Counted from the stretch's first letter, positions 1 to 64,000 are shown. The stretch is DNA of 64,000 nucleotides from Campylobacter iguaniorum (GCF_000736415.1 NZ_CP009043.1:496001-560000); one strand, 5' to 3'. The notes: generated from the sequence alone by a model not told the origin. Numbers and translations are program-made.

Positions 1-909
1 ACTCAGTTTCAAAACAACCTAAATAGCTTTGCAAAAACTCTTATCGTAGAGACAAATAACATATACGCAAGCTCACCTCAAGAGCAAATGAACTCAAGCG
101 CGCTTGTAGATATGAAAGGCAACACAACTCTCCAAAACTTTGATAGCTCTATCCAAAGTGGCAGTTTTAATGTGCTTGTTTATGATGCTAGTGGAAATGT
201 CGTAGCTAAAAAAAGTATAAACATCAACTCATCAACCACGCTCAATGACACAAAACAAGGCAACTCTATAATAGGAGATTTCAACGCAAACACCGATGAT
301 AATGGCAACAACAACCTAAATGATGATGTAAATGACTACTTTACTGCCGTTTATCACTATGATGAAAAGACAAATACTGGCAGCTTCAGCTTTGCTCCGA
401 CCTATCCAACTGGGGATTACAAAATAGCCATAGAAGACAATGGCACTAACTTTGCTGGCGTCTTTGGTGTGAGTAAATTTTTTGAAGGAGATAGTGCTTC
501 AAATATAAAAATAGAAAGCTCTTTGGCAAAAGACGCATCTAAAATAAAAGGTGGCAAAACATCAGTTGAAGGCGATAATAGCATGGCAAATGCTATGGTA
601 AATTTACAAAATTTAGAGCTAAAGTTTTACTCATCTAACGGTCAGAGCTACAAAAGTGAAACCCTATCAGGATATTACAGATACGTCACAACAGACATTG
701 CATCGCAAACTGAAGCTGTCAATACACTAAACAACACAAATACGGCTTTATATAAAAGTGTATATTCTGAGTTTCAATCAACAAGTGGCGTAAATATGGA
801 TGAAGAGCTTTCAAATTTGATTAGATTTCAATCAAGTTATGGTGCAGCCGCAAAGATAGTAACCACAGTCGAAAAGCTCCTTGAAACGCTTTTAGGGTTA
901 AAACAATAG
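1..909 (+). CDS. flgK: Flagellar hook-associated protein 1, C-terminal part (truncated by window edge)
   Basis: The frame is open from base 1, so the start lies upstream; 302 residues are visible. FlgK sits at the hook-filament junction and is exported by the flagellar type III system. The last 45 or so residues have the features of axial flagellar proteins: a 'SGVNMDEELSNLIRFQ' segment followed by a hydrophobic heptad-like helix ending in LLETLLGL. The middle is Ser/Asn/Thr-rich and almost lacks Cys, like a surface-exposed domain. The next gene starts 1 nt after the stop, so the two are probably co-transcribed. FlgE was considered, but the DEE-SNLI-FQ ending fits FlgK better. Confidence 0.87.
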   Translation, partial: TQFQNNLNSFAKTLIVETNNIYASSPQEQMNSSALVDMKGNTTLQNFDSSIQSGSFNVLVYDASGNVVAKKSININSSTTLNDTKQGNSIIGDFNANTDDNGNNNLNDDVNDYFTAVYHYDEKTNTGSFSFAPTYPTGDYKIAIEDNGTNFAGVFGVSKFFEGDSASNIKIESSLAKDASKIKGGKTSVEGDNSMANAMVNLQNLELKFYSSNGQSYKSETLSGYYRYVTTDIASQTEAVNTLNNTNTALYKSVYSEFQSTSGVNMDEELSNLIRFQSSYGAAAKIVTTVEKLLETLLGLKQ

Positions 910-910
910 T

Positions 911-1672
911 ATGAAAAAAGATGATTTAAAGAAGCTTTTAGATGAGAAGCTTCTTAAGGCAAACACAGACCAAAATCTATTCGATCAGCCAGATCCACTT
1001 CAAGTAGCCAAAAAGCAAAACGATCCACTTATCGCTTTAGTTTGTGCACTTTTTGCTTATGGCAATGCTAAGCTTATTTTGAAGTTTTTAAACTCACTTG
1101 ATTTTGGGCTTTTAAATGAGAGCGATGAAGAAATAAGGTCAAATTTGATAAGCCAAAACAAGCTTTACCGCTTCCAAAATCCAAAAGATGTAAGTGAGAT
1201 TTTTATCACAATTAAACGTTTAAAGGAGCTTGACGTGGAGCAAATTTTGGTTAATGGATTTAACCAAAATGGTCAAATGATCGATGCTATAAACTCACTA
1301 ATAGCTCAAATTTACAAGCTAAATTTATACAAAAGTGATGGCTTTGAGTTTTTCTTTGGGCGGACTTTTGAAGCTGAGCCAAAAAGTCCATACAAACGCT
1401 ATAATATGTGGCTTAGGTGGATGGTAAGGCATAGTGATATTGATCTTGGACTGTTTAGCAAATTACCAAGAAGTGAACTGATTTTGCCGCTTGATACACA
1501 CACTCATAAAGTCAGCCTTGCTCTTGGGCTTTGCGAGCGAAAAAGTTATGATTTTAAAGCCGCTTGGCAGATCACTGCAAATTTAAAAGAATTTGACCCA
1601 AATGATCCTATAAAATATGATTTTGCACTTTATAGAATAGGGCAGAGCAAAGAGCTAGCAAGTCTGATTTAA
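911..1672 (+). CDS. TIGR02757 (DUF2400) family protein
   Basis: A 253-residue protein of the conserved TIGR02757 family, whose biochemical role is not established. Family hallmarks seen are 'DPLIALVCALFAYGNA' near residue 38, a 'RYNMWLRWMVR' segment, and 'LPLDTHTHKVSLALGL' near residue 195. The helical layout, with an LD-TH-HK segment near the C-terminus, is reminiscent of helix-hairpin-helix DNA glycosylases; that comparison is an inference. The gene starts 1 nt after flgK. Tandem AACCAAATTT repeats follow the stop, in the spacer before the next gene. Confidence 0.8.
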   Translation: MKKDDLKKLLDEKLLKANTDQNLFDQPDPLQVAKKQNDPLIALVCALFAYGNAKLILKFLNSLDFGLLNESDEEIRSNLISQNKLYRFQNPKDVSEIFITIKRLKELDVEQILVNGFNQNGQMIDAINSLIAQIYKLNLYKSDGFEFFFGRTFEAEPKSPYKRYNMWLRWMVRHSDIDLGLFSKLPRSELILPLDTHTHKVSLALGLCERKSYDFKAAWQITANLKEFDPNDPIKYDFALYRIGQSKELASLI

Positions 1673-1698
1673 CCAAATTTAACCAAATTTAGGATAAC

Positions 1699-1732
1699 AT
1701 TTGCACTAAAAATTTATAAAATCAGGTGCAAA
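1699..1732 (+). promoter_or_regulatory. Inverted repeat in the leader of the phosphohexomutase gene
   Basis: TTTGCAC (1700-1706) and GTGCAAA (1726-1732) form a perfect 7-bp inverted repeat with a 19-nt spacer. The right arm abuts the ATG at 1733 and contains the AGG that serves as ribosome binding site. A -10-like GATAAC lies just upstream at about 1693. It could be an operator, or an RNA hairpin that hides the ribosome binding site. Confidence 0.4.
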
Positions 1733-3100
1733 ATGTTTGATACTATTTTTAGAGAGTATGATATACGTGGGATTTACGAAAAAGATCTAAATGAGATTAG
1801 CGTTAAGGCAATTGGCTATTGTTTAGCTAGGGAGATGTCAAAAAGAGGCGTTAAGAAGCTAAGTGTAGGATACGATGCAAGGCTGAGTGCAAAACCACTT
1901 TTTAACTACCTTGTAAGTGGGATAAATGCTGCAAATTTAGATGTTTTTGATATAGGAATGCTACCAACTCCTGTTGGATATTTTAGTGTTTTTACTGATA
2001 TTTTTGATGCAAATATCATGATTACAGGCAGTCACAATCCAAAAGATTATAACGGATTTAAGATAACTATCGGCAAGGATAGCTTTTTTGGCGCTGATAT
2101 TCAAAATTTATGCAAAAGCGTAAATGAGTTTATTGCTAGCAAACAAAATATCGCCGATGATTTTAGAGCGACCAAATTTGACGTGCTTAGCAAATATGTG
2201 GCGTTTTATGAGAGCGAGTTTGCTCATTTAAAAGGGCTAAAAACCAAGTTCATCTGCGACTGCGCAAATGGTGTGGCTGGCATCATTCTTGAGCCAATTA
2301 TCAAAGCTCTAAGCTTAAACGCAACCGTGCTTTATCCAGATCCTAATGGAGAGTTTCCACACCACCACCCAGACCCAAGCGAAGAGAAAAACCTAGCCGA
2401 TCTAAAAAATGCTTTGCAAGGCGATTTTGCCATAGGATTTGGCTTTGACGGGGACGCTGATAGGATAGCAGTCCTTACTAAAAAACGCAGCATAAAAGGC
2501 GATGATTTGGCTTATCTATACGCCAAAAATATGCAAAATCCACGTGTTCTTGGCGAGGTGAAATGCAGCCAAAATATGTATGATGAGATAGATAAAATCG
2601 GCAAAAGCTTCATGGGAAAAACTGGTCATAGCAACATCAAAAAAGCCATGAAAGAGCTAAATATCGATATGGCTGCTGAGGTGAGCGGGCATATATTTTT
2701 CAAAGAGAGATTTTTTGGGTTTGATGACGCTGTTTATGCGATGATTCGTGTGCTTGAGCTGATCCAAAAAGGCTTTGATCTTGACGCTGAACTAGACAAA
2801 CTTCCTGTACTTTATTCTACTGATGAGATCAAGATAGAAGCGAGCGAAGAGAGTAAATTTAAAATCATTGAAAAGCTAAAAAACGAGCTAAACAGTCCAA
2901 AAAATGAGCTTCCAGCTATACAAGATATCATCGATATAGACGGCGTTAGGATTAAATTTGACGGTGGTTGGGCTTTAGTTAGGGGTTCAAACACAACTCC
3001 AGTTTTGGTTACTAGATTTGAAGCAAAAACACCTGAAATTAGAGATTTATTGCAAGAAAAAATCGTAAATTTGGTAGAAAAAATAAGGCAAAGTCTATGA
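1733..3100 (+). CDS. manB: Phosphomannomutase/phosphoglucomutase
   Basis: A 455-residue alpha-D-phosphohexomutase of the ManB/AlgC type. It interconverts hexose 1- and 6-phosphates, supplying sugar nucleotides for lipooligosaccharide, capsule or glycoprotein. Visible are the phosphoserine loop '[11 protein letters not shown]' with Ser100, the metal-binding loop DGDADR at 239-244, and the C-terminal phosphate-binding loop '[15 protein letters not shown]'. Length is normal for the family. The downstream queC ATG overlaps the stop codon by 4 nt (ATGA), so translation is probably coupled. Whether mannose or glucose is preferred cannot be told from sequence alone; the symbol is tentative. Confidence 0.88.
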
Positions 3101-3768
3101 GTAAAAAAGCAGTTTGTGTCATCAGTGGTGGAATGGATAGCACGCTTTGTGCTTACAAAGCCCGTGAGCTTGGATATGAGATAATCGCACTTCATTTTGA
3201 TTATAATCAAAGAACAATGCAAAAAGAACGTGAATGTTTTAACCAAATTTGCGATGAGCTAAACGTGGCTAAAAAGCTGATTTTAGATGTGAGTTTTATA
3301 GCAGATATCGGCGGAAACGCTCTAACTGATACTAGCCTTGAAGTGCCTAAAACTGGTCTTAGCGATGAACTTCCTATCACTTATGTTCCATTTCGTAACG
3401 GAATATTTCTAAGCATCGCAGGAGCTTTAGCGCAAAAAGAGCAGTGCGAAGCAGTTTTTATAGGCGTCGTTGAAGAAGACAGCAGTGGCTATCCAGACTG
3501 TAGTGAAGAGTTTATAACTGTGATGAATAAAGCTATAAATTTAGGCACAAGCGATGAGTCAATCAAGCTCATAACTCCACTTGTGCATCTTAGCAAAGCT
3601 GATATCGTAAAAGAATCTGTGCGTTTAAACGTGCCTTTGAACCTTACTTGGAGTTGTTATGAAAATAGCGATTTAGCGTGCGGGGTTTGTGATAGTTGCA
3701 GGCTTAGATTAAACGGATTTAAGCAAGCAAGAATTAGCGATAAAATAGCTTATAAACAAGATATTTAA
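3097..3768 (+). CDS. queC: 7-cyano-7-deazaguanine synthase
   Basis: QueC converts 7-carboxy-7-deazaguanine to preQ0 with ATP and ammonia, in the queuosine tRNA-modification pathway. The 223-residue protein has the PP-loop 'SGGMDST' at 10-16 and four zinc cysteines near the C-terminus, C187, C195, C198 and C201. The ATG overlaps the end of the upstream mutase gene. No other queuosine gene is in the window, so the pathway is dispersed here. Confidence 0.93.
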
Positions 3769-3777
3769 GCATATTGT

Positions 3778-3785
3778 GATATAAT
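3778..3785 (+). promoter_or_regulatory. Extended -10 promoter for gltX
   Basis: TGATATAAT (TG at 3777-3778, hexamer TATAAT at 3780-3785) is a perfect extended -10 element about 24 nt upstream of the gltX ATG. It sits in the 41-nt gap after queC, so gltX probably begins its own transcript. AAGGA before the ATG is the ribosome binding site. Confidence 0.6.
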
Positions 3786-3809
3786 CGGCAAAAAATTTAA
3801 GGAATAAAA

Positions 3810-5099
3810 ATGTATCGTTTCGCACCATCTCCAACAGGCGATATGCACATTGGAAATCTAAGGGCAGCACTATTTAATTACATCTGCTCACTTCAAGACA
3901 AAAGCGGATTTATCTTGCGTATCGAAGATACTGATAATGCCCGCAACATTGACGGAAAAGACAAAGAAATATTTGAAATTTTGACTAAATTTGGTATCAA
4001 ATGGGATACTCTTTATTATCAAAGCAAAAATCTCAAATTTCATCAAGAATTTGCCGCAAAACTTTTGCATGATAAAAAGGCGTTTTTATGCTTTTGTGAT
4101 GAAGCAACGCTTGAGGCTAAAAAAGAAGCCACAAAAGCTAGAGGTGAGGCTTACCGCTATGACGGTACTTGTGAGCATTTGAGCGACGATGAAGTGCTAA
4201 ATAATCCACGCCCTGCAGCAGTCAGACTAAAAATCAAAAATGAGCCTCAAAGCTTTGTTGATGCCATAAAAGGCGAGGTCAAATTTGAACCACAAAATAT
4301 TGATAGTTTCGTGCTTTTAAGAGCTGATAAAACTCCTACTTATAACTTTGCTTGCGCGATTGATGATATGCTTGAGGGCGTGACATTTGTCATACGTGGC
4401 GAAGACCATGTCAGCAACACCCCAAAACAAAATCTAATCCGCCAAGCACTTGGGTATACTGGCAAAATCGACTACGCTCACTTGCCAATTATCCTAAATA
4501 TTGAAGGTAAAAAAATGAGCAAAAGAGAAAATAGCTCATCTGTAAAATGGCTTTTGCAAAAGGGTTATATGCCTGAAGCCATCGCGAACTACCTTATCTT
4601 GCTTGGTAACAAAACGCCTTGTGAGATTTTTAGCTTAAATGACGCAGTTGAGTGGTTTGATATCAAAAATATCTCAAAATCTCCAGCGAAATTTGACGAA
4701 GATAAACTAGCTCAAATCAACCGCGAACACATCAAACTAGCAAGCGATGAAAGGCTAAAAGAGCTTGGGTTTGACAGACCAAATTTAGCTAGATTTTACA
4801 CTCAAGAAAGCAGTCTAATCCCTGAAATAAAAGCTAAAATAGATCAAATTTACAGCTCAAAAACAGTCCTTGGGGAGTGGAGCGACAATGCAAATTTAAT
4901 TAAAAATGTGGTGCTAAATTTAGATATTCCTGATAGTTTTGATGAGTTTAAAAATACCATTATAAACGCTACAAGCTTAAAAGGCAAGGCTCTATTTATG
5001 CCGCTTAGGTTGCTACTTACTGGAGCTGAGCATGGCCCTGAGCTAAAAGAGCTTTATCCGCTGATAAAAGACGAGATTAAGGAGATTGTTTCAAAATGA
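3810..5099 (+). CDS. gltX: Glutamyl-tRNA synthetase (possible GluRS2-type paralogue)
   Basis: A class I synthetase of 429 residues, shorter than the roughly 465 of many bacterial GluRS. The HIGH signature appears as HIGN (13-16) and the KMSKR loop is intact at 235-239. It charges glutamate onto tRNA. Campylobacterota usually carry two GluRS enzymes and lack GlnRS. In Helicobacter pylori, as I recall it, the copy next to yggT and slt is the one that makes Glu-tRNA(Gln), which the GatCAB amidotransferase then converts. The same neighbours follow here, so a tRNA(Gln) preference is possible but not shown by sequence. The stop overlaps the yggT start by 4 nt. Confidence 0.93.
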
Positions 5100-5389
5100 T
5101 GGTTTTAAATACATTTTTGCTTGCAGTTGCAAGTTTGCTTCATATAATTATCACAGCTTATACTTGGATCATCATCGCTGCAGCTCTTGTGAGCTGGGTC
5201 AATCCAGATCCGTATAACAAGATAGTTCAGCTGCTTTATCGCATCACAAATCCAGCTTATGAGTTAGTACGTAAAACACGCATTCCTACTGTTTTTGGTG
5301 GCATTGATATCGCTCCTATCATCGTGCTTTTGGCTTTGCAATTTTTAGATATGTTTTTGGTTGGTATTTTAGTTGGAATCGCTGGTTAG
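5096..5389 (+). CDS. YggT family integral membrane protein
   Basis: A 97-residue protein with two hydrophobic segments (about 5-30 and 70-95) separated by a basic stretch. The order and the '[21 protein letters not shown]' type of signature mark the YggT family. Family members are linked to membrane or cell-division homeostasis without a defined reaction. It is translationally coupled to gltX (ATGA overlap) and its 3' end overlaps the slt start by 17 nt, making a tight three-gene unit. Confidence 0.85.
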
Positions 5390-7037
5390 ATTTTGCCTTT
5401 TGGCTATCTCTTTTGCGACTTTTTTAGGCGCAAATGTTTTGAGTTTTGAAGAGCTTAAACATAGTCCAAAAGGTCTAGCAAAAGACTATTATATCTATAG
5501 GTATCTTAACGAAACTAAGCCTAAAAAAAGTGAAGCTAAGGAATTAAGGAGCACTATATATAGATATTCTGGTTCTTTAAAAAAGAAGATAGAAGAGATA
5601 GCTGGAGCTATAAAAGAGCCAAAATTAGATTGCAGTGGGGTTTCGCTAGCAAATGTAGTCGATGCGAACTCAACTTGCCAAAAGGCTGTTATATCTATCA
5701 AATTTTTAGAAACTATGAGCAAGGAAGATAGAGATAAATTAGCTAGAGATATTTATCAAAGCTCACCTGATTTGTCAAATTTCATCATAGGTTTTGATCA
5801 GAGTAATCCAGTAAAATACTATATAGATACAAACGATACTATAAGTTATTTGAAATATTATAATCTTAGTAGCGATAAAGAAAAGTTTTTGACAGATAAT
5901 AATATTAGCAATGGATTTTTGGCAAAACTTGCTCCAAACTGGCAGTTTAAAACGCTCATAAACGATATTGTTATAAATCAAAAATATGATGAATTTAGAA
6001 AATATCTTGTGAAAGTTGATGAAAAATCCGTCGAAGGCGATATGGCATTTTTGTTTGGGTTAAATGCCTTGCTTTTAAACTCTGATGATGACGCACTTAG
6101 ATTTTTTAGGCAATCAGCCAGCACGGCGACTTTTATAAGCAAAAAAGACAATGCTAATTTCTGGGTTTATCTCATCACAAAAGACAAAAAAATCCTAAAA
6201 GAGATCTCAAAAAGCTCAGATATAAATATATATAGTTTGTATGCTAAGGAATTTAGTGGTGGTGGGAAAATAAAAATAGTAGTCCCAAGACCGCACATAG
6301 AAACTCTTCTAAACTATGATTATACCGATCCCTTTGTATGGCAAAAGACAAGGGAAAAGGTGCAAAATATGAGTAAAGAGGAGCTTTTGAAATTTGGTGT
6401 TAAGTTCTTTACTCAAAATACAGTTGGCGAGTATAGTTATATGATGGAAAGAGCTCATAACTACAAGTTGCATTTTTACCCTATGCCATTTATGGAGCAT
6501 ATAGGAAGTGATGATGTCAAAAGACAAGCTCTCATATTGGCTCTTGCAAGGCAAGAAAGCAGATTTGTGCCAAGTGCCATTTCTAGCTCTTACGCGCTTG
6601 GAATGATGCAGTTTATGCCATTTTTGGCAAATCATATAGGCAAAAAAGAGCTGAAGATACAAAATTTCGATCAAGATGATATGTTTAAACCTGAGATTGC
6701 ATATAAATTTGCAAACCACCACTTAGATTATTTAGAAAAATATCTAACAAATCCAGTTTTTATAGCTTATGCTTATAATGGTGGTATTGGATTTACAAAA
6801 AGAATGTTACAAAAAGGTGATTTGTTTAGTCAAAATAGCAAATACAAAAAGTATGAGCCATTCTTGTCAATGGAGCTAGTTCCATACGCTGAGAGTAGGA
6901 ACTATGCTAAAAAAGTCCTTTCAAATTATATTATTTATTTGGCGACTTTGAATTCCAGTACAAAGATTTCGCAATTTTTTGAAAGCTTAATGATACCTGG
7001 AGATGGTGAGAAGTTTCGTCTAAACGCTCAAAACTAA
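5373..7037 (+). CDS. slt: Soluble lytic murein transglycosylase
   Basis: A 554-residue periplasmic enzyme that cleaves peptidoglycan glycan strands to form 1,6-anhydro ends. A signal peptide is visible ('FCLLAISFATFLGANVLS'). The N-terminal 350 residues are helical, like the Slt superhelical ring, and the C-terminal catalytic domain has 'ALARQESRF' with Glu395 as catalytic acid, then 'GMMQFMP' and 'AYNGG'. The start is a TTG inside yggT. The 3' end runs 107 nt into the convergent lipoprotein gene. Confidence 0.9.
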   Translation: MESLVRFCLLAISFATFLGANVLSFEELKHSPKGLAKDYYIYRYLNETKPKKSEAKELRSTIYRYSGSLKKKIEEIAGAIKEPKLDCSGVSLANVVDANSTCQKAVISIKFLETMSKEDRDKLARDIYQSSPDLSNFIIGFDQSNPVKYYIDTNDTISYLKYYNLSSDKEKFLTDNNISNGFLAKLAPNWQFKTLINDIVINQKYDEFRKYLVKVDEKSVEGDMAFLFGLNALLLNSDDDALRFFRQSASTATFISKKDNANFWVYLITKDKKILKEISKSSDINIYSLYAKEFSGGGKIKIVVPRPHIETLLNYDYTDPFVWQKTREKVQNMSKEELLKFGVKFFTQNTVGEYSYMMERAHNYKLHFYPMPFMEHIGSDDVKRQALILALARQESRFVPSAISSSYALGMMQFMPFLANHIGKKELKIQNFDQDDMFKPEIAYKFANHHLDYLEKYLTNPVFIAYAYNGGIGFTKRMLQKGDLFSQNSKYKKYEPFLSMELVPYAESRNYAKKVLSNYIIYLATLNSSTKISQFFESLMIPGDGEKFRLNAQN

Positions 7038-7434
7038 GCTTTAGTGTGTCGCTTTGTTTTTGCGGCGCACTGATTTTTAGATACATTCCCCACGGCATTT
7101 TAAATGTTGTAAGCTTCAAAAGTGGATCGTCATCGCTTAAAACTGATATTTTAGTCCCATTATTATCATCGTTTATCTTAAAAGAAGTAAAGTCTATTTT
7201 GGTATCTTTTGGATAGATTGATAGTATAAAATTTTCTTCATTATTTTGAGTTATTATATCTTGATGAATCGGATTTAAATATGTCCCAACTACTAAAAAT
7301 TTATCATTTGTATCTTCAAATTTTTGTGTGTAGGCTAGAAGCTCATTTTTAAGCGGGTCATGCACGTAAACTTTTTTTTGCAAACATCCAAAAGCAAGCA
7401 AGGCAATAGCAGTAAGTAGTAGATATTTTTTCAT
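6931..7434 (-). CDS. Putative lipoprotein of unknown function
   Basis: A 167-residue protein with a type II signal peptide and lipobox LAFGC (Cys17), so it is probably a lipid-anchored periplasmic protein. I recognise no catalytic motif. The equivalent position in C. jejuni, next to slt, also holds a lipoprotein gene. A clear minus-strand -10 (TGG-TATAAT, + coordinates 7458-7466) precedes it. Its last 107 nt overlap slt on the other strand. Confidence 0.8.
   Translation of the reverse strand: MKKYLLLTAIALLAFGCLQKKVYVHDPLKNELLAYTQKFEDTNDKFLVVGTYLNPIHQDIITQNNEENFILSIYPKDTKIDFTSFKINDDNNGTKISVLSDDDPLLKLTTFKMPWGMYLKISAPQKQSDTLKLSFERLDETSHHLQVSLSFQKIAKSLYWNSKSPNK
7043..7078 (+). terminator. Terminator for the gltX-yggT-slt transcript
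   Basis: AGTGTGTCGC (7043-7052) pairs with GCGGCGCACT (7062-7071) in a 10-bp stem with two G-T pairs and a 9-nt T-rich loop. It is followed by GATTTTT. It lies just after the slt stop but inside the coding region of the opposing lipoprotein gene. Confidence 0.6.
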
Positions 7435-7486
7435 CAGCGTCCTTAAATTTTTACCAAATTATACCATATTTTTAAATTTATTTTTT

Positions 7487-7547
7487 TGATAAGTATAATC
7501 AAAATAAGAAAAAATTTAGCAAGCATATATTATAATAACAATTATCA
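7487..7547 (+). promoter_or_regulatory. Two Fur-box-like palindromes at the flavodoxin operon promoter
   Basis: Compared with the 7-1-7 consensus TGATAAT-N-ATTATCA, TGATAAGTATAATCA (7487-7501) matches 12 of 14 positions and TAATAACAATTATCA (7533-7547) also matches 12 of 14. Each overlaps a TATAAT hexamer (7494-7499 and 7531-7536). Binding at either would touch the promoter. The start codon of the first gene is at 7570. Confidence 0.55.
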
Positions 7548-7569
7548 AAAAAGTATCAAGGAAAAACCC

Positions 7570-7896
7570 ATGTCAGTATTAGTAATAGGCGCAGATGAGA
7601 TCACTCCGATCAAGGCGGTTTTAAAAAATTTAGGTGCAAGCAATATCGAACATTGGGATGCTAGAAATGAAAATAGGGTAAATAGAAAACCAATCCCAAA
7701 TGGCACCGAGTGTGTCGTCATGCTAACTAGTTTTTTGAATCACAACACAATGAAAAAGATAAAAGGCGAAGCCAAGAAGAGAAATATACCAATAGTTTGC
7801 GCTAAAAGAAGCGTGAGCTGCGTATTTTGCGAATACTGCAAGGTTTTTGGCTTAAATAAAGAATTTGGATGCGATAGACTTGATTGTGATAAATAA
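7570..7896 (+). CDS. DUF2325-type protein with cysteine-rich tail
   Basis: 108 residues from ATG 7570, chosen because AAGGA lies 8 nt upstream; an in-frame ATG at 7486 falls inside the promoter. The N-terminus resembles DUF2325 ('VLVIGADEITPIKAVLKNLGA'), a small Rossmann-like domain. The C-terminus carries Cys77, 84, 87, 90, 101 and 106, including C-x2-C-x2-C, which could bind a metal or an Fe-S cluster. Function is unknown. It is the first gene of a three-gene unit ending in flavodoxin; the same trio occurs in C. jejuni, where I recall it as iron/Fur-responsive. Confidence 0.75.
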   Translation: MSVLVIGADEITPIKAVLKNLGASNIEHWDARNENRVNRKPIPNGTECVVMLTSFLNHNTMKKIKGEAKKRNIPIVCAKRSVSCVFCEYCKVFGLNKEFGCDRLDCDK

Positions 7897-7898
7897 TC

Positions 7899-8615
7899 GT
7901 GAGCTTTGTTTGTAATGAAGAAGTAGATATATTTGATGATATTTATTCAAATTTAAATACTAAAAAGAAAATAGATATATTTTTGTCTTTACATAATGCT
8001 TGCGTAGAGGACAGTCTAAAAATTTCACGCAAATACATAAAATATTCTAGCAATATGGGTGAAATTTTTACAAATGCGACCTTTGATTTGCTAAAAGTAA
8101 AGCCGTTAAAAAATCTAAAATGCGTTAATTTTTGTTTGGTTTCTAATGCTATAATCCACGCGTTTTTACAAGGAAAAGAGCTGCCTAAATTTGCAAATGA
8201 GCCAACTATGGCTTTGGCTAAATTTATAAGAACTTTTTATAAAAGCGGTTATTTTGACTTTCAAATGATGTTTGAAGAATATGTCTTTGACAAGATAAAA
8301 AGACGACATCTCAATAAAGATGTTTATGTAAAAGATGGGGTTATAATTTTAAGTTCTGGTGGAATCCAGCTTTTAGGAGTTATACCTATTTTTAAGAAAT
8401 TTGATAGTAATTATAAAAACAATTTGCTAAGCAAATTAAATTTTGCCATGCAAAAATATAAAAAATTTAGTTATTTGGATCTTTATGTTGTATTTCCACG
8501 ACATGAGAAATTTACTAAATTTATAGAGATTAAAAATTATTTTGGGACAGAAGCTAGTTTGAAGCTTGTTCCGTATAAAATTTGCAATATAATCTATAAT
8601 AAAGGAAAAATATGA
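7899..8615 (+). CDS. Conserved hypothetical protein in the flavodoxin operon
   Basis: 238 residues starting at GTG, 2 nt after the preceding stop; its end overlaps fldA by 4 nt. No signal peptide or membrane segment is visible, so it is probably cytoplasmic. I recognise no catalytic motif. It contains scattered cysteines (for example 'CVNFCLV' and 'PYKICNI') and a basic C-terminal half. Conservation of the trio suggests a role tied to iron limitation or flavodoxin, but that is inference from position. Confidence 0.75.
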   Translation: MSFVCNEEVDIFDDIYSNLNTKKKIDIFLSLHNACVEDSLKISRKYIKYSSNMGEIFTNATFDLLKVKPLKNLKCVNFCLVSNAIIHAFLQGKELPKFANEPTMALAKFIRTFYKSGYFDFQMMFEEYVFDKIKRRHLNKDVYVKDGVIILSSGGIQLLGVIPIFKKFDSNYKNNLLSKLNFAMQKYKKFSYLDLYVVFPRHEKFTKFIEIKNYFGTEASLKLVPYKICNIIYNKGKI

Positions 8616-9100
8616 CAGGTATAGTTTTTGGTACTAGTATGGGAAATACTGAAGAAGCAGCAAATTTGATAGCTGCAAATTTAGGCATTGATGAAGTCTT
8701 AAATATCGCAGATGTCACTGCGGCTGAACTGAATAAATATGATAATCTTATCATAGGAACTTCTACTTGGGGAAGTGGCGATTTGCAAGATGATTGGGAC
8801 GCTTTTGATTGGGACGGGTTAAATGTCCAGGGAAAAACTGTAGCGTTGTTTGGTATGGGAGATAGCTCAAGCTATAGTGACACATACTGTGATGCTATGG
8901 GTATTATATACGAAAAACTATCGCAAAAGGGTGCAAATATCGTCGGTGCGATTTCAAGCGACGGCTATGAGTTTGATGAAAGTAAAGCGGTTAAAGACGG
9001 CAAATTTGTTGGTCTTGCGCTTGACGCTGATAATGATAGCGATAAAACTGAAGATCGGATAAAAACTTGGGTAGAGATGATAAGACCAAACTTCGCATAA
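8612..9100 (+). CDS. fldA: Flavodoxin
   Basis: A 162-residue long-chain flavodoxin that carries electrons on FMN. In Campylobacterota it is the usual acceptor for pyruvate and 2-oxoglutarate:acceptor oxidoreductases. The FMN phosphate loop 'GTSMGNTE' is at 7-14, with aromatic FMN loops 'STWGSGDLQDDW' and 'GMGDSSSYSDTYCDA'. Composition is very acidic, as in the family. It is coupled to the upstream gene by an ATGA overlap. Fur-like boxes ahead of the operon suggest iron-dependent expression. Confidence 0.96.
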   Translation: MTGIVFGTSMGNTEEAANLIAANLGIDEVLNIADVTAAELNKYDNLIIGTSTWGSGDLQDDWDAFDWDGLNVQGKTVALFGMGDSSSYSDTYCDAMGIIYEKLSQKGANIVGAISSDGYEFDESKAVKDGKFVGLALDADNDSDKTEDRIKTWVEMIRPNFA

Positions 9101-9103
9101 TTC

Positions 9104-9133
9104 TAAGCCGCCATTTAGCGGCTTAAACTTTTT
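9104..9133 (+). terminator. Terminator after fldA
   Basis: TAAGCCGC (9104-9111) and GCGGCTTA (9118-9125) form a perfect 8-bp stem with a 6-nt loop, followed by AACTTTTTA. Confidence 0.8.
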
Positions 9134-9189
9134 ATTTCAAATTTCTTGCTAAAATCACATTAATCATATCAATATTATAAAGGAAAATT

Positions 9190-9711
9190 ATGCCACTACT
9201 TGATAGCTTTAAAGTCGATCATACGATTATGAATGCACCAGGAGTTAGGTTAGCAAAAACAATGACTACGCCAAAAGGCGACACTATAAGTGTTTTTGAT
9301 TTGCGTTTTTGTAAGCCAAATATAGATATCTTGCCCGAGCGAGGAATCCACACACTAGAGCATCTTTTTGCTGGATTTATGAGAGATCATTTAAACTCAA
9401 AAGATGTAGAAATCATCGATATATCACCTATGGGCTGCAGGACTGGATTTTATATGAGCGTGATAGGAGAGCCTAGTTGGCAAGATGTTTCTAAAGCCTG
9501 GGAAGCGTCAATGAGGGATATCTTAAATGTCAAATCTCAAGATCAAATTCCAGAGCTAAATAAATTCCAATGCGGAAGTTATAAGCTGCACTCTCTTGAT
9601 GAAGCTCACGAGATAGCAAAAAATATATTATCGCACAAAGTTGGCTATATAGATAATGAAGCGATAAAACTAGATATGAGTAAGATTTGTGATTTTTGTG
9701 CTAATAATTAG
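9190..9711 (+). CDS. luxS: S-ribosylhomocysteine lyase (autoinducer-2 synthesis)
   Basis: LuxS splits S-ribosylhomocysteine into homocysteine and DPD, the precursor of AI-2, and recycles the activated methyl cycle. The 173-residue protein has His54-x2-Glu57-His58 in 'HTLEHLF', Cys83 as the probable catalytic cysteine and Cys128 as the third metal ligand, in 'FQCGSYK'. It is a single-gene unit: an extended -10 (TGC-TAAAAT, about 9147-9155) lies upstream and a hairpin follows. A PerM-type (AI-2E family) membrane protein lies elsewhere in this window, but nothing in the sequence links the two. Confidence 0.97.
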
Positions 9712-9730
9712 CAGATAGATACGAAATGAA

Positions 9731-9753
9731 AAGGTCGGAAAAGCTCCGACCTT
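9731..9753. terminator. Bidirectional terminator between luxS and frdB
   Basis: AAGGTCGGA (9731-9739) and TCCGACCTT (9745-9753) are a perfect 9-bp inverted repeat with a 5-nt loop, between two convergent genes. On the minus strand it is followed by TTCATTTC; on the plus strand by an A/T-rich stretch. Confidence 0.7.
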
Positions 9754-9760
9754 AAATTAA

Positions 9761-10480
9761 TTATTTTACAGTTGCAAGTTTGCGACGCATATAAGCGATT
9801 TTACTTTGTAGTGGTAAGTGTTTAGGACAGTTGTCTTCACAACCTAGTAAACTCATACAACCAAATATGCCATTATCATCACCAACAAGCTCATAGAAGT
9901 CTTCATCGCTTCTTTCATCTAGTGGATCAACTTTGAATCTAGCAACTCTGTTTAGACCAACTGCACCGATAAAGTCAGGTCTCATAAGCGCAGTTCCGCA
10001 GCTTGCTACACAGATACCACACTCAATACAACGATCAAGCTCGAAAGTCTCTTGAGCTGCTTCTGGATCAACTTTTTCTTCAAGTTTGCTGATGTCAGTA
10101 TCTTTGCTAGTATGTATCCAGCTCTCTACTCTTTTGCTCATGTCATTCATCCAGTTACCAGTATCAACACTAAGGTCTTTTAGTAACTTAAATGCAGGCA
10201 ATGGCATAAGCTCGATAACTCCACTTGGATAGTCTTTTGTAAGGGTTCTACAAGCAAGTTGTGGGCGACCATTTACTACCATACCACAGCTTCCGCAGAT
10301 TCCTGCACGACATACAAAGTCAAAGCTTAGACCTGGGTCAAATTTTTCTCTAATTTGATTTAGCGCGATGAAAAGCGTCATTCCATCTGTCTCTTCTAGC
10401 TCATACTCCGCAAAGTGAGGTTTGCTTACTTTGCTTAGTGGATTGTACTTAAATGCTCTAATTTTAATCTTCCTACTCAT
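9761..10480 (-). CDS. frdB: Fumarate reductase iron-sulfur subunit
   Basis: Electron-transfer subunit of quinol:fumarate reductase, at the cytoplasmic face of the inner membrane. Three cluster motifs are visible: [2Fe-2S] '[10 protein letters not shown]', [4Fe-4S] '[12 protein letters not shown]', and [3Fe-4S] '[16 protein letters not shown]'. I chose ATG 10480 ([10 protein letters not shown]), 239 residues, because AGGA lies about 8 nt upstream and Campylobacter FrdB proteins begin this way; an in-frame ATG at 10501 would add seven residues. It overlaps frdA by 8 nt and is last in frdCAB. Confidence 0.95.
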
Positions 10481-12461
10481 AGCCGATTCCTGCTCTTTCA
10501 TTTAATGCTTTGTATTTTGCTTGAAGTTCATAATGCATAAGCGCATCTTGAATTTCGTGTCTGTTTTTACCTTCAGCTTCTAGTTTTGCTCTTAGAGCGT
10601 CAACTTCTTCTTGGCGTTTTGCTGATAGTGGATTTTCTATGATATTACCTTTTGCGCCATATCCTCTAAATGCCGGTGGCATTTCCATTCTCATGATATC
10701 AAGATCTTCATACTCAACTGTTGGCATAGTATCGCCATCTTTCCAGCTTGTAAGAGTTCTTTTGCACCAGTTAAGGTCATCACGTTTTGGATAATCTTCT
10801 CTATAGTGAGCACCACGGCTCTCAGTTCTAAGAAGTGCACCATAAGCAACACAAAGTGCAAGTTTAAGCATCATAGGTACACGATAAGCCTCTTCAAGCT
10901 CTGGGTTACCAAATAGCTCTTTGTTGCTTAGTTTTACGTTTGTACTCTCTTTATAAAGCTCTTCAAGCTCTTTAACAGCTTTTGCTAGACCATCGCCAGT
11001 TCTGAAGATAGCAACGTGTTCCCACATTATATCTTTCATCTTGTTTTTGATCTCAAATACATTGTATTTTCCATCTTTATTTAGAAGCTCTTGTAAATAA
11101 TCTTGAGTTTTATTTATAAATTTCTCTAAAGTTTGAGTTTGGATATCTACTTCATTATTTGTACAATAATCAGCAAAATAATCTCCAACGATCATACCAC
11201 TAACTACAGTTTCAGCAACGCTGTTTCCGCCAAGTCTGTTAAATCCGTGCATATCCCAGCAAGCTGCTTCACCACAACTAAATAGACCTTTTAGTGTTTG
11301 GCTCTCACCAGTTGGTTTTACACGAATTCCACCCATTGAATAGTGTTGCATAGGTAAAATTGGCGCCCAACCTTTTGGACCCTCATCAGCTGGATCTATA
11401 CCGTTGAAAATTTGGCAGATCTCTTGAACGTCACGTAGGTTTTTTTCTATGTGTTCGCGTCCTAGTATGCTAATATCAAGCCAAACGTGTTCGCCATAAG
11501 GGCTTTTTACGCCTTTACCATTTCTTATGTGCTCCATGATACGACGACTTACAACGTCACGGCTAGCTAGCTCTTTTTTCTCTGGTTCATAATCAGGCAT
11601 AAAGCGGTATCCATCAACATCACGAAGTAATCCGCCATCACCTCTACATCCTTCAGTTAGAAGAATACCAGATGGAACGATCGGAGTTGGGTGGAATTGA
11701 ACTGCTTCCATATTTCCAAGTTTTGCAATACCAGTCTCAAGAGCTATAGCAGCACCAACACCTTCACAGATAACTGCGTTTGTAGTGTGTTTGTAAATTC
11801 TACCATAACCACCAGTTGCTATAAGTGTTCCTTTTGCAACATAAGCAGTAAGCTCGCCAGTGACAAGATCACGAACTATAGCACCATAACATCTATTGTT
11901 TTCATGGATAAGAGCGATAGCTTCTTTTCTGTCATGAACTTCAACATTGTGTTTTAATGCTTCATTTGCAACACCAAAAAGCATTGTGTGACCAGTAGCA
12001 TCAGCTGTGAAGCAAGTTCTCCATTTTTTTGTACCACCAAAGTCACGGCTATGGATTAGTCCATCGACTTCTTCTTTTTCTTCAATTGTTGTTTTTTGTG
12101 CGTTTATGATAGCGCTTCTTTTGCCTTTTGTTATACGAGTCCAAGGAACGCCCCATGCTGCTAGTTCGCGTATAGCTTTAGGTGCAGTTTGAGCGAACAT
12201 TCTAGCTACGTCTTGATCGCAGCCCCAGTCGCTACCTTTTACAGTATCTGCAAAGTGAACGTCTTCATTGTCACCTTCGCTCATTTTTGAGTTACCAAGA
12301 CTTGCTTGCATACCACCTTGTGCGGCAGCAGAGTGACTTCTTTTAACTGGACAAAGGCTTAAAACTACAGTGCTAAGACCTTTTTCGCCAGCTGCAACAG
12401 CAGCTCTAAGACCAGCAAGGCCTCCGCCTATTACTAATGCGTCATAATATTTTACATTCAT
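10473..12461 (-). CDS. frdA: Fumarate reductase flavoprotein subunit
   Basis: 662-residue catalytic subunit with covalent FAD. The dinucleotide-binding motif '[17 protein letters not shown]' is near the N-terminus, the flavinylation region '[15 protein letters not shown]' follows, and '[15 protein letters not shown]' is near residue 410. In Campylobacter this complex reduces fumarate with menaquinol and, as reported for C. jejuni, also supplies succinate dehydrogenase activity. The end of frdC overlaps the frdA start by 4 nt, giving coupled translation. Confidence 0.97.
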
Positions 12462-13234
12462 GCTTTTACTCCATTGCTGTGAATTTGGATAACTTCAGAA
12501 GTTTTCCAAGTATCAGTTGTATAGTTATGGTATCCTATTTTTAAGAAAGCAGCCATGCTTAATAGGCCAAGAACTATAAAGAATGCACTTAAAACCCATT
12601 TAAGTTTTTTAAGTTTTTTACGAGATTCTTTTGCATTGTTTCCTTCAAACCAGCCCCATTTAACGCATAGTCTGTATAAGCCTATACCTCCGTGAAGTTC
12701 AACAGCAAAAAGTAGCACTAGATAAAACAACCACATAAAATGACTAAACATTCTTTGTGCACTAAGGTCAGCTGTGATTTTGTCTGATTGAGTGATGATA
12801 ATGATCAAGTGAGCAGATGCTAAAAAGAACATTATAAAACCAGTACAGGCTTGAACCCACCAAAGAGTTGTATCTTCGTGTTTCATACGCTCTGTATGAG
12901 CACGATAAACTTGCCATTGTCTAAAGTTGATAGGCATTTTTCTCATACCAAGTGCAGCATGTATAAAAAATACAACAAGTACAGCAGCAGCAATAGCGCT
13001 TGTAATGTAGCTCATAAATGGAGAATCAGAAATAAATCTGAGCTCTAAAACGTGAACAACCCAGTTAAATACGCCTTCGCCTAATAATATGGTTGACACA
13101 AAAAGCATGTGCGCCCACATAAAAAGCCCAAGGAATAATCCCGTTCCACTTTGGATAAGGTCGAGTTTGGCAGGTATACGGCTTTTTTTGCCATTAACGT
13201 CTTTGCCAAGGAAACCTTCGATTTGCTTACTCAT
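12458..13234 (-). CDS. frdC: Fumarate reductase cytochrome b subunit
   Basis: Membrane anchor of the diheme type found in Wolinella and Campylobacter, 258 residues from ATG 13234 ([12 protein letters not shown]). That start follows a strong AAGGGGAG; the in-frame ATG at 13267 lacks one. Five hydrophobic segments are visible, with histidines such as 'WAHML', 'FIHAAL', 'SAHLI' and '[11 protein letters not shown]' available as heme ligands. It passes menaquinol electrons to FrdB. It is first gene of the operon. Confidence 0.95.
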
Positions 13235-13268
13235 AAGCTCCCCTTTTCTTAAAAAAATATCGAACAAA

Positions 13269-13274
13269 ATTATA
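13269..13274 (-). promoter_or_regulatory. Predicted -10 of the frdCAB operon
   Basis: On the minus strand TATAAT lies 35 nt upstream of the frdC start, in an A/T-rich leader without a clear -35, typical of Campylobacter promoters. AAGTTTGAT occurs twice further upstream (near 13290 and 13391) and might be protein-binding; I cannot assign it. Confidence 0.5.
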
Positions 13275-13465
13275 TAGCAATAAAACTTGAAGTTTGATTA
13301 AAACTGTATTTAATTTTAATAATAAAGATTACGTATATATCGCTATTTTATATTAAATTTAGATAGTGCTTTCTTACTCATAACCATTTAAAGTTTGATA
13401 AAGAATTATAAGTAAGAACTATGAAAGTAATTTATTAAAATAAATTTTTGGATCAAATTTTGGAT

Positions 13466-14290
13466 CTAAAATTTAAACGTTTTTTTTCTTAAATTTATAT
13501 ATAAGACAAGACCGAAAATAAACATCGCCAAAGATAAAATTTGCCCCATACTCATACCAAAAGCTACAAATCCTATTCCAAAATCTGGCTCTCTATAAAA
13601 CTCACAAATAAATCTAGCAATAGTATAAAGCATCGCGTAAAGCGCTATAAGCTCGCCGTCAAATTTCTTAAATTTTCTATAAAAATATAAAATTACAAAG
13701 AGAACAAGACCTTCTAAAATCGCCTCATATAGCTGACTTGGGTGTCTTAGCTGACCAGCTACCATGATTCCCCAAGGCTCAGTTGTGACTCTGCCAAATA
13801 GCTCTTGATTCAAAAAGTTTCCAACCCTACCAAAAAAATATCCAAGCGGAATGCTAAGAGCCACAAGATCTAGCAAACTCCATAAATTTTGCTTATATTT
13901 TTTGCAAAATAGCAAAGTAGCGATGACAAATCCAACCACAGCTCCATGATAGCTCATACCACGAATCCCTACAAACTCGCCATTTGCAAATGGATTAAAA
14001 ATCTGCCAAGGGTTAAGCAAATAGTAACTTGTATTTGGATCATAAATGAGCATATATCCAAGTCTAGCTCCTAGTATCACGCCGATTTCTACCCAAAAAA
14101 AGTAGTTATCAAGCAAGGAATTTGATATGTTAAATTTATCTTTTTTCGCAAAGTATTTTGCCAAAACAAGCGCGACCACAAGAGCCAAAACATACATCAA
14201 ACCATACCAATGCACCTTTAATCCAAATAGCTCAAACGCCACTGGATCCATTGTTTGGTAGATTGTGTTCCAGCTATTTAGATTATTCAA
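13466..14290 (-). CDS. lgt: Prolipoprotein diacylglyceryl transferase
   Basis: Lgt transfers diacylglycerol from phosphatidylglycerol to the lipobox cysteine of prolipoproteins, in the inner membrane. The 274-residue polytopic protein shows '[13 protein letters not shown]', the signature '[14 protein letters not shown]' and '[12 protein letters not shown]'. Its start overlaps the TorD-like gene by 8 nt, so it is probably co-transcribed with the copper/dinB unit upstream. Likely substrates in this window include the lipobox proteins near 6.9, 40.6, 57.7 and 61.4 kb. Confidence 0.96.
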
Positions 14291-14834
14291 TCTCTATCCT
14301 TAGTCCAAGTGAGGATTTGATAACTTTAGCATAATCTATCATAAACTCGCCCATAGCTTTATAGTATGATGTTTTTGCATTGTATCTTATAAATTTAGCA
14401 AACAAAACCATGCTAGGGATTAAGTATTCGCTTAAATAAAGCCCCAAAAGTGCGTGAGATTTGTCGTTTGTATCGTTTTTGAAAATGACGCTAAGAAGTG
14501 CTAGCATATTTGAAATATGACAGGCTTTTAGCTCGCCAAAAGGCTTTTTGAAATTTATGCTTTTATAAAAATCTTCGACTTTAGCCTCATTTATTTTTTT
14601 GAAAAATTTAAGGTCGCAAGCTCCTTTAAAAGCGTTTAAATCATCTGCTAAAGCCTCGGCATTTATATCTTGCAAGGCTTTTTCTAGCAGTAAAGAGCCT
14701 TTTTTATTTTCCTCATTTTCAGTCTTTATAAGCCAGTTTGCACTCAGCTTTGAGAGTTTTTCTTGATCTAAAGAAGCTCTGAAGTTGTTAGAAAAAACTA
14801 ATGCTATGATAGAATAAGCTTCACTTACTTTCAT
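14283..14834 (-). CDS. TorD-like cytoplasmic chaperone (tentative)
   Basis: A 183-residue, all-helical, soluble protein with no signal peptide. The pattern resembles TorD/DmsD redox-enzyme chaperones: an N-terminal '[12 protein letters not shown]' helix, a central '[10 protein letters not shown]' segment, and late '[16 protein letters not shown]...[14 protein letters not shown]' helices. Such proteins bind twin-arginine signal peptides of molybdoenzymes. The window holds one such enzyme (23869-26250), though not adjacent. Identity rests on pattern only. It lies 40 nt after dinB and overlaps lgt. Confidence 0.5.
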
Positions 14835-14874
14835 TTTTTACCTTTTTATTTTTTGAAATTATACTAAATATAGC

Positions 14875-16017
14875 TTAAATCTCGCCACCGCTTTTGATGG
14901 CATCTACGCCGTATTTTAAGCGGATTTTTGTCAGTGCGTTGTCGATGGTTTTGTTTTTGTTTGGTAGATTATCAAAAAGAGATTTGCTCTCTTTGGTGTC
15001 TAGTCCACCAACTGCGACGCTAAGATAGGTTATAGCAAAATCACTAAATTTATCATGGGTAAAAAACAGCTCTTTTATGGTTTTTTCAAGCAGTTTTTGT
15101 GTGAAAATCTCGTGCAAAGTCACGCTTGCGCTTATGCTTTGCCTATCTTTGTAGCGGATTTTTAGCTCAAATTTACTTGGATTTAGTCCTAAAGTATATA
15201 CATCAAAACTCACATATCTACAAAGCACTAAAAGGCGTTTTTCTATGATAGATCTATCATAAATCGGAGCAAATGTCCTAGCCATGGCAAGCGATTTTCT
15301 TTGCCTTTGCTTCTCGATTTTATCACTATCTAAAGCACAAATCCGCTCATACAAAGTAATGCCATTTTTGCCAAGTTTATCAAAGACACTTTTAGCATTC
15401 AAAACATCTTTTATATGCGTGATTCCGCGACTATTTAGAAATTTGCTAGCACTTTTTCCCACGCCTGGAAACTTGCTAATCTCAAACTCACTGATTTCAT
15501 CAGGTGAGCTAATAAGCCTTATGCCGTTTGGTTTGGCTAAATTTGTAGCAAATTTGGCGATAAATTTGGTCTTGCTAAGTCCTATACTACAAGGAAGTCC
15601 AAGCTCATTTTGTATTTTTTCTTTTAAAAATTTAGCAAATTCCAAAGGATTTGAATCAAATTTAGTCCCCGCTAAATCCACAAAATATTCATCTATACTG
15701 TATTTTTCTATCTCGTTTGTGAAGTTTAAAAGTAGGGTAAAAAGCTTGTTTGACAGCTCGCTATATAGTTCAAAATCAGTTGGAAGTATGATGATTTCGG
15801 GACAGATTTTTTTAGCTAAGTTTGAATGAGTAGTGCAGACTATTCCTTGCGCTCTAGCTTCGTAGCTTGCACTTACTATCACACCACTTTCTATAAAATC
15901 CCCAAATATATCAGTTTTATTTCCGCCAGCTACTGCTACAACTTTGCCATTTAAGCTTGGGTCTTTAACTCTAGCTGCTGAGACAAAAAAGCAGTCCAAA
16001 TCAATATGCAAAAACAT
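14875..16017 (-). CDS. dinB: DNA polymerase IV (Y-family)
   Basis: Low-fidelity translesion polymerase, 380 residues. The catalytic acidic residues are in 'FLHIDLDCFF' (Asp6, Asp8) and 'YSIDEYFVDL' (Asp109, Glu110); a helix-hairpin-helix segment follows near 'FPGVGKSASKFLNSRGI'. The ATG follows the copA stop directly (TAAATG), so it should be translationally coupled to a copper exporter, an unusual partner. No LexA-type site was noticed; Campylobacter is generally regarded as lacking a classical SOS system. Confidence 0.93.
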   Translation of the reverse strand: MFLHIDLDCFFVSAARVKDPSLNGKVVAVAGGNKTDIFGDFIESGVIVSASYEARAQGIVCTTHSNLAKKICPEIIILPTDFELYSELSNKLFTLLLNFTNEIEKYSIDEYFVDLAGTKFDSNPLEFAKFLKEKIQNELGLPCSIGLSKTKFIAKFATNLAKPNGIRLISSPDEISEFEISKFPGVGKSASKFLNSRGITHIKDVLNAKSVFDKLGKNGITLYERICALDSDKIEKQRQRKSLAMARTFAPIYDRSIIEKRLLVLCRYVSFDVYTLGLNPSKFELKIRYKDRQSISASVTLHEIFTQKLLEKTIKELFFTHDKFSDFAITYLSVAVGGLDTKESKSLFDNLPNKNKTIDNALTKIRLKYGVDAIKSGGEI

Positions 16018-18171
16018 TTAAAACTTCAAAAGCCTAAGTTTGAGTGAGTTTAAAACCACGCTAAGCGAGCTAATACTCATAGCAAATGCTGCGTACATTG
16101 GAGTGAGAACCAAGCCAAAAACCGGATACAAAACTCCAGCTGCGACAGGAATGCAGATGATGTTGTAAATAAAAGCCCAAGCCAAATTTTCCTTAATAGT
16201 CTGCATAGTTTTTGAGGCTAAATTTATAGCGTTTGCTACTGAGCTTAAATCGTTTTTGATAAGAACAATATCGCCTATATCTTTAGCTATATCGCTGCCT
16301 GAACTCATAGCGATGCTTATATCTGCTGCTTTTAGAGCTAAGGCGTCGTTTATGCCATCTCCTACGAAAATGACCTTCTTGTGTTCGCTTTTTAGCTCAT
16401 TTATGGCTTTATATTTATCGCTTGGTAAGACTCCAGCTATGACTTTTTCTATGCCTAAACTTTGAGCCACCAAATTTGCTGTTTTTTGGTTGTCTCCTGT
16501 GAGCATAACTGGAGTGATTCCTAGCTCTTTTAAGGCTTCTATTGTTTGTTTTGCGTCTTCTTTTATAGTGTCGCTTATGGCGATATATCCGCTAAATTTA
16601 GAGTTCAAAGCTACATAAATCATACCAAATCCACGCTCTAAAGCCTCGTTTATCTCGTCACTCATCTGGATTTTTATGCCTTTTAATTTTAGAAGAGCTT
16701 CATTTCCTACTAAAATTTGAGATGAGTTCGCGCTAATCCCCATTCCAGGTATGTTTTCAAACTCAAATTTAATATCTTTATCTATCAAATTTGGAGCGTA
16801 ATCCACAATGGCTTTTGAGATTGGATGTTCGCTCAGTTTTTCTAAATTTACTATTAGTTTGAGATCTTGGGTGTTTAAATTTGTTTTTGCGACTGAGATT
16901 TCGCCCTTTGTCAGAGTGCCTGTTTTGTCAAAGACAGCGCAATTTGCAAGGTGGATTATCTCCATTATTTCTGGATTTTTGATGAGAATTGCGTTTTTGG
17001 CGCTCCAGCTAATACCTGATATTATGGCAATTGGCGTCGCTAATCCAAGAGCGCAAGGGCAAGAGATGATAAGAACGCTTATAGCACTTAGCAGACCTCT
17101 AGTCAAATCCCCAAAAAATCCCCAAACCAAAAAGGTTATAATGGCTATCAAAATGACAGAGGGAACAAAGATATTTGCAACCTTGTCAGCCAGCCTAGAA
17201 ATAGGCATTTTTTGGCTGCTTGCGTTTGCTAAAAGCTCTAAGATTTGCGCTAGAAGCGTGTCGTTTGGCTCTTTTGTGACCTTGATATTTATGTAGCCAT
17301 TTGTGTTAAGAGTGCCAGCGTGGACGAGATCGCCGGCGCTTTTAAACACTGGCAAACTCTCACCACTAAGAGCCGAAGTGTCTATCTCAGCCCCACCACT
17401 TACGATAACCCCGTCGCAAGGCACGTTGTAGCCATTTTTGACAACGACAATATCATTTATTTTTAGCTCACTTGCTAGGACTGATAGCGATTGACCGTCA
17501 GGCTTTAGGACTAGAGCGGTTTTGGGGCTTAGATCCATGAGTGATTTTATGTAATTTCCAGCTTTTAGCTTTGATCTTTCTTCTAAAAATTTACCCAAAA
17601 GCACGAATGTGATAATCATCGCTGAGCCACTAAAATATAGATATTTCATATTTTCAGGGATTAAATTTGGTGCTAAAAAAGTAGCTAGTGAGTATCCATA
17701 AGCCATAAATGTGCCCAGACTTATTAGCACGTTCATATCGAAATTTAAGCTTTTTACGGACGAAATGGCGTGAGTGTAAAAGCTAAGCCCACAATAAAAT
17801 ATAACGATACTAGCAAGCCCCAAAAGCCCTAAAGACTTGGCAAAACTAGCCTCGCCACTCATCTCAAAAATCATAATAAGTGAGCTTAAAACGGCTGAAA
17901 TTATAAATTTATTTCTTAAATTTGCTAGATTTTTTTGTTTTGAGATTTGCAATTCATCGTAGTTTTGAGCTACACCAAAGCCTAGTTTTTTTATCTTGTT
18001 TTTGATAAGAGACAAATCGGCATTTTGATCTAGCTCAAAAACAGCACTAGAATCAGCGAAGCTTACTTTTGAACTCACAACTCCATTTAGTTTTTTGACT
18101 GATTTTTCTATGGAATTTGCACAATTCACACAGGTCATTCCGGTGATGTTAAATTTGACTTTGTTAATCAA
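16018..18171 (-). CDS. copA: Copper-transporting P1B-type ATPase
   Basis: Exports Cu(I) from cytoplasm to periplasm. The 717-residue protein has one N-terminal heavy-metal domain with C-x2-C (Cys14, Cys17), the transmembrane CPC metal site (Cys371-Pro-Cys373), the phosphorylated Asp415 in DKTGTLTKG, the 'SEHPIS' motif and 'GDGINDALAL'. A copZ-like gene lies 8 nt upstream and dinB abuts downstream. Copper handling matters to this organism because nitrous oxide reductase in the same window is a copper enzyme. Confidence 0.96.
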   Translation of the reverse strand: MINKVKFNITGMTCVNCANSIEKSVKKLNGVVSSKVSFADSSAVFELDQNADLSLIKNKIKKLGFGVAQNYDELQISKQKNLANLRNKFIISAVLSSLIMIFEMSGEASFAKSLGLLGLASIVIFYCGLSFYTHAISSVKSLNFDMNVLISLGTFMAYGYSLATFLAPNLIPENMKYLYFSGSAMIITFVLLGKFLEERSKLKAGNYIKSLMDLSPKTALVLKPDGQSLSVLASELKINDIVVVKNGYNVPCDGVIVSGGAEIDTSALSGESLPVFKSAGDLVHAGTLNTNGYINIKVTKEPNDTLLAQILELLANASSQKMPISRLADKVANIFVPSVILIAIITFLVWGFFGDLTRGLLSAISVLIISCPCALGLATPIAIISGISWSAKNAILIKNPEIMEIIHLANCAVFDKTGTLTKGEISVAKTNLNTQDLKLIVNLEKLSEHPISKAIVDYAPNLIDKDIKFEFENIPGMGISANSSQILVGNEALLKLKGIKIQMSDEINEALERGFGMIYVALNSKFSGYIAISDTIKEDAKQTIEALKELGITPVMLTGDNQKTANLVAQSLGIEKVIAGVLPSDKYKAINELKSEHKKVIFVGDGINDALALKAADISIAMSSGSDIAKDIGDIVLIKNDLSSVANAINLASKTMQTIKENLAWAFIYNIICIPVAAGVLYPVFGLVLTPMYAAFAMSISSLSVVLNSLKLRLLKF

Positions 18172-18179
18172 AATAACTC

Positions 18180-18386
18180 CTATTTAATCTCTTTTATCAC
18201 GCTAAAACCAAGCTCATCAAGCTCCTTTTTAAACTCTTCTACTTGGCTATCATTTAGCTCCAAACTTACTATTTTTGGCTCAGCGTTAAGATCTACATTG
18301 ATATGGCCAAAATCATCTTCTAGCGAGTTTTTGATGATGTTTGCGCAGTTCATACAATGCACGTTATTTACTTCAAATTTTTTCAT
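18180..18386 (-). CDS. copZ: CopZ-type copper chaperone / heavy-metal-associated domain
   Basis: A 68-residue single HMA domain with C-x2-C in 'HCMNCAN' (Cys11, Cys14), preceded by His rather than the usual Thr. It probably hands Cu(I) to CopA, encoded 8 nt downstream. The start at 18386 (MKKFEVNN) follows AAGGATTTAAA and overlaps the stop of the upstream GNAT gene by 4 nt. A longer in-frame ORF to 18548 is only the antiparallel extension through the GNAT gene. Confidence 0.9.
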   Translation of the reverse strand: MKKFEVNNVHCMNCANIIKNSLEDDFGHINVDLNAEPKIVSLELNDSQVEEFKKELDELGFSVIKEIK

Positions 18387-18937
18387 TTTAAATCCTTTAT
18401 CATATATGTATATTCGTGGTTTGCGATGCATTTTTTGCCGACGGCAGCAAATCCAAGACTTTCGTAATATTTTTTGGTTTTTTCTTTTTTGGTGTCTACT
18501 ATCAAAGAGACTTTGTCTAAGCCTAAATTTAGAGCCTTTTGAAAGCAAGCTTCAATGAGTTTGGTTGCGATGCCACGTTTTTGGTAGTTTGGATCTGTGG
18601 CTAGTGAGTCGATATAAAGCTCTTTTGCACTGCATTCTGGCTGGATTTTAGGCTCTTTGCCAAGCAAGATTAGCCTTCTTATAAATGGCTCATCAAGCTT
18701 ATGACTAATGCTTCCATCATACGAGCAAATAGCCCCAACTACTTTTGAGTCAAGTCTATAAACCAAGATATTTTCATAGCTAAGCCTATTGCCTTTTTGG
18801 GCGAAAAACTCTTGTAAAATTTGGTTGGATTGTTCTAAATTTGAGGTTCCACTTAGGCTAAAGGCAATATCTTCCATAGCTAAATTTAAAAGCTCAATTA
18901 CGCTTTTTGCGTCTTGTTTGGTGGCTATGCTTATCAT
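18383..18937 (-). CDS. GNAT family N-acetyltransferase
   Basis: A 184-residue acyl-CoA-dependent acetyltransferase. The acetyl-CoA loop 'YQKRGIATKLIEACF' (Q/R-x-x-G-x-G/A) follows beta-strand 'ELYIDSLATDP', and the C-terminal 'KYYESLGFAAVGK' is typical. Substrate is unknown. It is the first gene of the copZ-copA-dinB unit, coupled to copZ by ATGA. Whether it takes part in copper tolerance cannot be read from sequence. Confidence 0.85.
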   Translation of the reverse strand: MISIATKQDAKSVIELLNLAMEDIAFSLSGTSNLEQSNQILQEFFAQKGNRLSYENILVYRLDSKVVGAICSYDGSISHKLDEPFIRRLILLGKEPKIQPECSAKELYIDSLATDPNYQKRGIATKLIEACFQKALNLGLDKVSLIVDTKKEKTKKYYESLGFAAVGKKCIANHEYTYMIKDLK

Positions 18938-19064
18938 CTGTTTTCCTTATTTTGTAATTATAATTTTTTTGATTAAATTTATCATTAATATATAAAAAAT
19001 TGTTTTTGATATGGATAAAAGCTTTGTTTGGGTAGAATTTCGCAATTTTTTAAAAGGTTGTGCT

Positions 19065-20300
19065 TTGAATAAATTTAATAAATATGATTTAAGATGGATG
19101 ATGTCGCTTTTTGGAACTGCTGTTGGAGCTGGGATTTTGTTTTTGCCTATAAAAGCTGGAGTGGCTGGGATTTGGCCGGTTTTGGTTATGGTGATTTTAG
19201 CCTTTCCTATGACATTTTTAAGCCACAGAGCCTTAGCTAGATTTTGTAATGGAAGCCAGAAAAACTCACAAAGCGATATAACTGAAATTTCTAGTGAATA
19301 TTTTGGTTTTAAATGGGGATATATCATAACATTTTTATACTTTTTTGCCTTTTTTCCAGCTTGTATAATGTATGGCGTGGGGATCACAAATACAATAATC
19401 AGCTTTATGCAAAATCAGCTTGGATTTATCGATGTGGGAAGATTTTGGGTCTGTTTTTCTATTATTAGTTTGATGATGTTTGTGATGATTTTCCATGAAG
19501 ATATAGTGATAAAGGTCTGCGAATGGCTGGTGTATCCGCTTTGTTTGATTTTGCTTGTGTTTTCTTTGTATCTTATACCGCACTGGGATTTTAGCGCTTT
19601 TAGCGTGGTGCCTAGCTTAAGCGAGTTTGCATGGACTATTTTGTTTGCGTTGCCAGTTTTGGCATTTGCTTTTGAGCATACTCCGGCTATTTCGACATTT
19701 TCTAGTAGTATCCAAAGAAAATATGGCAAGCAAAACGCAGATTTCAAATGCAACCAAATTTTATTTTACAATGCTGGATTATTGCTATTTTTTGTGATGT
19801 TTTTTGTCTTTTCTTGTGTAATGTGCCTAAATGAAAGCGACTTTAAAGAAGCAGCTAGCCAAAATATTCCTATAGTCAGCTATTTTGCAAATAAACTAAA
19901 TGAGCCAGTCATCAACTACGCTGGTCCAGTGATCGCTATTTTGGCTATTGCGACAAGCTTTTTTGGCCATTATTTTGGTGCTAGAGAGGGTATAAATGGA
20001 CTAGTGCATAAAACTTGCACCAAACTTAGCACAAAAGGGCCAAATAAAAAGAAGATTTCTATCTGGACTGGAGTGAGTTTTTATATAGTTATGCTTGTTT
20101 TATCTTATCTTAATCCTAGTATTTTGGGTATTATTGACACTCTTGCAGGGCCAGTTATTGCGGCGGTTTTGTTTTTGCTGCCTATGGTTGGAATTTACAA
20201 GGTAAAATCATTGCAAAAATACCAAAGTAAATTTGCCGATATCTTTGTTTTTGTATTTGGTTTGGTTACGATTTTGACTGTTTTATTTAAGATGATTTAA
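19065..20300 (+). CDS. sdaC: HAAAP/SdaC family amino-acid (probably serine) permease
   Basis: A polytopic transporter of 411 residues with about eleven hydrophobic segments. 'SLFGTAVGAGILFLPIKAG' near the N-terminus is the family signature. In C. jejuni the homologue imports serine, a main carbon source, but no serine dehydratase gene is adjacent here. I chose TTG 19065 (NKFNKYDLRWMMS) because AAAAGG lies 8 nt upstream and the protein then begins like known SdaC; an ATG at 19011 would put the promoter-like GGTAGAAT (19031-19038) inside the gene. Confidence 0.85.
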   Translation: MNKFNKYDLRWMMSLFGTAVGAGILFLPIKAGVAGIWPVLVMVILAFPMTFLSHRALARFCNGSQKNSQSDITEISSEYFGFKWGYIITFLYFFAFFPACIMYGVGITNTIISFMQNQLGFIDVGRFWVCFSIISLMMFVMIFHEDIVIKVCEWLVYPLCLILLVFSLYLIPHWDFSAFSVVPSLSEFAWTILFALPVLAFAFEHTPAISTFSSSIQRKYGKQNADFKCNQILFYNAGLLLFFVMFFVFSCVMCLNESDFKEAASQNIPIVSYFANKLNEPVINYAGPVIAILAIATSFFGHYFGAREGINGLVHKTCTKLSTKGPNKKKISIWTGVSFYIVMLVLSYLNPSILGIIDTLAGPVIAAVLFLLPMVGIYKVKSLQKYQSKFADIFVFVFGLVTILTVLFKMI

Positions 20301-20357
20301 AAATTTAATCTATTTTTTGATATAATAATGGACTTAAAAAATTAATTAAGGATACTA

Positions 20358-21065
20358 ATGGGACGAGCATTTGAATATAGACGCGCTTCAAAAGAGGCTC
20401 GTTGGGATAAGATGAGTAAGCTTTTTCCAAAATTAGGAAAAGCAATAACAGTAGCCGCAAAAGAGGGTGGCACGGATCCTGAAATGAATCCAAAACTCCG
20501 CACTGCCATAGCTACAGCAAAAGCTCAAAATATGCCAAAAGACAATATTGATGCAGCTATAAAAAGAGCAAATGGCAAAGATAGCAGCGATATCAAGACT
20601 ATTTTTTATGACGGCAAGGCAGCTCACGGGGTGCAAATAGTAGTAGAAACTGCTACTGATAATCCTACAAGAACAGTTGCAAATGTCAAAGCTATATTTA
20701 GCAAAAACGGTGGCGAAATGCTGCCAAGTGGAAGCTTAAATTTCATGTTTAGCAGAAAAGCAGTTTTTGAAGTAGCAAAACCAAATAGAGATATCGAAGA
20801 GCTTGAGCTTGAGCTAATCGATGCTGGATTAAGCGACCTTGAAGAAGGCGATGACAGCCTTGTGATTTATGGAGATTATACTAGCTTTGGTACGCTCAAT
20901 GAGGGAATCGAACAAGCTGGACTTGAGATAAAAAAAGGTAGCTTGCAATTTATCCCAAACTCAACTGTAAGCCTAGACGAAGCAGCTTTGGGCGAGCTTG
21001 AGAGACTTCTTGATAAGCTTGAAGATGATGACGATGTCCAAGCAGTTTATACAAATATCGAATAA
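20358..21065 (+). CDS. YebC/PmpR family protein
   Basis: A 235-residue member of the YebC family with the fixed N-terminus '[19 protein letters not shown]' and '[19 protein letters not shown]'. Members act as DNA-binding regulators (PmpR) or, in recent work, as ribosome-associated factors for difficult peptide sequences. Which role applies here is unknown. The cyclophilin gene starts 8 nt downstream; I recall the same pairing in C. jejuni. A TATAAT-like box lies about 35 nt upstream, in the short gap after the permease. Confidence 0.93.
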
Positions 21066-21073
21066 GGAAAAAT

Positions 21074-21568
21074 ATGAGAAATGATGAATTAAAAGTATAT
21101 GATATAGATCAAAATGAGCTTGCAAAACTTAAATTTGCTGTGATCAAAACAGATAAAGGCGATATGGTAGCTAAGCTTTTTGGAGATGACACTCCTCAGG
21201 CTGTTATGAACTTTGCAACACTTGCAAAAGATGGCTTTTATGATGGCTTAAATTTCCACAGAGTTATACCAAATTTCGTAATCCAAGGCGGATGTCCATT
21301 TGGTACTGGTACAGGCGGTCCTGGCTGGAGAATCAAATGCGAATGCGTAGGTCAAAAGCACAGGCACCTAAGAGGAAGCCTATCTATGGCTCACGCTGGA
21401 CGTGACACTGGTGGAAGTCAGTTTTTTGTCTGTCATAGCCCACAACCACACTTAGACGGCGTTCATACTGTTTTTGGTGAGCTTGTTGATGATGAGAGCA
21501 AAAAAGTTTTAGACGCTATCAGACAAGGTGATAAAATTCAAACAATTGAAATAAAAGAAAATTTGTAA
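21074..21568 (+). CDS. Peptidyl-prolyl cis-trans isomerase, cyclophilin type
   Basis: A 164-residue single-domain cyclophilin without a signal peptide, so cytoplasmic. Active-site residues are in '[19 protein letters not shown]' and '[25 protein letters not shown]' (catalytic Arg, Gln, Phe and His positions present). It speeds Xaa-Pro bond rotation during folding. Co-transcribed with the YebC-family gene, 8 nt apart, and followed by a strong hairpin. Confidence 0.95.
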
Positions 21569-21599
21569 TAGAAATATTTCATTTTATTATATAAAACAT

Positions 21600-21636
21600 T
21601 TGCCAGTGTTACTAAACTCTACACTGGCAATTTATT
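21600..21636 (+). terminator. Terminator after the cyclophilin gene
   Basis: TTGCCAGTGT (21600-21609) and ACACTGGCAA (21621-21630) form a perfect 10-bp stem with an 11-nt loop, followed by TTTATT. Confidence 0.75.
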
Positions 21637-21739
21637 ATTTAAATAGAGTTTAAATACGATTATAGTGCAATCTCAATACTTAAACACACTGCAAAACTCC
21701 ATTTTCTTAAACTTTTTTGTATATATTGCATTAAATTTA

Positions 21740-21748
21740 TGTTATCAT
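21740..21748 (+). promoter_or_regulatory. Predicted extended -10 of dctA
   Basis: TGT-TATCAT is an extended -10 about 28 nt upstream of the TTG start of dctA. The 100 nt before it hold only A/T-rich sequence. Confidence 0.4.
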
Positions 21749-21776
21749 TTTTCTTCAAACTTTATAAGGAGAAATC

Positions 21777-23090
21777 TTGACTACTATGGTAAAAAAAGAA
21801 CGATCACTTTTTTTTAGAACTATCACAAATCTTGCTTTTTGGGTTGTTCTAGGTATAGTCTTAGGTATCATTGTTGGTTTTGCATGGCCAGATCTTGGTG
21901 TGGCATCTAAACCAGGAATTGATTGGTTTATCAAAATTTTAAAATGGATGATCGGTCCTATCATATTTTTGACGATAGTATCTGGTATCATAGGTCTAGA
22001 GAGCTTAAAAGAAGTTGGTAGTATAGGCTTTAAAGGTTTTGTGTATTTTGAGGTTGTTAGTACGCTCGCACTTGCTGTTGGTATTGGTGCTGCGATGTTT
22101 TTCCAACCTGGTACTGGCATGAATCTTGATGTAAATGCTCTTGATCCTGCAAGTGTGGCAAAATATATCAAAGATCCTAAAGAAGTAGGCTCAACTCTAG
22201 CGATACTAAAAAGTGCGATCCCAAGCGATCCTATAACTCCATTTATCAAAGCAAACACATTGCAAGTTTTATTCATGGCGCTTGTCACTGCTGTAGTTTT
22301 GTCATTTTTGCCAAACAACTACAAAAAAGCTTGTATGAAACCACTAGAGTTTACTCAACACTATGTTCTTAAAATTTTGGCTTGGTTCATGTGGTTTAGC
22401 CCTATTGCTGCTTATTCTGCAATGGCGTATTTGATAGGTAAATTTGGTTTATCATCTTTGCTTGGCATGATTCAACTTTTACTAGTTATGGCGATAGCTT
22501 GTTTGATATTTATATTTGTGGTTCTTGGTATTATTTGCTACGCTGCAAAGATAAATATATTCAAATTTATGCGTTTTATCGCAAAAGAAGTTTTGGTCGT
22601 GTTCGCGACAAGCTCAAGCGAAACTGCTCTTGGGCCGCTAATGAAAAAGCTAGAAGCTGCTGGTATCTCAAGGGGTTGCGTTGGACTTATCATTCCAACA
22701 GGATATTCGTTTAACCTAGATTGTACAAATATCTACCTTTCAATGAGCGTTATTTTCTTAGCACAAGCTTTTAATATCGATCTTAGCTTTACGCATTTGC
22801 TTAGTATTTTGATCATCTTGATGATAACATCAAAAGGAGCCGTTGGTGTGACTGGTTCTGGATTTATCGTACTAGCTGGAACGCTTGGAGCATTGCATGA
22901 TGTAATCCCTGTCGTGACTGTCGCGGTGCTGCTTGGCGTGGATAAATTTATGAGTGAGATGAGAGCTGTGGGTAACCTTTGTGGTAACTCAGTTGCTTGT
23001 TTGATCGTAGCTATCTGGGACAAAAAGATAGATATGGAAAAATTCCGCTACGCACTAGATCATCCAGATGAGTTCAGCTTCCATGCATAA
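21777..23090 (+). CDS. dctA: Dicarboxylate/amino acid:cation symporter (DAACS family), DctA-like
   Basis: 437-residue inner-membrane symporter. The family core is clear: 'TSSSETALGPLMKKLE' (re-entrant serine-rich loop), 'PTGYSFNLDCTNIYLSM', and 'SKGAVGVTGSGFIVLAGTLG'. The match to DctA is closest, suggesting uptake of succinate, fumarate, malate or aspartate; a glutamate/aspartate GltP-type specificity is the alternative. Start is TTG 21777, five nt after AAGGAG; an ATG lies nine nt later. Fumarate import would feed the fumarate reductase encoded at 9.8-13.2 kb. Confidence 0.85.
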   Translation: MTTMVKKERSLFFRTITNLAFWVVLGIVLGIIVGFAWPDLGVASKPGIDWFIKILKWMIGPIIFLTIVSGIIGLESLKEVGSIGFKGFVYFEVVSTLALAVGIGAAMFFQPGTGMNLDVNALDPASVAKYIKDPKEVGSTLAILKSAIPSDPITPFIKANTLQVLFMALVTAVVLSFLPNNYKKACMKPLEFTQHYVLKILAWFMWFSPIAAYSAMAYLIGKFGLSSLLGMIQLLLVMAIACLIFIFVVLGIICYAAKINIFKFMRFIAKEVLVVFATSSSETALGPLMKKLEAAGISRGCVGLIIPTGYSFNLDCTNIYLSMSVIFLAQAFNIDLSFTHLLSILIILMITSKGAVGVTGSGFIVLAGTLGALHDVIPVVTVAVLLGVDKFMSEMRAVGNLCGNSVACLIVAIWDKKIDMEKFRYALDHPDEFSFHA

Positions 23091-23094
23091 AAGT

Positions 23095-23116
23095 GTTTGA
23101 GCCTTTTGGCTCAAAC
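23095..23116. terminator. Bidirectional terminator between dctA and the Crp/Fnr-type gene
   Basis: GTTTGAGCC (23095-23103), loop TTTT, GGCTCAAAC (23108-23116): a perfect 9-bp stem that includes the stop codon of the minus-strand regulator gene. Confidence 0.7.
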
Positions 23117-23716
23117 TAATTCTATTTTCTTTCTTGATAATTTTACGATATTATTTTTCTCAAATCCCTTTAAAATCCTGCTTATGACCTCTCTTGAAGT
23201 TCCGATTATCTCTGCTATTTCTTCATGGGATAGATTTATAACGTTTGTTTTTTGTGATCTAAGAAAGCTAAGAAGTCTAGTATCAAGCCCCAAAAATCTT
23301 ATATCTTCTATCAAAGACGCCATGTGCTCTATGCGTTTTGCGTATTGGTCAAATACATAAGCTTGAAATGCCTTATCTTCTATAAACATTTTTGCTATTA
23401 TGCTTGCTGGTATCTTATATCCTTCAAGGTCGGTTTCGGCTATGGCTGTTCCTACTGCTGGGACTGCGTTGAAAGTGCTTGTGAAATTTACATTGCATTG
23501 CTCACCTTTACAAAAATAGTATAGCAAAATGCTTTGACCGCTCTCGTGCATCCTGACTACTCTGACTCTTCCGTCTGTCAAAAATATCAAATTTGGGCAT
23601 TCATCGCCTTGTCTGTATAGCTCAGTGCCAGCTTCTATTTTAACAAATTTAGCGTTTTCATCTAAAATCCGTTGATTGTCTCCAGATAACAATGAATAAA
23701 ATTTAAAGCTTTTCAT
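23111..23716 (-). CDS. Crp/Fnr family transcriptional regulator
   Basis: 201 residues: a cyclic-nucleotide-binding-like beta barrel (about 15-110), a dimer helix (115-140) and a C-terminal winged helix-turn-helix (160-195). The recognition helix 'TSREVISRILKGFE' carries Arg175, Glu176, Ser179 and Arg180, a mix of the CRP (RE) and FNR (E..SR) patterns, as in FixK/DNR-type proteins. The FNR N-terminal cysteine cluster is missing, although Cys40, Cys69 and Cys74 occur in the sensor domain. It is divergent from the TorA-like gene. Relatives include the Nss regulators of C. jejuni and Wolinella, which respond to nitrogen oxides; the signal here is unknown. Confidence 0.88.
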   Translation of the reverse strand: MKSFKFYSLLSGDNQRILDENAKFVKIEAGTELYRQGDECPNLIFLTDGRVRVVRMHESGQSILLYYFCKGEQCNVNFTSTFNAVPAVGTAIAETDLEGYKIPASIIAKMFIEDKAFQAYVFDQYAKRIEHMASLIEDIRFLGLDTRLLSFLRSQKTNVINLSHEEIAEIIGTSREVISRILKGFEKNNIVKLSRKKIELV

Positions 23717-23796
23717 TTTCGCTCCTTTGATAAATGATACAAGAAAATCCTAAATTTACAGTCTATAAAATTATACTTAAAAATTATTCTTAATTT

Positions 23797-23839
23797 TGTG
23801 ACCAAAGTTACATACATAAAAATTTATTTTTTATACAAT
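23797..23839 (+). promoter_or_regulatory. CRP-type box and -10 upstream of the torA-like gene
   Basis: TGTGA-N6-TTACA (23797-23812) matches nine of ten fixed positions of a TGTGA-N6-TCACA palindrome. A TACAAT (23834-23839) downstream would place the box centre at about -41.5, the class II activator position. The box lies between the TorA-like gene and the divergent regulator gene. Confidence 0.5.
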
Positions 23840-23868
23840 TTTTATACTTCATCATTAAAGGAGATCAG

Positions 23869-26250
23869 GTGCTAAATACAAGAAGAAACTTTTTAAAAGG
23901 TGCAATGCTTGGTGCTGGCGCAGCTGTAAGCTTGGACGCTACTGAGCTTTTAAGCCCAGTTCAAAAGGTCGCTCACGCTAGTAACTTTGGGCCATTTTAC
24001 GCTCTTACGCAAGATGGCAAGATCATAGATATCCTCCCTCATCCAATGGACAAACGCCCAACTGCAATGACAAAAATGTGGCTAGATAGAGTTTATTCTC
24101 CTACAAGGATCAAATATCCTTGCGTTAGAAAGTCTTATTTGGAGGGCAAAACTGGTCATGAAAAACTAAGAGGCAAAGAGGAGTTCGTACGTGTCAGCTG
24201 GGATGAGGCGCTAAAACTTGTAGCAAACAAGATCAAAGAGACCCCAAAAGAAAATATCTATAACGCTACATATATCGGCTGGAGTCATCCAGGAGGGATT
24301 CACTCATGTCCGTCGCTTTGTGGTAGGTTTTTTAACATAGCAAAACGTGGAGCTATCGGCACTGCTGGAGAATACAGCAACGGCGCAGCAGGAGCTGTGA
24401 ATGTAGATATCATAGGGGACGTTGAAAAATACTCACTCCAAACAACCCACGAGCAAATTTTGCAAAACACCAAGACTTATGTTTTATGGGGAACTGATCT
24501 ATTTAAATGCAATAAGATAGACACGAAAGTCCCGAGTCGCGAAAACGATCTTTATTACCCAAAATATGCAAAAAGTGGTATAAATTTTATCTCCATAGAT
24601 CCAATCTACACAGAAACTGCTCAAATGCTAAATGCAAGATGGATCAAAATCCGTCCAAACACCGATATAGCATTAATGCTTGGTATGATGCACCACCTTT
24701 ATACTAGTGGCAAATACGATAAAGAGTTTATCGCAAAATACACAGATGGATTTGATACATTCTTGCCTTATTTGCTCGGTAAAACAGATAAAATCCCAAA
24801 AACTCCAAAATGGGCAAGCAAAATCACAACAATAGATGAAAAAACAATAAAAGAATTAGCTGAACTTTTTGTCAAAGATAGAACGTTTTTAGCTGGTAAC
24901 TGGGCGCTTCAAAGAGCCCAACACGGCGAAATGGCTGATTGGTGTTTGATAGTGCTAGCTAGTATGATAGGGCAGATTGGACTTGCTGGAGGTGGGGTTG
25001 GATTTTCTATGCATTTTGGCGGCGGCGGACAAGCTAGAGCCATAGTAGGCACTCCAGCTGGCATAAGCCAAGGAAGAAACAGAGTAGAAGACCGCATACC
25101 AGCCTCAAGAATTAGCGATGCTATCTTAAATCCGGGCAAAAAATACACTTACAAAGGTAAAGAAAGAGTCTATCCGACTGTAAAAGTAGCTTACGTCGCA
25201 GGATGTAGTATAGTAGGACACCACCCAGACACAAACAACATCATAAAAGCACTTCGCACGCTTGATACTTTTGTAGTTCAAGAGCCGTGGTGGACGCCAA
25301 CGGCTAAGATGGCAGACATCGTGTTTCCAGCTTGCACCACTTTAGAGAGAAATGACATCGCAATGGGTGGAGTTCATGGCAAAAACGGAGTTTATGCGAT
25401 GAAAAAAGCCATAGAGCCACTATATGAGTCAAAGAGCGATTTGGAGATATTTTCACTTCTTGCAAAAGAATTTGGTCAAAAAGTTTATGATAAATTCACA
25501 GATGAAAAACCAAATGAAATGGATAAGATAAAATACGAATACGATATCTCGCCAACAGCGCAGCTTATGAGCTTTGAAGAGTTTTGGCAGAGAGGATATA
25601 TAGAGCTTCCAAGAGATGAAAAATCATATAAATTTGTCCGTCACGCTAAATTTAGAAGTGATCCAGTAGCAAACAAGCTAGCTACTATAAGTGGAAAGAT
25701 CCAAATTACAGTTCCTAAATTTGCCGAGCTAAAATACAAGGATTTCACAGGCTATCCGACATGGATAGAGCCAGATGAGTGGCTTGGAGATAAAAATCGC
25801 AAGTACCCACTCCATTTGCTTAGCCCACATCCAAACTACAGAGTGCATTCTCAAGGAGACAACACCTATCTAAGGGCATTTTATAAGATAAATGATAGAG
25901 AGCCAGTCATGATAAATCCAAATGACGCTAAAAAATATGGCATAAGTCATGGCGACGTGGTAGAGATCTATAATGACAGAGGTAGAGTCCTAGCTGGAGC
26001 TTATGTGAGCGAAAATATAATAGAAGGCGTTATGGCACTGCAAGAAGGAGCATGGTACTGCCCTGAAAACACAATCGATGAAAATCCAAGATGTGTGAGC
26101 GGTCATATAAACGTGCTTACGAGCAATCGCCCAACTTCAAGCATGGCTCAAGCAACGAGTGTAAATACAAATTTAGTCGGTATCAAAAAAGCCACAGGCG
26201 TGATACCACCAAACATGGCTTACAATCCACCAAAAATAATAGAGGCATAA
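23869..26250 (+). CDS. torA: Periplasmic molybdopterin oxidoreductase (TMAO/DMSO reductase, TorA/BisC type)
   Basis: A 793-residue bis-MGD molybdoenzyme. A twin-arginine signal ('TRRNFLKGAMLGAGAA') directs folded export. Ser170 in 'GEYSNGAAG' fits the serinyl molybdenum ligand of the TMAO/DMSO reductase group, and no N-terminal [4Fe-4S] cysteines are present, as expected for TorA/BisC. 'DIVFPACTTLERND' and 'LLSPHPNYRVHSQ' are further family marks. It reduces S- or N-oxides as terminal acceptor; exact substrate uncertain. Start is GTG after AAGGAG. A monoheme cytochrome gene follows 1 nt later, as in C. jejuni Cj0264/Cj0265. Confidence 0.9.
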   Translation: MLNTRRNFLKGAMLGAGAAVSLDATELLSPVQKVAHASNFGPFYALTQDGKIIDILPHPMDKRPTAMTKMWLDRVYSPTRIKYPCVRKSYLEGKTGHEKLRGKEEFVRVSWDEALKLVANKIKETPKENIYNATYIGWSHPGGIHSCPSLCGRFFNIAKRGAIGTAGEYSNGAAGAVNVDIIGDVEKYSLQTTHEQILQNTKTYVLWGTDLFKCNKIDTKVPSRENDLYYPKYAKSGINFISIDPIYTETAQMLNARWIKIRPNTDIALMLGMMHHLYTSGKYDKEFIAKYTDGFDTFLPYLLGKTDKIPKTPKWASKITTIDEKTIKELAELFVKDRTFLAGNWALQRAQHGEMADWCLIVLASMIGQIGLAGGGVGFSMHFGGGGQARAIVGTPAGISQGRNRVEDRIPASRISDAILNPGKKYTYKGKERVYPTVKVAYVAGCSIVGHHPDTNNIIKALRTLDTFVVQEPWWTPTAKMADIVFPACTTLERNDIAMGGVHGKNGVYAMKKAIEPLYESKSDLEIFSLLAKEFGQKVYDKFTDEKPNEMDKIKYEYDISPTAQLMSFEEFWQRGYIELPRDEKSYKFVRHAKFRSDPVANKLATISGKIQITVPKFAELKYKDFTGYPTWIEPDEWLGDKNRKYPLHLLSPHPNYRVHSQGDNTYLRAFYKINDREPVMINPNDAKKYGISHGDVVEIYNDRGRVLAGAYVSENIIEGVMALQEGAWYCPENTIDENPRCVSGHINVLTSNRPTSSMAQATSVNTNLVGIKKATGVIPPNMAYNPPKIIEA

Positions 26251-26251
26251 T

Positions 26252-26779
26252 ATGAAAAAAATAATTTTATCTTTAAGCATGGCAGCAAGTATGTTTGCTA
26301 GCACAAATCTTTTTGTTACAAGCGACCAAAACACACTCAAAATAGACGGCGCTGAGGTGTACTTTGGTAGTCCAGCAACGCTGATAAAAGATAGAAAAGC
26401 AAGCAAAATAGTTAAATTTGAAGGCTTCATAGACGCGGCTCATCCTGATATTTTGTTCGCTACCAAAAATTACAAGCTTCCACTAGTAAGAAGCAAAAAT
26501 ATAGTCAAAAACGGCGAGAAAGGCAGTATCGAGCTAGAGCTTTCAAGCTCAAATTTAACAAACGATCAAGCGATGGCTTGGGAAGATAGTGGCGATATAT
26601 TTTACGATAAATGCACCAAATGTCACGGCACGCACGCTCCAAAGGAGTTTGATATGCTTAGCTGGGAGGGATTATATGGCAGTATGAAAGATAGAGCCCA
26701 ACCAACAGATAATCAAGAAATGCAAATCCTAAGATACCTTTACGCTCATTCAAATGACGGGATTTTAGACGAAAAGTGA
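26252..26779 (+). CDS. Monoheme cytochrome c, electron donor to the TorA-like enzyme
   Basis: 175 residues with a Sec signal peptide ('IILSLSMAASMFAST') and one C-x2-C-H heme site in 'CTKCHGTH' near residue 125. The N-terminal hundred residues have no heme motif and form a separate domain. It starts 1 nt after the molybdoenzyme stop, so it probably passes quinol-derived electrons to that enzyme in the periplasm, replacing the pentaheme TorC of E. coli. Followed by a hairpin. Confidence 0.88.
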   Translation: MKKIILSLSMAASMFASTNLFVTSDQNTLKIDGAEVYFGSPATLIKDRKASKIVKFEGFIDAAHPDILFATKNYKLPLVRSKNIVKNGEKGSIELELSSSNLTNDQAMAWEDSGDIFYDKCTKCHGTHAPKEFDMLSWEGLYGSMKDRAQPTDNQEMQILRYLYAHSNDGILDEK

Positions 26780-26804
26780 TTTTTAGACCTTTGTTACACC
26801 CAAA

Positions 26805-26832
26805 TTTAGAAACGTTTTATAGCGTTTCTAAA
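26805..26832 (+). terminator. Hairpin after the TorA-like operon
   Basis: TTTAGAAACG (26805-26814) and CGTTTCTAAA (26823-26832) form a perfect 10-bp stem with an 8-nt loop. There is no strong T tract after it, so it may be a weak terminator or an mRNA 3'-end stabiliser. Confidence 0.6.
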
Positions 26833-26920
26833 TAATTAATCCAAAAATATAATTACTTAAATAAATATAATTTTGCACTAAAAATAGTGTAATTTATTTG
26901 TAATATGTCTTTAAGTTTTT

Positions 26921-26976
26921 TATAATTAATATGTTAGAATTTGGTAAATAAGTTATCTTACAATTCTAACAAAGGA
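26921..26976 (+). promoter_or_regulatory. Promoter and start-site hairpin of the histidine kinase gene
   Basis: TATAAT (26921-26926) predicts transcription start at about 26933. Exactly there begins GTTAGAATT (26933-26941), which pairs with AATTCTAAC (26962-26970); an inner GTAA/TTAC pair extends the stem to 13 bp with a two-nt bulge. The ribosome binding site AAAGGA (26971-26976) follows immediately. It could be a 5' stabilising hairpin, a translational switch, or a dimer-binding operator. Confidence 0.55.
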
Positions 26977-26982
26977 ATTAAT

Positions 26983-28635
26983 TTGAAAGTTTCTGGTTTG
27001 TATCATAAAATTTTTCTTCGCATAGAAGAGTTCAAAGTTTATATTTTTATATTTGCATTTACGGCTATTTTTCTGGCTGTAACTTTTGTAAATTTAAATC
27101 AAGTAAAAGTAGAAGTCACTCAAGTCGGCGAAAATTACAGAAAAAACCTCACTAGCATACTTTCAAACTACATGAACGAGTGGATAATTTCACGCTCAAA
27201 AGTTATAGATACATACTCAGTTTTGATCTCAAATATCACTTCAGATGCAAATCACTCTAACGATGAGCTATTAAAAATGATAAAAGAGATGGCAGATAAG
27301 ACAAATTTGTTTGATGTCATACAAATTTATTTTGAAAATGATAAATTTCTTATAAGCAATAATGTAGAAATCACAGATAAAGATGAGCTAGAAAGCATAA
27401 AAAATCTTGAGTGGTATAAAACAACCAAAAATAGCCCACACCCGACAGTAACCGTAGTAGAAAAACACAAAGCCCTAAACAAAAAAACGATAAATATATG
27501 CTCGACTATTACTGAAAACGGTAAATTTGATGGCATTATTTGTGGCGTCATCGGCGCAGATAATGTCCTTACAAGAATAGGAAATATCGATATAAATATA
27601 GTAAGAGATCTGTTTTTGATAGATAAAAACAACGATATAATCGCTTCTATTGATAATAGTGATGAGCTTCCTAAAATCCTAAAAAACATCGACACTAATT
27701 TTATAAATTTAGAAATAAATAAAAACAACATAACAGTAAGCATCGCAAAAACAAATACAAAAGAGTGGGCAGTAGGAACTGCTATAGATGAGTCAAATTT
27801 GATATCTCAAAGCCTAGACGCTGTTGCTAAAACCATAGCAAGGGTGATGACATTGTTTGTGGTGCTTGTGATATTTGCAAATGCCTTGCATACGTATTTG
27901 TATAGAAAAATAAAAAGAAAAAAAGATGATTATGAGCTTATCTTGACTCACAAGCTAAAGATGATAGAAACAGCCGAACTCATAGGCGTCATAAGTCATC
28001 AATTAGTCCAGCCTATAAACTCAACAAAACTTGTTCTAAGCTCAATCTTGCAACTAAAAAATGAAGATAAAATATCAAAAGAAGATGAGATAGAATATAT
28101 CAATCTTTGTTTAAAATCTATGGAGCACTTAAACGACACAGTTCAAAACTTTAAAAACTTTTATAAATTTGATCCACTTCATAGCAAATTTAGCGTCCTT
28201 GGGGCTATACAAAGCTTGATAAGTATCTTGCACGTGACATTTGCAAATGATAATGTGAGTGTAAAAATCAAAGATTTTGAGGATTTTGAGATCGTGAGTA
28301 GCAGAAATTTGTTTTTGCAAGTTTTGCTTGTGTTGCTTCAAAACTCAAAAGAAGCCATAGTCTTAGAACACGCAAAATACGCACAAAGACAAGTGATAAT
28401 AGAAATTACAAAAGATAATGAATTTGCCTATATTAGAGTTTGTGATTATGGTGGTGGTATAAAAGAACAGATCGCAAACAAGATATTTTCTACTCTAAAA
28501 ACCAGCCAAAAAGAAGAAGGAAGCGGAATAGGGCTATATTTTGCCAAAAAAATAGCCATAGAAAAGCTACATGGAGATTTGATTTTGAAAAATTTAAAAA
28601 ACCCAACTATATTTGAGTTAAGGATAAAAATATGA
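26983..28635 (+). CDS. Membrane-bound sensor histidine kinase
   Basis: 550 residues from TTG 26983, chosen because AAAGGA lies 6 nt upstream; an in-frame TTG at 26941 falls within the leader hairpin. Layout: transmembrane segment (about 18-38), periplasmic sensory domain of about 230 residues resembling a double-Cache fold, second transmembrane segment (about 275-295), phosphoacceptor His339 in 'GVISHQLVQPINSTK', then an ATPase domain with 'LLQNSKEAI', 'CDYGGGI' and 'GSGIGLYFAKK'. It overlaps the response regulator gene by 4 nt. Signal unknown; its place beside the TorA-like operon suggests an electron acceptor or related metabolite. Confidence 0.9.
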   Translation: MKVSGLYHKIFLRIEEFKVYIFIFAFTAIFLAVTFVNLNQVKVEVTQVGENYRKNLTSILSNYMNEWIISRSKVIDTYSVLISNITSDANHSNDELLKMIKEMADKTNLFDVIQIYFENDKFLISNNVEITDKDELESIKNLEWYKTTKNSPHPTVTVVEKHKALNKKTINICSTITENGKFDGIICGVIGADNVLTRIGNIDINIVRDLFLIDKNNDIIASIDNSDELPKILKNIDTNFINLEINKNNITVSIAKTNTKEWAVGTAIDESNLISQSLDAVAKTIARVMTLFVVLVIFANALHTYLYRKIKRKKDDYELILTHKLKMIETAELIGVISHQLVQPINSTKLVLSSILQLKNEDKISKEDEIEYINLCLKSMEHLNDTVQNFKNFYKFDPLHSKFSVLGAIQSLISILHVTFANDNVSVKIKDFEDFEIVSSRNLFLQVLLVLLQNSKEAIVLEHAKYAQRQVIIEITKDNEFAYIRVCDYGGGIKEQIANKIFSTLKTSQKEEGSGIGLYFAKKIAIEKLHGDLILKNLKNPTIFELRIKI

Positions 28636-29309
28636 GAATGCAAAGTTTAAACAACATAAATATCTTAGTTGTCGAAGATGACGAGATAACAAGAGCTGCT
28701 CTAAAGCTTGGTCTAAAAAGAAGCTGCAATGTCTATCATGAAGCATCAAACGGGCTTGAGGGATTAGAAAAGTTCAAAAAATACAAGATAGATATCATCA
28801 TCACAGATATTCATATGCCAGGACTAAACGGCCTTGATATGATAGATGAGATCAAAAAGCTAAAACCTACCCAAAACTTCATAGTTATGACTTCTTATGA
28901 TACTGATGAGAACTTTTTTCGCTCAATCAAACAAGGTGCAACTCAGTTTATCAGAAAACCAATCAGCATAGAAGATGTGCAAAATGCGATATTTATCGTA
29001 CTTTCTAAAATAGGTGATAAGACCATAAAGCTATCTGAAAATATCAGCGTAAATTTAGACAGAGAAAATATCTTTGTAGATGATAGGCAGGTGTTTTTGA
29101 CAAATTTAGAGAATAAACTTTTATGGCTATTTTGCTACAACATCGATAGAGTCGTGACCTATGAGATGATAGAAGAGTATGCTTATAGCTCATCTGAAGT
29201 CAGAAAAAGCTCGATTCACACAGCGATTTTGCGTCTTAAAAAACACCTTGATAGTATCAATATCGAAAATATTTCTGGCAAGGGATACTCTCTAAGAAGC
29301 TATGAATAA
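28632..29309 (+). CDS. OmpR-type response regulator
   Basis: 225 residues: receiver domain (about 8-122) with acidic pocket 'VVEDDE', phosphoacceptor Asp59 in 'ITDIHMPG' and conserved Lys in 'RKPIS', then a winged-helix DNA-binding domain ending in 'ENISGKGYSLRS'. It is coupled to the kinase by ATGA. Its regulon is not evident; the upstream torA-like operon is a candidate. Confidence 0.92.
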   Translation: MRMQSLNNINILVVEDDEITRAALKLGLKRSCNVYHEASNGLEGLEKFKKYKIDIIITDIHMPGLNGLDMIDEIKKLKPTQNFIVMTSYDTDENFFRSIKQGATQFIRKPISIEDVQNAIFIVLSKIGDKTIKLSENISVNLDRENIFVDDRQVFLTNLENKLLWLFCYNIDRVVTYEMIEEYAYSSSEVRKSSIHTAILRLKKHLDSINIENISGKGYSLRSYE

Positions 29310-29356
29310 TCAAATTTATTTGGTAAAATGGCGTTAAATTTAATAAAAGGTCGGCT

Positions 29357-29968
29357 ATGAAACATATTCAGTCTTTGCAAGATGAAAGAGCGATTTGGCT
29401 TTTTATGAGCGTTATTATGGGCGGGCTTGTTGTGCTGGCTCATAGCTTTTTCCAAAATTATTTGTATATGCCACCTTGCGAACAGTGCGTTTATATCAGA
29501 TTTTCTATGAGTGTAATGGCAATTGGCGGGCTAATCGCAGCCATAAATCCCAAAAAAGTTATATTAAAATTAGCTGGGTATATCTTTGGATTTTATGGAG
29601 CTATAACTGGCATAATGTACTGTCTAAGGCTAAATGCGGTTCATATAGCAGTTCACGCGGGCAATCCTTTTGGCGTCAAAGGCTGCTCGAGCTTCCCGAC
29701 ATTTCCTTTTAATTTGCCATTAGATAGCTGGTTGCCAGGTCTTTTTAAACCAACTGGAGATTGTGGATTTGACAATCCTCTTGTCCCTGATGGCGTTAGC
29801 TTATCAAGCATTCAAGCTTGGTTTGTGGATTTGTACGCTAATGGCTGGTATTTACTGCCAAGCTTGGAGTTTATGAATATGGCAATAGCTTGTTTGATAG
29901 TTTACGCAATTGCTATTATTTTGCTTGGTGTTATGTTTTTTTCTTGGATAATTAGACTAAAAAAGTAA
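29357..29968 (+). CDS. DsbB/DsbI-type thiol oxidase
   Basis: 203 residues, four to five hydrophobic segments. The first periplasmic loop holds Cys41-x2-Cys44 (PCEQC); the second, long loop holds Cys110 and Cys136, the four-cysteine plan of DsbB/DsbI proteins that reoxidise DsbA-like partners and pass electrons to quinone. The large C-terminal beta-propeller of some Campylobacterota DsbI proteins is absent. It may serve a specific partner; no dsbA-like gene is adjacent. A 47-nt gap separates it from the response regulator. Confidence 0.85.
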   Translation: MKHIQSLQDERAIWLFMSVIMGGLVVLAHSFFQNYLYMPPCEQCVYIRFSMSVMAIGGLIAAINPKKVILKLAGYIFGFYGAITGIMYCLRLNAVHIAVHAGNPFGVKGCSSFPTFPFNLPLDSWLPGLFKPTGDCGFDNPLVPDGVSLSSIQAWFVDLYANGWYLLPSLEFMNMAIACLIVYAIAIILLGVMFFSWIIRLKK

Positions 29969-30036
29969 TTGATAAATTTCATTCTTTTTAAATTTAAATA
30001 TGATAAAATCTCTCAGTTTAAAATAAGGAAAATATA

Positions 30037-32103
30037 GTGAGTGAGTTTTTAAATGAGGTTTGGGGGATAGGCAAGTTATACATTGATTTTAAGTTTAAAA
30101 GAGCCACAAATCCACAAATCGCAGCAATAATCCTAAGCGTAAATCCAGATAATTATGATAGATATATAAGTTTAAATAGTTTTAAAAGCATATTTAAAAG
30201 CTTAGAACTTGATGTCAATGAATACAGCGTCCAGCTTATGCAAGTTGGAGTTTTGAACGCAGTTATAGCTCTTGAAATCAGGCTTAGCTCTATCCTTGAA
30301 GCATTAAACGAGCTAGCCAAAAATGAAATAATTAGATATCAAAATTATGAGTTTTTGACTAAATTTTTAAATTCGCTTGAGCTAAAAGAGGCTCAGTTTG
30401 ACGCTAGTGAGCTTACATTTCATAAAAATATAAACACTCTAAATGAAATTTACTCAGAGCTCATCAGTCTTGGCGGACTAAAAACAAGGCTGGATTTAGC
30501 TTATGAAAATGCAAACAATTCAAAGTTTTTCATCGCAGTAACTGGAGTTATCAACGCTGGTAAATCAAGCACCTTAAACGCCTTGATGAATCAAAAAATC
30601 TTAGGTGCGTCAAACATTCCAGAAACGGCAAATTTAAGCGTTTTGACCTACTCAAAAGAGCCTTTTGCTAAGGTGGATTTTTGGGACAAGGAAGCTCAAA
30701 TCAGTATGAATCTAGAGCCAAAAGATCTGACAAGCAAAACAGTTGCAATAAATGAGCTAAAAAACTACACAACAGCTGCAAATGATATAAGTAAATTTGT
30801 AAAAGAGGTCACACTTGGCATCGATCTTGAAATACTTAAAGATGGCATAAATATCGTAGATACTCCAGGACTTGATGACGCAGTTGTTTTAAGAGAAGAG
30901 CTGACAAAATCATATATGCAAACAAGCGATTTCATACTTCATCTAATGAATGCAAGCCAAAGTGCAACCAAAAAAGATATGAGTTTCATCTGCAACACCC
31001 TTAAAAATGGCAAAAGTGGTGGGCTTATCGTGGTTTTAACTCACGTCGATAAGCTTAGCAAAGATGATCTAGCTGAGGTTTTGGCCTATACTAGATCAAG
31101 CGTGCAAACTGAGCTAAAGGAGTACGGCTTTGATGAGAGCTTGGGCGAAGATGTGGAGTATTTTTGCGTGAGTGCGACGCAAAATATCGGCATAAATGAG
31201 CTGAAAAATTATCTATATGACAAGTTTTTTGGTGCCAATTCGCCAAAGGCAAATTTAATCATTGACAACTACAAAAAAGAGCTTTTAAACGTAACTCAAA
31301 TCATAAAAGATAGTGCATTTGACGAGCTTAGCGTGCTAAATGGCGACGCAAAAAGCTCAAGCCTTAAGCTTGATAGCCTAAATTTAGAAATCACAAAACT
31401 AAATGAAAATCTTGAAGAGATAAACATTGAACTTGCAAATTTACTCAAAAAACTTGATTATAGTGATACAAATGAGTTTAGCTCCCTTAAAAACATCGCT
31501 TCACGCATAAAAGATAGGATAATTAGCGATGTCAAATACGCAAAAAGCAAGAAGCAAAAGGTGGATTTTGATAGGCTTGGAGTGATTTGCGAGAGTGGAT
31601 TTAACGATATGTTTGTGGATTTTTTCAGAGATTTTAAACATAGGGTTAGCAAAGACATTGATAGCGCTTATGAAAGGCTAAAACTCAAGCTAAATGCGAG
31701 TGGGGATTTTGCCATTTTAGACATCAAAGAGTATCTTGAGGCAAATATGCCAGCCATAACTTATACAAATTTGAAAGAAAATATTTTTGAGCTTATCGGG
31801 TCGAATTTGGATTTTGAGCTACTTGCTGGTAAATTAAATGCCAAATTTGATGAGTTTATCGCCTCTTTAGAGCTTTCAAAAAGCCTAAATGCCCTAGCTA
31901 TCGCTTGTAGCAGCGAGTTTATTGATATGATTAAGGCAAATTTAAAAGCCCAAAAAGAAGCGTTATTTGCAAAAGAGCAAGAGATCAAAAAATCTTCCCA
32001 GCTACTAGAAAGTAGGGGCAAAGAGTTAGAGGATCAAAAGGCAAATTTGGAAGAAAAAATAGAGCGTTTGGATAAAATTTATAGTAGGATTAGCGCGTGT
32101 TAA
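30037..32103 (+). CDS. Dynamin-like GTPase, first of a pair
   Basis: 688 residues. The GTPase core starts near residue 160: P-loop 'GVINAGKS' (170-177), switch and G3 'VDTPGLDDA', and G4-like 'THVD' in 'VVLTHVDKLS'. Long helices follow, forming a predicted stalk, with a coiled coil at the C-terminus. It matches C. jejuni Cj0411 (DLP1), which with DLP2 tethers membranes as a hetero-oligomer. Start is GTG 30037 after AAGGA; an extended -10 TGA-TAAAAT (30001-30009) lies upstream. It overlaps the second gene by 7 nt. Confidence 0.88.
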   Translation: MSEFLNEVWGIGKLYIDFKFKRATNPQIAAIILSVNPDNYDRYISLNSFKSIFKSLELDVNEYSVQLMQVGVLNAVIALEIRLSSILEALNELAKNEIIRYQNYEFLTKFLNSLELKEAQFDASELTFHKNINTLNEIYSELISLGGLKTRLDLAYENANNSKFFIAVTGVINAGKSSTLNALMNQKILGASNIPETANLSVLTYSKEPFAKVDFWDKEAQISMNLEPKDLTSKTVAINELKNYTTAANDISKFVKEVTLGIDLEILKDGINIVDTPGLDDAVVLREELTKSYMQTSDFILHLMNASQSATKKDMSFICNTLKNGKSGGLIVVLTHVDKLSKDDLAEVLAYTRSSVQTELKEYGFDESLGEDVEYFCVSATQNIGINELKNYLYDKFFGANSPKANLIIDNYKKELLNVTQIIKDSAFDELSVLNGDAKSSSLKLDSLNLEITKLNENLEEINIELANLLKKLDYSDTNEFSSLKNIASRIKDRIISDVKYAKSKKQKVDFDRLGVICESGFNDMFVDFFRDFKHRVSKDIDSAYERLKLKLNASGDFAILDIKEYLEANMPAITYTNLKENIFELIGSNLDFELLAGKLNAKFDEFIASLELSKSLNALAIACSSEFIDMIKANLKAQKEALFAKEQEIKKSSQLLESRGKELEDQKANLEEKIERLDKIYSRISAC

Positions 32104-33890
32104 AAGAGTTTATAAAAGAGTATAAAAGCAGTTTTGATATAAGTTTTGATGATGGATTTAAGGGCGAATTTGATAAATTTTATAGACTTGTCACAGAGCC
32201 AAAATTTCACCCAAGTGCGAATTTATTCGAGAGATTGAATTTTTTAAATTCATTAAATTATGAGCCTCCTATCATCGCTGTGGTCGGGCAGTTTAGCAGT
32301 GGAAAATCAAGCTTTTTAAATGCTTTGCTTGGCTTAAATTTGCTTCCTACTGGCGTCGTGCCAGTCACAGCTAAGCCAACATACATAAAATACGCTCCAA
32401 ATTTGATGTTAAAAGCCCTTTACAACGACGGCAGAGAGGAGTATCACGCAATAGAAGAGCTTGGTGCTTTTGTCGATCAAAGAATGAGCCTAAAAGACGT
32501 TAAATGCCTCTATATCTACGCTCCAAACGAGCTTTTAAAACAAGTTAGTTTCATCGATACTCCTGGGCTAAACTCAAGAAGTGACGCCGATACGAATGAG
32601 ACAAAACGTATTTTGAATAGGGCTGGAGCGCTCATTTGGATAAGTCTAATTGATAATGCAGCGCGCGCTAGTGAGTTAGCTGAGCTAAAGCTCATCCCAA
32701 AATCCCTAAAGCAAAATGCAATCTGCCTTTTAAACCAAAAAGATAAGCTAAATAGCCAAGAGATCGCAAATGTACTAGCTCATGCTAAGCTTACTTATGA
32801 TGAGTATTTTGATGATGTTTTTGCCGTGTCATCAAAAATACAAATCGCTGGAGATAAAAATAGCGGCTTTGATAGTGTCTTTAGCTTCATCACTAAGCTT
32901 ACAAAAACCAAGCAAGATTTTATCAAAAACGAATGCGAAATCATCTTAAACTCATCAATAGAGCAAAACGATAAATTTATCAGCATTTTGTGTGAGCTTG
33001 GTGGGATTTTTGATAAATTTGGAGTGGATTTTGAGACTAAATTTAACCAGCTAAAAAAGGACTACGAAACTAAATTTAAACTACTTTTTGAAGAGATAAA
33101 ACAAAATGCCAAACTCATCGCCACTGAGATAAATAGTGGTCTAGTGGTGCAAAATAGTGCTTATTACAAGCCCAAAAAACAGATGTTTGGCAAGGATAGT
33201 TTTGAAAAAGTCGAATATGAAAAAGTGGTTTTAAAAAGTGATGATGTACTATCTCGCCTGATTTATAATGATGAAAAAATGGCTAAAAGTTTTAAAAAGC
33301 TTAGGCGTGAGCTTGGGGCTTTTGAAGAGAGTATAAAAAATGATTTGAACGCTAGTTTTGAAGAGTTAAAAGATAGAGTTCTTGGCTTTAAGGCAAAATA
33401 CGAAAGCTTAAGAAAAAGCAACGAACTGCTCTCAGACGCTTTGTTTGCTGATATTCGTAAATTCAGCAGCGAGGTTTATGCTCTGTTTTTAAATGAGTTT
33501 GAAAGGACTTTGTTCGCCAAATCCGCCTTGCTTGGGCTATTTTTTGAAAAAATATCTATCAAAATCGCTACAAATTACCAAAATGCAATCAAGCTAAGCG
33601 TGAGCTTCATAGAAGAAAAAATCAATAAAGCTGCAAGCGATTATGAGAGCGATCCTTTGGCGTTTGGGCTGTATTATCCGCGTATTGAAGAGATAAATGA
33701 GCGAGTTTTGACAATGCTAAGCTACTATGAATTTGAAAATGATTTTGTGGGACAGCGACCATTTATTATTAAATTTATTGAAGCGTTGCAAGGTGATTTT
33801 TTGGCTATAAAAGATAAAAATTTGGCTTATGTTAACGCTTTGAAAAGTAAATACGAACAAAACAAGCTAGAGTTAAGAAAAGAAAATTAA
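32097..33890 (+). CDS. Dynamin-like GTPase, second of a pair
   Basis: 597 residues with P-loop 'GQFSSGKS' (64-71), 'IDTPGLNSRSD' and G4 'NQKDKL', then a helical stalk region and a hydrophobic stretch ('FAKSALLGLFFEK') that could be the membrane paddle. It corresponds to C. jejuni Cj0412 (DLP2). GTG start inside the end of the first gene means the two subunits are probably made together. The proteins act at the inner membrane; their physiological task is not settled. Confidence 0.88.
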   Translation: MLKEFIKEYKSSFDISFDDGFKGEFDKFYRLVTEPKFHPSANLFERLNFLNSLNYEPPIIAVVGQFSSGKSSFLNALLGLNLLPTGVVPVTAKPTYIKYAPNLMLKALYNDGREEYHAIEELGAFVDQRMSLKDVKCLYIYAPNELLKQVSFIDTPGLNSRSDADTNETKRILNRAGALIWISLIDNAARASELAELKLIPKSLKQNAICLLNQKDKLNSQEIANVLAHAKLTYDEYFDDVFAVSSKIQIAGDKNSGFDSVFSFITKLTKTKQDFIKNECEIILNSSIEQNDKFISILCELGGIFDKFGVDFETKFNQLKKDYETKFKLLFEEIKQNAKLIATEINSGLVVQNSAYYKPKKQMFGKDSFEKVEYEKVVLKSDDVLSRLIYNDEKMAKSFKKLRRELGAFEESIKNDLNASFEELKDRVLGFKAKYESLRKSNELLSDALFADIRKFSSEVYALFLNEFERTLFAKSALLGLFFEKISIKIATNYQNAIKLSVSFIEEKINKAASDYESDPLAFGLYYPRIEEINERVLTMLSYYEFENDFVGQRPFIIKFIEALQGDFLAIKDKNLAYVNALKSKYEQNKLELRKEN

Positions 33891-34045
33891 AGCATTAATA
33901 ACCACCAAAAAATTCTATATTTTTAGTAATTTATTGTATTGATTGATTAAATTTATAATTAAATTTAATCAATTATATACTAAATATTTCTGAGTAAAAC
34001 TTTAAATACCACCATATAATTTATTTGTTTTAATTTATATAAAAG

Positions 34046-34075
34046 CCCTAAAACGATGATTTTTCGGGATTTTTC
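34046..34075 (+). terminator. Probable terminator of the dynamin-like gene pair
   Basis: CCC-T-AAAA (34046-34053) pairs with TTTT-TC-GGG (34060-34068) around a 6-nt loop, with one internal mismatch, then ATTTTTC. Imperfect, so only a moderate call. Confidence 0.4.
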
Positions 34076-34078
34076 TAT

Positions 34079-34088
34079 GGGGGGGGGG
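34079..34088 (+). repeat. Homopolymeric tract of ten G
   Basis: Ten consecutive G in otherwise A/T-rich intergenic DNA. G tracts of this length are the usual slippage-prone phase-variation switches of Campylobacter. Here it lies outside any long reading frame, about 245 nt before the predicted start of the beta-propeller/nos transcript. Confidence 0.95.
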
Positions 34089-34283
34089 TCCGAATAATAA
34101 ATTTTTTTGTTATTTTAGACTGACTGTTTAAGCTATTTTGAAGTAAAATACTTAAATTTCCTATTAAAAACCTTAATTTGAAATTAAATTATATTTTTAA
34201 CTCATATATTGAATAGCAAAACTTACATTTCTTACATAAATTTGTTACGAAAAGTATAAAAGCACCTATATTTTTTGAGAAAT

Positions 34284-34326
34284 TTGACATATATCAATTA
34301 ACTTCCAATGTAAAAAATTATATAAT
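34284..34326 (+). promoter_or_regulatory. FNR-type box and -10 of the beta-propeller/nos locus
   Basis: TTGAC-N4-ATCAA (34284-34297) matches nine of ten fixed positions of the FNR consensus TTGAT-N4-ATCAA. TATAAT at 34321-34326 predicts a start near 34332, placing the box centre at about -41.5, the class II activation position. Confidence 0.65.
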
Positions 34327-34355
34327 ATAAACAAGTAAGAAATGAGTATTAAATC

Positions 34356-35216
34356 ATGTTCAAGTTTTTATTTTTATCTCTAATTTTGGTTGGCGTTGGG
34401 TTTTGTGATTGCAATTTATTGCAAAAACAAGATAAGGATATTTTTGAGGTTGCGTTTGGTAAGAATGTAGCTTACTGCGATGATAGTATGCTCTACATCA
34501 AGACTTTACCGGATCTGAAAAATGTCTTTGATCTAAAGATTTCAACTGACAAAGTGACTTCAATAGCCTTTATGGATAGTGATCTTGTTGTTGGATTTAG
34601 TAGTGGTTATGCATTGCTTCTTCACCCAAACAAATCTCAAGAAACGCTCATTGATCCTATAAAATCAGGATTTATAGAGCAAATTTCATCTATAAATGTA
34701 GGCAAAGATAAGCTTATCTTTACGATAGGTAGAAACACTGTCTTAGTACACGATACTATAAGCAAGATTCAAAAGAAAACAACTATTAATATAAACTCTA
34801 AAATAATAGCGACAACTTTAGATAAAAACAGCCTTTATATAGCAACTTTTGATAGAAATCTATATATGCTAGATGTGACAAATTTCAAGCTATCTGGCTT
34901 GAGTAAGACTGGAAATTTGATAACTTCTTTAGCGTTTATGGATACAAAACCACTCATTGGACTAAGTGATGGAAGCGTGATGTATGGGGATCAAAAGTAT
35001 ACCATTTCTTCAAAAGCGATAGAAGCTATAAGAGTGATAAATGGCGAAATATTCGTAGCTGACGCAAGCGGCGTTGTGCGTAAATTTGATAATAAATTTA
35101 ATCTAAAAAATGAAATAAAAGCAGGTAATGATACAATTCGGGATATGTTTATAGACAAAAACGGTAATCTCATAGTCATGCTATGGAATGCCTCGGTTTA
35201 TACCTGTAAATTTTAA
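34356..35216 (+). CDS. Periplasmic beta-propeller (WD40-like, NapL-like) protein preceding nosZ
   Basis: 286 residues with a signal peptide ('FLFLSLILVGVGFCDC'). The rest is a run of short beta-rich repeats with hydrophobic-Asp/Gly turns ('VTSIAFMDSDLVVGFSSG', 'LITSLAFMDTKPLIGLSDG', 'DASGVVRKFD'), the look of a six- or seven-bladed propeller. It has no heme motif. NapL of the nitrate reductase operons of Wolinella and Campylobacter is similar in kind. Only 44 nt separate it from nosZ and no terminator is seen, so it is probably the first gene of the nos transcript. Role unknown; assembly or maturation is a guess. Confidence 0.65.
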   Translation: MFKFLFLSLILVGVGFCDCNLLQKQDKDIFEVAFGKNVAYCDDSMLYIKTLPDLKNVFDLKISTDKVTSIAFMDSDLVVGFSSGYALLLHPNKSQETLIDPIKSGFIEQISSINVGKDKLIFTIGRNTVLVHDTISKIQKKTTININSKIIATTLDKNSLYIATFDRNLYMLDVTNFKLSGLSKTGNLITSLAFMDTKPLIGLSDGSVMYGDQKYTISSKAIEAIRVINGEIFVADASGVVRKFDNKFNLKNEIKAGNDTIRDMFIDKNGNLIVMLWNASVYTCKF

Positions 35217-35260
35217 ATCGGTATCCAAATTTGATACAAATTCTTAAAAAGGAGAGCCTT

Positions 35261-37855
35261 ATGAGTAGTTTTATTAAAACTCCATTCGTAATGACTGCTG
35301 GACTGTGTCTTGCTATGTCATCAATGTTTGGCGCAAGTGAACTTGAAACTATCATGAAAGAGCGTAACTTGAGTGAGAAAGATGTATTAGCGGCTGCTAA
35401 AACATATCAACCAAGTGGACGTAAAGATGAATATGTAGTATTTTCATCAGGTGGACAAAGCGGACAAATTCTTGTTTATGGTGTTCCATCAATGAGAATT
35501 TACAAATACATTGGTGTTTTCACTCCAGAGCCATGGCAAGGCTATGGATATGACAACGAGAGTAAAGCAATACTAAAAAGCGGAGCCATAAGAGGCAAAG
35601 AGATAACTTGGGGCGATACTCACCACCCAAATTTCACTGAAAAAAATGGTGAATACGTAGGTGATTATCTATTTATAAATGATAAAGCCAACCCAAGAAT
35701 GGCAGTTATCAACTTACACGATTTTGAGACTTCTCAAATAGTTGTAAACCCTATTATGAAGAGCGAACACGGCGGTAGCTTTGTTACTCCAAATACAGAA
35801 TACGTTATCGAAGCTAGCCAATACGCAGCTCCATTAGATAATGGTTATCACCCAATTGATGAGTATGAAGCAGTCTATAGGGGCGCTGTTACACTTTGGA
35901 AATTTGACTATGCAAAAGGCAAGATCGATGAGAAAAAATCATTCTCACTTGAACTTCCTCCATATATGCAAGATCTAAGTGACGCTGGTAAGGGTGAGTC
36001 TATGGGCTGGGCATTTACAAATAGCTTCAACTCAGAGATGTATACTGGTGGTATAGAAAAAGGTCTTCCTCCATTTGAAGCTGGTATGAGTAGAAATGAC
36101 ACTGACTATATGCACGTTTATAACTGGCAAATACTAGAAAAACTAGTTCAAGATCCAAAAAACTACAAAATAATAAATAACCACAAAGTTATTCCAATTA
36201 GCGTAGCAGTTGCAAACAATGCACTTTTCTTGATACCAGAACCAAAATCTCCACACGGTGTTGATGTAACTCCAGATGGTAGATATATTTTAGTTGGTGG
36301 TAAACTTGATACTCACGCATCAGTTTATGACTTTAGAAAAATTAAAAATTTGATCGACAAAAAAGAGTTCGCTGGAAAAGATCCATTTGGTATTCCAATC
36401 CTAGATATGAAAAAAACTCTTCATGGTCAAGTTGAATTAGGTCTTGGACCACTTCACAACGCTTTTGACTCAAAAGATGGTATAGTTTATACATCTTTAT
36501 ATGTTGATAGCCAAGTTGTAAAATGGGACTACAAAAACCTAAAAACTCTTGATAGGGTAAATGTTCACTACAACATAGGTCACCTTGACACTATGGAAGG
36601 TAAATCAGCAAAACCAGTTGGTAAATACGCTCTAGCACTTGATAAACTCTCAATTGATAGATTTAATCCAGTTGGCCCACTTCATCCACAAAACCACCAA
36701 CTTATCGATATAACTGGTGCTAAAATGGAGCTAATCTATGATATGCCAATCCCTCTTGGTGAGCCTCACGATGTTATCTCTATCGCAGCTAGCAAGCTAA
36801 AACCAGCTATGACATACAAAATGGGTACAAACTCAAGAACTGGCGAACAATCAGTTGGTATGACTCTAGCAGGACAAGAGAGAATAGAAAGAAAAGGCAA
36901 AGACGTAACTGTTTATGCAACTCTAGTAAGAAGCCATATCAATCCAGAACACATCGAAGTAAATAAAGGTGATAACGTAACTATCTACTTAACAAACTTA
37001 GAGCGTGCTCAAGATGAGACTCACGGTTTTGCAATCGATCTATATAACGTTCATGCTTCAATCGAACCAGGTAAAACCGCAAGTGTTAGCTTTGTAGCTG
37101 ATGAAGAAGGTGTATTCCCTTATTACTGTACAGAGTTTTGTTCAGCACTTCACCTTGAGATGATGGGTTATATGTATGTTAAAGATCCTAACAAAAAATA
37201 TGAATCAGCAAGAAAGATGAAACTTCAAGAGCTTAGCAAACCTGAACTTGAAGCTGAATACAAAAAAGTCATCGCTACAAATAAAGCAACTGATGATGTT
37301 ATCCAAAGCGTTGTAACATTCTTAAAAGAAAAACACTTTGAGAAATATCCAAAAGTTAAACAACTTGTTGAAGATGCACTTGATCAATATGGTAAAATAG
37401 CTGAAGTCAAAGCAAAAGCTGATGAAGCTTATAAAAAAGGCGATATCAACGGTGCTATTTTGTGGGAATACCAAGTATGGCAATACATGGTTAAAACTGC
37501 AGATGTTGGCTTAAGAGCTAAAAATAATCTTACAAAAGCTCTTGCAACTCCTATGAGTCCAGTTGTAGCTCGTGGTGAAGAAGCATACTTAAAAGGCGGA
37601 TGTAATGGTTGTCACGTTATCGGTCAAGTAAGCTCTGGTCCAGATCTAACTGGTGTTTTACTAAGACACGAAAATGCTGAGCAATGGGTATTTGATTTCA
37701 TCAAAAATCCGGCTACTAAATATGAAGAAGATTATGTAAAAGCTATGATAAACTACTTCAACCTTAGAATGCCAAATCAACACATGACAGATCAAGAGAT
37801 CAAAGATATCATCGAATACCTAAAATGGATCGATGAAAACGCTGGACTAAACTAG
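35261..37855 (+). CDS. nosZ: Nitrous oxide reductase, clade II (Sec-exported, cytochrome c-fused)
   Basis: Reduces N2O to N2 in the periplasm. 864 residues from ATG 35261, chosen because AAGGAG precedes it; an in-frame ATG lies 30 nt earlier. The signal peptide lacks twin arginines, so export is Sec-type as in clade II enzymes. The propeller domain carries histidine-rich CuZ motifs ('GDTHHPNF', 'SEHGGSF', 'SPHGVDV', 'EPHDV'). CuA ligands lie in 'YYCTEFCSALHLEMMGY' (Cys623, Cys627, His631, Met634). A C-terminal monoheme cytochrome c domain has Cys781-x2-Cys784-His785, as in Wolinella. Confidence 0.97.
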   Translation: MSSFIKTPFVMTAGLCLAMSSMFGASELETIMKERNLSEKDVLAAAKTYQPSGRKDEYVVFSSGGQSGQILVYGVPSMRIYKYIGVFTPEPWQGYGYDNESKAILKSGAIRGKEITWGDTHHPNFTEKNGEYVGDYLFINDKANPRMAVINLHDFETSQIVVNPIMKSEHGGSFVTPNTEYVIEASQYAAPLDNGYHPIDEYEAVYRGAVTLWKFDYAKGKIDEKKSFSLELPPYMQDLSDAGKGESMGWAFTNSFNSEMYTGGIEKGLPPFEAGMSRNDTDYMHVYNWQILEKLVQDPKNYKIINNHKVIPISVAVANNALFLIPEPKSPHGVDVTPDGRYILVGGKLDTHASVYDFRKIKNLIDKKEFAGKDPFGIPILDMKKTLHGQVELGLGPLHNAFDSKDGIVYTSLYVDSQVVKWDYKNLKTLDRVNVHYNIGHLDTMEGKSAKPVGKYALALDKLSIDRFNPVGPLHPQNHQLIDITGAKMELIYDMPIPLGEPHDVISIAASKLKPAMTYKMGTNSRTGEQSVGMTLAGQERIERKGKDVTVYATLVRSHINPEHIEVNKGDNVTIYLTNLERAQDETHGFAIDLYNVHASIEPGKTASVSFVADEEGVFPYYCTEFCSALHLEMMGYMYVKDPNKKYESARKMKLQELSKPELEAEYKKVIATNKATDDVIQSVVTFLKEKHFEKYPKVKQLVEDALDQYGKIAEVKAKADEAYKKGDINGAILWEYQVWQYMVKTADVGLRAKNNLTKALATPMSPVVARGEEAYLKGGCNGCHVIGQVSSGPDLTGVLLRHENAEQWVFDFIKNPATKYEEDYVKAMINYFNLRMPNQHMTDQEIKDIIEYLKWIDENAGLN

Positions 37856-37875
37856 TCTAAAAGTTCTTATGAACT

Positions 37876-37905
37876 AAAAGCTGCCGTAGAAATACGGTGG
37901 CTTTT
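37876..37905 (+). terminator. Strong hairpin between nosZ and nosB (intra-operon terminator or processing site)
   Basis: AAAAGCTGCCGTA (37876-37888), loop GAAA, TACGGTGGCTTTT (37893-37905): a 13-bp stem with two G-T pairs and a stable GNRA tetraloop, ending in TTTT. A small AGTTC/GAACT hairpin (37862-37875) precedes it. It would lower read-through into the maturation genes. Confidence 0.8.
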
Positions 37906-37914
37906 AATGCACGA

Positions 37915-37972
37915 TATAACAAATTAAATTTAGTATTAAACCGTTTAGTTCAATACTAAATTAAATAAAGGA
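37915..37972 (+). promoter_or_regulatory. Promoter-like box and leader hairpin before nosB
   Basis: TATAAC (37915-37920) predicts a start near 37927, where AATTTAGTATT (37927-37937) begins; it pairs with AATACTAAATT (37952-37962) in a perfect 11-bp stem. The ribosome binding site AAAGGAAAAA follows directly. A second nos promoter or an RNA-processing site would explain it. Confidence 0.5.
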
Positions 37973-37978
37973 AAAACG

Positions 37979-38749
37979 ATGAAGAAGTACCAAATTTACA
38001 CCATTTTGGCTCTAGTTTTGATGACTATTGGATTTACTATTCCAGTTATTGCTTATCACGGAATGGGTGATAAGATAAAAAACGAAATTAGCTTACCAAG
38101 CTATGTGTATCCAATATACAATCTTTACACAAAGATCCAATACAAAAACCATCTTATGGCTGAAGATGTCAAGTATGATCTAGCTAAAATGATCGAAACT
38201 AGATCAGAAATCGGCGTTCCAAGTTTGCCTATATGGTATGTCTCACTTGAAGCACCAAACTATCCAAAAGAAGCTTTTCCAGATGGGATTCCAGTATATT
38301 TTCACGTAGATGGATATAGTGGTGATGTTCATGAGATGAATACCATAAATCACTATATAGGAATGTACCCTATGGAGCATGGTGGCAATGTCGAAAGAGC
38401 TATAGCTCCGTATTATTTGTTGGTTGCGACTATTTGTATGTTGCTTTATCTATACTATGATGGCAAAGGCAATTCACTTCTTATGATACCAACTATCATA
38501 GCTCCAGTTTTGTTTATGAGTGCATTTGCTGGCTGGCTTTATTGGTACGGACATAATATGCAAGAGTGGGGTGCATTTAAAATAAAACCATTTATGCCAA
38601 CAGCTTTAGGTGATGGCAAGGTGGCTCAGTTTACCACTCACTCATATCCGACTATAGGATTTTGGGTAATGATGGCGATGAGCATTTTATGTATTTTGGC
38701 AATATTTTCCAAAAATAAATATTTGAGAGAGAAAAAGGAAGTTGCGTGA
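37979..38749 (+). CDS. nosB: NosB, membrane protein of clade II nos operons
   Basis: 256 residues: an N-terminal transmembrane segment (8-28), a periplasmic domain of about 110 residues, then three further segments (about 139-157, 164-186 and 225-243). It lies directly after nosZ, the place of NosB in Wolinella and other clade II clusters, where it is needed for N2O respiration though its chemistry is unknown. Histidine-bearing segments ('INHYIGMYPMEHGG', 'YGHNM') are present. It overlaps nosD by 4 nt. Confidence 0.85.
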   Translation: MKKYQIYTILALVLMTIGFTIPVIAYHGMGDKIKNEISLPSYVYPIYNLYTKIQYKNHLMAEDVKYDLAKMIETRSEIGVPSLPIWYVSLEAPNYPKEAFPDGIPVYFHVDGYSGDVHEMNTINHYIGMYPMEHGGNVERAIAPYYLLVATICMLLYLYYDGKGNSLLMIPTIIAPVLFMSAFAGWLYWYGHNMQEWGAFKIKPFMPTALGDGKVAQFTTHSYPTIGFWVMMAMSILCILAIFSKNKYLREKKEVA

Positions 38750-39960
38750 GAAAACTTGGCTTTTTAGTCCTTGCTTTTAATATTTGTCTTGCGAATCCAC
38801 TTCAAGATGCGATAAATAACGCAAATGATGGTGACGTCATCACTCTTGGGGCTGGAGTATATGAGGGAAATATACTCATAAACAAGCCTATAACCATAGA
38901 CGGCAAGGATCAAAAAGCAATCATCAGAGGTAACGGCACTGGTGATGTGATCAAAATCACAAGTGGAAATGTCAGGCTTTTAAATTTAACCATAGAAAAT
39001 AGTGGAAACTCGCATACTACTATAGATTCTGGCATTACTTGTGATAATGCAAGTGATATTTTGATAGAGGGAAACTCGCTTAAAAGTACGCTTTTTGGAG
39101 TAAATTTCAAACAGTGTAACAACTCAAAGATATTAAACAACAAAATTACTTCAAAGCCAGTTGATCTAGGGCTTAGGGGAGATGCGATAAGGCTTTGGTA
39201 TAGCCATGATAATATAGTTGAAGGCAACTACGTATATGACAGCAGAGATATGGTCGTATGGTACTCAAGCAACAACATAATTAGAAAAAATTATGGCGAG
39301 AGAGGTAGATACTCACTTCACTTTATGTACGCTGGAAAAAGTCTTGTAGAAGAAAATGAGTTTAAGCAAAATTCAGTTGGAATTTTCTTTATGTTTTCTT
39401 CTGGCTCACTTGTGAGAAATAATAAAGTTTTTAGCTCTACTGGGGCTTTTGGAGTTGGGATAGGTATGAAAGATACTAGTGATTTTGTGATCGAAAACAA
39501 CATACTTTCGCACAATGCAAGGGGCTTGTATCTTGACCAGTCGCCATTTCAGCCAGGAACTGTAAATGTGTTTAAAAATAATCAAATTTTATACAACACA
39601 TCTGGCATTCAGTTTCACGCAACTCAGCATAAAAGTATCTTTGAAAACAACGATTTCATAGGAAATATGGAAGTTGCTATCAATGATACCCCAGGCTCAA
39701 AAATAGCCAAAAATGAGTGGAGCAATAATTATTTTGATGATTATGCTGGATTTGATAGGGATAAAAATGGCATAGGAGATATTGCGTACAAGAACTTTAC
39801 TTATCTTGATTCGCTCTGGCAATACTATCCAAATTTGAGATTTTTTTATGGAAGTTCTATCATGACTATACTAAATTTTATAGCAAGACTTGCTCCGTTT
39901 TCTGAGCCAGAACTTTTAATAACAGATTCTATGCCAAAAACAAGGCCAAACCATGACTAG
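38746..39960 (+). CDS. nosD: NosD, periplasmic copper-site maturation protein
   Basis: 404 residues starting at GTG. A signal peptide is followed by right-handed beta-helix repeats of the CASH/pectate-lyase type, with many N-x-I/V-x-x-N turns ('NNSKILNNKI', 'SNNIIRKNYGE', 'ENNILSHNARG'). NosD works with the NosFY ABC transporter to build the CuZ sulfide cluster of NosZ. It is coupled to nosB (GTGA) and its end overlaps nosG by 8 nt. Confidence 0.92.
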   Translation: MRKLGFLVLAFNICLANPLQDAINNANDGDVITLGAGVYEGNILINKPITIDGKDQKAIIRGNGTGDVIKITSGNVRLLNLTIENSGNSHTTIDSGITCDNASDILIEGNSLKSTLFGVNFKQCNNSKILNNKITSKPVDLGLRGDAIRLWYSHDNIVEGNYVYDSRDMVVWYSSNNIIRKNYGERGRYSLHFMYAGKSLVEENEFKQNSVGIFFMFSSGSLVRNNKVFSSTGAFGVGIGMKDTSDFVIENNILSHNARGLYLDQSPFQPGTVNVFKNNQILYNTSGIQFHATQHKSIFENNDFIGNMEVAINDTPGSKIAKNEWSNNYFDDYAGFDRDKNGIGDIAYKNFTYLDSLWQYYPNLRFFYGSSIMTILNFIARLAPFSEPELLITDSMPKTRPNHD

Positions 39961-40633
39961 ACGAGATTTTAGTATATTTAGCATAGCCACACTTGCCACA
40001 AGCGTCGCAGGTGGATTTGCTATAAATAAATTTTATGATAAAAAACCGCATTTAAGACCGCCAGGAAGTGCGAAAAACTTTGAGTCACTATGTATCAAAT
40101 GTGGTCAATGCGTGCAAGTTTGCCCATATCATAGTATTGAGCTTTTGGGCGTTGATGATGGTGTAAATATAGCTACTGCGTTTATTGATCCAAGCAAAAG
40201 AGGGTGCTATCTTTGCGATCTATTTCCTTGTGTGCTGGCCTGTCCAAGTGGGGCACTAGATCACAACACTACAAGCATAAAAGATGTGAAAATGGGCGTT
40301 GGCGTGGTTGTGAACTTGCCAAGCTGTTATGCAAATTTACAAAAAGATGTCCAAAAAAGCGATGTCGAGCATCTTTTGGAGCGAAAAACGTTCAACGAGC
40401 GTGAAGAAAAAGCCAAACAAATCATAGCTGATAATGTTGGCAAAAACTGCTCTTTATGCGTGGATTCATGTCCGGTTTCTGGAGCGATAAGCTTAGCTCA
40501 AATAGATGGCAAACCAGCACCTAAATTTAGCGCTGATTGCGTTGGATGTGGGGTTTGTGTGGAAGTTTGCTTTGCAAAGGTTATTGAGATCGCAGCTGGC
40601 AAAAGCTATGACGAAATTTATAAGGAAAATTGA
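39953..40633 (+). CDS. nosG: NosG, ferredoxin-type iron-sulfur protein
   Basis: 226 residues, NapG-like. The N-terminus has 'TRRDFSIFSIATLATSVAGG', a twin-arginine-type signal or anchor. Several [4Fe-4S] cysteine groups follow: 'CIKCGQCVQVCP', 'CYLCDLFPCVLACP', 'CSLCVDSCP' and 'CVGCGVCVEVC'. With NosH it is thought to form a menaquinol dehydrogenase feeding electrons through NosC1 and NosC2 to NosZ. Confidence 0.9.
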   Translation: MTRRDFSIFSIATLATSVAGGFAINKFYDKKPHLRPPGSAKNFESLCIKCGQCVQVCPYHSIELLGVDDGVNIATAFIDPSKRGCYLCDLFPCVLACPSGALDHNTTSIKDVKMGVGVVVNLPSCYANLQKDVQKSDVEHLLERKTFNEREEKAKQIIADNVGKNCSLCVDSCPVSGAISLAQIDGKPAPKFSADCVGCGVCVEVCFAKVIEIAAGKSYDEIYKEN

Positions 40634-41172
40634 TGAAAAAACTAGTTATATTTAGTATTTGTGCTTTGTGCTTTTTGGGATGCAGTAGTGAGGATAAAAA
40701 GGCGGTTCAAGAAATAGAGCAAAATACTACCACAACCTCCATAACGGTTAAAAAAGGCGATGCCTTGCAAAACACTCAAAATCAGTGGATGAGCTATGAT
40801 ATGGACGGCCAAAAAAGAGTTAAATTTGGTCTTGGTAATGAGAATAACGAAACCACAAAATCAATAGGCGCTTTGGCATTAACAAGAACTCCACTTCAAA
40901 GCATAAACAAAGCTTTGATAAGAGGAAGATTAAGCAATAACTTCCTTATAAAATGCTCAGCCTGTCACGATGACTATGCAAACGGAATCATCGGTCCATC
41001 TTTGCTTGCAAAGACAAATGATGAGATATTTAACATGATAAACGCTTATAAAACAAAAACCAAAGCTAATGTTTTGATGGCGGATTTGGTCAAAAAAATG
41101 GATGAAAAAGAGATTAGAGCTTTAGCAGATGAAATAAGTAAATTTAATGAACAATTTAGGAGCAAAAAATGA
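40633..41172 (+). CDS. nosC1: NosC1, lipoprotein monoheme cytochrome c
   Basis: 179 residues from ATG 40633, overlapping the nosG stop, with AAGGA 6 nt upstream. Lipobox FLGC (Cys17) predicts a lipid anchor. One heme site, 'CSACHDDYANG', lies in the second half. It should carry electrons in the periplasm between the NosGH complex and NosZ. The end overlaps nosC2 by 4 nt. Confidence 0.85.
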   Translation: MKKLVIFSICALCFLGCSSEDKKAVQEIEQNTTTTSITVKKGDALQNTQNQWMSYDMDGQKRVKFGLGNENNETTKSIGALALTRTPLQSINKALIRGRLSNNFLIKCSACHDDYANGIIGPSLLAKTNDEIFNMINAYKTKTKANVLMADLVKKMDEKEIRALADEISKFNEQFRSKK

Positions 41173-41618
41173 ATACAGGAAAAATAGTTGCAGGCACACT
41201 TGGCGGAGTTGTTGTACTTTTGATGGTTTATTTGATGGCTAGCGGAGATAGCACTCCAGTAGCTGCGAAGCAAGAAGTAGCAAAACAAGCTGCGACTCCA
41301 GTAGCTCAGCCAAAGCAAGAAGAGGGCTTCCAAACTAGCAGTGAACTAAATAAAATAAAAGAGCTAAAACAAAGTGTAACGATCACAAATGACGGCGTTA
41401 GCAAGCTTTATCTAAGAAGTTGCGCTCCATGTCATGGAAAAGATGGCAAAGGAATCCTAGCTCCAGACATAACTGGCAAAAACAAAGAAGCTATTTTAGC
41501 CTCACTACATGACTATAAGGCAGATAAAATCCCAAATAGCTTAATGAAGGGACTTTTGACAAACGTAAGTGATGAGAATTTAACCCAGCTAGCTGATGAA
41601 ATAGCTAACTTTAAATAA
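41169..41618 (+). CDS. nosC2: NosC2, membrane-anchored monoheme cytochrome c
   Basis: 149 residues: an N-terminal membrane anchor (about 5-25), an Ala/Pro/Gln/Lys-rich linker (about 30-52) and a small cytochrome c domain with 'CAPCHGKDGKG'. It pairs with NosC1 in the same operon and, by position in Wolinella clusters, relays electrons to the cytochrome domain of NosZ. Confidence 0.85.
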   Translation: MNTGKIVAGTLGGVVVLLMVYLMASGDSTPVAAKQEVAKQAATPVAQPKQEEGFQTSSELNKIKELKQSVTITNDGVSKLYLRSCAPCHGKDGKGILAPDITGKNKEAILASLHDYKADKIPNSLMKGLLTNVSDENLTQLADEIANFK

Positions 41619-41623
41619 AAGCC

Positions 41624-42520
41624 ATGAATAAATTTGAAAAACGCCAAACCGTCGCAAATGCGAGCTTTTTTAGCACATTTATAACTACAAAAGAAAATGG
41701 CAAAAAGGTGCCAAGCATTAGATTTTATAGGTATTTTACTATGATTTTGGTGCATTTGCTTTTTGTGCTTTCATTTGTCGCTGATGTGCAAGTGCTTGAG
41801 GGCGATATAACAGGCTCAAGAATGATAGGATTTCACTTAGCAGATCCATTTATCACCACTGAAGTCGTGCTAGCTCATCATGATTTTCCTGTAAATTTGC
41901 TAATTGGCTCTATAACGATACTTGCATTTTACGTACTTTTTGCTGGTAGGGCATTTTGTAGCTGGGTGTGTCCGTATAATTTTTTTGCTGAATTTGCCGA
42001 AAGACTAAATGCAAAACTAATAAAAGCCAAAATTATAAAAGATAGAGAGTTTGATCACAGGGTCAAATATATCTTTTTAATCGCATTTTGGGTACTTAGT
42101 TTTACTAGTGGATATTTGGTTTTTGAGATTGTAAATGTAGAGGGAATCATATCAAGATTTATTATTTATGGTTACAGCGCTGCTATTTGGTGGGTTGTGC
42201 TTATATTTTTGGGTGAAGTTTTCTTCTCAAGGAGATTTTGGTGTAGATATGTCTGTCCGATCGGGACTTTGTATTCACTCATCACCAAATATAGAGCCAT
42301 AAAAATAAGCTGGAATAAAGAAAAATGCGACCATTGTGGGGTTTGCATGGATGTTTGTATGGTTCCTAAAGTCCTTGAGATGACAAAGGCAAAAAACAAA
42401 GACGCAAGTGGTGATAAATTTAGCGTAGCTAGTGGAGATTGCACGCTTTGTGGTAGGTGTATCGATGTATGTCACCAAGACGCTCTAGGCTATGAAAATA
42501 GATTAAAAAAACTACTATAA
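41624..42520 (+). CDS. nosH: NosH, polytopic iron-sulfur quinol dehydrogenase subunit
   Basis: 298 residues, NapH-like. Four hydrophobic segments, two cytoplasmic-type C-x3-CP motifs ('CSWVCPYNFF' and 'CRYVCPIGTLYS') and two C-terminal [4Fe-4S] groups ('CDHCGVCMDVC' and 'CTLCGRCIDVCHQD'). It is the predicted menaquinol-oxidising membrane partner of NosG. It starts 5 nt after nosC2. Confidence 0.9.
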   Translation: MNKFEKRQTVANASFFSTFITTKENGKKVPSIRFYRYFTMILVHLLFVLSFVADVQVLEGDITGSRMIGFHLADPFITTEVVLAHHDFPVNLLIGSITILAFYVLFAGRAFCSWVCPYNFFAEFAERLNAKLIKAKIIKDREFDHRVKYIFLIAFWVLSFTSGYLVFEIVNVEGIISRFIIYGYSAAIWWVVLIFLGEVFFSRRFWCRYVCPIGTLYSLITKYRAIKISWNKEKCDHCGVCMDVCMVPKVLEMTKAKNKDASGDKFSVASGDCTLCGRCIDVCHQDALGYENRLKKLL

Positions 42521-42531
42521 AAAGGTAAAGC

Positions 42532-43179
42532 TTGATAAAAATAGATAGTATCACTAAAACTTTTGCTAGTCAAACGGTTTTAGACAGTGTAAATTTAGAG
42601 ATAGAAGACGGGCAAAAGGTTCTTATAATAGGTCAAAATGGAGCTGGAAAATCTACTCTTATGAAAGCGATTTTAGGCGAGCTTATATGCGACACGGGCA
42701 CTATTACGATAAATGGAATCGACCCGACAAAAGATAGAAAAAAGGCTTTAGAGTTTTTAAGCTTCGTGCCTCAAACCCCGCCACCTCTTAAACTAAGAGT
42801 TGATGAGCTTTGTGAATATAGTATAAAATCTAGCGGGTCAAATTTAAGCGATATAAAAGCTTATCTAAAAGACCTTGAGCTTGACTATGATAAAGAGGCA
42901 AAAAAGCCATTTTATAAGCTTTCGGGCGGTATGAAACAAAAGGTTTTGATAGCCATAGCACTAGCCAGAAAATCAAATACCATAATGTTTGATGAGCCTA
43001 CAGCCAACCTCGATCCAGAAGCAAGGGATAGATTTTTAGAGCTTTTGAATGCTAAATTTAAAGACAAAACAATTATCTTCATATCTCACAGGATAAGCGA
43101 AGTAAAAGGCATCGTAACTAAAGTCGTAGAAATGGATCTTGGCAAAATCGTAAATGAGCGAAGGATAGAAAATGAGTAA
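42532..43179 (+). CDS. nosF: NosF, ABC transporter ATP-binding protein
   Basis: 215 residues, starting at TTG after AAAGG. Walker A 'GQNGAGKST', ABC signature 'LSGGMKQKV' and Walker B 'TIMFDEPTANLDPEA' are intact. With NosY it forms the transporter that supplies a sulfur species to NosD for copper cluster assembly. It overlaps nosY by 8 nt. Confidence 0.92.
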   Translation: MIKIDSITKTFASQTVLDSVNLEIEDGQKVLIIGQNGAGKSTLMKAILGELICDTGTITINGIDPTKDRKKALEFLSFVPQTPPPLKLRVDELCEYSIKSSGSNLSDIKAYLKDLELDYDKEAKKPFYKLSGGMKQKVLIAIALARKSNTIMFDEPTANLDPEARDRFLELLNAKFKDKTIIFISHRISEVKGIVTKVVEMDLGKIVNERRIENE

Positions 43180-43999
43180 TTTACTTTTGATAACAAAAAT
43201 AGATATAAAAGAGTCTTTCCGCTCAAAATGGTTTTTGCTCTATCTGCTTATTTTTGCTGGACTTATAGCGGTGTTTTTCGTAACTGGCGTGGTCGATAGC
43301 AGAGTGGCTGGATTTAGCGGGCTTACTCGTATGCTTTTGCTTTTTATCCAAATTTGCATAATCATCTTGCCGATTTTTATCTTGATAACTACAGTTAGAA
43401 GTATTAGTTCAGATAGAGAAGCTGGGGCTTTGGAGTACCTGCTAAGCTTCCCAGTATCTTTAAAAGAATATTACTTTGGCAAGGCTTTGGGCAGAGCTTT
43501 TACTGTGCTTTTGCCTATTGTTTTAGCACTCATCTTTTCTGTGATTATATCGATCATAAAAGGCGTTAGTGTGACTTGGGATCTGTTTTTTTACTACACT
43601 GGACTTTTGGTTGTTTTAGGATTTGTCTTTTTATCTTTTGGATTTTTGATTTCTAGTAGTATCAAAAGCGGTGAGTTTGGGCTTGGGGTTGCGTTTTTGT
43701 TTTGGCTGTTTTTGCTTGCATTTTTAGATCTTGCATTAATCGGACTTATGATGCAAAGTGCTATTAATGAAAATATCATCTACTCTATTGCTATCATAAA
43801 TCCGCTTCAAGTCTTTAGAATAGCAGCCATGAGTATGTTTGATCCAAATTTAGCAGTCATTGGACCAGCGGCTTACTTCATACTTGATAGTTTTGGCAAA
43901 GTTAGTTTTATATTATATTCACTTATTTATCCTATAATACTTGGAAGCTTTTGTTTATATTTTGGGTATTATCTATTTTCAAAGAGAGATTTGGTATGA
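43172..43999 (+). CDS. nosY: NosY, ABC transporter permease
   Basis: 275 residues with six hydrophobic segments and the family loop 'SSDREAGALEYLLSFPVSLKEYYFGKALGR', which couples to the ATPase NosF. Its stop overlaps the nosL start (ATGA at 43996-43999). Confidence 0.9.
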   Translation: MSNLLLITKIDIKESFRSKWFLLYLLIFAGLIAVFFVTGVVDSRVAGFSGLTRMLLLFIQICIIILPIFILITTVRSISSDREAGALEYLLSFPVSLKEYYFGKALGRAFTVLLPIVLALIFSVIISIIKGVSVTWDLFFYYTGLLVVLGFVFLSFGFLISSSIKSGEFGLGVAFLFWLFLLAFLDLALIGLMMQSAINENIIYSIAIINPLQVFRIAAMSMFDPNLAVIGPAAYFILDSFGKVSFILYSLIYPIILGSFCLYFGYYLFSKRDLV

Positions 44000-44451
44000 G
44001 AAATGTATTTTTATGTGCTTTGGTTTGTGCGTTTTGTTTGGGGGAAAATTTAAAAGATAGCGAGTTTTTTAAAGACACTAATACGACTTGCCCTATTAAA
44101 TTTATAGACGTGTTTAATCATCCCGATTGGATATCTGTTTTGGAGTACAAAAATGGACAAAAAGTCCTTTTTAGCTCAGTTAAACCGATGTTTCACTACT
44201 TTTACACTGACTCATATAAGCACATTTCGCCACTTAAAAAGATGTATGTGACTGACTATAAGAGCAAAGAGCTGATAGACGCTGCGAGTGCTTACTATGT
44301 GTTTGGCAGTAGGGTAGTTAGTAATAGTGGAGATGATTTGATACCATTTTTAAGTCTTGAAGATGCAAAAGATTTTATGGCAAAAAACTCAGGTCATAAA
44401 ATAATGGAATTTAAAGATATAAACAAAAAACTCATAGATTATCTTAATTAG
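43996..44451 (+). CDS. nosL: NosL, copper-delivery protein
   Basis: 151 residues from ATG 43996, chosen for the ATGA overlap with nosY; a longer frame from 43951 runs antiphase through nosY. NosL family marks are 'KVLFSSVKPMFHYF', 'YVTDYKSKELIDAASAYYVFGS' and 'FLSLEDAKDFM'. NosL binds Cu(I) for NosZ. The signal region 'NVFLCALVCAFCLGENLKD' has cysteines but no clean lipobox, so lipid anchoring is uncertain. Confidence 0.88.
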   Translation: MRNVFLCALVCAFCLGENLKDSEFFKDTNTTCPIKFIDVFNHPDWISVLEYKNGQKVLFSSVKPMFHYFYTDSYKHISPLKKMYVTDYKSKELIDAASAYYVFGSRVVSNSGDDLIPFLSLEDAKDFMAKNSGHKIMEFKDINKKLIDYLN

Positions 44452-44459
44452 GATTAAAT

Positions 44460-44900
44460 ATGAAAAAAGTAGTTTTTCTTTTTGGTATCGCCATTTTAGT
44501 GGGGATTATTTTGGCTTTTGAGTTTGGCAAGGGTAATGATATAAAATATGCGTCAGGCGAATCAAACGTCACTTGCGATCTAAATTTAGACAATTGCTCT
44601 GTGCAAGTCTCTGGCGAGCCTGTGACATTTGCATTTTCTCCAAAACCACTTGTGGCTATGGTGCCAACATCTTTGAAAATTTATGGTTTAAAAGGTGAGT
44701 TTAAAGAGCTTAAAGCTAGAATTTATGGCTTAAATATGGATATGGGCGTCATAGAAGTGGATCTTGAAAAACGCTCAGATATTTATATGTCAAATGTGGT
44801 TTTAAGCTCGTGTGTGGTCTCTTTGATGCAGTACCGTTTGGAGCTATTTGATGGCAAAAAACCTCTTGGCATACATATAGATTTTAATCTCAAGAGCTAA
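44460..44900 (+). CDS. Small membrane-anchored periplasmic protein at the end of the nos operon
   Basis: 146 residues: one N-terminal transmembrane segment (about 4-22) and a beta-rich periplasmic domain ('PVTFAFSPKPLVAMVPTSLKI', 'GLNMDMGVIEVDL', 'HIDFNLKS'). Cysteines at about 39 and 46 and a central Met-rich 'NMDMG' could bind a metal. The look is that of the FixH/YtkA-like group, but I do not recognise it with certainty. It follows nosL by 8 nt and its 3' end overlaps the convergent kinase gene by 11 nt. Confidence 0.6.
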   Translation: MKKVVFLFGIAILVGIILAFEFGKGNDIKYASGESNVTCDLNLDNCSVQVSGEPVTFAFSPKPLVAMVPTSLKIYGLKGEFKELKARIYGLNMDMGVIEVDLEKRSDIYMSNVVLSSCVVSLMQYRLELFDGKKPLGIHIDFNLKS

Positions 44901-46104
44901 AATCCACGCAAAATACATTTTGAGCGTTTTGATAAGTGTAAGTTAGCTTAAATTTATGCTTATCAAGTATGCGTTTGACTAGGCTTAGTCCGTATCCATA
45001 GCCGCTTAGCTCGTTTGTTTTTGTGAATTTATCTGTGTAGTAGCTAAGTGGTTGCTCTAGCTTTAGGGCGTGGTTTTTGACGTAGAGTTTGTGATTTTTG
45101 GCTACTATAAATATCTTATCTGATTTGGTAAAATCATTGTATTTTAAGGCGTTGTCGATTAAATTTTTAATAGCTATGCAGATGTAGTTTGGGTCTGCTT
45201 GGAAGCTAAAATTATCCCTTGCGTCTATCTCTATATTTTCATCAAAAACCAGCATTTGTGAGAGGCTTTGTAAAAGCACTGTTTGAATATTTAGCGTTTC
45301 TAGTTTGAAGTTTGCGTTTTGTGAGTTTAATCTTTCTATATGCATTAGCTCATCAGTGAGCTTGTCCATGCTAGAGACGGCGTTTTGGAGTATTGTTTTG
45401 TATTTGCTATCTTCAAGAAAACTTATGGCTATTTTGGATTTTGAGATCGGTGTGCGTAGCTCATGGCTGATGTCTGTTAGAAGCTGGATTCTAGCCTTAT
45501 CCATAGCTTCAATATCGCTTGCCATTTGGTTAAATTTATCTATGACTTGGGCGATTTCATCATTGCTTTTTGTAGGTTTTAGCCTGTATGAGTAGTTGCC
45601 TTTTCCAAATTTTTCTATTGTATTTGCTAGTTTTTTGATAGGTGTAAGTATCTTGATAAATATCAAAAACGTTACAAAAAGTAAGAAAATATCGGCATAT
45701 ATGAGTAAATTTAGAGTTGTTTTTTCTCTAGCTCCAAGCATTTGAGTGGTGTCAAACAAAAACAAATTCTCATCTAAATAGCTTAAATTTAGATAATAAA
45801 GTCCTGAGTTTTCATAGAGTTTAACGTGTCCAAATGTGATTTTCTCTGAGTAAATTTCTTTATAATCTTTTAGATTTTCAGGTAAATTTGACCTAGTAAA
45901 TTCCAAGATTTTAAGACGATTTTGAAGATTTTTTGAGTCTGCGTTTATGAGTAATGCGATAAGGTCGTTTGCACTTTGGATATATTTTTCTTTATAAAAC
46001 AGCTGAGCTTTTGCATTTTGGATCTGGTTTGTTTTAAACGACAAAAATCCCATCAAAGCAAGGCTAATGCTAAGTAAAATAACGGCTTTGGCAAAAATAC
46101 TCAT
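44890..46104 (-). CDS. Sensor histidine kinase (envelope type)
   Basis: 404 residues: transmembrane segments (about 5-22 and 133-152) around a 110-residue periplasmic domain, a HAMP linker, phosphoacceptor His214 in 'DISHELRTPISKSK', and an ATPase domain with 'IKNLIDNALKYN' and 'GYGYGLSLVKRI'. Overall plan resembles CpxA and its Campylobacter relatives. It lies 2 nt after the response regulator and downstream of a Spy-like gene, as in Cpx-type envelope stress systems. Confidence 0.88.
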   Translation of the reverse strand: MSIFAKAVILLSISLALMGFLSFKTNQIQNAKAQLFYKEKYIQSANDLIALLINADSKNLQNRLKILEFTRSNLPENLKDYKEIYSEKITFGHVKLYENSGLYYLNLSYLDENLFLFDTTQMLGAREKTTLNLLIYADIFLLFVTFLIFIKILTPIKKLANTIEKFGKGNYSYRLKPTKSNDEIAQVIDKFNQMASDIEAMDKARIQLLTDISHELRTPISKSKIAISFLEDSKYKTILQNAVSSMDKLTDELMHIERLNSQNANFKLETLNIQTVLLQSLSQMLVFDENIEIDARDNFSFQADPNYICIAIKNLIDNALKYNDFTKSDKIFIVAKNHKLYVKNHALKLEQPLSYYTDKFTKTNELSGYGYGLSLVKRILDKHKFKLTYTYQNAQNVFCVDFSS

Positions 46105-46106
46105 AT

Positions 46107-46766
46107 CTATCCTATAAACTCATAACCCATTCCCCAGACTGATTTTATAAATTTAGGGGATTTTGAGTCATCGAGAAGTTTGTTTCTGATATTGCTTATA
46201 TGCATATCGATACTTCTGTCTTTTAGCTCTTTTTGCAAGGCTTGGTTGATAGTGGAGCGTGATAGGATTTTGCCTTTGTTATTTAGTAGAAGTGTTAGGA
46301 TTTCGTACTCGATTTTGGTAAGATCAAGCTGGAATCCTTGATAAAATATCTTGCAAGCGTCTTCATTTATGCTAAACTCTCCTATTTGTTTGGCGGTTGC
46401 CTTTGGCATCGCCCTTTTTAAGATGGCGTTTATCCTCATTATCAGCTCTTTTGGCTCATAAGGTTTGGCTAGATAATCATCAGCCCCGCACTCATAAGCT
46501 AGAACTTTATCGCCTAAATTTCCTCTTGCGCTTGAGATAATGATAGGCACTTGGCTAAATTTTCTTATCCTTTTGCATACTTCAAAGCCGTCAAGTTTAG
46601 GCAACATCAAATCAAGTATTACAAGTGTAAATTCGCACTCTTCAAGCTCTTTTATGGCTGCTAACGGATCGCTAAAACTACTTACGCTAAACTCATAAAT
46701 ACGCAAATAATCCTTTAAAAGCTCTTGCATCTCAAGGTCATCTTCTATAAGCAAAATCTTACTCAT
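46107..46766 (-). CDS. OmpR-type response regulator
   Basis: 219 residues from ATG 46766, which overlaps the stop of the upstream gene (ATGA). Receiver: 'LLIEDD', Asp52 in 'ILDLMLPKLDG', Lys in 'AKPYEPKELI'; C-terminal winged helix ends 'SVWGMGYEFIG'. It is the cognate partner of the adjacent kinase and probably controls this cluster. Confidence 0.9.
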   Translation of the reverse strand: MSKILLIEDDLEMQELLKDYLRIYEFSVSSFSDPLAAIKELEECEFTLVILDLMLPKLDGFEVCKRIRKFSQVPIIISSARGNLGDKVLAYECGADDYLAKPYEPKELIMRINAILKRAMPKATAKQIGEFSINEDACKIFYQGFQLDLTKIEYEILTLLLNNKGKILSRSTINQALQKELKDRSIDMHISNIRNKLLDDSKSPKFIKSVWGMGYEFIG

Positions 46767-47146
46767 CTTATGTTCCAATGCTCTAAATTTTTAGAGAGTT
46801 GCTTTCTTTGTTTTTTGTCTAAAACAGCGTGGATTTGAGCCAAAAGCTCAGCTTGAAGTGATAAAAGTGTCATCTCATAGTCTGTTTGAAGCTCGATAAA
46901 TTTATCCTTGTCAAACTCGCTTTCTTCAAACAAATCCTCTTTTTCATCTTCGATATCGTCTTTTAACTCTCTAAGGTGCTTTAGCTTTTTTGAATAATTT
47001 TTTAGGATATTTTTAATCTCTTCTTGCTGATTTTGGCTCAAATCCAAAAATGATAAATCGTTGTTGTAGATATATTTGTGCTTGTATTTGTGGCCATCGC
47101 CAAACGCAAATGCAAACAGCATAAAAAATATGATAAAAATTCTCAT
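46763..47146 (-). CDS. Spy/CpxP-like periplasmic protein
   Basis: 127 residues: signal peptide ('IFIIFFMLFAFAFG'), then long charged helices. 'DLSQNQQEEIKNIL' and 'LDKKQRKQLSK' resemble the LTxxQ motifs of Spy/CpxP proteins, which act as chaperones or feedback inhibitors for CpxA-type kinases. The gene sits between the cytochrome b gene and the two-component genes, overlapping each neighbour by 4 nt, so the whole cluster is likely one transcript. Confidence 0.7.
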   Translation of the reverse strand: MRIFIIFFMLFAFAFGDGHKYKHKYIYNNDLSFLDLSQNQQEEIKNILKNYSKKLKHLRELKDDIEDEKEDLFEESEFDKDKFIELQTDYEMTLLSLQAELLAQIHAVLDKKQRKQLSKNLEHWNIR

Positions 47147-48243
47147 TTGATGCTTTCAAATTTGATTAAGTCTTTTTGGATTATACCATTTTGGATGCCT
47201 TTATGACAAGCTTCGCAGTTTGCTTTGCTTTTGATACTTTTTTGCTCAAAAGTTTTGGCTGGGATTTTATCATGCTTTTTGATCCAATACGCATTTTGCG
47301 TGATAGCTATCTCATTTTTACTTGTTTTTGCGATTTTGGTTGATATTTTGGTACCTGTTTTATCAGCTGAGTTTCGCACTAAATATTTCAAAATCTCAGA
47401 GTTGCTCTCATCATCTATGCTTGCGTCATCTCCAAAGTGGTTTTCAAGATCACTCATCATAATCTCCCAAGATTTTGCAGTTAGCAAAAACGGTGGATAG
47501 ATAAAGTGACAGCTTCCACATTCTTTGGCAAAAGTAGGGTTTTGCATAGCATAATCTACCATTTCATAATGGCTTTTAAGCAGCGGATTTTGTTTATAAA
47601 AGCTGAAAGATAAAGCGGTCAAAATCGCTCCTATCCAAATTATGCAAAATAGCTTTTGTGCTAAATTTGGCTTGATAGCTCCAGCGTTTAAAGTGCTTTT
47701 AAAGCCAGTTATAATAGCGTTTAAACTATCATTTTTAGCTATAAGCTTATCTACTAAAGCTCCACAAATATGCACCAAAATCACACCCAAAAGCAAATTT
47801 GCACTGATTTCATGGATATCTTTTACGAAGCTAAATTTAGAGTAGCTTTCGTATAAATTTGCAAACACGCCAGATTTTTCATCAATACCATAAACCATAA
47901 GTCCGCTAAGGCTGCAAACAACGCCAAGAGCTAGTATAATGATGATGGCTATACTGGAGGCTGGATTGTGTGATATATAGGCGGTTTTGTGGCTACTAAA
48001 AGAGCTAAAATATCTAAAAAGTCCCCTAAAATGAAAATCACTAAATTTAGAGTATTTCGTCCCAAATAATCCCCACAAAATCCTGCCAGCTACTGCCACG
48101 CCAAACATCACGCCCAAAACTGCGTGCATATAAAGCGAAAAATCCACGATAAGATAAGCCAGCCCAAAGCCCACTATCATGGCGATGTGGGCTAGTCTGC
48201 TAGCGAGTGGGTAGATGAGGGTTTTATTTTTCCCAGCGTCCAT
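47143..48243 (-). CDS. Cytochrome b561 fused to a diheme cytochrome c (DHC) domain
   Basis: 366 residues from ATG 48243 (MDAGKNKT), chosen because GGAG lies 10 nt upstream; a longer frame to 48309 overlaps the preceding gene. The first 200 residues hold four hydrophobic segments with histidines as in cytochrome b561 ('YPLASRLAHIAMIVG', 'YMHAVLG', 'DIHEISANLLLGVILVHICG'). After a fifth segment comes a periplasmic domain with 'CGSCHF' and 'CEACHKG'. That domain is plainly homologous to the protein of the next upstream gene ('SWEIMMSDLENHFGDDASID' against 'SWEYIMGSLENHYGTDASID'). Confidence 0.85.
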   Translation of the reverse strand: MDAGKNKTLIYPLASRLAHIAMIVGFGLAYLIVDFSLYMHAVLGVMFGVAVAGRILWGLFGTKYSKFSDFHFRGLFRYFSSFSSHKTAYISHNPASSIAIIIILALGVVCSLSGLMVYGIDEKSGVFANLYESYSKFSFVKDIHEISANLLLGVILVHICGALVDKLIAKNDSLNAIITGFKSTLNAGAIKPNLAQKLFCIIWIGAILTALSFSFYKQNPLLKSHYEMVDYAMQNPTFAKECGSCHFIYPPFLLTAKSWEIMMSDLENHFGDDASIDDESNSEILKYLVRNSADKTGTKISTKIAKTSKNEIAITQNAYWIKKHDKIPAKTFEQKSIKSKANCEACHKGIQNGIIQKDLIKFESIK

Positions 48244-48724
48244 AGTTTGGTATCTCCACGTCTTTGTCTTTGAAGTAGGCTTTATCAGCACCCTTGTGGC
48301 AAGCCGCACATCTTGCTAAGCTTCCTACCTCTTTTTGCTCAATCATCCAAGGTTTGATATCTTTGTGCTTTTCTTTTAAGTATGGAATTTGCGTAAGTGA
48401 TTTATACAAAACTCCTTTTTCAAGCGATTTTGTGATTTTAGCACTTCTTTTGTAATTCATAGCATTTTGGCTTGAGTTTGCTACTAAATATGCTAGAAGC
48501 TCTTTATTATCGCTTTCATCTATGCTAGCATCAGTGCCATAATGGTTTTCTAAAGAGCCCATGATGTATTCCCAAGACTGAGATGGAAGAAGTCCAGGCT
48601 GATAGCCAAAGTGACAGCTCGCGCACTCTTTGGTATAAAGGGCATTATCGACTGGTTTTAGGCTTGGAGCTTTTGCATACAAGCTAACTAAACTTACTAA
48701 AAGTATCATAAAAAATTTCATCAT
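48224..48724 (-). CDS. Diheme cytochrome c (DHC type)
   Basis: 166 residues with a Sec signal peptide and two C-x2-C-H heme sites, 'CASCHFGYQPG' near residue 36 and 'CAACHKGADKAYF' near residue 139. Spacing matches the DHC cytochromes found beside SHP and cytochrome b561 in other proteobacteria. It overlaps the b561-DHC fusion by 20 nt and follows the SHP-like gene by 6 nt. Confidence 0.85.
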   Translation of the reverse strand: MMKFFMILLVSLVSLYAKAPSLKPVDNALYTKECASCHFGYQPGLLPSQSWEYIMGSLENHYGTDASIDESDNKELLAYLVANSSQNAMNYKRSAKITKSLEKGVLYKSLTQIPYLKEKHKDIKPWMIEQKEVGSLARCAACHKGADKAYFKDKDVEIPNYGRWEK

Positions 48725-48730
48725 CTATCC

Positions 48731-49150
48731 TTATTTTGTCATTATGTAGTATAGGACATCGCCTTTTTCTTTGGCAGTGCCTTCGCGTAAAAACACATCT
48801 TTGAAGTTTCTTTTTAGCCATTTTTTCACATCTTTTACATTTGTGAGCCTTGAAGCATTTGCTTTAGGCGATAGTGGATCAAGAGTTTTGTTTGTGAAAA
48901 CGTTTGTGCCATTTGTGCTTAGATCTGCGTTGTGGCAGCTTTGGCAAGAGAGTATTTGAGCGTCTTTGCCAGCGTTTTTGGTGAAGTAAATTTTCTCTCC
49001 TCTTAAAGCGTCAAAATCCTTGAAGCTTGCATCATCTTTTGAAGCCTGTACCTTTAGCTCGTTTATGTAGTTTTTCATATCTGGATTTAGCATCATTGCG
49101 TTTGCCACTCCAGCTACCAAACAAAGTGTTAAAACTGTTTTTTTCATCAT
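48731..49150 (-). CDS. DUF1924 / SHP-like monoheme cytochrome c
   Basis: 139 residues with a signal peptide and one heme site 'CQSCHNADLS' near residue 70. 'LRGEKIYFTKN', 'DPLSPKANASRLTNVKDVKKWLKRNFKDV' and 'GDVLYYI' are marks of DUF1924/sphaeroides heme protein. SHP has an unusual labile sixth ligand and binds oxygen or small anions; its physiological substrate is unsettled. First gene of the cluster; its promoter lies just upstream. Confidence 0.8.
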   Translation of the reverse strand: MMKKTVLTLCLVAGVANAMMLNPDMKNYINELKVQASKDDASFKDFDALRGEKIYFTKNAGKDAQILSCQSCHNADLSTNGTNVFTNKTLDPLSPKANASRLTNVKDVKKWLKRNFKDVFLREGTAKEKGDVLYYIMTK

Positions 49151-49172
49151 TTCTCCTTTATGTTTGATGAAA

Positions 49173-49178
49173 ATTATA
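49173..49178 (-). promoter_or_regulatory. Predicted -10 of the SHP/DHC/b561 cluster
   Basis: TATAAT on the minus strand, 23 nt upstream of the first gene. ATTTCTCCTTT on the plus strand just before the start corresponds to a strong AAAGGAGAAAT ribosome binding site. Confidence 0.5.
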
Positions 49179-49424
49179 ACGTGGCTTTGTAAAATTGAAA
49201 AATAGCTTTTCTTGACAGAAAATTGACAAAATTTAATTGCATAAATTTATAATTATTTAAATTCTTTAGCAAGTTATTTTGGCTATTTTATAGAAATTTT
49301 AACTCTGTTTATATTGATATGTGCTATTATTTTATCGCTTATTTTAATATGGTAAAAATTAGAGTTTTACAAAATAAGTATCAAAAAATGATGCATTATG
49401 CGCTATAAAAGGAACAGCTTTATA

Positions 49425-49733
49425 ATGAGTCCTGTATTAAATGAAAATTTAATTTATGAAATATTATCTATTGTGAGTGAAATCCCAGAAGGTTCTGTTT
49501 CTACATACGGTCAAATCGCAAAACTTATTGGTAGAGATAAAAACTCAAGGCTTGTTGGCAAAGTTTTAAGCATGTCTCAATTTTATGGAAAATACCCTTG
49601 TCACAGAGTTGTGAATTGCGCTGGAAGACTTGTCTTTGGTTGGAAGCAACAAAGAGAATTGCTGCAAGATGAGGGTATAGATCTAAAAGATAAAAACCAT
49701 GTTAATTTAAAAAAGTACCTTTGGGATGTTTAA
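49425..49733 (+). CDS. O6-alkylguanine-DNA alkyltransferase family protein (MGMT/ATL domain)
   Basis: 102 residues covering only the DNA-binding/active-site domain. 'YGKYPCHRVVNCAGRL' has the active-site PCHRV (Cys59), so it can in principle accept alkyl groups; ATL proteins have Trp or Ala there. It lacks the N-terminal domain of full-length Ogt. I chose ATG 49425, 11 nt after AAAAGGA; an ATG at 49398 lacks a ribosome binding site. It is followed 15 nt later by a PEP-mutase-family gene. The pair looks acquired. Confidence 0.8.
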   Translation: MSPVLNENLIYEILSIVSEIPEGSVSTYGQIAKLIGRDKNSRLVGKVLSMSQFYGKYPCHRVVNCAGRLVFGWKQQRELLQDEGIDLKDKNHVNLKKYLWDV

Positions 49734-49748
49734 AAAAGGAGAATAAAA

Positions 49749-50591
49749 ATGCTGGAAAAACAAAAAATAATGGCAGAAAAATTGCAGCAACTTCACAAAA
49801 ATAATAAAATGTTTGTTATCCCAAATGCATGGGATGTCGCCAGTGCTTATATATTTGAGAAACAGCAATTCGCAGCTGTCGCAACAACAAGTGCAGGAAT
49901 TGCATATTCTCTTGGTTATTGTGATGGTGAAAAAATCCCATTTGAAGATCTAGTTTATTTAACTAAAAAAATTTCTAGTAGAATCAATATTCCTCTATCA
50001 GTTGATTTTGAGTGTGGATATTCAGAAAATATTCAACTAGTCAAAGAAAATGCTAAAAAATTAGTCGAAGCAGGTGCTGTTGGATTTAACATTGAAGATG
50101 GATTATTAGATGGAACGTTGAGCTCTATTGAATTACAAGTTGCGAAAATTAAAGCTTTATGTGAATTAAAAAAAGAATTAGGTGTTGATTTTGTAATAAA
50201 CGCAAGAACTTGTGCTTACTGGTTGAATATAGGCAGTGAAAAGACTAAGTTTAAAACCGCTGTTGAAAGATGTAGGGAATTTAAAAATGCAGGAGCAGAT
50301 TGTACTTTTGTGCCAGGAGCTATAGATAAAGAAACCATAAAACAGCTTGTTCAAAATATTGATGTGCCATTAAATATTATTTTAAATTGTAAATTTAATG
50401 ATTTTAAAGAACTTGATAAAATCGGAGTTAGAAGATTGAGCGTAGGTTCGGGTCCTGTTCGATATATTTATGGTAAAACTATTGAGCTTGCCCGCGATCT
50501 GTATAATGATAATCTAGAAGAAATTTTAAAGTGCGATTTTTCTTATGCTAAAGCAAATGAGTATTTTAAAGTATCAATGAAAGATAAATAG
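49749..50591 (+). CDS. Isocitrate lyase/PEP mutase superfamily protein
   Basis: 280 residues, a TIM-barrel member of the ICL/PEPM superfamily ('VIPNAWDVASAYIFE', 'TTSAGIAYSLGY', 'VDFECGY', 'GFNIEDG'). The usual 'NART(D/E)' motif reads NARTC here, so the acidic residue is replaced. Substrate is unknown; relatives include oxaloacetate decarboxylases, 2-methylisocitrate lyases and PEP mutases. AAAGGAG precedes the ATG. It uses more A/T-rich codons than neighbouring housekeeping genes. Confidence 0.8.
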   Translation: MLEKQKIMAEKLQQLHKNNKMFVIPNAWDVASAYIFEKQQFAAVATTSAGIAYSLGYCDGEKIPFEDLVYLTKKISSRINIPLSVDFECGYSENIQLVKENAKKLVEAGAVGFNIEDGLLDGTLSSIELQVAKIKALCELKKELGVDFVINARTCAYWLNIGSEKTKFKTAVERCREFKNAGADCTFVPGAIDKETIKQLVQNIDVPLNIILNCKFNDFKELDKIGVRRLSVGSGPVRYIYGKTIELARDLYNDNLEEILKCDFSYAKANEYFKVSMKDK

Positions 50592-50912
50592 AAAAATATA
50601 ATACAAGTATTGTATCAATTAACATTTGGTTTAATTATTAAAATTTTCTTTGATTTGACTTTCTTCGCTGGAATTTACTAAGATAAAATGGAGTAAAAAT
50701 TTGTATATTTCATTTGAATGTTGCAAAAATTTCATTTCGATTTATATAAGCATTAATTCTATGTGCTTTTATTTCGTATAAATTTGAATAATATTTTTTT
50801 AGATTTGAATTATTATAATTAACAATATCGAGGGTATTTTTGAAGTTTGATTTTAGTATTTGTTGCAAATGTGTTGAATATTTTTAGCTTTCATTTTTAC
50901 AAATTTTGTATT
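50592..50912. other. Non-coding gap of 321 nt downstream of tmRNA
   Basis: Very A/T-rich, with no credible gene. The only structure I see is a short ATACAA/TTGTAT hairpin near 50600-50615, possibly a weak terminator for the preceding gene. I found no second copy of the tmRNA 3' end that would mark an integration site. Confidence 0.6.
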
Positions 50913-51273
50913 TGGTGGAGGTGTGCGGGATCGAACCGCAGTCCAAAAATAACAAACCCACAGCCTCTACATGCTTAGCAGAAGTGAAAGCTTCACTTAG
51001 TCACGCTCACTTCCCAAAGCGATCAACCAAGCTAAGACTAAACTTCGCTCCCAAGCTCGTCAAACTTGAAAACTACACTATCAAAGATTACTCGCTACGA
51101 TTTTTAGATAGTATCAAAATCAAGCAAGGCTCAACTGAACTTACGCTACTTTAGCGTAAGCAGGAGCGAATTTAACGTTGTTTGCGTTTAATTTATTTGT
51201 AGGCTTTTTAAGCTTTGCCCAAAGCTGCATGCCACCGTGACCTCACTACTCCTGTCGAAGCCAAGTCACCCCC
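50913..51273 (-). ncRNA. ssrA: Transfer-messenger RNA
   Basis: 361 nt. The 5' end GGGGGTG pairs with CACCTCC before the encoded A-CCA 3' end (CCA at 50913-50915), and a T-arm with GGTTCGATCCC is present. The tag reading frame lies at 51141-51185 and encodes ANNVKFAPAYAKVA followed by TAA. It rescues stalled ribosomes together with SmpB. C. jejuni's tag, as I recall it, ends AKAA, so one residue differs. A protein-like frame on the plus strand here is an artefact. Confidence 0.97.
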
Positions 51274-51285
51274 ATAAGACTGGTG

Positions 51286-51314
51286 ATTATACAAGAAATT
51301 TGGTTTATTGTCAA
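51286..51314 (-). promoter_or_regulatory. Perfect consensus sigma-70 promoter of ssrA
   Basis: On the minus strand TTGACA (51309-51314), a 17-nt spacer, and TATAAT (51286-51291). The predicted start falls about 6 nt before the mature tmRNA 5' end. The -35 overlaps the stop region of the HPt gene. Confidence 0.85.
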
Positions 51315-51727
51315 GAAAAAAGATTGCGTGGGATTTGTATGATTTTTGGGTTTAGGATATGGAAGTAAATTTCATCATTTTCTATATCTCTTCTGTAGAT
51401 TTCCATCTGATCAGCGATGAGTAAAAGCCAGTCTATAAGCTCATTTGAAGCACTTTCGTATAGATTTTTTTTACTTCTGACTTCTTCTAATATATCTTCA
51501 CATAAAGATGATAGCTTGATAATTGGATCAAGTTGCAAAAATCCAGAGGCTGATTTGATATTATGAAATATTCTAAAAAGCTCATCTATGTTGTTTTTAA
51601 ATAGATCTTTTCTTGATAAATTTATAATGAGTGGATCGAGGGATTCCACCATAATCCCAAAATGGGTTAAAAAATCTCCAACTATATCAAGGTCATATTT
51701 TATCTCTAATTGTTCTAATAATCCCAT
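51311..51727 (-). CDS. HPt (histidine phosphotransfer) domain protein
   Basis: 138 residues, helical and acidic, with the phosphotransfer motif 'HNIKSASGFL' (His55). It contains nothing else, so it is a stand-alone phosphorelay intermediate. No kinase or receiver gene is adjacent; partners must lie elsewhere. It lies upstream of ssrA on the same strand, and the ssrA promoter starts in its last codons. Confidence 0.8.
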   Translation of the reverse strand: MGLLEQLEIKYDLDIVGDFLTHFGIMVESLDPLIINLSRKDLFKNNIDELFRIFHNIKSASGFLQLDPIIKLSSLCEDILEEVRSKKNLYESASNELIDWLLLIADQMEIYRRDIENDEIYFHILNPKIIQIPRNLFS

Positions 51728-51811
51728 ATTCGTATTCCAAAATGTATTCAGATAAATTGTAGCAAATTTTGGGTAAAATCAAGCAAAAAATTAAAAAAAT
51801 AAGGAAAAATT

Positions 51812-52606
51812 TTGAAAAAAATAACTATTGGCAACCTACAAGCCATGAAGGGCAAAGAAAAAATAGCTATGATAACAGCTTATGACGCTTTGTTTGCAAA
51901 GATTTTTGATGATGAGGTCGATATGATACTTGTCGGAGATAGCCTAAATATGAGCTTCAATGGCAAAAGTGAAACTATTGGAATCGGGCTTGAAGAGATG
52001 ATTTATCACGCAAAAGCTGTAAAAGTAGGGTGCAAAAGAGCTTATTTGGTCGTCGATATGCCTTTTGGCTCGACTGTCACTCCACAAATTACGCTTGAAA
52101 GCGCAGTTAAAATTTATAAAGAGACAGGGTGCGACGCTGTCAAAATCGAAGGCGGGGCAAATATGGCCGAAACTATAAAGCTTTTAAGTCAAAATGGAAT
52201 CGCAGTCATGGCTCACATCGGACTAAAGCCCCAAACTTCACGCGCGCTTGGTGGATATAAAATATCTGGCAGAGACGAAAATAGCGTAAATGAGCTTATA
52301 AATGACGCTCTAATTTTACAAGAAGCTGGAGCGGTGCTATTTCTCATCGAAGGCACTGTAAGCGAGGCTGCTGCTGAGGTGACAAAACGCCTTGGAGTGC
52401 CGACAATTGGTATCGGAAGTGGTGTGAGCTGCGATGGTCAAGTGCTTGTTTGGAGTGATGCTTTTGGATTTTTTGATGAGTTCCAACCTAAATTTGTCAA
52501 GAGATTTTTAAACGGAGCCGAGCTTATAAAAGGCGCTTTAAAAGAGTATGTAAATGAGGTCAAAACAAGCCAGTTCCCAAGTAGTGCGTATGAATATAAA
52601 AAATGA
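51812..52606 (+). CDS. panB: 3-methyl-2-oxobutanoate hydroxymethyltransferase
   Basis: 264 residues, first step of pantothenate synthesis: ketoisovalerate plus methylene-THF to ketopantoate. Marks are 'MITAYDALFAKIFDDE', 'ILVGDSLNMSFNG', 'AVKIEGG', 'GLKPQT', and 'IGIGSGVSCDGQVLVWSD'. Start is TTG after AAGGA. panC and panD are not nearby. The 3' end overlaps the rhodanese gene. Confidence 0.95.
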   Translation: MKKITIGNLQAMKGKEKIAMITAYDALFAKIFDDEVDMILVGDSLNMSFNGKSETIGIGLEEMIYHAKAVKVGCKRAYLVVDMPFGSTVTPQITLESAVKIYKETGCDAVKIEGGANMAETIKLLSQNGIAVMAHIGLKPQTSRALGGYKISGRDENSVNELINDALILQEAGAVLFLIEGTVSEAAAEVTKRLGVPTIGIGSGVSCDGQVLVWSDAFGFFDEFQPKFVKRFLNGAELIKGALKEYVNEVKTSQFPSSAYEYKK

Positions 52607-52901
52607 AAATATAGTCGATATTAGGCTTGCTAGCGAGTGGATGGAGTATGGCGTTTTGCCTGGATCTAAGCTCATCACTTATGAGATGGCAAGCGGGAAG
52701 CTCAACCCTATGTTTTTGCCCCTTATCGCTGGGAATTTCAAAAAAGATGATGAGATAGTTTTGATGTGCGAAACTGCCAAACGCTCAAAATCGGCTATGA
52801 AATTTTTGCAAGTAAATGGCTATACAAATGTCAAAGAGATCAAAGGCGGGGCTTATTATTTTGAGAAAATGGGTGCTAAATTTGAGCCATATCAAGCTTA
52901 A
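52590..52901 (+). CDS. Rhodanese-like domain protein
   Basis: 103 residues, a single rhodanese domain with Cys60 in 'VLMCETAKRSKSAMKFLQVNGY', the persulfide-carrying loop position. Probably a cytoplasmic sulfur-transfer protein; partner unknown. ATG 52590 lies 17 nt inside panB, without an obvious ribosome binding site, so it may depend on coupling. Ends 9 nt before ruvB. Confidence 0.8.
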   Translation: MNIKNENIVDIRLASEWMEYGVLPGSKLITYEMASGKLNPMFLPLIAGNFKKDDEIVLMCETAKRSKSAMKFLQVNGYTNVKEIKGGAYYFEKMGAKFEPYQA

Positions 52902-52910
52902 GGAAAAAAA

Positions 52911-53924
52911 TTGGATAGGATAGTTGAGATAGAAAAAGTAAGCTTCGAGAGCGAATATGAGGTGACTTTACGACCTGGAAGCTTCGATGATTATATAGGT
53001 CAAGAAAAGATCAAATCAAATTTAAAAGTATTTATAGAAGCGGCAAAAAGGCGTGGCGAGTGCTTGGATCACGTGCTGTTTTATGGTCCTCCTGGTCTTG
53101 GTAAAACGACGCTAGCTCATATAATCGCCACTGAAATGAGCTCAAATATCAAGATAACTGCTGCTCCGATGATAGAAAAAAGTGGCGATCTTGCAGCGAT
53201 TTTGACAAACCTTGAAGAGGGCGACGTGCTTTTTATCGATGAGATTCACCGCTTAAGCTCAGCTATTGAAGAGGTTTTGTACTCAGCTATGGAAGATTTC
53301 AGGCTTGATATCATCATCGGCTCTGGCCCAGCAGCTCAAACGATAAAGATAGACATACCTAAATTTACGCTCATTGGTGCGACCACAAGGGCTGGAATGA
53401 TTTCAGCGCCACTTAGAGATAGGTTTGGTATGCAATTTCGCTTGCAGTTTTACACGCCTAGCGAGCTTGCTAAGATAGTTAGCATTGCTTCAAACAAGCT
53501 TGGCAAAAGCTGCCAAAAAGAAGCGAGCTTGGAAGTAGCAAAAAGAAGTCGTGGAACCCCACGTATCGCACTAAGACTACTTAAAAGGATTAGGGATTTT
53601 GCTGAAGTCAATGATGAGAGCGTGATAACAAAAAACCGCGCAAAAGAGGCTCTCGATAGCCTTGGGGTTAATGATCTTGGCTTTGATGAGATGGATATAA
53701 AATATCTTGATATTTTGGTTGATGCTAAAAATCGCCCACTTGGGCTTTCTACTATAGCAGCGGCTTTGAGTGAAGATGAAGGCACTATTGAAGACGTGAT
53801 CGAGCCATATTTGCTAGCAAATGGATATATCCAAAGAACAGCAAAAGGCAGAACGCTAAGCCACAAAAGCTATGAGCTTTATGGTATTAAATTTACAGAT
53901 GATAAAGGTCTTTTTGATGATTAA
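52911..53924 (+). CDS. ruvB: Holliday junction branch migration helicase RuvB
   Basis: 337-residue AAA+ motor that with RuvA drives branch migration. Walker A 'GPPGLGKTT' (59-67), Walker B 'LFIDEIHRL', sensor '[10 protein letters not shown]' with 'PLRDRFGM', and a C-terminal winged helix ('[13 protein letters not shown]'). Start is TTG after AAGGA. Its end overlaps the next gene by 8 nt. Confidence 0.97.
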
Positions 53925-54984
53925 TCCACAAAACAAACCACAAAAGACAAACCGCATATTTTTTGCTATGTTTGCGATTTTTGTTTTATGCTTGGTCGTG
54001 TTTTTGTTTAAGTCTTATATCCTTACTATCAGCATTGGTGTGCTTCTAGCAATTGCAACTGCGAGCGTGCAAAATTTGTTTTTGAATCTGAGCAATGGCA
54101 AAAAAATGCTAAGCGCTGCGATTACTACTGTATTTTTGTGCTGTGTATTTTTTATTCCATTTATGTATGCTATGGCTCAAGTGGTTAAATACATCTCAAA
54201 TTTCGATATAAATAGCATAACTTCAAGCATTGATTATATAAAAAATTATGACATCAAATTGCCAGAAAGTTTTGAGTTTTTGGAGCCAAAAATCAAAGAA
54301 ATTATAGGCAGTATCAACATCACGGCTATTGCGTCAAAGGTCTTGGTTTATGCAAGAGCAAGCCTTGAAAAAAGCGCTTCGTTTTTTATAGATATTAGCT
54401 TTATTGCTCTGTTTTTCTTTTTCTCACATCTTTATGGAAGCGAGCTTGCAAGCTATGTCAAAAAGATAACTCCAATGGCAAAAAGCGAGCTTGAGTTTAT
54501 ATTTTTAGAAGTGGCAAACACAATGAGCGTGGTGTTTTACTCGACTATCGCTAATATTTTGTTGCAAGGCTTTTTGTTTGCGATAATTTCTTGGTATTAT
54601 GGATATGACGCGCTTTTATTTGGGATTTTGTTTGCTTTTGCTTCGCTTATCCCTATCGTTGGCGGAGCTTTAGTATATGTTCCACTTAGTATTTATCAGT
54701 TTAGTTTAGGGGACGCGAGTGGGGCTGTGGTGATTTTGGTTTATTCTATTTTGGTGATATCAACCTTGGCAGATAATTTCATCAAGCCTTTTATCATCAA
54801 AATCATCAATGAAAAACTCCTAAAAACTCCAGCCAAAATCAACGAGCTACTTATATTTTTTGCGATGATTGCTGGCATTACTAGTTTTGGATTTTGGGGG
54901 ATTATACTTGGTCCTGCCATCATCACGCTGAGTGCTGCGACGCTCAAACTATACGCACTGCTAAAAGAAAGAGATATAGTGTGA
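53917..54984 (+). CDS. AI-2E family (PerM-type) transporter
   Basis: 355 residues from ATG 53917, preceded by AAAGG. Seven to eight hydrophobic segments and the family signature '[15 protein letters not shown]' near the C-terminus, plus '[14 protein letters not shown]'. Family members include TqsA, an AI-2 exporter, and Na+/H+ antiporter-type proteins; PerM itself is uncharacterised. Although luxS occurs in this window, family membership does not prove AI-2 transport. It overlaps the mlaE-like gene by 4 nt. Confidence 0.82.
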
Positions 54985-56048
54985 GAGAGATTAAATTTGA
55001 AAATGGGGTTTTGGAGCTTGTTGGCGAGTTTGATTACAAGCTTAGCAAAGCTGAGATAAAATGTCTAAAATCTTTGAAGGCTGAGGCTTTAAACCTGCAA
55101 AGCTTATCAAAGATTGATTATAGTGTGGCTATATTTTTGGCTAAGACTTATGACTGCCCAAAGCTCATAAACTCAAATGCTAAATTTGATAAAATCTTTG
55201 AGCTAGTTAGCAATAAACCAATATTAGATATGAAAATACCAAATTTAAGCCAGTTAAATTTGATTGAGAGTTTGGGTAAAAGCTTTCTTGATATAAAGGT
55301 AAATTTAGTAAATTTTTGCGTATTTTTGGGTGAATTTTTATTTAATCTTATAAAAATAATTTTAAATCCTTTAAATTTGCGTTTTAAAGAGTTATCAAAT
55401 CACTTTAAAGACGCTGGTATAAAGGCGGTTTTTATCGTCTGTTTGACTAGCTTTTTGATAGGAATTGTTCTAGCTTATCAAGGTGCTAGCATGCTTGAAA
55501 ACTTTGGAGCTAGCATATTTGTAGTCGATATAATGGGTATCATGACTCTTCGTGAAGTCGGCCCGCTCATAGCTGCTATCGTCGTGGCTGGTAGGTCGGC
55601 TTCTAGCTACACAGCACAAATAGGCGTTATGAAAATCACCGAAGAGATAGATGCGATGAAGACTATGGGATTTGAGCCATTTAAATTTATAGTCGTGCCT
55701 AGAGTTTTGGCTCTGATTTTGGCGATGCCAGTGGTTGTGTTTTTGGCTAATGGTATAAGTTTGCTTGGTCAAATGCTGGTTTGTAATTGGTATTTGGATC
55801 TTAGTTTTATGGATTATATCGAGAGATTTAGAAGTAGCGTTGAGCTTAGACATTTTTGGGTTGGAGTACTCAAAGCTCCGTTTTTTGGGGCTGCGATCGG
55901 GCTGATTGGCTGCATGAGAGGATTTGAGGTAAGCGGAAGCACAAACAGTGTGGGCGACCTAACGACAAAAAGCGTTGTAAATGCGATATTTTGGATTATT
56001 GCATTAGACGCTGCGTTTTCTATCATATATACGGAGCTTGAAATTTGA
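54981..56048 (+). CDS. mlaE: MlaE-type ABC transporter permease
   Basis: 355 residues from GTG 54981 (GTGA overlap with the upstream stop). The first 100 residues look like a STAS-type domain fused to the permease; the rest has the MlaE core 'GIVLAYQGASMLENFGA', 'LREVGPLIAAIVVAGRSAS', and 'MKTMGFEPF'. It moves phospholipid between inner and outer membrane with MlaF and MlaD. This operon corresponds to the iamAB invasion-associated locus of C. jejuni. Confidence 0.9.
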   Translation: MREIKFENGVLELVGEFDYKLSKAEIKCLKSLKAEALNLQSLSKIDYSVAIFLAKTYDCPKLINSNAKFDKIFELVSNKPILDMKIPNLSQLNLIESLGKSFLDIKVNLVNFCVFLGEFLFNLIKIILNPLNLRFKELSNHFKDAGIKAVFIVCLTSFLIGIVLAYQGASMLENFGASIFVVDIMGIMTLREVGPLIAAIVVAGRSASSYTAQIGVMKITEEIDAMKTMGFEPFKFIVVPRVLALILAMPVVVFLANGISLLGQMLVCNWYLDLSFMDYIERFRSSVELRHFWVGVLKAPFFGAAIGLIGCMRGFEVSGSTNSVGDLTTKSVVNAIFWIIALDAAFSIIYTELEI

Positions 56049-56785
56049 TAAAAGCTAGCAATATAACAACAGCTTATGGCTCAAGAATCATGCACGATAG
56101 TGTGAGCTTTAGTGTGAAAAAGGGCGAAATTTACGGCTTTTTGGGTGGAAGTGGAAGCGGCAAAACCACGCTTATGAAAACACTTATTTATCTCAAAGAG
56201 CCACTTGGTGGCGAGATTTTGTTTGATGGGCAAGACATTTGGAAAGCTAGTCAGAGCCAAAGAGCTAAAATCCGCCTTGAAATGGGCGTGATGTTTCAGT
56301 TTGGGGCTTTATACAGTGCTATGAATGTCCTTGAAAATATAGGCGTAATGCTTAGAGAATATAGCAATTATAGCCTAAAAGATATTGATGAAATCTCTAA
56401 AATGTGGCTTATAAAAGTAGGGCTGAAGCTAGAAGCGGCGACCCTTTATCCAAGTGAGCTAAGTGGTGGTATGAAAAAACGCGTGGCACTTGCTAGGGCT
56501 TTGGCGCTTAGTCCTAGGATTTTGTTTTTAGATGAGCCAAACTCTGGACTAGATCCACTCTCAGCTAGAGCGCTTGATAGGCTGGTTTGCGATCTTAGAG
56601 ATAGTCTTGGCATAACAGTTGTCATGGTAACTCACGATATAGATAGCATTTTTGGGATACTTGATAGATTTTTGATAATAGATAATCACAAAATAGCTTA
56701 TGAAGGGGATTTAAGAGGTGCTTTGGAGTACGAGCAAAATCCTTTAAGAGAGCTATTTGAAATGAGGAGCATGAATGGAAAGTAG
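56045..56785 (+). CDS. mlaF: MlaF-type ABC transporter ATP-binding protein
   Basis: 246 residues starting at TTG. Walker A 'GGSGSGKT' (34-41), signature 'LSGGMKKRVALARAL' and Walker B 'RILFLDEPNSGLDPLS'. Energises the permease encoded just upstream; overlaps it by 4 nt and overlaps the MCE gene by 11 nt. Homologue of iamA. Confidence 0.93.
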   Translation: MIKASNITTAYGSRIMHDSVSFSVKKGEIYGFLGGSGSGKTTLMKTLIYLKEPLGGEILFDGQDIWKASQSQRAKIRLEMGVMFQFGALYSAMNVLENIGVMLREYSNYSLKDIDEISKMWLIKVGLKLEAATLYPSELSGGMKKRVALARALALSPRILFLDEPNSGLDPLSARALDRLVCDLRDSLGITVVMVTHDIDSIFGILDRFLIIDNHKIAYEGDLRGALEYEQNPLRELFEMRSMNGK

Positions 56786-57680
56786 AAGTTCATATTTTGT
56801 AGCGGGGCTATTTTTTTGTTTGACTTTGGGGCTATTAGTATTTTTCTTGCTTTATATGAATATAAATGGCAACAAAAGTGAAAACAGATATTATTATATA
56901 GAAACAAAAGAGCTTCCAAACGGAATCAAAAAAGACTCACAAGTGCGTTTTATAGGTGTTCCTGCTGGCTTTGTCAATGATATATATTTTAGCGATCCAA
57001 AAACTGCTACTATAGAGATAAAAATGAGTATCAAAAAAGATCTTCCGATCAAAAAAGATAGCCTAGCAGTCGTTGAAGTCCAAGGAATAAGCGGAATAGC
57101 ATACATAAATATAGACAAAGGCTCAAACGAATCTGAGACGTTTAATGAAAACGAAAAAGCAGTTATCAAAATGGGTGAGGGTCTGCTTGCCAAAATAGGA
57201 AATAGCGCTATTAGCTTGTCTGAAAATATAGCACAAAGCATAGCAAGAATAGAGCTTTTACTTAGTAATGAAAATATAAACAACATCGCTTTAGCCCTAA
57301 ACTCAATCAATAAATTTACAAGTACTTTGGCAAATGAGCAAAATTTAAACAACATAAACGGCACATTGAAAAATCTAAATTTGATATCAGATAATATATC
57401 TAAGCTAAATTTCGAGCCGTTAATCGGCAATATCAATAGCTTTTTGCTAGGAGCTCAAAAAAGCACTCAGACATTTGAAATATCGCAAGCCCAGCTACTA
57501 AAAAAACTACAAAGTGGTGAATACGACTTCAAAAGCGTGCTAAGCCCAACTTTGCAAAACACAAACGATACGCTTATGGAGCTTCAAAGCTTGATTTATG
57601 AGATAAAAAATACACTATTTAGACTAGAAGATAATCCTTATGAATTTTTCTTCAAAGACAGAAAAGGAGATGAAAAATGA
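56775..57680 (+). CDS. mlaD: MlaD/MCE family lipid-binding protein
   Basis: 301 residues: one N-terminal transmembrane segment (about 8-30), one MCE domain (about 40-120; 'VRFIGVPAGFVNDIYFS', 'VVEVQGISGIAYINI'), then a long helical tail with amphipathic repeats. The tail is longer than in E. coli MlaD and could form a periplasm-spanning coil. It acts as the periplasmic lipid-binding ring of the transporter. Confidence 0.9.
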   Translation: MESRSSYFVAGLFFCLTLGLLVFFLLYMNINGNKSENRYYYIETKELPNGIKKDSQVRFIGVPAGFVNDIYFSDPKTATIEIKMSIKKDLPIKKDSLAVVEVQGISGIAYINIDKGSNESETFNENEKAVIKMGEGLLAKIGNSAISLSENIAQSIARIELLLSNENINNIALALNSINKFTSTLANEQNLNNINGTLKNLNLISDNISKLNFEPLIGNINSFLLGAQKSTQTFEISQAQLLKKLQSGEYDFKSVLSPTLQNTNDTLMELQSLIYEIKNTLFRLEDNPYEFFFKDRKGDEK

Positions 57681-58234
57681 GATATTTAAGTTTGCTTGTG
57701 ATGGCATTTTTGATGAGTGGATGTATAGCAAAAGACGCTCCAAATATGAGATATTATGAGCTAAATGCTCTTCTTAGCTCTCAGCCAAGATGTGATAGAA
57801 GTGCGAATGTAGAGGTGTATGTAGAGCCTATAAAATCGCTAGATACTTTCCAAACTAGAGGGATTATTTATAAGCAAGATAATCAAATTTCATATCTTGA
57901 TAACTCTAAATTTATAGCATATCCTAGCGTGATGATATATAAATCTTTGATTTCGTATTTGGATTTTAACTGTAAATTTAAGCCAGTTTTGTCAAAAAAT
58001 GATGCAAAAGTGGTTTTGAAAATTTCACTGCTAAATCTTTATGCTAACAAAAATAGCGCAAATTTAGAGCTTTTTGTGAGCGTGATCCAAAATGATAAAA
58101 CCATAGCAAATAAGCTATTTAGAATCAAAAAAGATATGATTAAATTTAGCGATGAAGATATAGCTCTAGCGATGAATCAAGCGATGAATGAGTTTTTTAA
58201 GGAGTTGCACGAGCTTTTAAAAGAGCTGGCTTAA
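57677..58234 (+). CDS. ABC-transport auxiliary lipoprotein (PqiC/YmbA-like)
   Basis: 185 residues with lipobox 'FLMSGC' (Cys16). The domain ('[11 protein letters not shown]', '[20 protein letters not shown]', '[15 protein letters not shown]') fits the outer-membrane lipoproteins that accompany MCE systems. Coupled to mlaD by a 4-nt overlap; ends convergently with ybeY, overlapping by 4 nt. Confidence 0.82.
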
Positions 58235-58246
58235 GCACCAGTTCTT
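58221..58246. terminator. Hairpin at the convergent ends of the mla lipoprotein and ybeY genes
   Basis: AAGAGCTGG (58221-58229) and CCAGTTCTT (58238-58246) form a 9-bp stem with one G-T pair. Both stop codons lie within it. T tracts are weak. Confidence 0.45.
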
Positions 58247-58635
58247 ACTATAAGACTTTTTGGTAGATTGAAGCTTTCGATGATTTCTATCTCTTTTCGT
58301 CTCATCTCTCCGTCGTCATTTTCGTGGTCATAGCCAAGGACGTGAAGCAGACCATGGATAAAAAGAAGTGCGGTTTCATCGTCATTTGAGTGAGCATATT
58401 CACCAGCTTTTTCTTTTACGAGGTCTAAATTTATCACGATTGAGCCAATTGGGAAGTGCGGCACATACTCAAGTGGAAAGCTAAGAACGTCAGTTGTTTT
58501 ATCAATATTTCTTTGAGCTTTGTTGATTTCGTGCATCTCTTTGCTGTCCACGAAAATCAGCTCAACTTCGGCTTTTGTGAGTGAGTCGGCTATTTCATCT
58601 AATATTTTTGGATAAATTTCATCACAAACTATCAT
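58231..58635 (-). CDS. ybeY: Endoribonuclease YbeY (rRNA maturation factor)
   Basis: 134-residue metal-dependent RNase involved in 16S rRNA 3' processing and ribosome quality control. The zinc motif H-x3-H-x5-H is at His94, His98, His104 in '[11 protein letters not shown]'. It begins 1 nt after radA and is last in the tlpA-like/ftsY/radA/ybeY unit. Confidence 0.95.
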
Positions 58636-58636
58636 C

Positions 58637-59980
58637 TTACATCCATTCTAAAACTTGTGTTATCTCTTTGGCGACAAAGAGTTTTAAGCTTGATTTTTCT
58701 ACTGGTTTGCTTGGCGCGATTGCGTTTTTAAACTTTTGCATGCTGGCTTCTTTGAGTCTTGCGTCTAGATTAAATACATCTCTGATTTCACCATTTAAGC
58801 TAAGCTCGCCCACAAAAACGCTTTCTTTGCTGATTGGGCGATTGCGAAAGCTTGATATTATGGCTGCTACGACAGCTAGATCGCAAGCAGTTTCAGCTAT
58901 TTTAACCCCGCCAGTTACGTTTATAAATACATCATAATGCCCAAGTGGGATTTCTAACTTTCGCTCAAGCAAGGCAAGTATCATATCAAGGCGGTTTTTG
59001 TCAAATCCAGTTGAGCTTCTTTTTGGGTAGCTACTTTCGCAAACCAAAGCTTGGATTTCGACTATCAAAGCTCTGCTTCCTTCCATCGTGACAGTTATGG
59101 CTGAGCCACTTACTGCATTTCCTCGTGTGAAAAATTTGCTTGTAGCGTCTTTTGCGCTGACAAGTCCAGTGGCATTCATCTCAAAAATCCCGACTTCGCT
59201 AGTCGAGCCAAAGCGGTTTTTAAATCCTCTTAAAATCCTAAGTTCTCTGCTGCTATCGCCCTCAAAATACAGCACGACATCGACCATATGCTCAAGTATT
59301 CTTGGGCCTGCGATTGAGCCTTCTTTTGTGATATGACCGATGATAAATATCGATATATCCTTGCTTTTAGCCAGTCTCATTAGCTCAAATGTTATCTCTC
59401 TTACTTGCGAGATTGAGCCTGGAGCTGAGGTGATGTTTGAGCTATAAAGCGTTTGGATTGAGTCGATGATGAGTGTTTTGTAGTTATTTTTATTTACTTC
59501 AGTAAGTATGGCGTCTAAATTTATCTCTGTTAAAAGGTATAAATTTTTATGGTTTGCATTTAGTCTATCGGCTCTCATTTTGATTTGTGAGTTGCTCTCT
59601 TCGCCGCTCACATACAAGACATTTTCGCCGTTTTTGGCTAAATTTGAGCCTATTTTAAGAAGCAAGGTTGATTTGCCAATCCCTGGACTGCCACCTATTA
59701 ACACAAGTGAGCCATCGACTAATCCACCTCCAAGCACTAAATCAAGCTCGCTGTCGCCGGTGGTTCTTTTGGATATTTCTTCTATTTGGATATCTGTGAT
59801 AGGCTTGGCTGCTGATGGAGAAGTGGTGGCTTTGGATATTTCTTTGATTACTTTGATTTGTTCGTTGCTAAGTTCTACAAAACTCTCCCAAGCCCCACAC
59901 TGCGGGCATCTTCCCATCCATTTGCTTTGTTGATTTCCACAAGCTTCACACTCAAATACTGTTGCTTTTGCTTTTGCCAT
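58637..59980 (-). CDS. radA: DNA repair protein RadA
   Basis: 447 residues. N-terminal zinc finger with Cys11, Cys14, Cys25, Cys28; RecA-like core with Walker A '[10 protein letters not shown]'; the RadA motif 'FKNRFGS'; and a C-terminal Lon-like domain ('[22 protein letters not shown]'). A branch-migration helicase acting in recombination and natural transformation. It starts 2 nt after the ftsY stop. Confidence 0.96.
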
Positions 59981-59982
59981 TT

Positions 59983-60849
59983 TTAGTCCAAATATATGGC
60001 ATCGCAGATTGTTTTGACAAACTCGCTTGGGTCAAATTTAACCAAATCCTCCATGCCCTCTCCAACGCCAACAAAAAGTATCGGCAGCTCAAGCTCTCTT
60101 GCAATACCAAAAAGTGCACCGCCTTTGCTTGTGCCATCTAGCTTTGTGATGATAACTCCATCAATGCTCACTATATCGTGAAATGCTTTTGCTTGAGCTA
60201 CACCTGCGTTTCCTTGCGTGCCATCAAGCACTAAGATTTTTTGATGTGGAGCAGAGTCCATAGCTTTGCCAGAAATTCTAACTATTTTTTCAAGCTCATT
60301 TGCTAGATTTTTTTGATTTTGTAAACGTCCAGCAGTATCTATGATGGCGTGGTCATAGCCTTTTGCAATGGCTGAGCTTATGGTATCAAAGGCAACTGCA
60401 GCTGGATCATGACCTTGGGCTGTTGCTACTATTGGGACATTTAGGCGAGTAGCCCAAGCTTTTAGCTGCTCAACTGCTCCAGCTCTAAATGTATCGCTTG
60501 CTCCTAAAATAACAGTTTTTCCATCTTTTTTATATAAATTTGCTAGTTTTGCTATGCTTGTTGTTTTTCCTGCGCCATTGACGCCTATTATCATCTGGAC
60601 AAATGGTTTGGCTTCAGTCTTTTTGCTATCATATAAGAAATAAGTTTGCATAACTCTTGAAAGGTCGCTTCTATCTACATTATTGCTTGGTGGTAGATAG
60701 TATATGATCTCTTCAACAATCTCAAAAGGCACGTCGGCTTCTAAAAGTAGCTCTTCAAGGACATCTTTTGTGATTTTTTTGTCTTTTGGCTTGCTTGAAA
60801 CGATCGAGCCGATAGTCTTTTCTAGCCCTTTTTTTAGAAAACTAAACAT
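59983..60849 (-). CDS. ftsY: Signal recognition particle receptor FtsY
   Basis: 288-residue SRP GTPase, essentially the NG domain with a short N-terminus. 'GVNGAGKTTSIAKLA' (G1), 'DTFRAGAVEQL', 'IDTAGR' (G3), 'TKLDGTSKGG' (G4) are intact. Targets nascent membrane proteins. The start shares one base with the upstream stop (TAATG). Confidence 0.96.
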   Translation of the reverse strand: MFSFLKKGLEKTIGSIVSSKPKDKKITKDVLEELLLEADVPFEIVEEIIYYLPPSNNVDRSDLSRVMQTYFLYDSKKTEAKPFVQMIIGVNGAGKTTSIAKLANLYKKDGKTVILGASDTFRAGAVEQLKAWATRLNVPIVATAQGHDPAAVAFDTISSAIAKGYDHAIIDTAGRLQNQKNLANELEKIVRISGKAMDSAPHQKILVLDGTQGNAGVAQAKAFHDIVSIDGVIITKLDGTSKGGALFGIARELELPILFVGVGEGMEDLVKFDPSEFVKTICDAIYLD

Positions 60850-61400
60850 TATAAAAGTACCTTTTTTATATCAGATTCAAGCATCTCTTCAGGGACTATG
60901 CCTACATAATGCGTTGCGTATTTTCCGTCTGGATAGTATAAAACCATATATGGTATGCCGACCACGCCACCAAGGGCTTTTGCAAAGAAGAAGTTCTCTT
61001 CGCCGTAAGCTATATTGTAGTTGATGTTAAACATTTTTATAAACTCATCCATATCTTGAGTGCTTCTTTCTTCCATCAAAACGCCAACTACTCTTAGCTT
61101 ATCGCTAAATTTGTTTTGCAAGCTTACTAAATGTGGTATTTCGGCTTTGCAAGGCGGGCACCAAGTAGTAAAAAATGAAAACAGCATAGCCTTATTATTA
61201 TCTTCTACGCTAAAGCCATTTTGTGTTTTTTGCATTGATAGTTTGTCGCCGTTGTTTAGAGCTAGAGAAAATGATCTTGTATAATCATCACTCATAACTG
61301 ATGTTTGATCTGTAGTTGCGTTTTCATCGTTTGTTTCATTTTTGCTACAACCATATACAAAAATCAGCAAAAATGCTATAATTAAGGTCTTTGATTTCAT
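60849..61400 (-). CDS. TlpA/ResA-like thioredoxin-fold lipoprotein
   Basis: 183 residues with lipobox 'FVYGC' (Cys18) and a thioredoxin-like domain whose active site is Cys81-Pro-Pro-Cys84 in 'FFTTWCPPCKAEIPHL'. The cis-proline region 'GGVVGIPYMVLYYPDG' follows. Probably a periplasmic reductant, for example in cytochrome c maturation, which fits the many heme proteins in the window; the partner is not shown. First gene of the ftsY-radA-ybeY unit. Confidence 0.88.
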   Translation of the reverse strand: MKSKTLIIAFLLIFVYGCSKNETNDENATTDQTSVMSDDYTRSFSLALNNGDKLSMQKTQNGFSVEDNNKAMLFSFFTTWCPPCKAEIPHLVSLQNKFSDKLRVVGVLMEERSTQDMDEFIKMFNINYNIAYGEENFFFAKALGGVVGIPYMVLYYPDGKYATHYVGIVPEEMLESDIKKVLL

Positions 61401-61448
61401 TTGTTTTCCTATGGATTAAATTCCAATATTATACATAAAGTTTATAAA

Positions 61449-62075
61449 ATGGGTTTTAAATTTGATAAAAATAGCTATAGAATATATGCAAAGAACAGGC
61501 TTAAAACTATAGCCAGACTAAGAGCAAAATGTTATAGCTATAAGCTGCATAAGACTTTTTTAAATTTACTTGATGATCTAAAAGTCAAAAACATACTCAT
61601 ATTTACACCGCTTTTTTATGAGCCAGATTTCTTAAAGCTTAGGCCACGTTTAGCTAAGAAATATAATATACTTTTGCCTTTTATGGTAGATAAAAGTTTA
61701 AAAATGGTAAAATTAAGATTGCCTTTTAAAATATCTAAATTTAATGTTAGAGAGGCAAATGATTCAAACGCTTTTTTAAAACGTATTGATCTGGCTGTTA
61801 TTCCTGTGATTGGGGTTGACGGAAGTATGGCTAGAATAGGACATGGAATGGGTTATTATGATAAATTTATATCAAATTTAGGCTATAGACCAAAGATACT
61901 CTTTGTCCAAATAGAAGATTTTTATATTAAAGAAAAAATTTGTGATTTGCATGATATTACATGTGATTTTTATATAACCCCAAAAAGAAATTATATAAGG
62001 GTAAATAATGATAGAGATTTTGATCGGCTTAGGAGCCGGAGTTGTAGGTGTTGGCGCAGGATACGTAGTCGCTAA
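61449..62075 (+). CDS. 5-formyltetrahydrofolate cyclo-ligase
   Basis: 208 residues from ATG 61449; an in-frame ATG at 61401 would begin within the promoter region. The MTHFS signature 'GVDGSMARIGHGMGYYDKF' near residue 135 is clear, with basic ATP-binding residues at the N-terminus ('AKNRLKTIARLRAKCY'). It converts 5-formyl-THF to 5,10-methenyl-THF. The C-terminus overlaps rny by 68 nt in another frame, and the last 20 or so Arg-rich residues are probably non-functional. Confidence 0.85.
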   Translation: MGFKFDKNSYRIYAKNRLKTIARLRAKCYSYKLHKTFLNLLDDLKVKNILIFTPLFYEPDFLKLRPRLAKKYNILLPFMVDKSLKMVKLRLPFKISKFNVREANDSNAFLKRIDLAVIPVIGVDGSMARIGHGMGYYDKFISNLGYRPKILFVQIEDFYIKEKICDLHDITCDFYITPKRNYIRVNNDRDFDRLRSRSCRCWRRIRSR

Positions 62076-63561
62076 GAAGATAAATGACGCAAACTATGAT
62101 ATATTCTTAGAGCAAGCAAAAGCTAAGGCAAAAGCCATAGAATTTGAGGCTGAAGGCATACTAAAAGATGCAAAAGTCAAGGTAAGCGAAGCTGAGTTTG
62201 AAGCCAAAAAAAGATATGACGAAAAGGGTACTCGTCTCCAAAAAGAGTATAACCAAAAATTTGATGATATAGCCAAAAAAGAGCAGGCTATACTAAACGA
62301 ACAAGAAATTTTAAAAAATAGCAAAGATGAGCTTGAAAAGTCCAAAAATCAAGCAAAGGTTCTCTACGAAGAGGGGCTAAATTTAAAAGTTTCATACGAA
62401 GAAAAGCTTGGCGAAGCTCTTAAAGTTTTGGAGCGTTCAGCTGGTTTAACTCAAGATGAAGCAAGAGACGTTGTCCTTAGCAAAGTCGAAGAAAAAAGCA
62501 GAGCAGAGATAGCTCACATCGTAAGAAAATACGAAGAAGAAGCCAAAAAAGAAGCTAAAAAAAGAGTTAATTATATCTTAGCTCAAGCCACTAGCCGTTA
62601 CGCTGGAGAATTTGCAGCTGAGCGTCTTATAAATGTCGTAAATATCAAAAACGATGAGCTAAAAGGTAGAATCATCGGTAAAGAGGGAAGAAATATAAAG
62701 ACCCTTGAGATGGTTCTTGGCGTAGATATTATCATCGATGATACTCCAGGAGCTATAGTCTTATCTAGCTTCAATCTTTACCGCCGTGCCATTGCCACTA
62801 GAGTTATTGAGCGTCTTGTAGAAGATGGCAGAATCCAGCCAGCTCGCATAGAAGAGATACATAAGAAAGTCTGCGATGAGTTTGAAGCTAGCATACTTGA
62901 AGAGGGAGAAAATATACTAATAGATCTTGGCATAAATAAAGTTCATCCTGAGATTGTCAAGCTCATCGGTAAGCTTAAATTTAGAGCTAGCTATGGTCAA
63001 AATGCTCTTGCTCACAGTCTTGAAGTAGCTCATTTAGCAGGTATCATAGCAGCTGAAACTGGTGGAGATGAAAAACTAGCCAAAAGAGCTGGAATACTTC
63101 ACGACATAGGTAAGGCTCTCACCCATGAATACGAAGGAAGCCACGTAGATCTTGGAGCCGAAATCTGCAAAAGATACAAAGAACATCCAGTTGTCATAAA
63201 CGCGATTTATGCTCACCACGGACATGAGGAGATTGGCAGCGTGGAATGCGCCGCAGTTTGTGCCGCAGACGCTCTTTCAGCAGCGCGTCCAGGAGCTAGA
63301 AGAGAGGTTCTTGAGAGCTTCTTAAAAAGAGTTGAAGAGATCGAAGAAATAGCAACTAGCAAAGAAGGTATCAAACAAGCTTATGCTATAAATGCTGGTC
63401 GCGAGATAAGAGTCATAGCAAATGCAAAGCTTGTAAATGATGATGAAGCCGTACTTTTAGCTAAAGAAATCGCAGAAGAGATACAAGAGAAGATCCAATA
63501 TCCAGGCGAAATAAAAGTAAATGTTATAAGAGAGCTTAGAGCTGTTGAATTTGCTAAATAG
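62008..63561 (+). CDS. rny: Ribonuclease Y
   Basis: 517-residue membrane-anchored endoribonuclease that starts mRNA decay. N-terminal transmembrane segment ('IEILIGLGAGVVGVGAGYVVA'), long coiled coil (about 30-190), KH domain ('GRIIGKEGRNIKTLEMVLGVD'), then an HD domain with 'HSLEVAHLAG' and 'HDIGKALTHEYEG'. It begins within the cyclo-ligase gene. The next gene follows 9 nt later. Confidence 0.96.
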   Translation: MIEILIGLGAGVVGVGAGYVVAKKINDANYDIFLEQAKAKAKAIEFEAEGILKDAKVKVSEAEFEAKKRYDEKGTRLQKEYNQKFDDIAKKEQAILNEQEILKNSKDELEKSKNQAKVLYEEGLNLKVSYEEKLGEALKVLERSAGLTQDEARDVVLSKVEEKSRAEIAHIVRKYEEEAKKEAKKRVNYILAQATSRYAGEFAAERLINVVNIKNDELKGRIIGKEGRNIKTLEMVLGVDIIIDDTPGAIVLSSFNLYRRAIATRVIERLVEDGRIQPARIEEIHKKVCDEFEASILEEGENILIDLGINKVHPEIVKLIGKLKFRASYGQNALAHSLEVAHLAGIIAAETGGDEKLAKRAGILHDIGKALTHEYEGSHVDLGAEICKRYKEHPVVINAIYAHHGHEEIGSVECAAVCAADALSAARPGARREVLESFLKRVEEIEEIATSKEGIKQAYAINAGREIRVIANAKLVNDDEAVLLAKEIAEEIQEKIQYPGEIKVNVIRELRAVEFAK

Positions 63562-63570
63562 GAGATTTTG

Positions 63571-64000
63571 ATGAGAAAGATTATATTGTCTTTGATGCTT
63601 TGTGTTGCATCTTTGTTTGGCAATGATGAGTTACTTTTAGATAGTGCAAACGCTTATCAGATGGTTTTAAGAGCAAATGATGGCATTCCAGCTGCAAATT
63701 TGGTAGAAAAATCAAGTGCGATAATAATCTTTCCAAGAGTTGTAAAGGCTGGATTTATACTTGGTGGCATCGTGGGAAAAGGAACTATGCTAGTCAAAAA
63801 TGGTGATTCTTGGCATCCAAAAGGAGTCAAGATCGGTGGTGGAAGCATAGGCTTGCAAGCTGGATATGAAGATAGCTATCTTGTTTTGTATATCTTAAAA
63901 AGCAGTATAGTCAAAGACATAGAAGATGCTAAATTTACATTTCAAGCAGATGCCTCTGTGAGCTTTGGAAGTATTGGAGCAAACACAGCAAAGATAAGCG
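63571..64000 (+). CDS. SYLF/Ysc84-domain lipid-binding protein, truncated by window edge
   Basis: 143 residues are visible and the frame runs off the end. A signal peptide ('IILSLMLCVASLFG') is followed by the SYLF pattern: 'SAIIIFPRVVKAGFILGGIVGKG', 'IGGGSIGLQAGYEDSYLVLYIL' and the start of 'FQADASVSFGSIGANT'. Such domains bind phospholipids; here it would be periplasmic. AGGAG lies 7 nt before ATG 63571 and the gene is probably co-transcribed with rny. Confidence 0.85.
   Translation, partial: MRKIILSLMLCVASLFGNDELLLDSANAYQMVLRANDGIPAANLVEKSSAIIIFPRVVKAGFILGGIVGKGTMLVKNGDSWHPKGVKIGGGSIGLQAGYEDSYLVLYILKSSIVKDIEDAKFTFQADASVSFGSIGANTAKIS

Follow-up and report, generated by a model that had tools for sequence, protein, structure and literature searches.

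The question raised by this locus is whether six genes of Campylobacter iguaniorum, which place cytochromes beside a Spy-like protein and a two-component system, constitute a new respiratory or detoxifying system, as the initial annotation had proposed, or belong to a family of operons that is already known. The genes lie on the minus strand at positions 44890-49150 of the window, i.e. the whole stretch of 64,000 nucleotides that was analysed. Adjacent genes overlap slightly or lie at most 6 bases apart, and the order of transcription is SHP, sDHC, CytB/mDHC, Spy-like protein, OmpR-type regulator and HAMP/HisKA/HATPase kinase. The open reading frames (ORFs) and Pfam matches upheld the bounds, order and domains of the six tightly packed genes that had been annotated. 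The features are:

49211-49228, minus strand: predicted response-regulator box TGTCAATTTTCTGTCAAG, a tandem repeat with an 11-base period that begins 78 bases upstream of the SHP start
49188-49193, minus strand: TTTACA, inverted copy of the half-box TGTAAA; position +35 in the alignment of 21 genera
49173-49178, minus strand: TATAAT, -10-like element of the SHP promoter (21-genus alignment)
48731-49150, minus strand: SHP (sphaeroides heme protein, DUF1924), secreted monoheme cytochrome c of 139 aa (PF09086, 2.7e-29; phmmer match to 1dw0)
48224-48724, minus strand: sDHC, soluble diheme cytochrome c of 166 aa (PF09626, 7.9e-34; PDB 3u99, 2fw5, 2fwt)
47143-48243, minus strand: CytB/mDHC, a b561 with a C-terminal diheme DHC (PF01292, 1.5e-17; PF09626, 5.9e-34)
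46763-47146, minus strand: Spy-like periplasmic protein (family profile to Spy; AlphaFold model)
46107-46766, minus strand: OmpR/PhoB-type response regulator (PF00072, 1.4e-26; PF00486, 2.4e-18; D51 invariant)
44890-46104, minus strand: sensor histidine kinase, ArsS-like, 'SK3' of Meyer et al. (NF038389, 232 bits; model; H214 invariant)

For the fusion gene, a start at ATG 48243 is more likely than one at GTG 48309, which would give the longest ORF. A search of PLSDB gave no match that would indicate a plasmid origin or near DNA relatives. A nos cluster of the clade-II type (window 35231-44451, plus strand) converges on the operon; it encodes, in this order, NosZ with a C-terminal cytochrome c domain, NosD-, ferredoxin-, cytochrome c- and NosH-like proteins, an ABC ATPase, a permease and NosL. 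After NosL follows an ORF of 146 aa (window 44460-44900, plus strand), which shares about 10 bases with the kinase gene at the 3' end of the latter and for which no Pfam or NCBIfam match was found. Also in two congeners (L046 and L048), the SHP operon is flanked by genes sized like nos genes.

The product of the first gene was confirmed as an SHP-like (DUF1924) cytochrome by its Pfam match (2.7e-29). It aligned with the solved SHP of Rhodobacter sphaeroides (1dw0; phmmer 4.2e-13) such that W111 and N115 correspond to W84 and to the sixth ligand Asn88, and the distal pocket of the W84/N88 type that marks an SHP operon is present. The same is true for the adjoining DHC and membrane cytochrome b. 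The CxxCH heme site, W111 and N115 are conserved across 86 sequences. SHP has been called the only c-type cytochrome known to bind O2, and a high-spin SHP that takes up O2 in the reduced state is part of the description of the operon after Meyer et al. The window SHP does not have the Cys89-Cys97 disulfide (R. sphaeroides numbering): Phe and Gly stand where the two cysteines would follow the sixth ligand in 73 of 73 motif-matched SHPs and in most of those outside the motif match, one locus having a deletion at this position. Meyer et al. tie this disulfide to ligand dissociation (PMC2909971), and the ligand behaviour of the Campylobacterota SHPs could therefore differ.

The remaining cytochrome genes carry the heme ligands expected of an electron relay. 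Each DHC domain has two CxxCH sites and two further histidines that are conserved among Campylobacterota relatives. sDHC matches the solved DHC structures 3u99, 2fw5 and 2fwt, and both of its CxxCH sites, H61 and H120 are invariant in 85 sequences. In CytB, the expected ligands of two b hemes (H19, H40, H144 and H158) are invariant in 69 sequences. The free and fused DHC domains are homologous, as had been annotated by eye (BLASTP 43% identity over 147 columns, E 6e-33). In a tree of 82 DHC domains, one branch parts all mDHC from all sDHC domains (99/84), and the split corresponds to one change in 98% of the bootstraps. This shows that the duplication is older than the operon's spread through the phylum and, as far as the tree of these domains can tell, it is ancient; a local duplication in the window lineage was ruled out by the single branch. 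The mDHC and sDHC of Ruegeria fall on the corresponding sides of the split, with few columns and long branches for the non-Campylobacterota rows.

We found DUF1924 in 86 of 397 Campylobacterota genomes, representing 26 of 68 genera. The genes SHP-sDHC-CytB/mDHC form a near-constant core in these 86 SHP loci, which implies that a fusion plus a free DHC copy is the rule in the phylum, and the kinase is also present at 64 of the 86 loci. Outside the families coded f1 (the window's own) and f2, SHP-sDHC-CytB/mDHC-Spy-regulator-kinase is the usual form, and the six-gene order is kept across families f3, f6, f7, f8, f10 and f11. Many or most of the f1 and f2 species have the three cytochrome genes alone, so that regulation and electron transfer are separable. 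In the genus of the window, the core alone is found in most species, and two congeners retain the regulator and kinase but no Spy gene. In one genome (G276), the three-gene core is directly followed by MsrP and an MsrQ-like gene (L050 9130-10604), and Spy, regulator and kinase genes are absent there. In another locus (L087 4182-6817) and similar f6 loci, genes for EptA (lipid A phosphoethanolamine transferase), a PAP2 phosphatase and DgkA are located directly upstream of the SHP operon.

The regulatory genes differ in part from what the initial annotation had suggested. The phospho-acceptor D51 of the response regulator and H214 of the kinase are invariant among relatives. A predicted structure of the kinase places a small alpha/beta sensor domain in the periplasm, flanked by two membrane helices, with HAMP, HisKA and HATPase domains following. 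An ArsS-like label fits better than the annotated 'CpxA-like': the kinase scored 232 bits against NF038389 (ArsS_fam_HK; cut-off 250), and all 8 aligned homologs match this family (best 9.6e-86). Both NCBIfam equivalogs were missed (CpxA, 69.5 bits against a cut-off of 486; CpxR, 149.6 against 341), and these scores ruled out the kinase as a CpxA ortholog. The window operon has the features of the SK3 type, namely operon-borne regulator and kinase genes, SHP preceding the chimera and no C89-C97 disulfide in SHP, an assignment made from the description by Meyer et al.

The product of the small gene had been called Spy/CpxP-like, and this view is supported at the level of its family, whereas the single window protein stays below the Pfam LTXXQ threshold (15.4 bits; cut-off 24.3). 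LTXXQ is matched by 4 of 7 orthologs (best 1.7e-08), and a profile of the seven sequences found Escherichia coli Spy in the PDB at 2.3e-07 (Spy entries ranging to 5.5e-06) and CpxP at 0.08. The protein has a signal peptide, a His-rich N-terminus, two LTxxQ-type motifs and a predicted helical hairpin, and the Leu and Gln of both motifs are invariant in the 68 members from the survey loci. Its AlphaFold model is all helical (pLDDT 82); the top PDB hits of this model in Foldseek were CpxP, Spy and ZraP with non-significant E-values (0.4-0.9). Judged by these profile matches, the family can be firmly predicted to be Spy-like.

A conserved box with the consensus TGT(C/A)AAG-N4-TGT(C/A)AAG and an 11-base period was found upstream of SHP. 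A site was counted if it had at most 2 mismatches in the 12 positions of the query TGTCAA-N5-TGTCAA, which the window site at 49211-49228 matches exactly; shuffled regions reach this level in about 3%. Of the 64 loci that include the kinase, 63 carry the box; of the 22 that do not, one does. This association is strong but, the kinase-less genomes belonging mostly to f1 and f2, it reflects a few independent losses and not 22 separate events. The sole kinase-less locus with a box (L126) ends at a contig edge, and its kinase may thus have been cut off. Relative to the SHP start, most boxes lie between -78 and -92, and such a spacing is typical of OmpR-family activators. The tandem box resembles the CpxR box (GTAAA or TGTAAA-type repeats). 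When one locus per genus was aligned (21 genera in 8 family-level groups), the box appeared as an island of conservation, with 1.2-2.4 bits in its columns and mostly 0-0.3 bit in the flanking columns. It is followed at fixed spacing by the inverted half-box and then the -10 element. TTTACA/TTGACA was rejected as a -35 box, because only 9-10 bases separate it from the -10 element and its sequence is that of the half-box in reverse complement.

A looser pattern had two matches in the own genome, the SHP promoter and one weak match inside a gene, and a wider regulon was thus not found there. Across 32 genomes with the kinase, 35 sites were found, mostly SHP promoters, compared to 2 for a reversed control pattern. 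The association of box and kinase supports a self-regulated operon in which the box is the predicted site of the regulator. The tie between this promoter box and the kinase is an unreported, if modest, new result. Box-like sites also occur elsewhere. In three f6 genomes (L164 1720, L165 12075 and L167 9233), the box precedes nhaA, which is followed by another regulator/kinase pair, and in L164 and L165 a second box lies about 3.5 kb further on; the box may therefore have more than one regulator. In two f7 genomes it precedes an Opr-type porin gene, and in genome G340 (L172 8576, minus strand) it lies upstream of a gene for a bifunctional MsrB/A with a predicted signal peptide.

Altogether, we consider it likely, with a probability of roughly 0.78, that the operon is the Campylobacterota 'SK3' SHP operon, which passes electrons from quinol to SHP, where a ligand reacts, and which switches itself on via the box. 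Menaquinol would reduce the two b hemes of CytB, and the electrons would then pass through the fused mDHC and the soluble sDHC to SHP. Upon reduction, the Asn sixth ligand of SHP would be freed, and reduced SHP could bind O2 or NO in the periplasm and react with it. The Spy-like protein, the sensor domain of the kinase, or both may perceive periplasmic or envelope stress; the kinase would phosphorylate the regulator, which is predicted to bind the tandem TGTCAAG repeat located some 80 bases before SHP. Periplasmic electron transfer from quinol to SHP is well supported by the anatomy of the operon. The annotated relay of five c hemes between membrane quinol and a ligand-binding SHP is supported, as are the dedicated two-component system and the Spy-like protein, and two b hemes are predicted in addition. 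Reduction of SHP by sDHC and ligand binding are known from other species, and by analogy O2 or NO chemistry may take place at the SHP considered here. The operon probably supplies electrons to a small O2/NO-binding heme protein.

The position of the box beside the operon's own stress sensor suggests that the operon belongs to an envelope-stress response. Tentatively, and at slightly less than even odds, a Spy-linked ArsS-like system acting through the tandem TGTCAAG box may be dedicated to the SHP relay as nearly its only output across the Campylobacterota. If so, in 21 genera or more an O2/NO-binding cytochrome would serve as an envelope-stress effector and not as a respiratory branch of the housekeeping kind. 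Through a conserved box that is tied to one kinase, the inducing signal and, with it, the function of SHP can be approached directly in many free-living Campylobacterota, which makes the question of this function testable.

A different function of the relay is conceivable, namely that under a Cpx-like regulator it shields periplasmic proteins and lipids from oxidants or metals, rather than acting on NO or O2 per se. The Spy homology of the small gene's family and the likeness of the box to the CpxR box are consistent with this idea. So are the neighbours in f6, where the SHP operon is often immediately preceded, on its own strand, by eptA, a PAP2 gene of the lipid A phosphatase-like kind and dgkA (same strand for the eptA-type cluster in 18 of 18 and for the dgkA cluster in 13 of 13), but such neighbours are confined to particular clades and missing around the window operon. 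MsrPQ after the core and the box ahead of msrB/A point in the same direction, but each is found in a single genome. Likewise, the SHP operon of Allochromatium vinosum is strongly induced on pyrite, as are metal-efflux genes and a peroxidase (PMC11267869), but the sensor there is of a different type; a cytB-pepSY-eptA-dgkA arrangement is known from Vibrio (PMC12064563). The box targets, the f6 neighbours, A. vinosum and Vibrio thus lean toward a role in envelope stress or metal/oxidant stress, each link being limited to a clade, and we regard the shielding function as a serious possibility that falls somewhat short of probable. With respect to the annotated 'envelope-stress style' sensor, the Spy homology, the CpxR-like box and the lipid-A-modification neighbours in relatives speak indirectly for the style, but the kinase is not an ortholog of CpxA.

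It is rather less likely than not that SHP is a periplasmic NO dioxygenase that detoxifies NO for the nearby nitrous oxide reductase pathway. NO dioxygenase activity of R. sphaeroides SHP is cited in PMC2909971, and the operon faces the clade-II-type nos cluster (35231-44451), with size-matched genes flanking it in two congeners. However, adjacency to nos is confined to close relatives, and no nos genes were found within 7 kb in other families. Lastly, the Spy, regulator and kinase genes are very improbable as hitchhikers without control over the cytochrome genes: three-gene cores devoid of regulators do persist in most f1 and f2 species, but the box is essentially restricted to loci with the kinase, and the order of the genes does not vary between families.

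SHP operons with one or two DHCs were described by Meyer, Kyndt and Cusanovich in 2010 (PMC2909971). These authors listed the CytB/mDHC chimera for Campylobacter fetus, Arcobacter butzleri, Wolinella succinogenes and others, named the kinase of C. fetus and A. butzleri SK3, noted that the SHP disulfide is missing in these two species, and proposed the path quinol to CytB to DHC to SHP. In the literature on other species, sDHC reduces SHP, and SHP binds O2 and NO; O2 binding and a reported NO dioxygenase activity are cited in PMC2909971. The C. fetus/A. butzleri operon shares with the window SHP before the chimera, a regulator with its own kinase, the absence of the C89-C97 disulfide and the quinol-to-SHP path, and the window operon therefore belongs to this published family. 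Thus, the combination that had been annotated as undescribed was already known from C. fetus and A. butzleri, and the six-gene order is what most Campylobacterota families with SHP usually show. A prior description of this fusion and its neighbours had been named in the initial annotation as a ground for refutation, and the claim of a new combination is on that ground largely refuted. The window operon is an ordinary member of the family, and its novelty is low. Our literature search found no work on the SHP operon of Campylobacterota beyond that of Meyer et al.

The SHP operon of R. sphaeroides likewise combines a CytB/mDHC chimera with sDHC and SHP, and its SHP (1dw0) and DHC (2fw5) are homologous to those of the window, but its gene order is different and it lacks regulators (PMC2909971). 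Rhodobacteraceae SHP operons were reported to be without regulatory genes (PMC2909971), whereas a locus on a plasmid of Ruegeria sp. YS9 (L131) has both a regulator and a kinase. In this locus (2895-7741), which exemplifies operons of the SK1/Orf1 type with a regulator, a kinase and a small secreted accessory protein, CytB/mDHC-SHP-sDHC adjoins PepSY-domain genes and the regulator and kinase genes. The accessory proteins of Ruegeria have PepSY domains, unlike the Spy-like protein of the window type, so that an unrelated family occupies the accessory position; we infer that these PepSY-domain proteins are Orf1. In A. vinosum grown on pyrite, the SHP operon and its regulators ranked with metal-efflux genes near the top of the induced genes (PMC11267869). 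CpxPAR resembles the window operon in its Spy/CpxP-type protein, OmpR-type regulator, HAMP kinase and TGTAAA-type repeats in its box, but the window kinase and regulator score far below the CpxA and CpxR cut-offs, and the output is a cytochrome relay. Compared to the SK3 operon of Meyer et al., which was called unique to two species (PMC2909971), the form described here occurs in most Campylobacterota families with SHP, and it includes a Spy-like gene and a promoter box that are not mentioned in the text of PMC2909971. What the present analysis adds is the occurrence of the SK3 form throughout the phylum, the assignment of the small gene as Spy-like, the early separation of the two DHC types and the kinase-linked promoter box.
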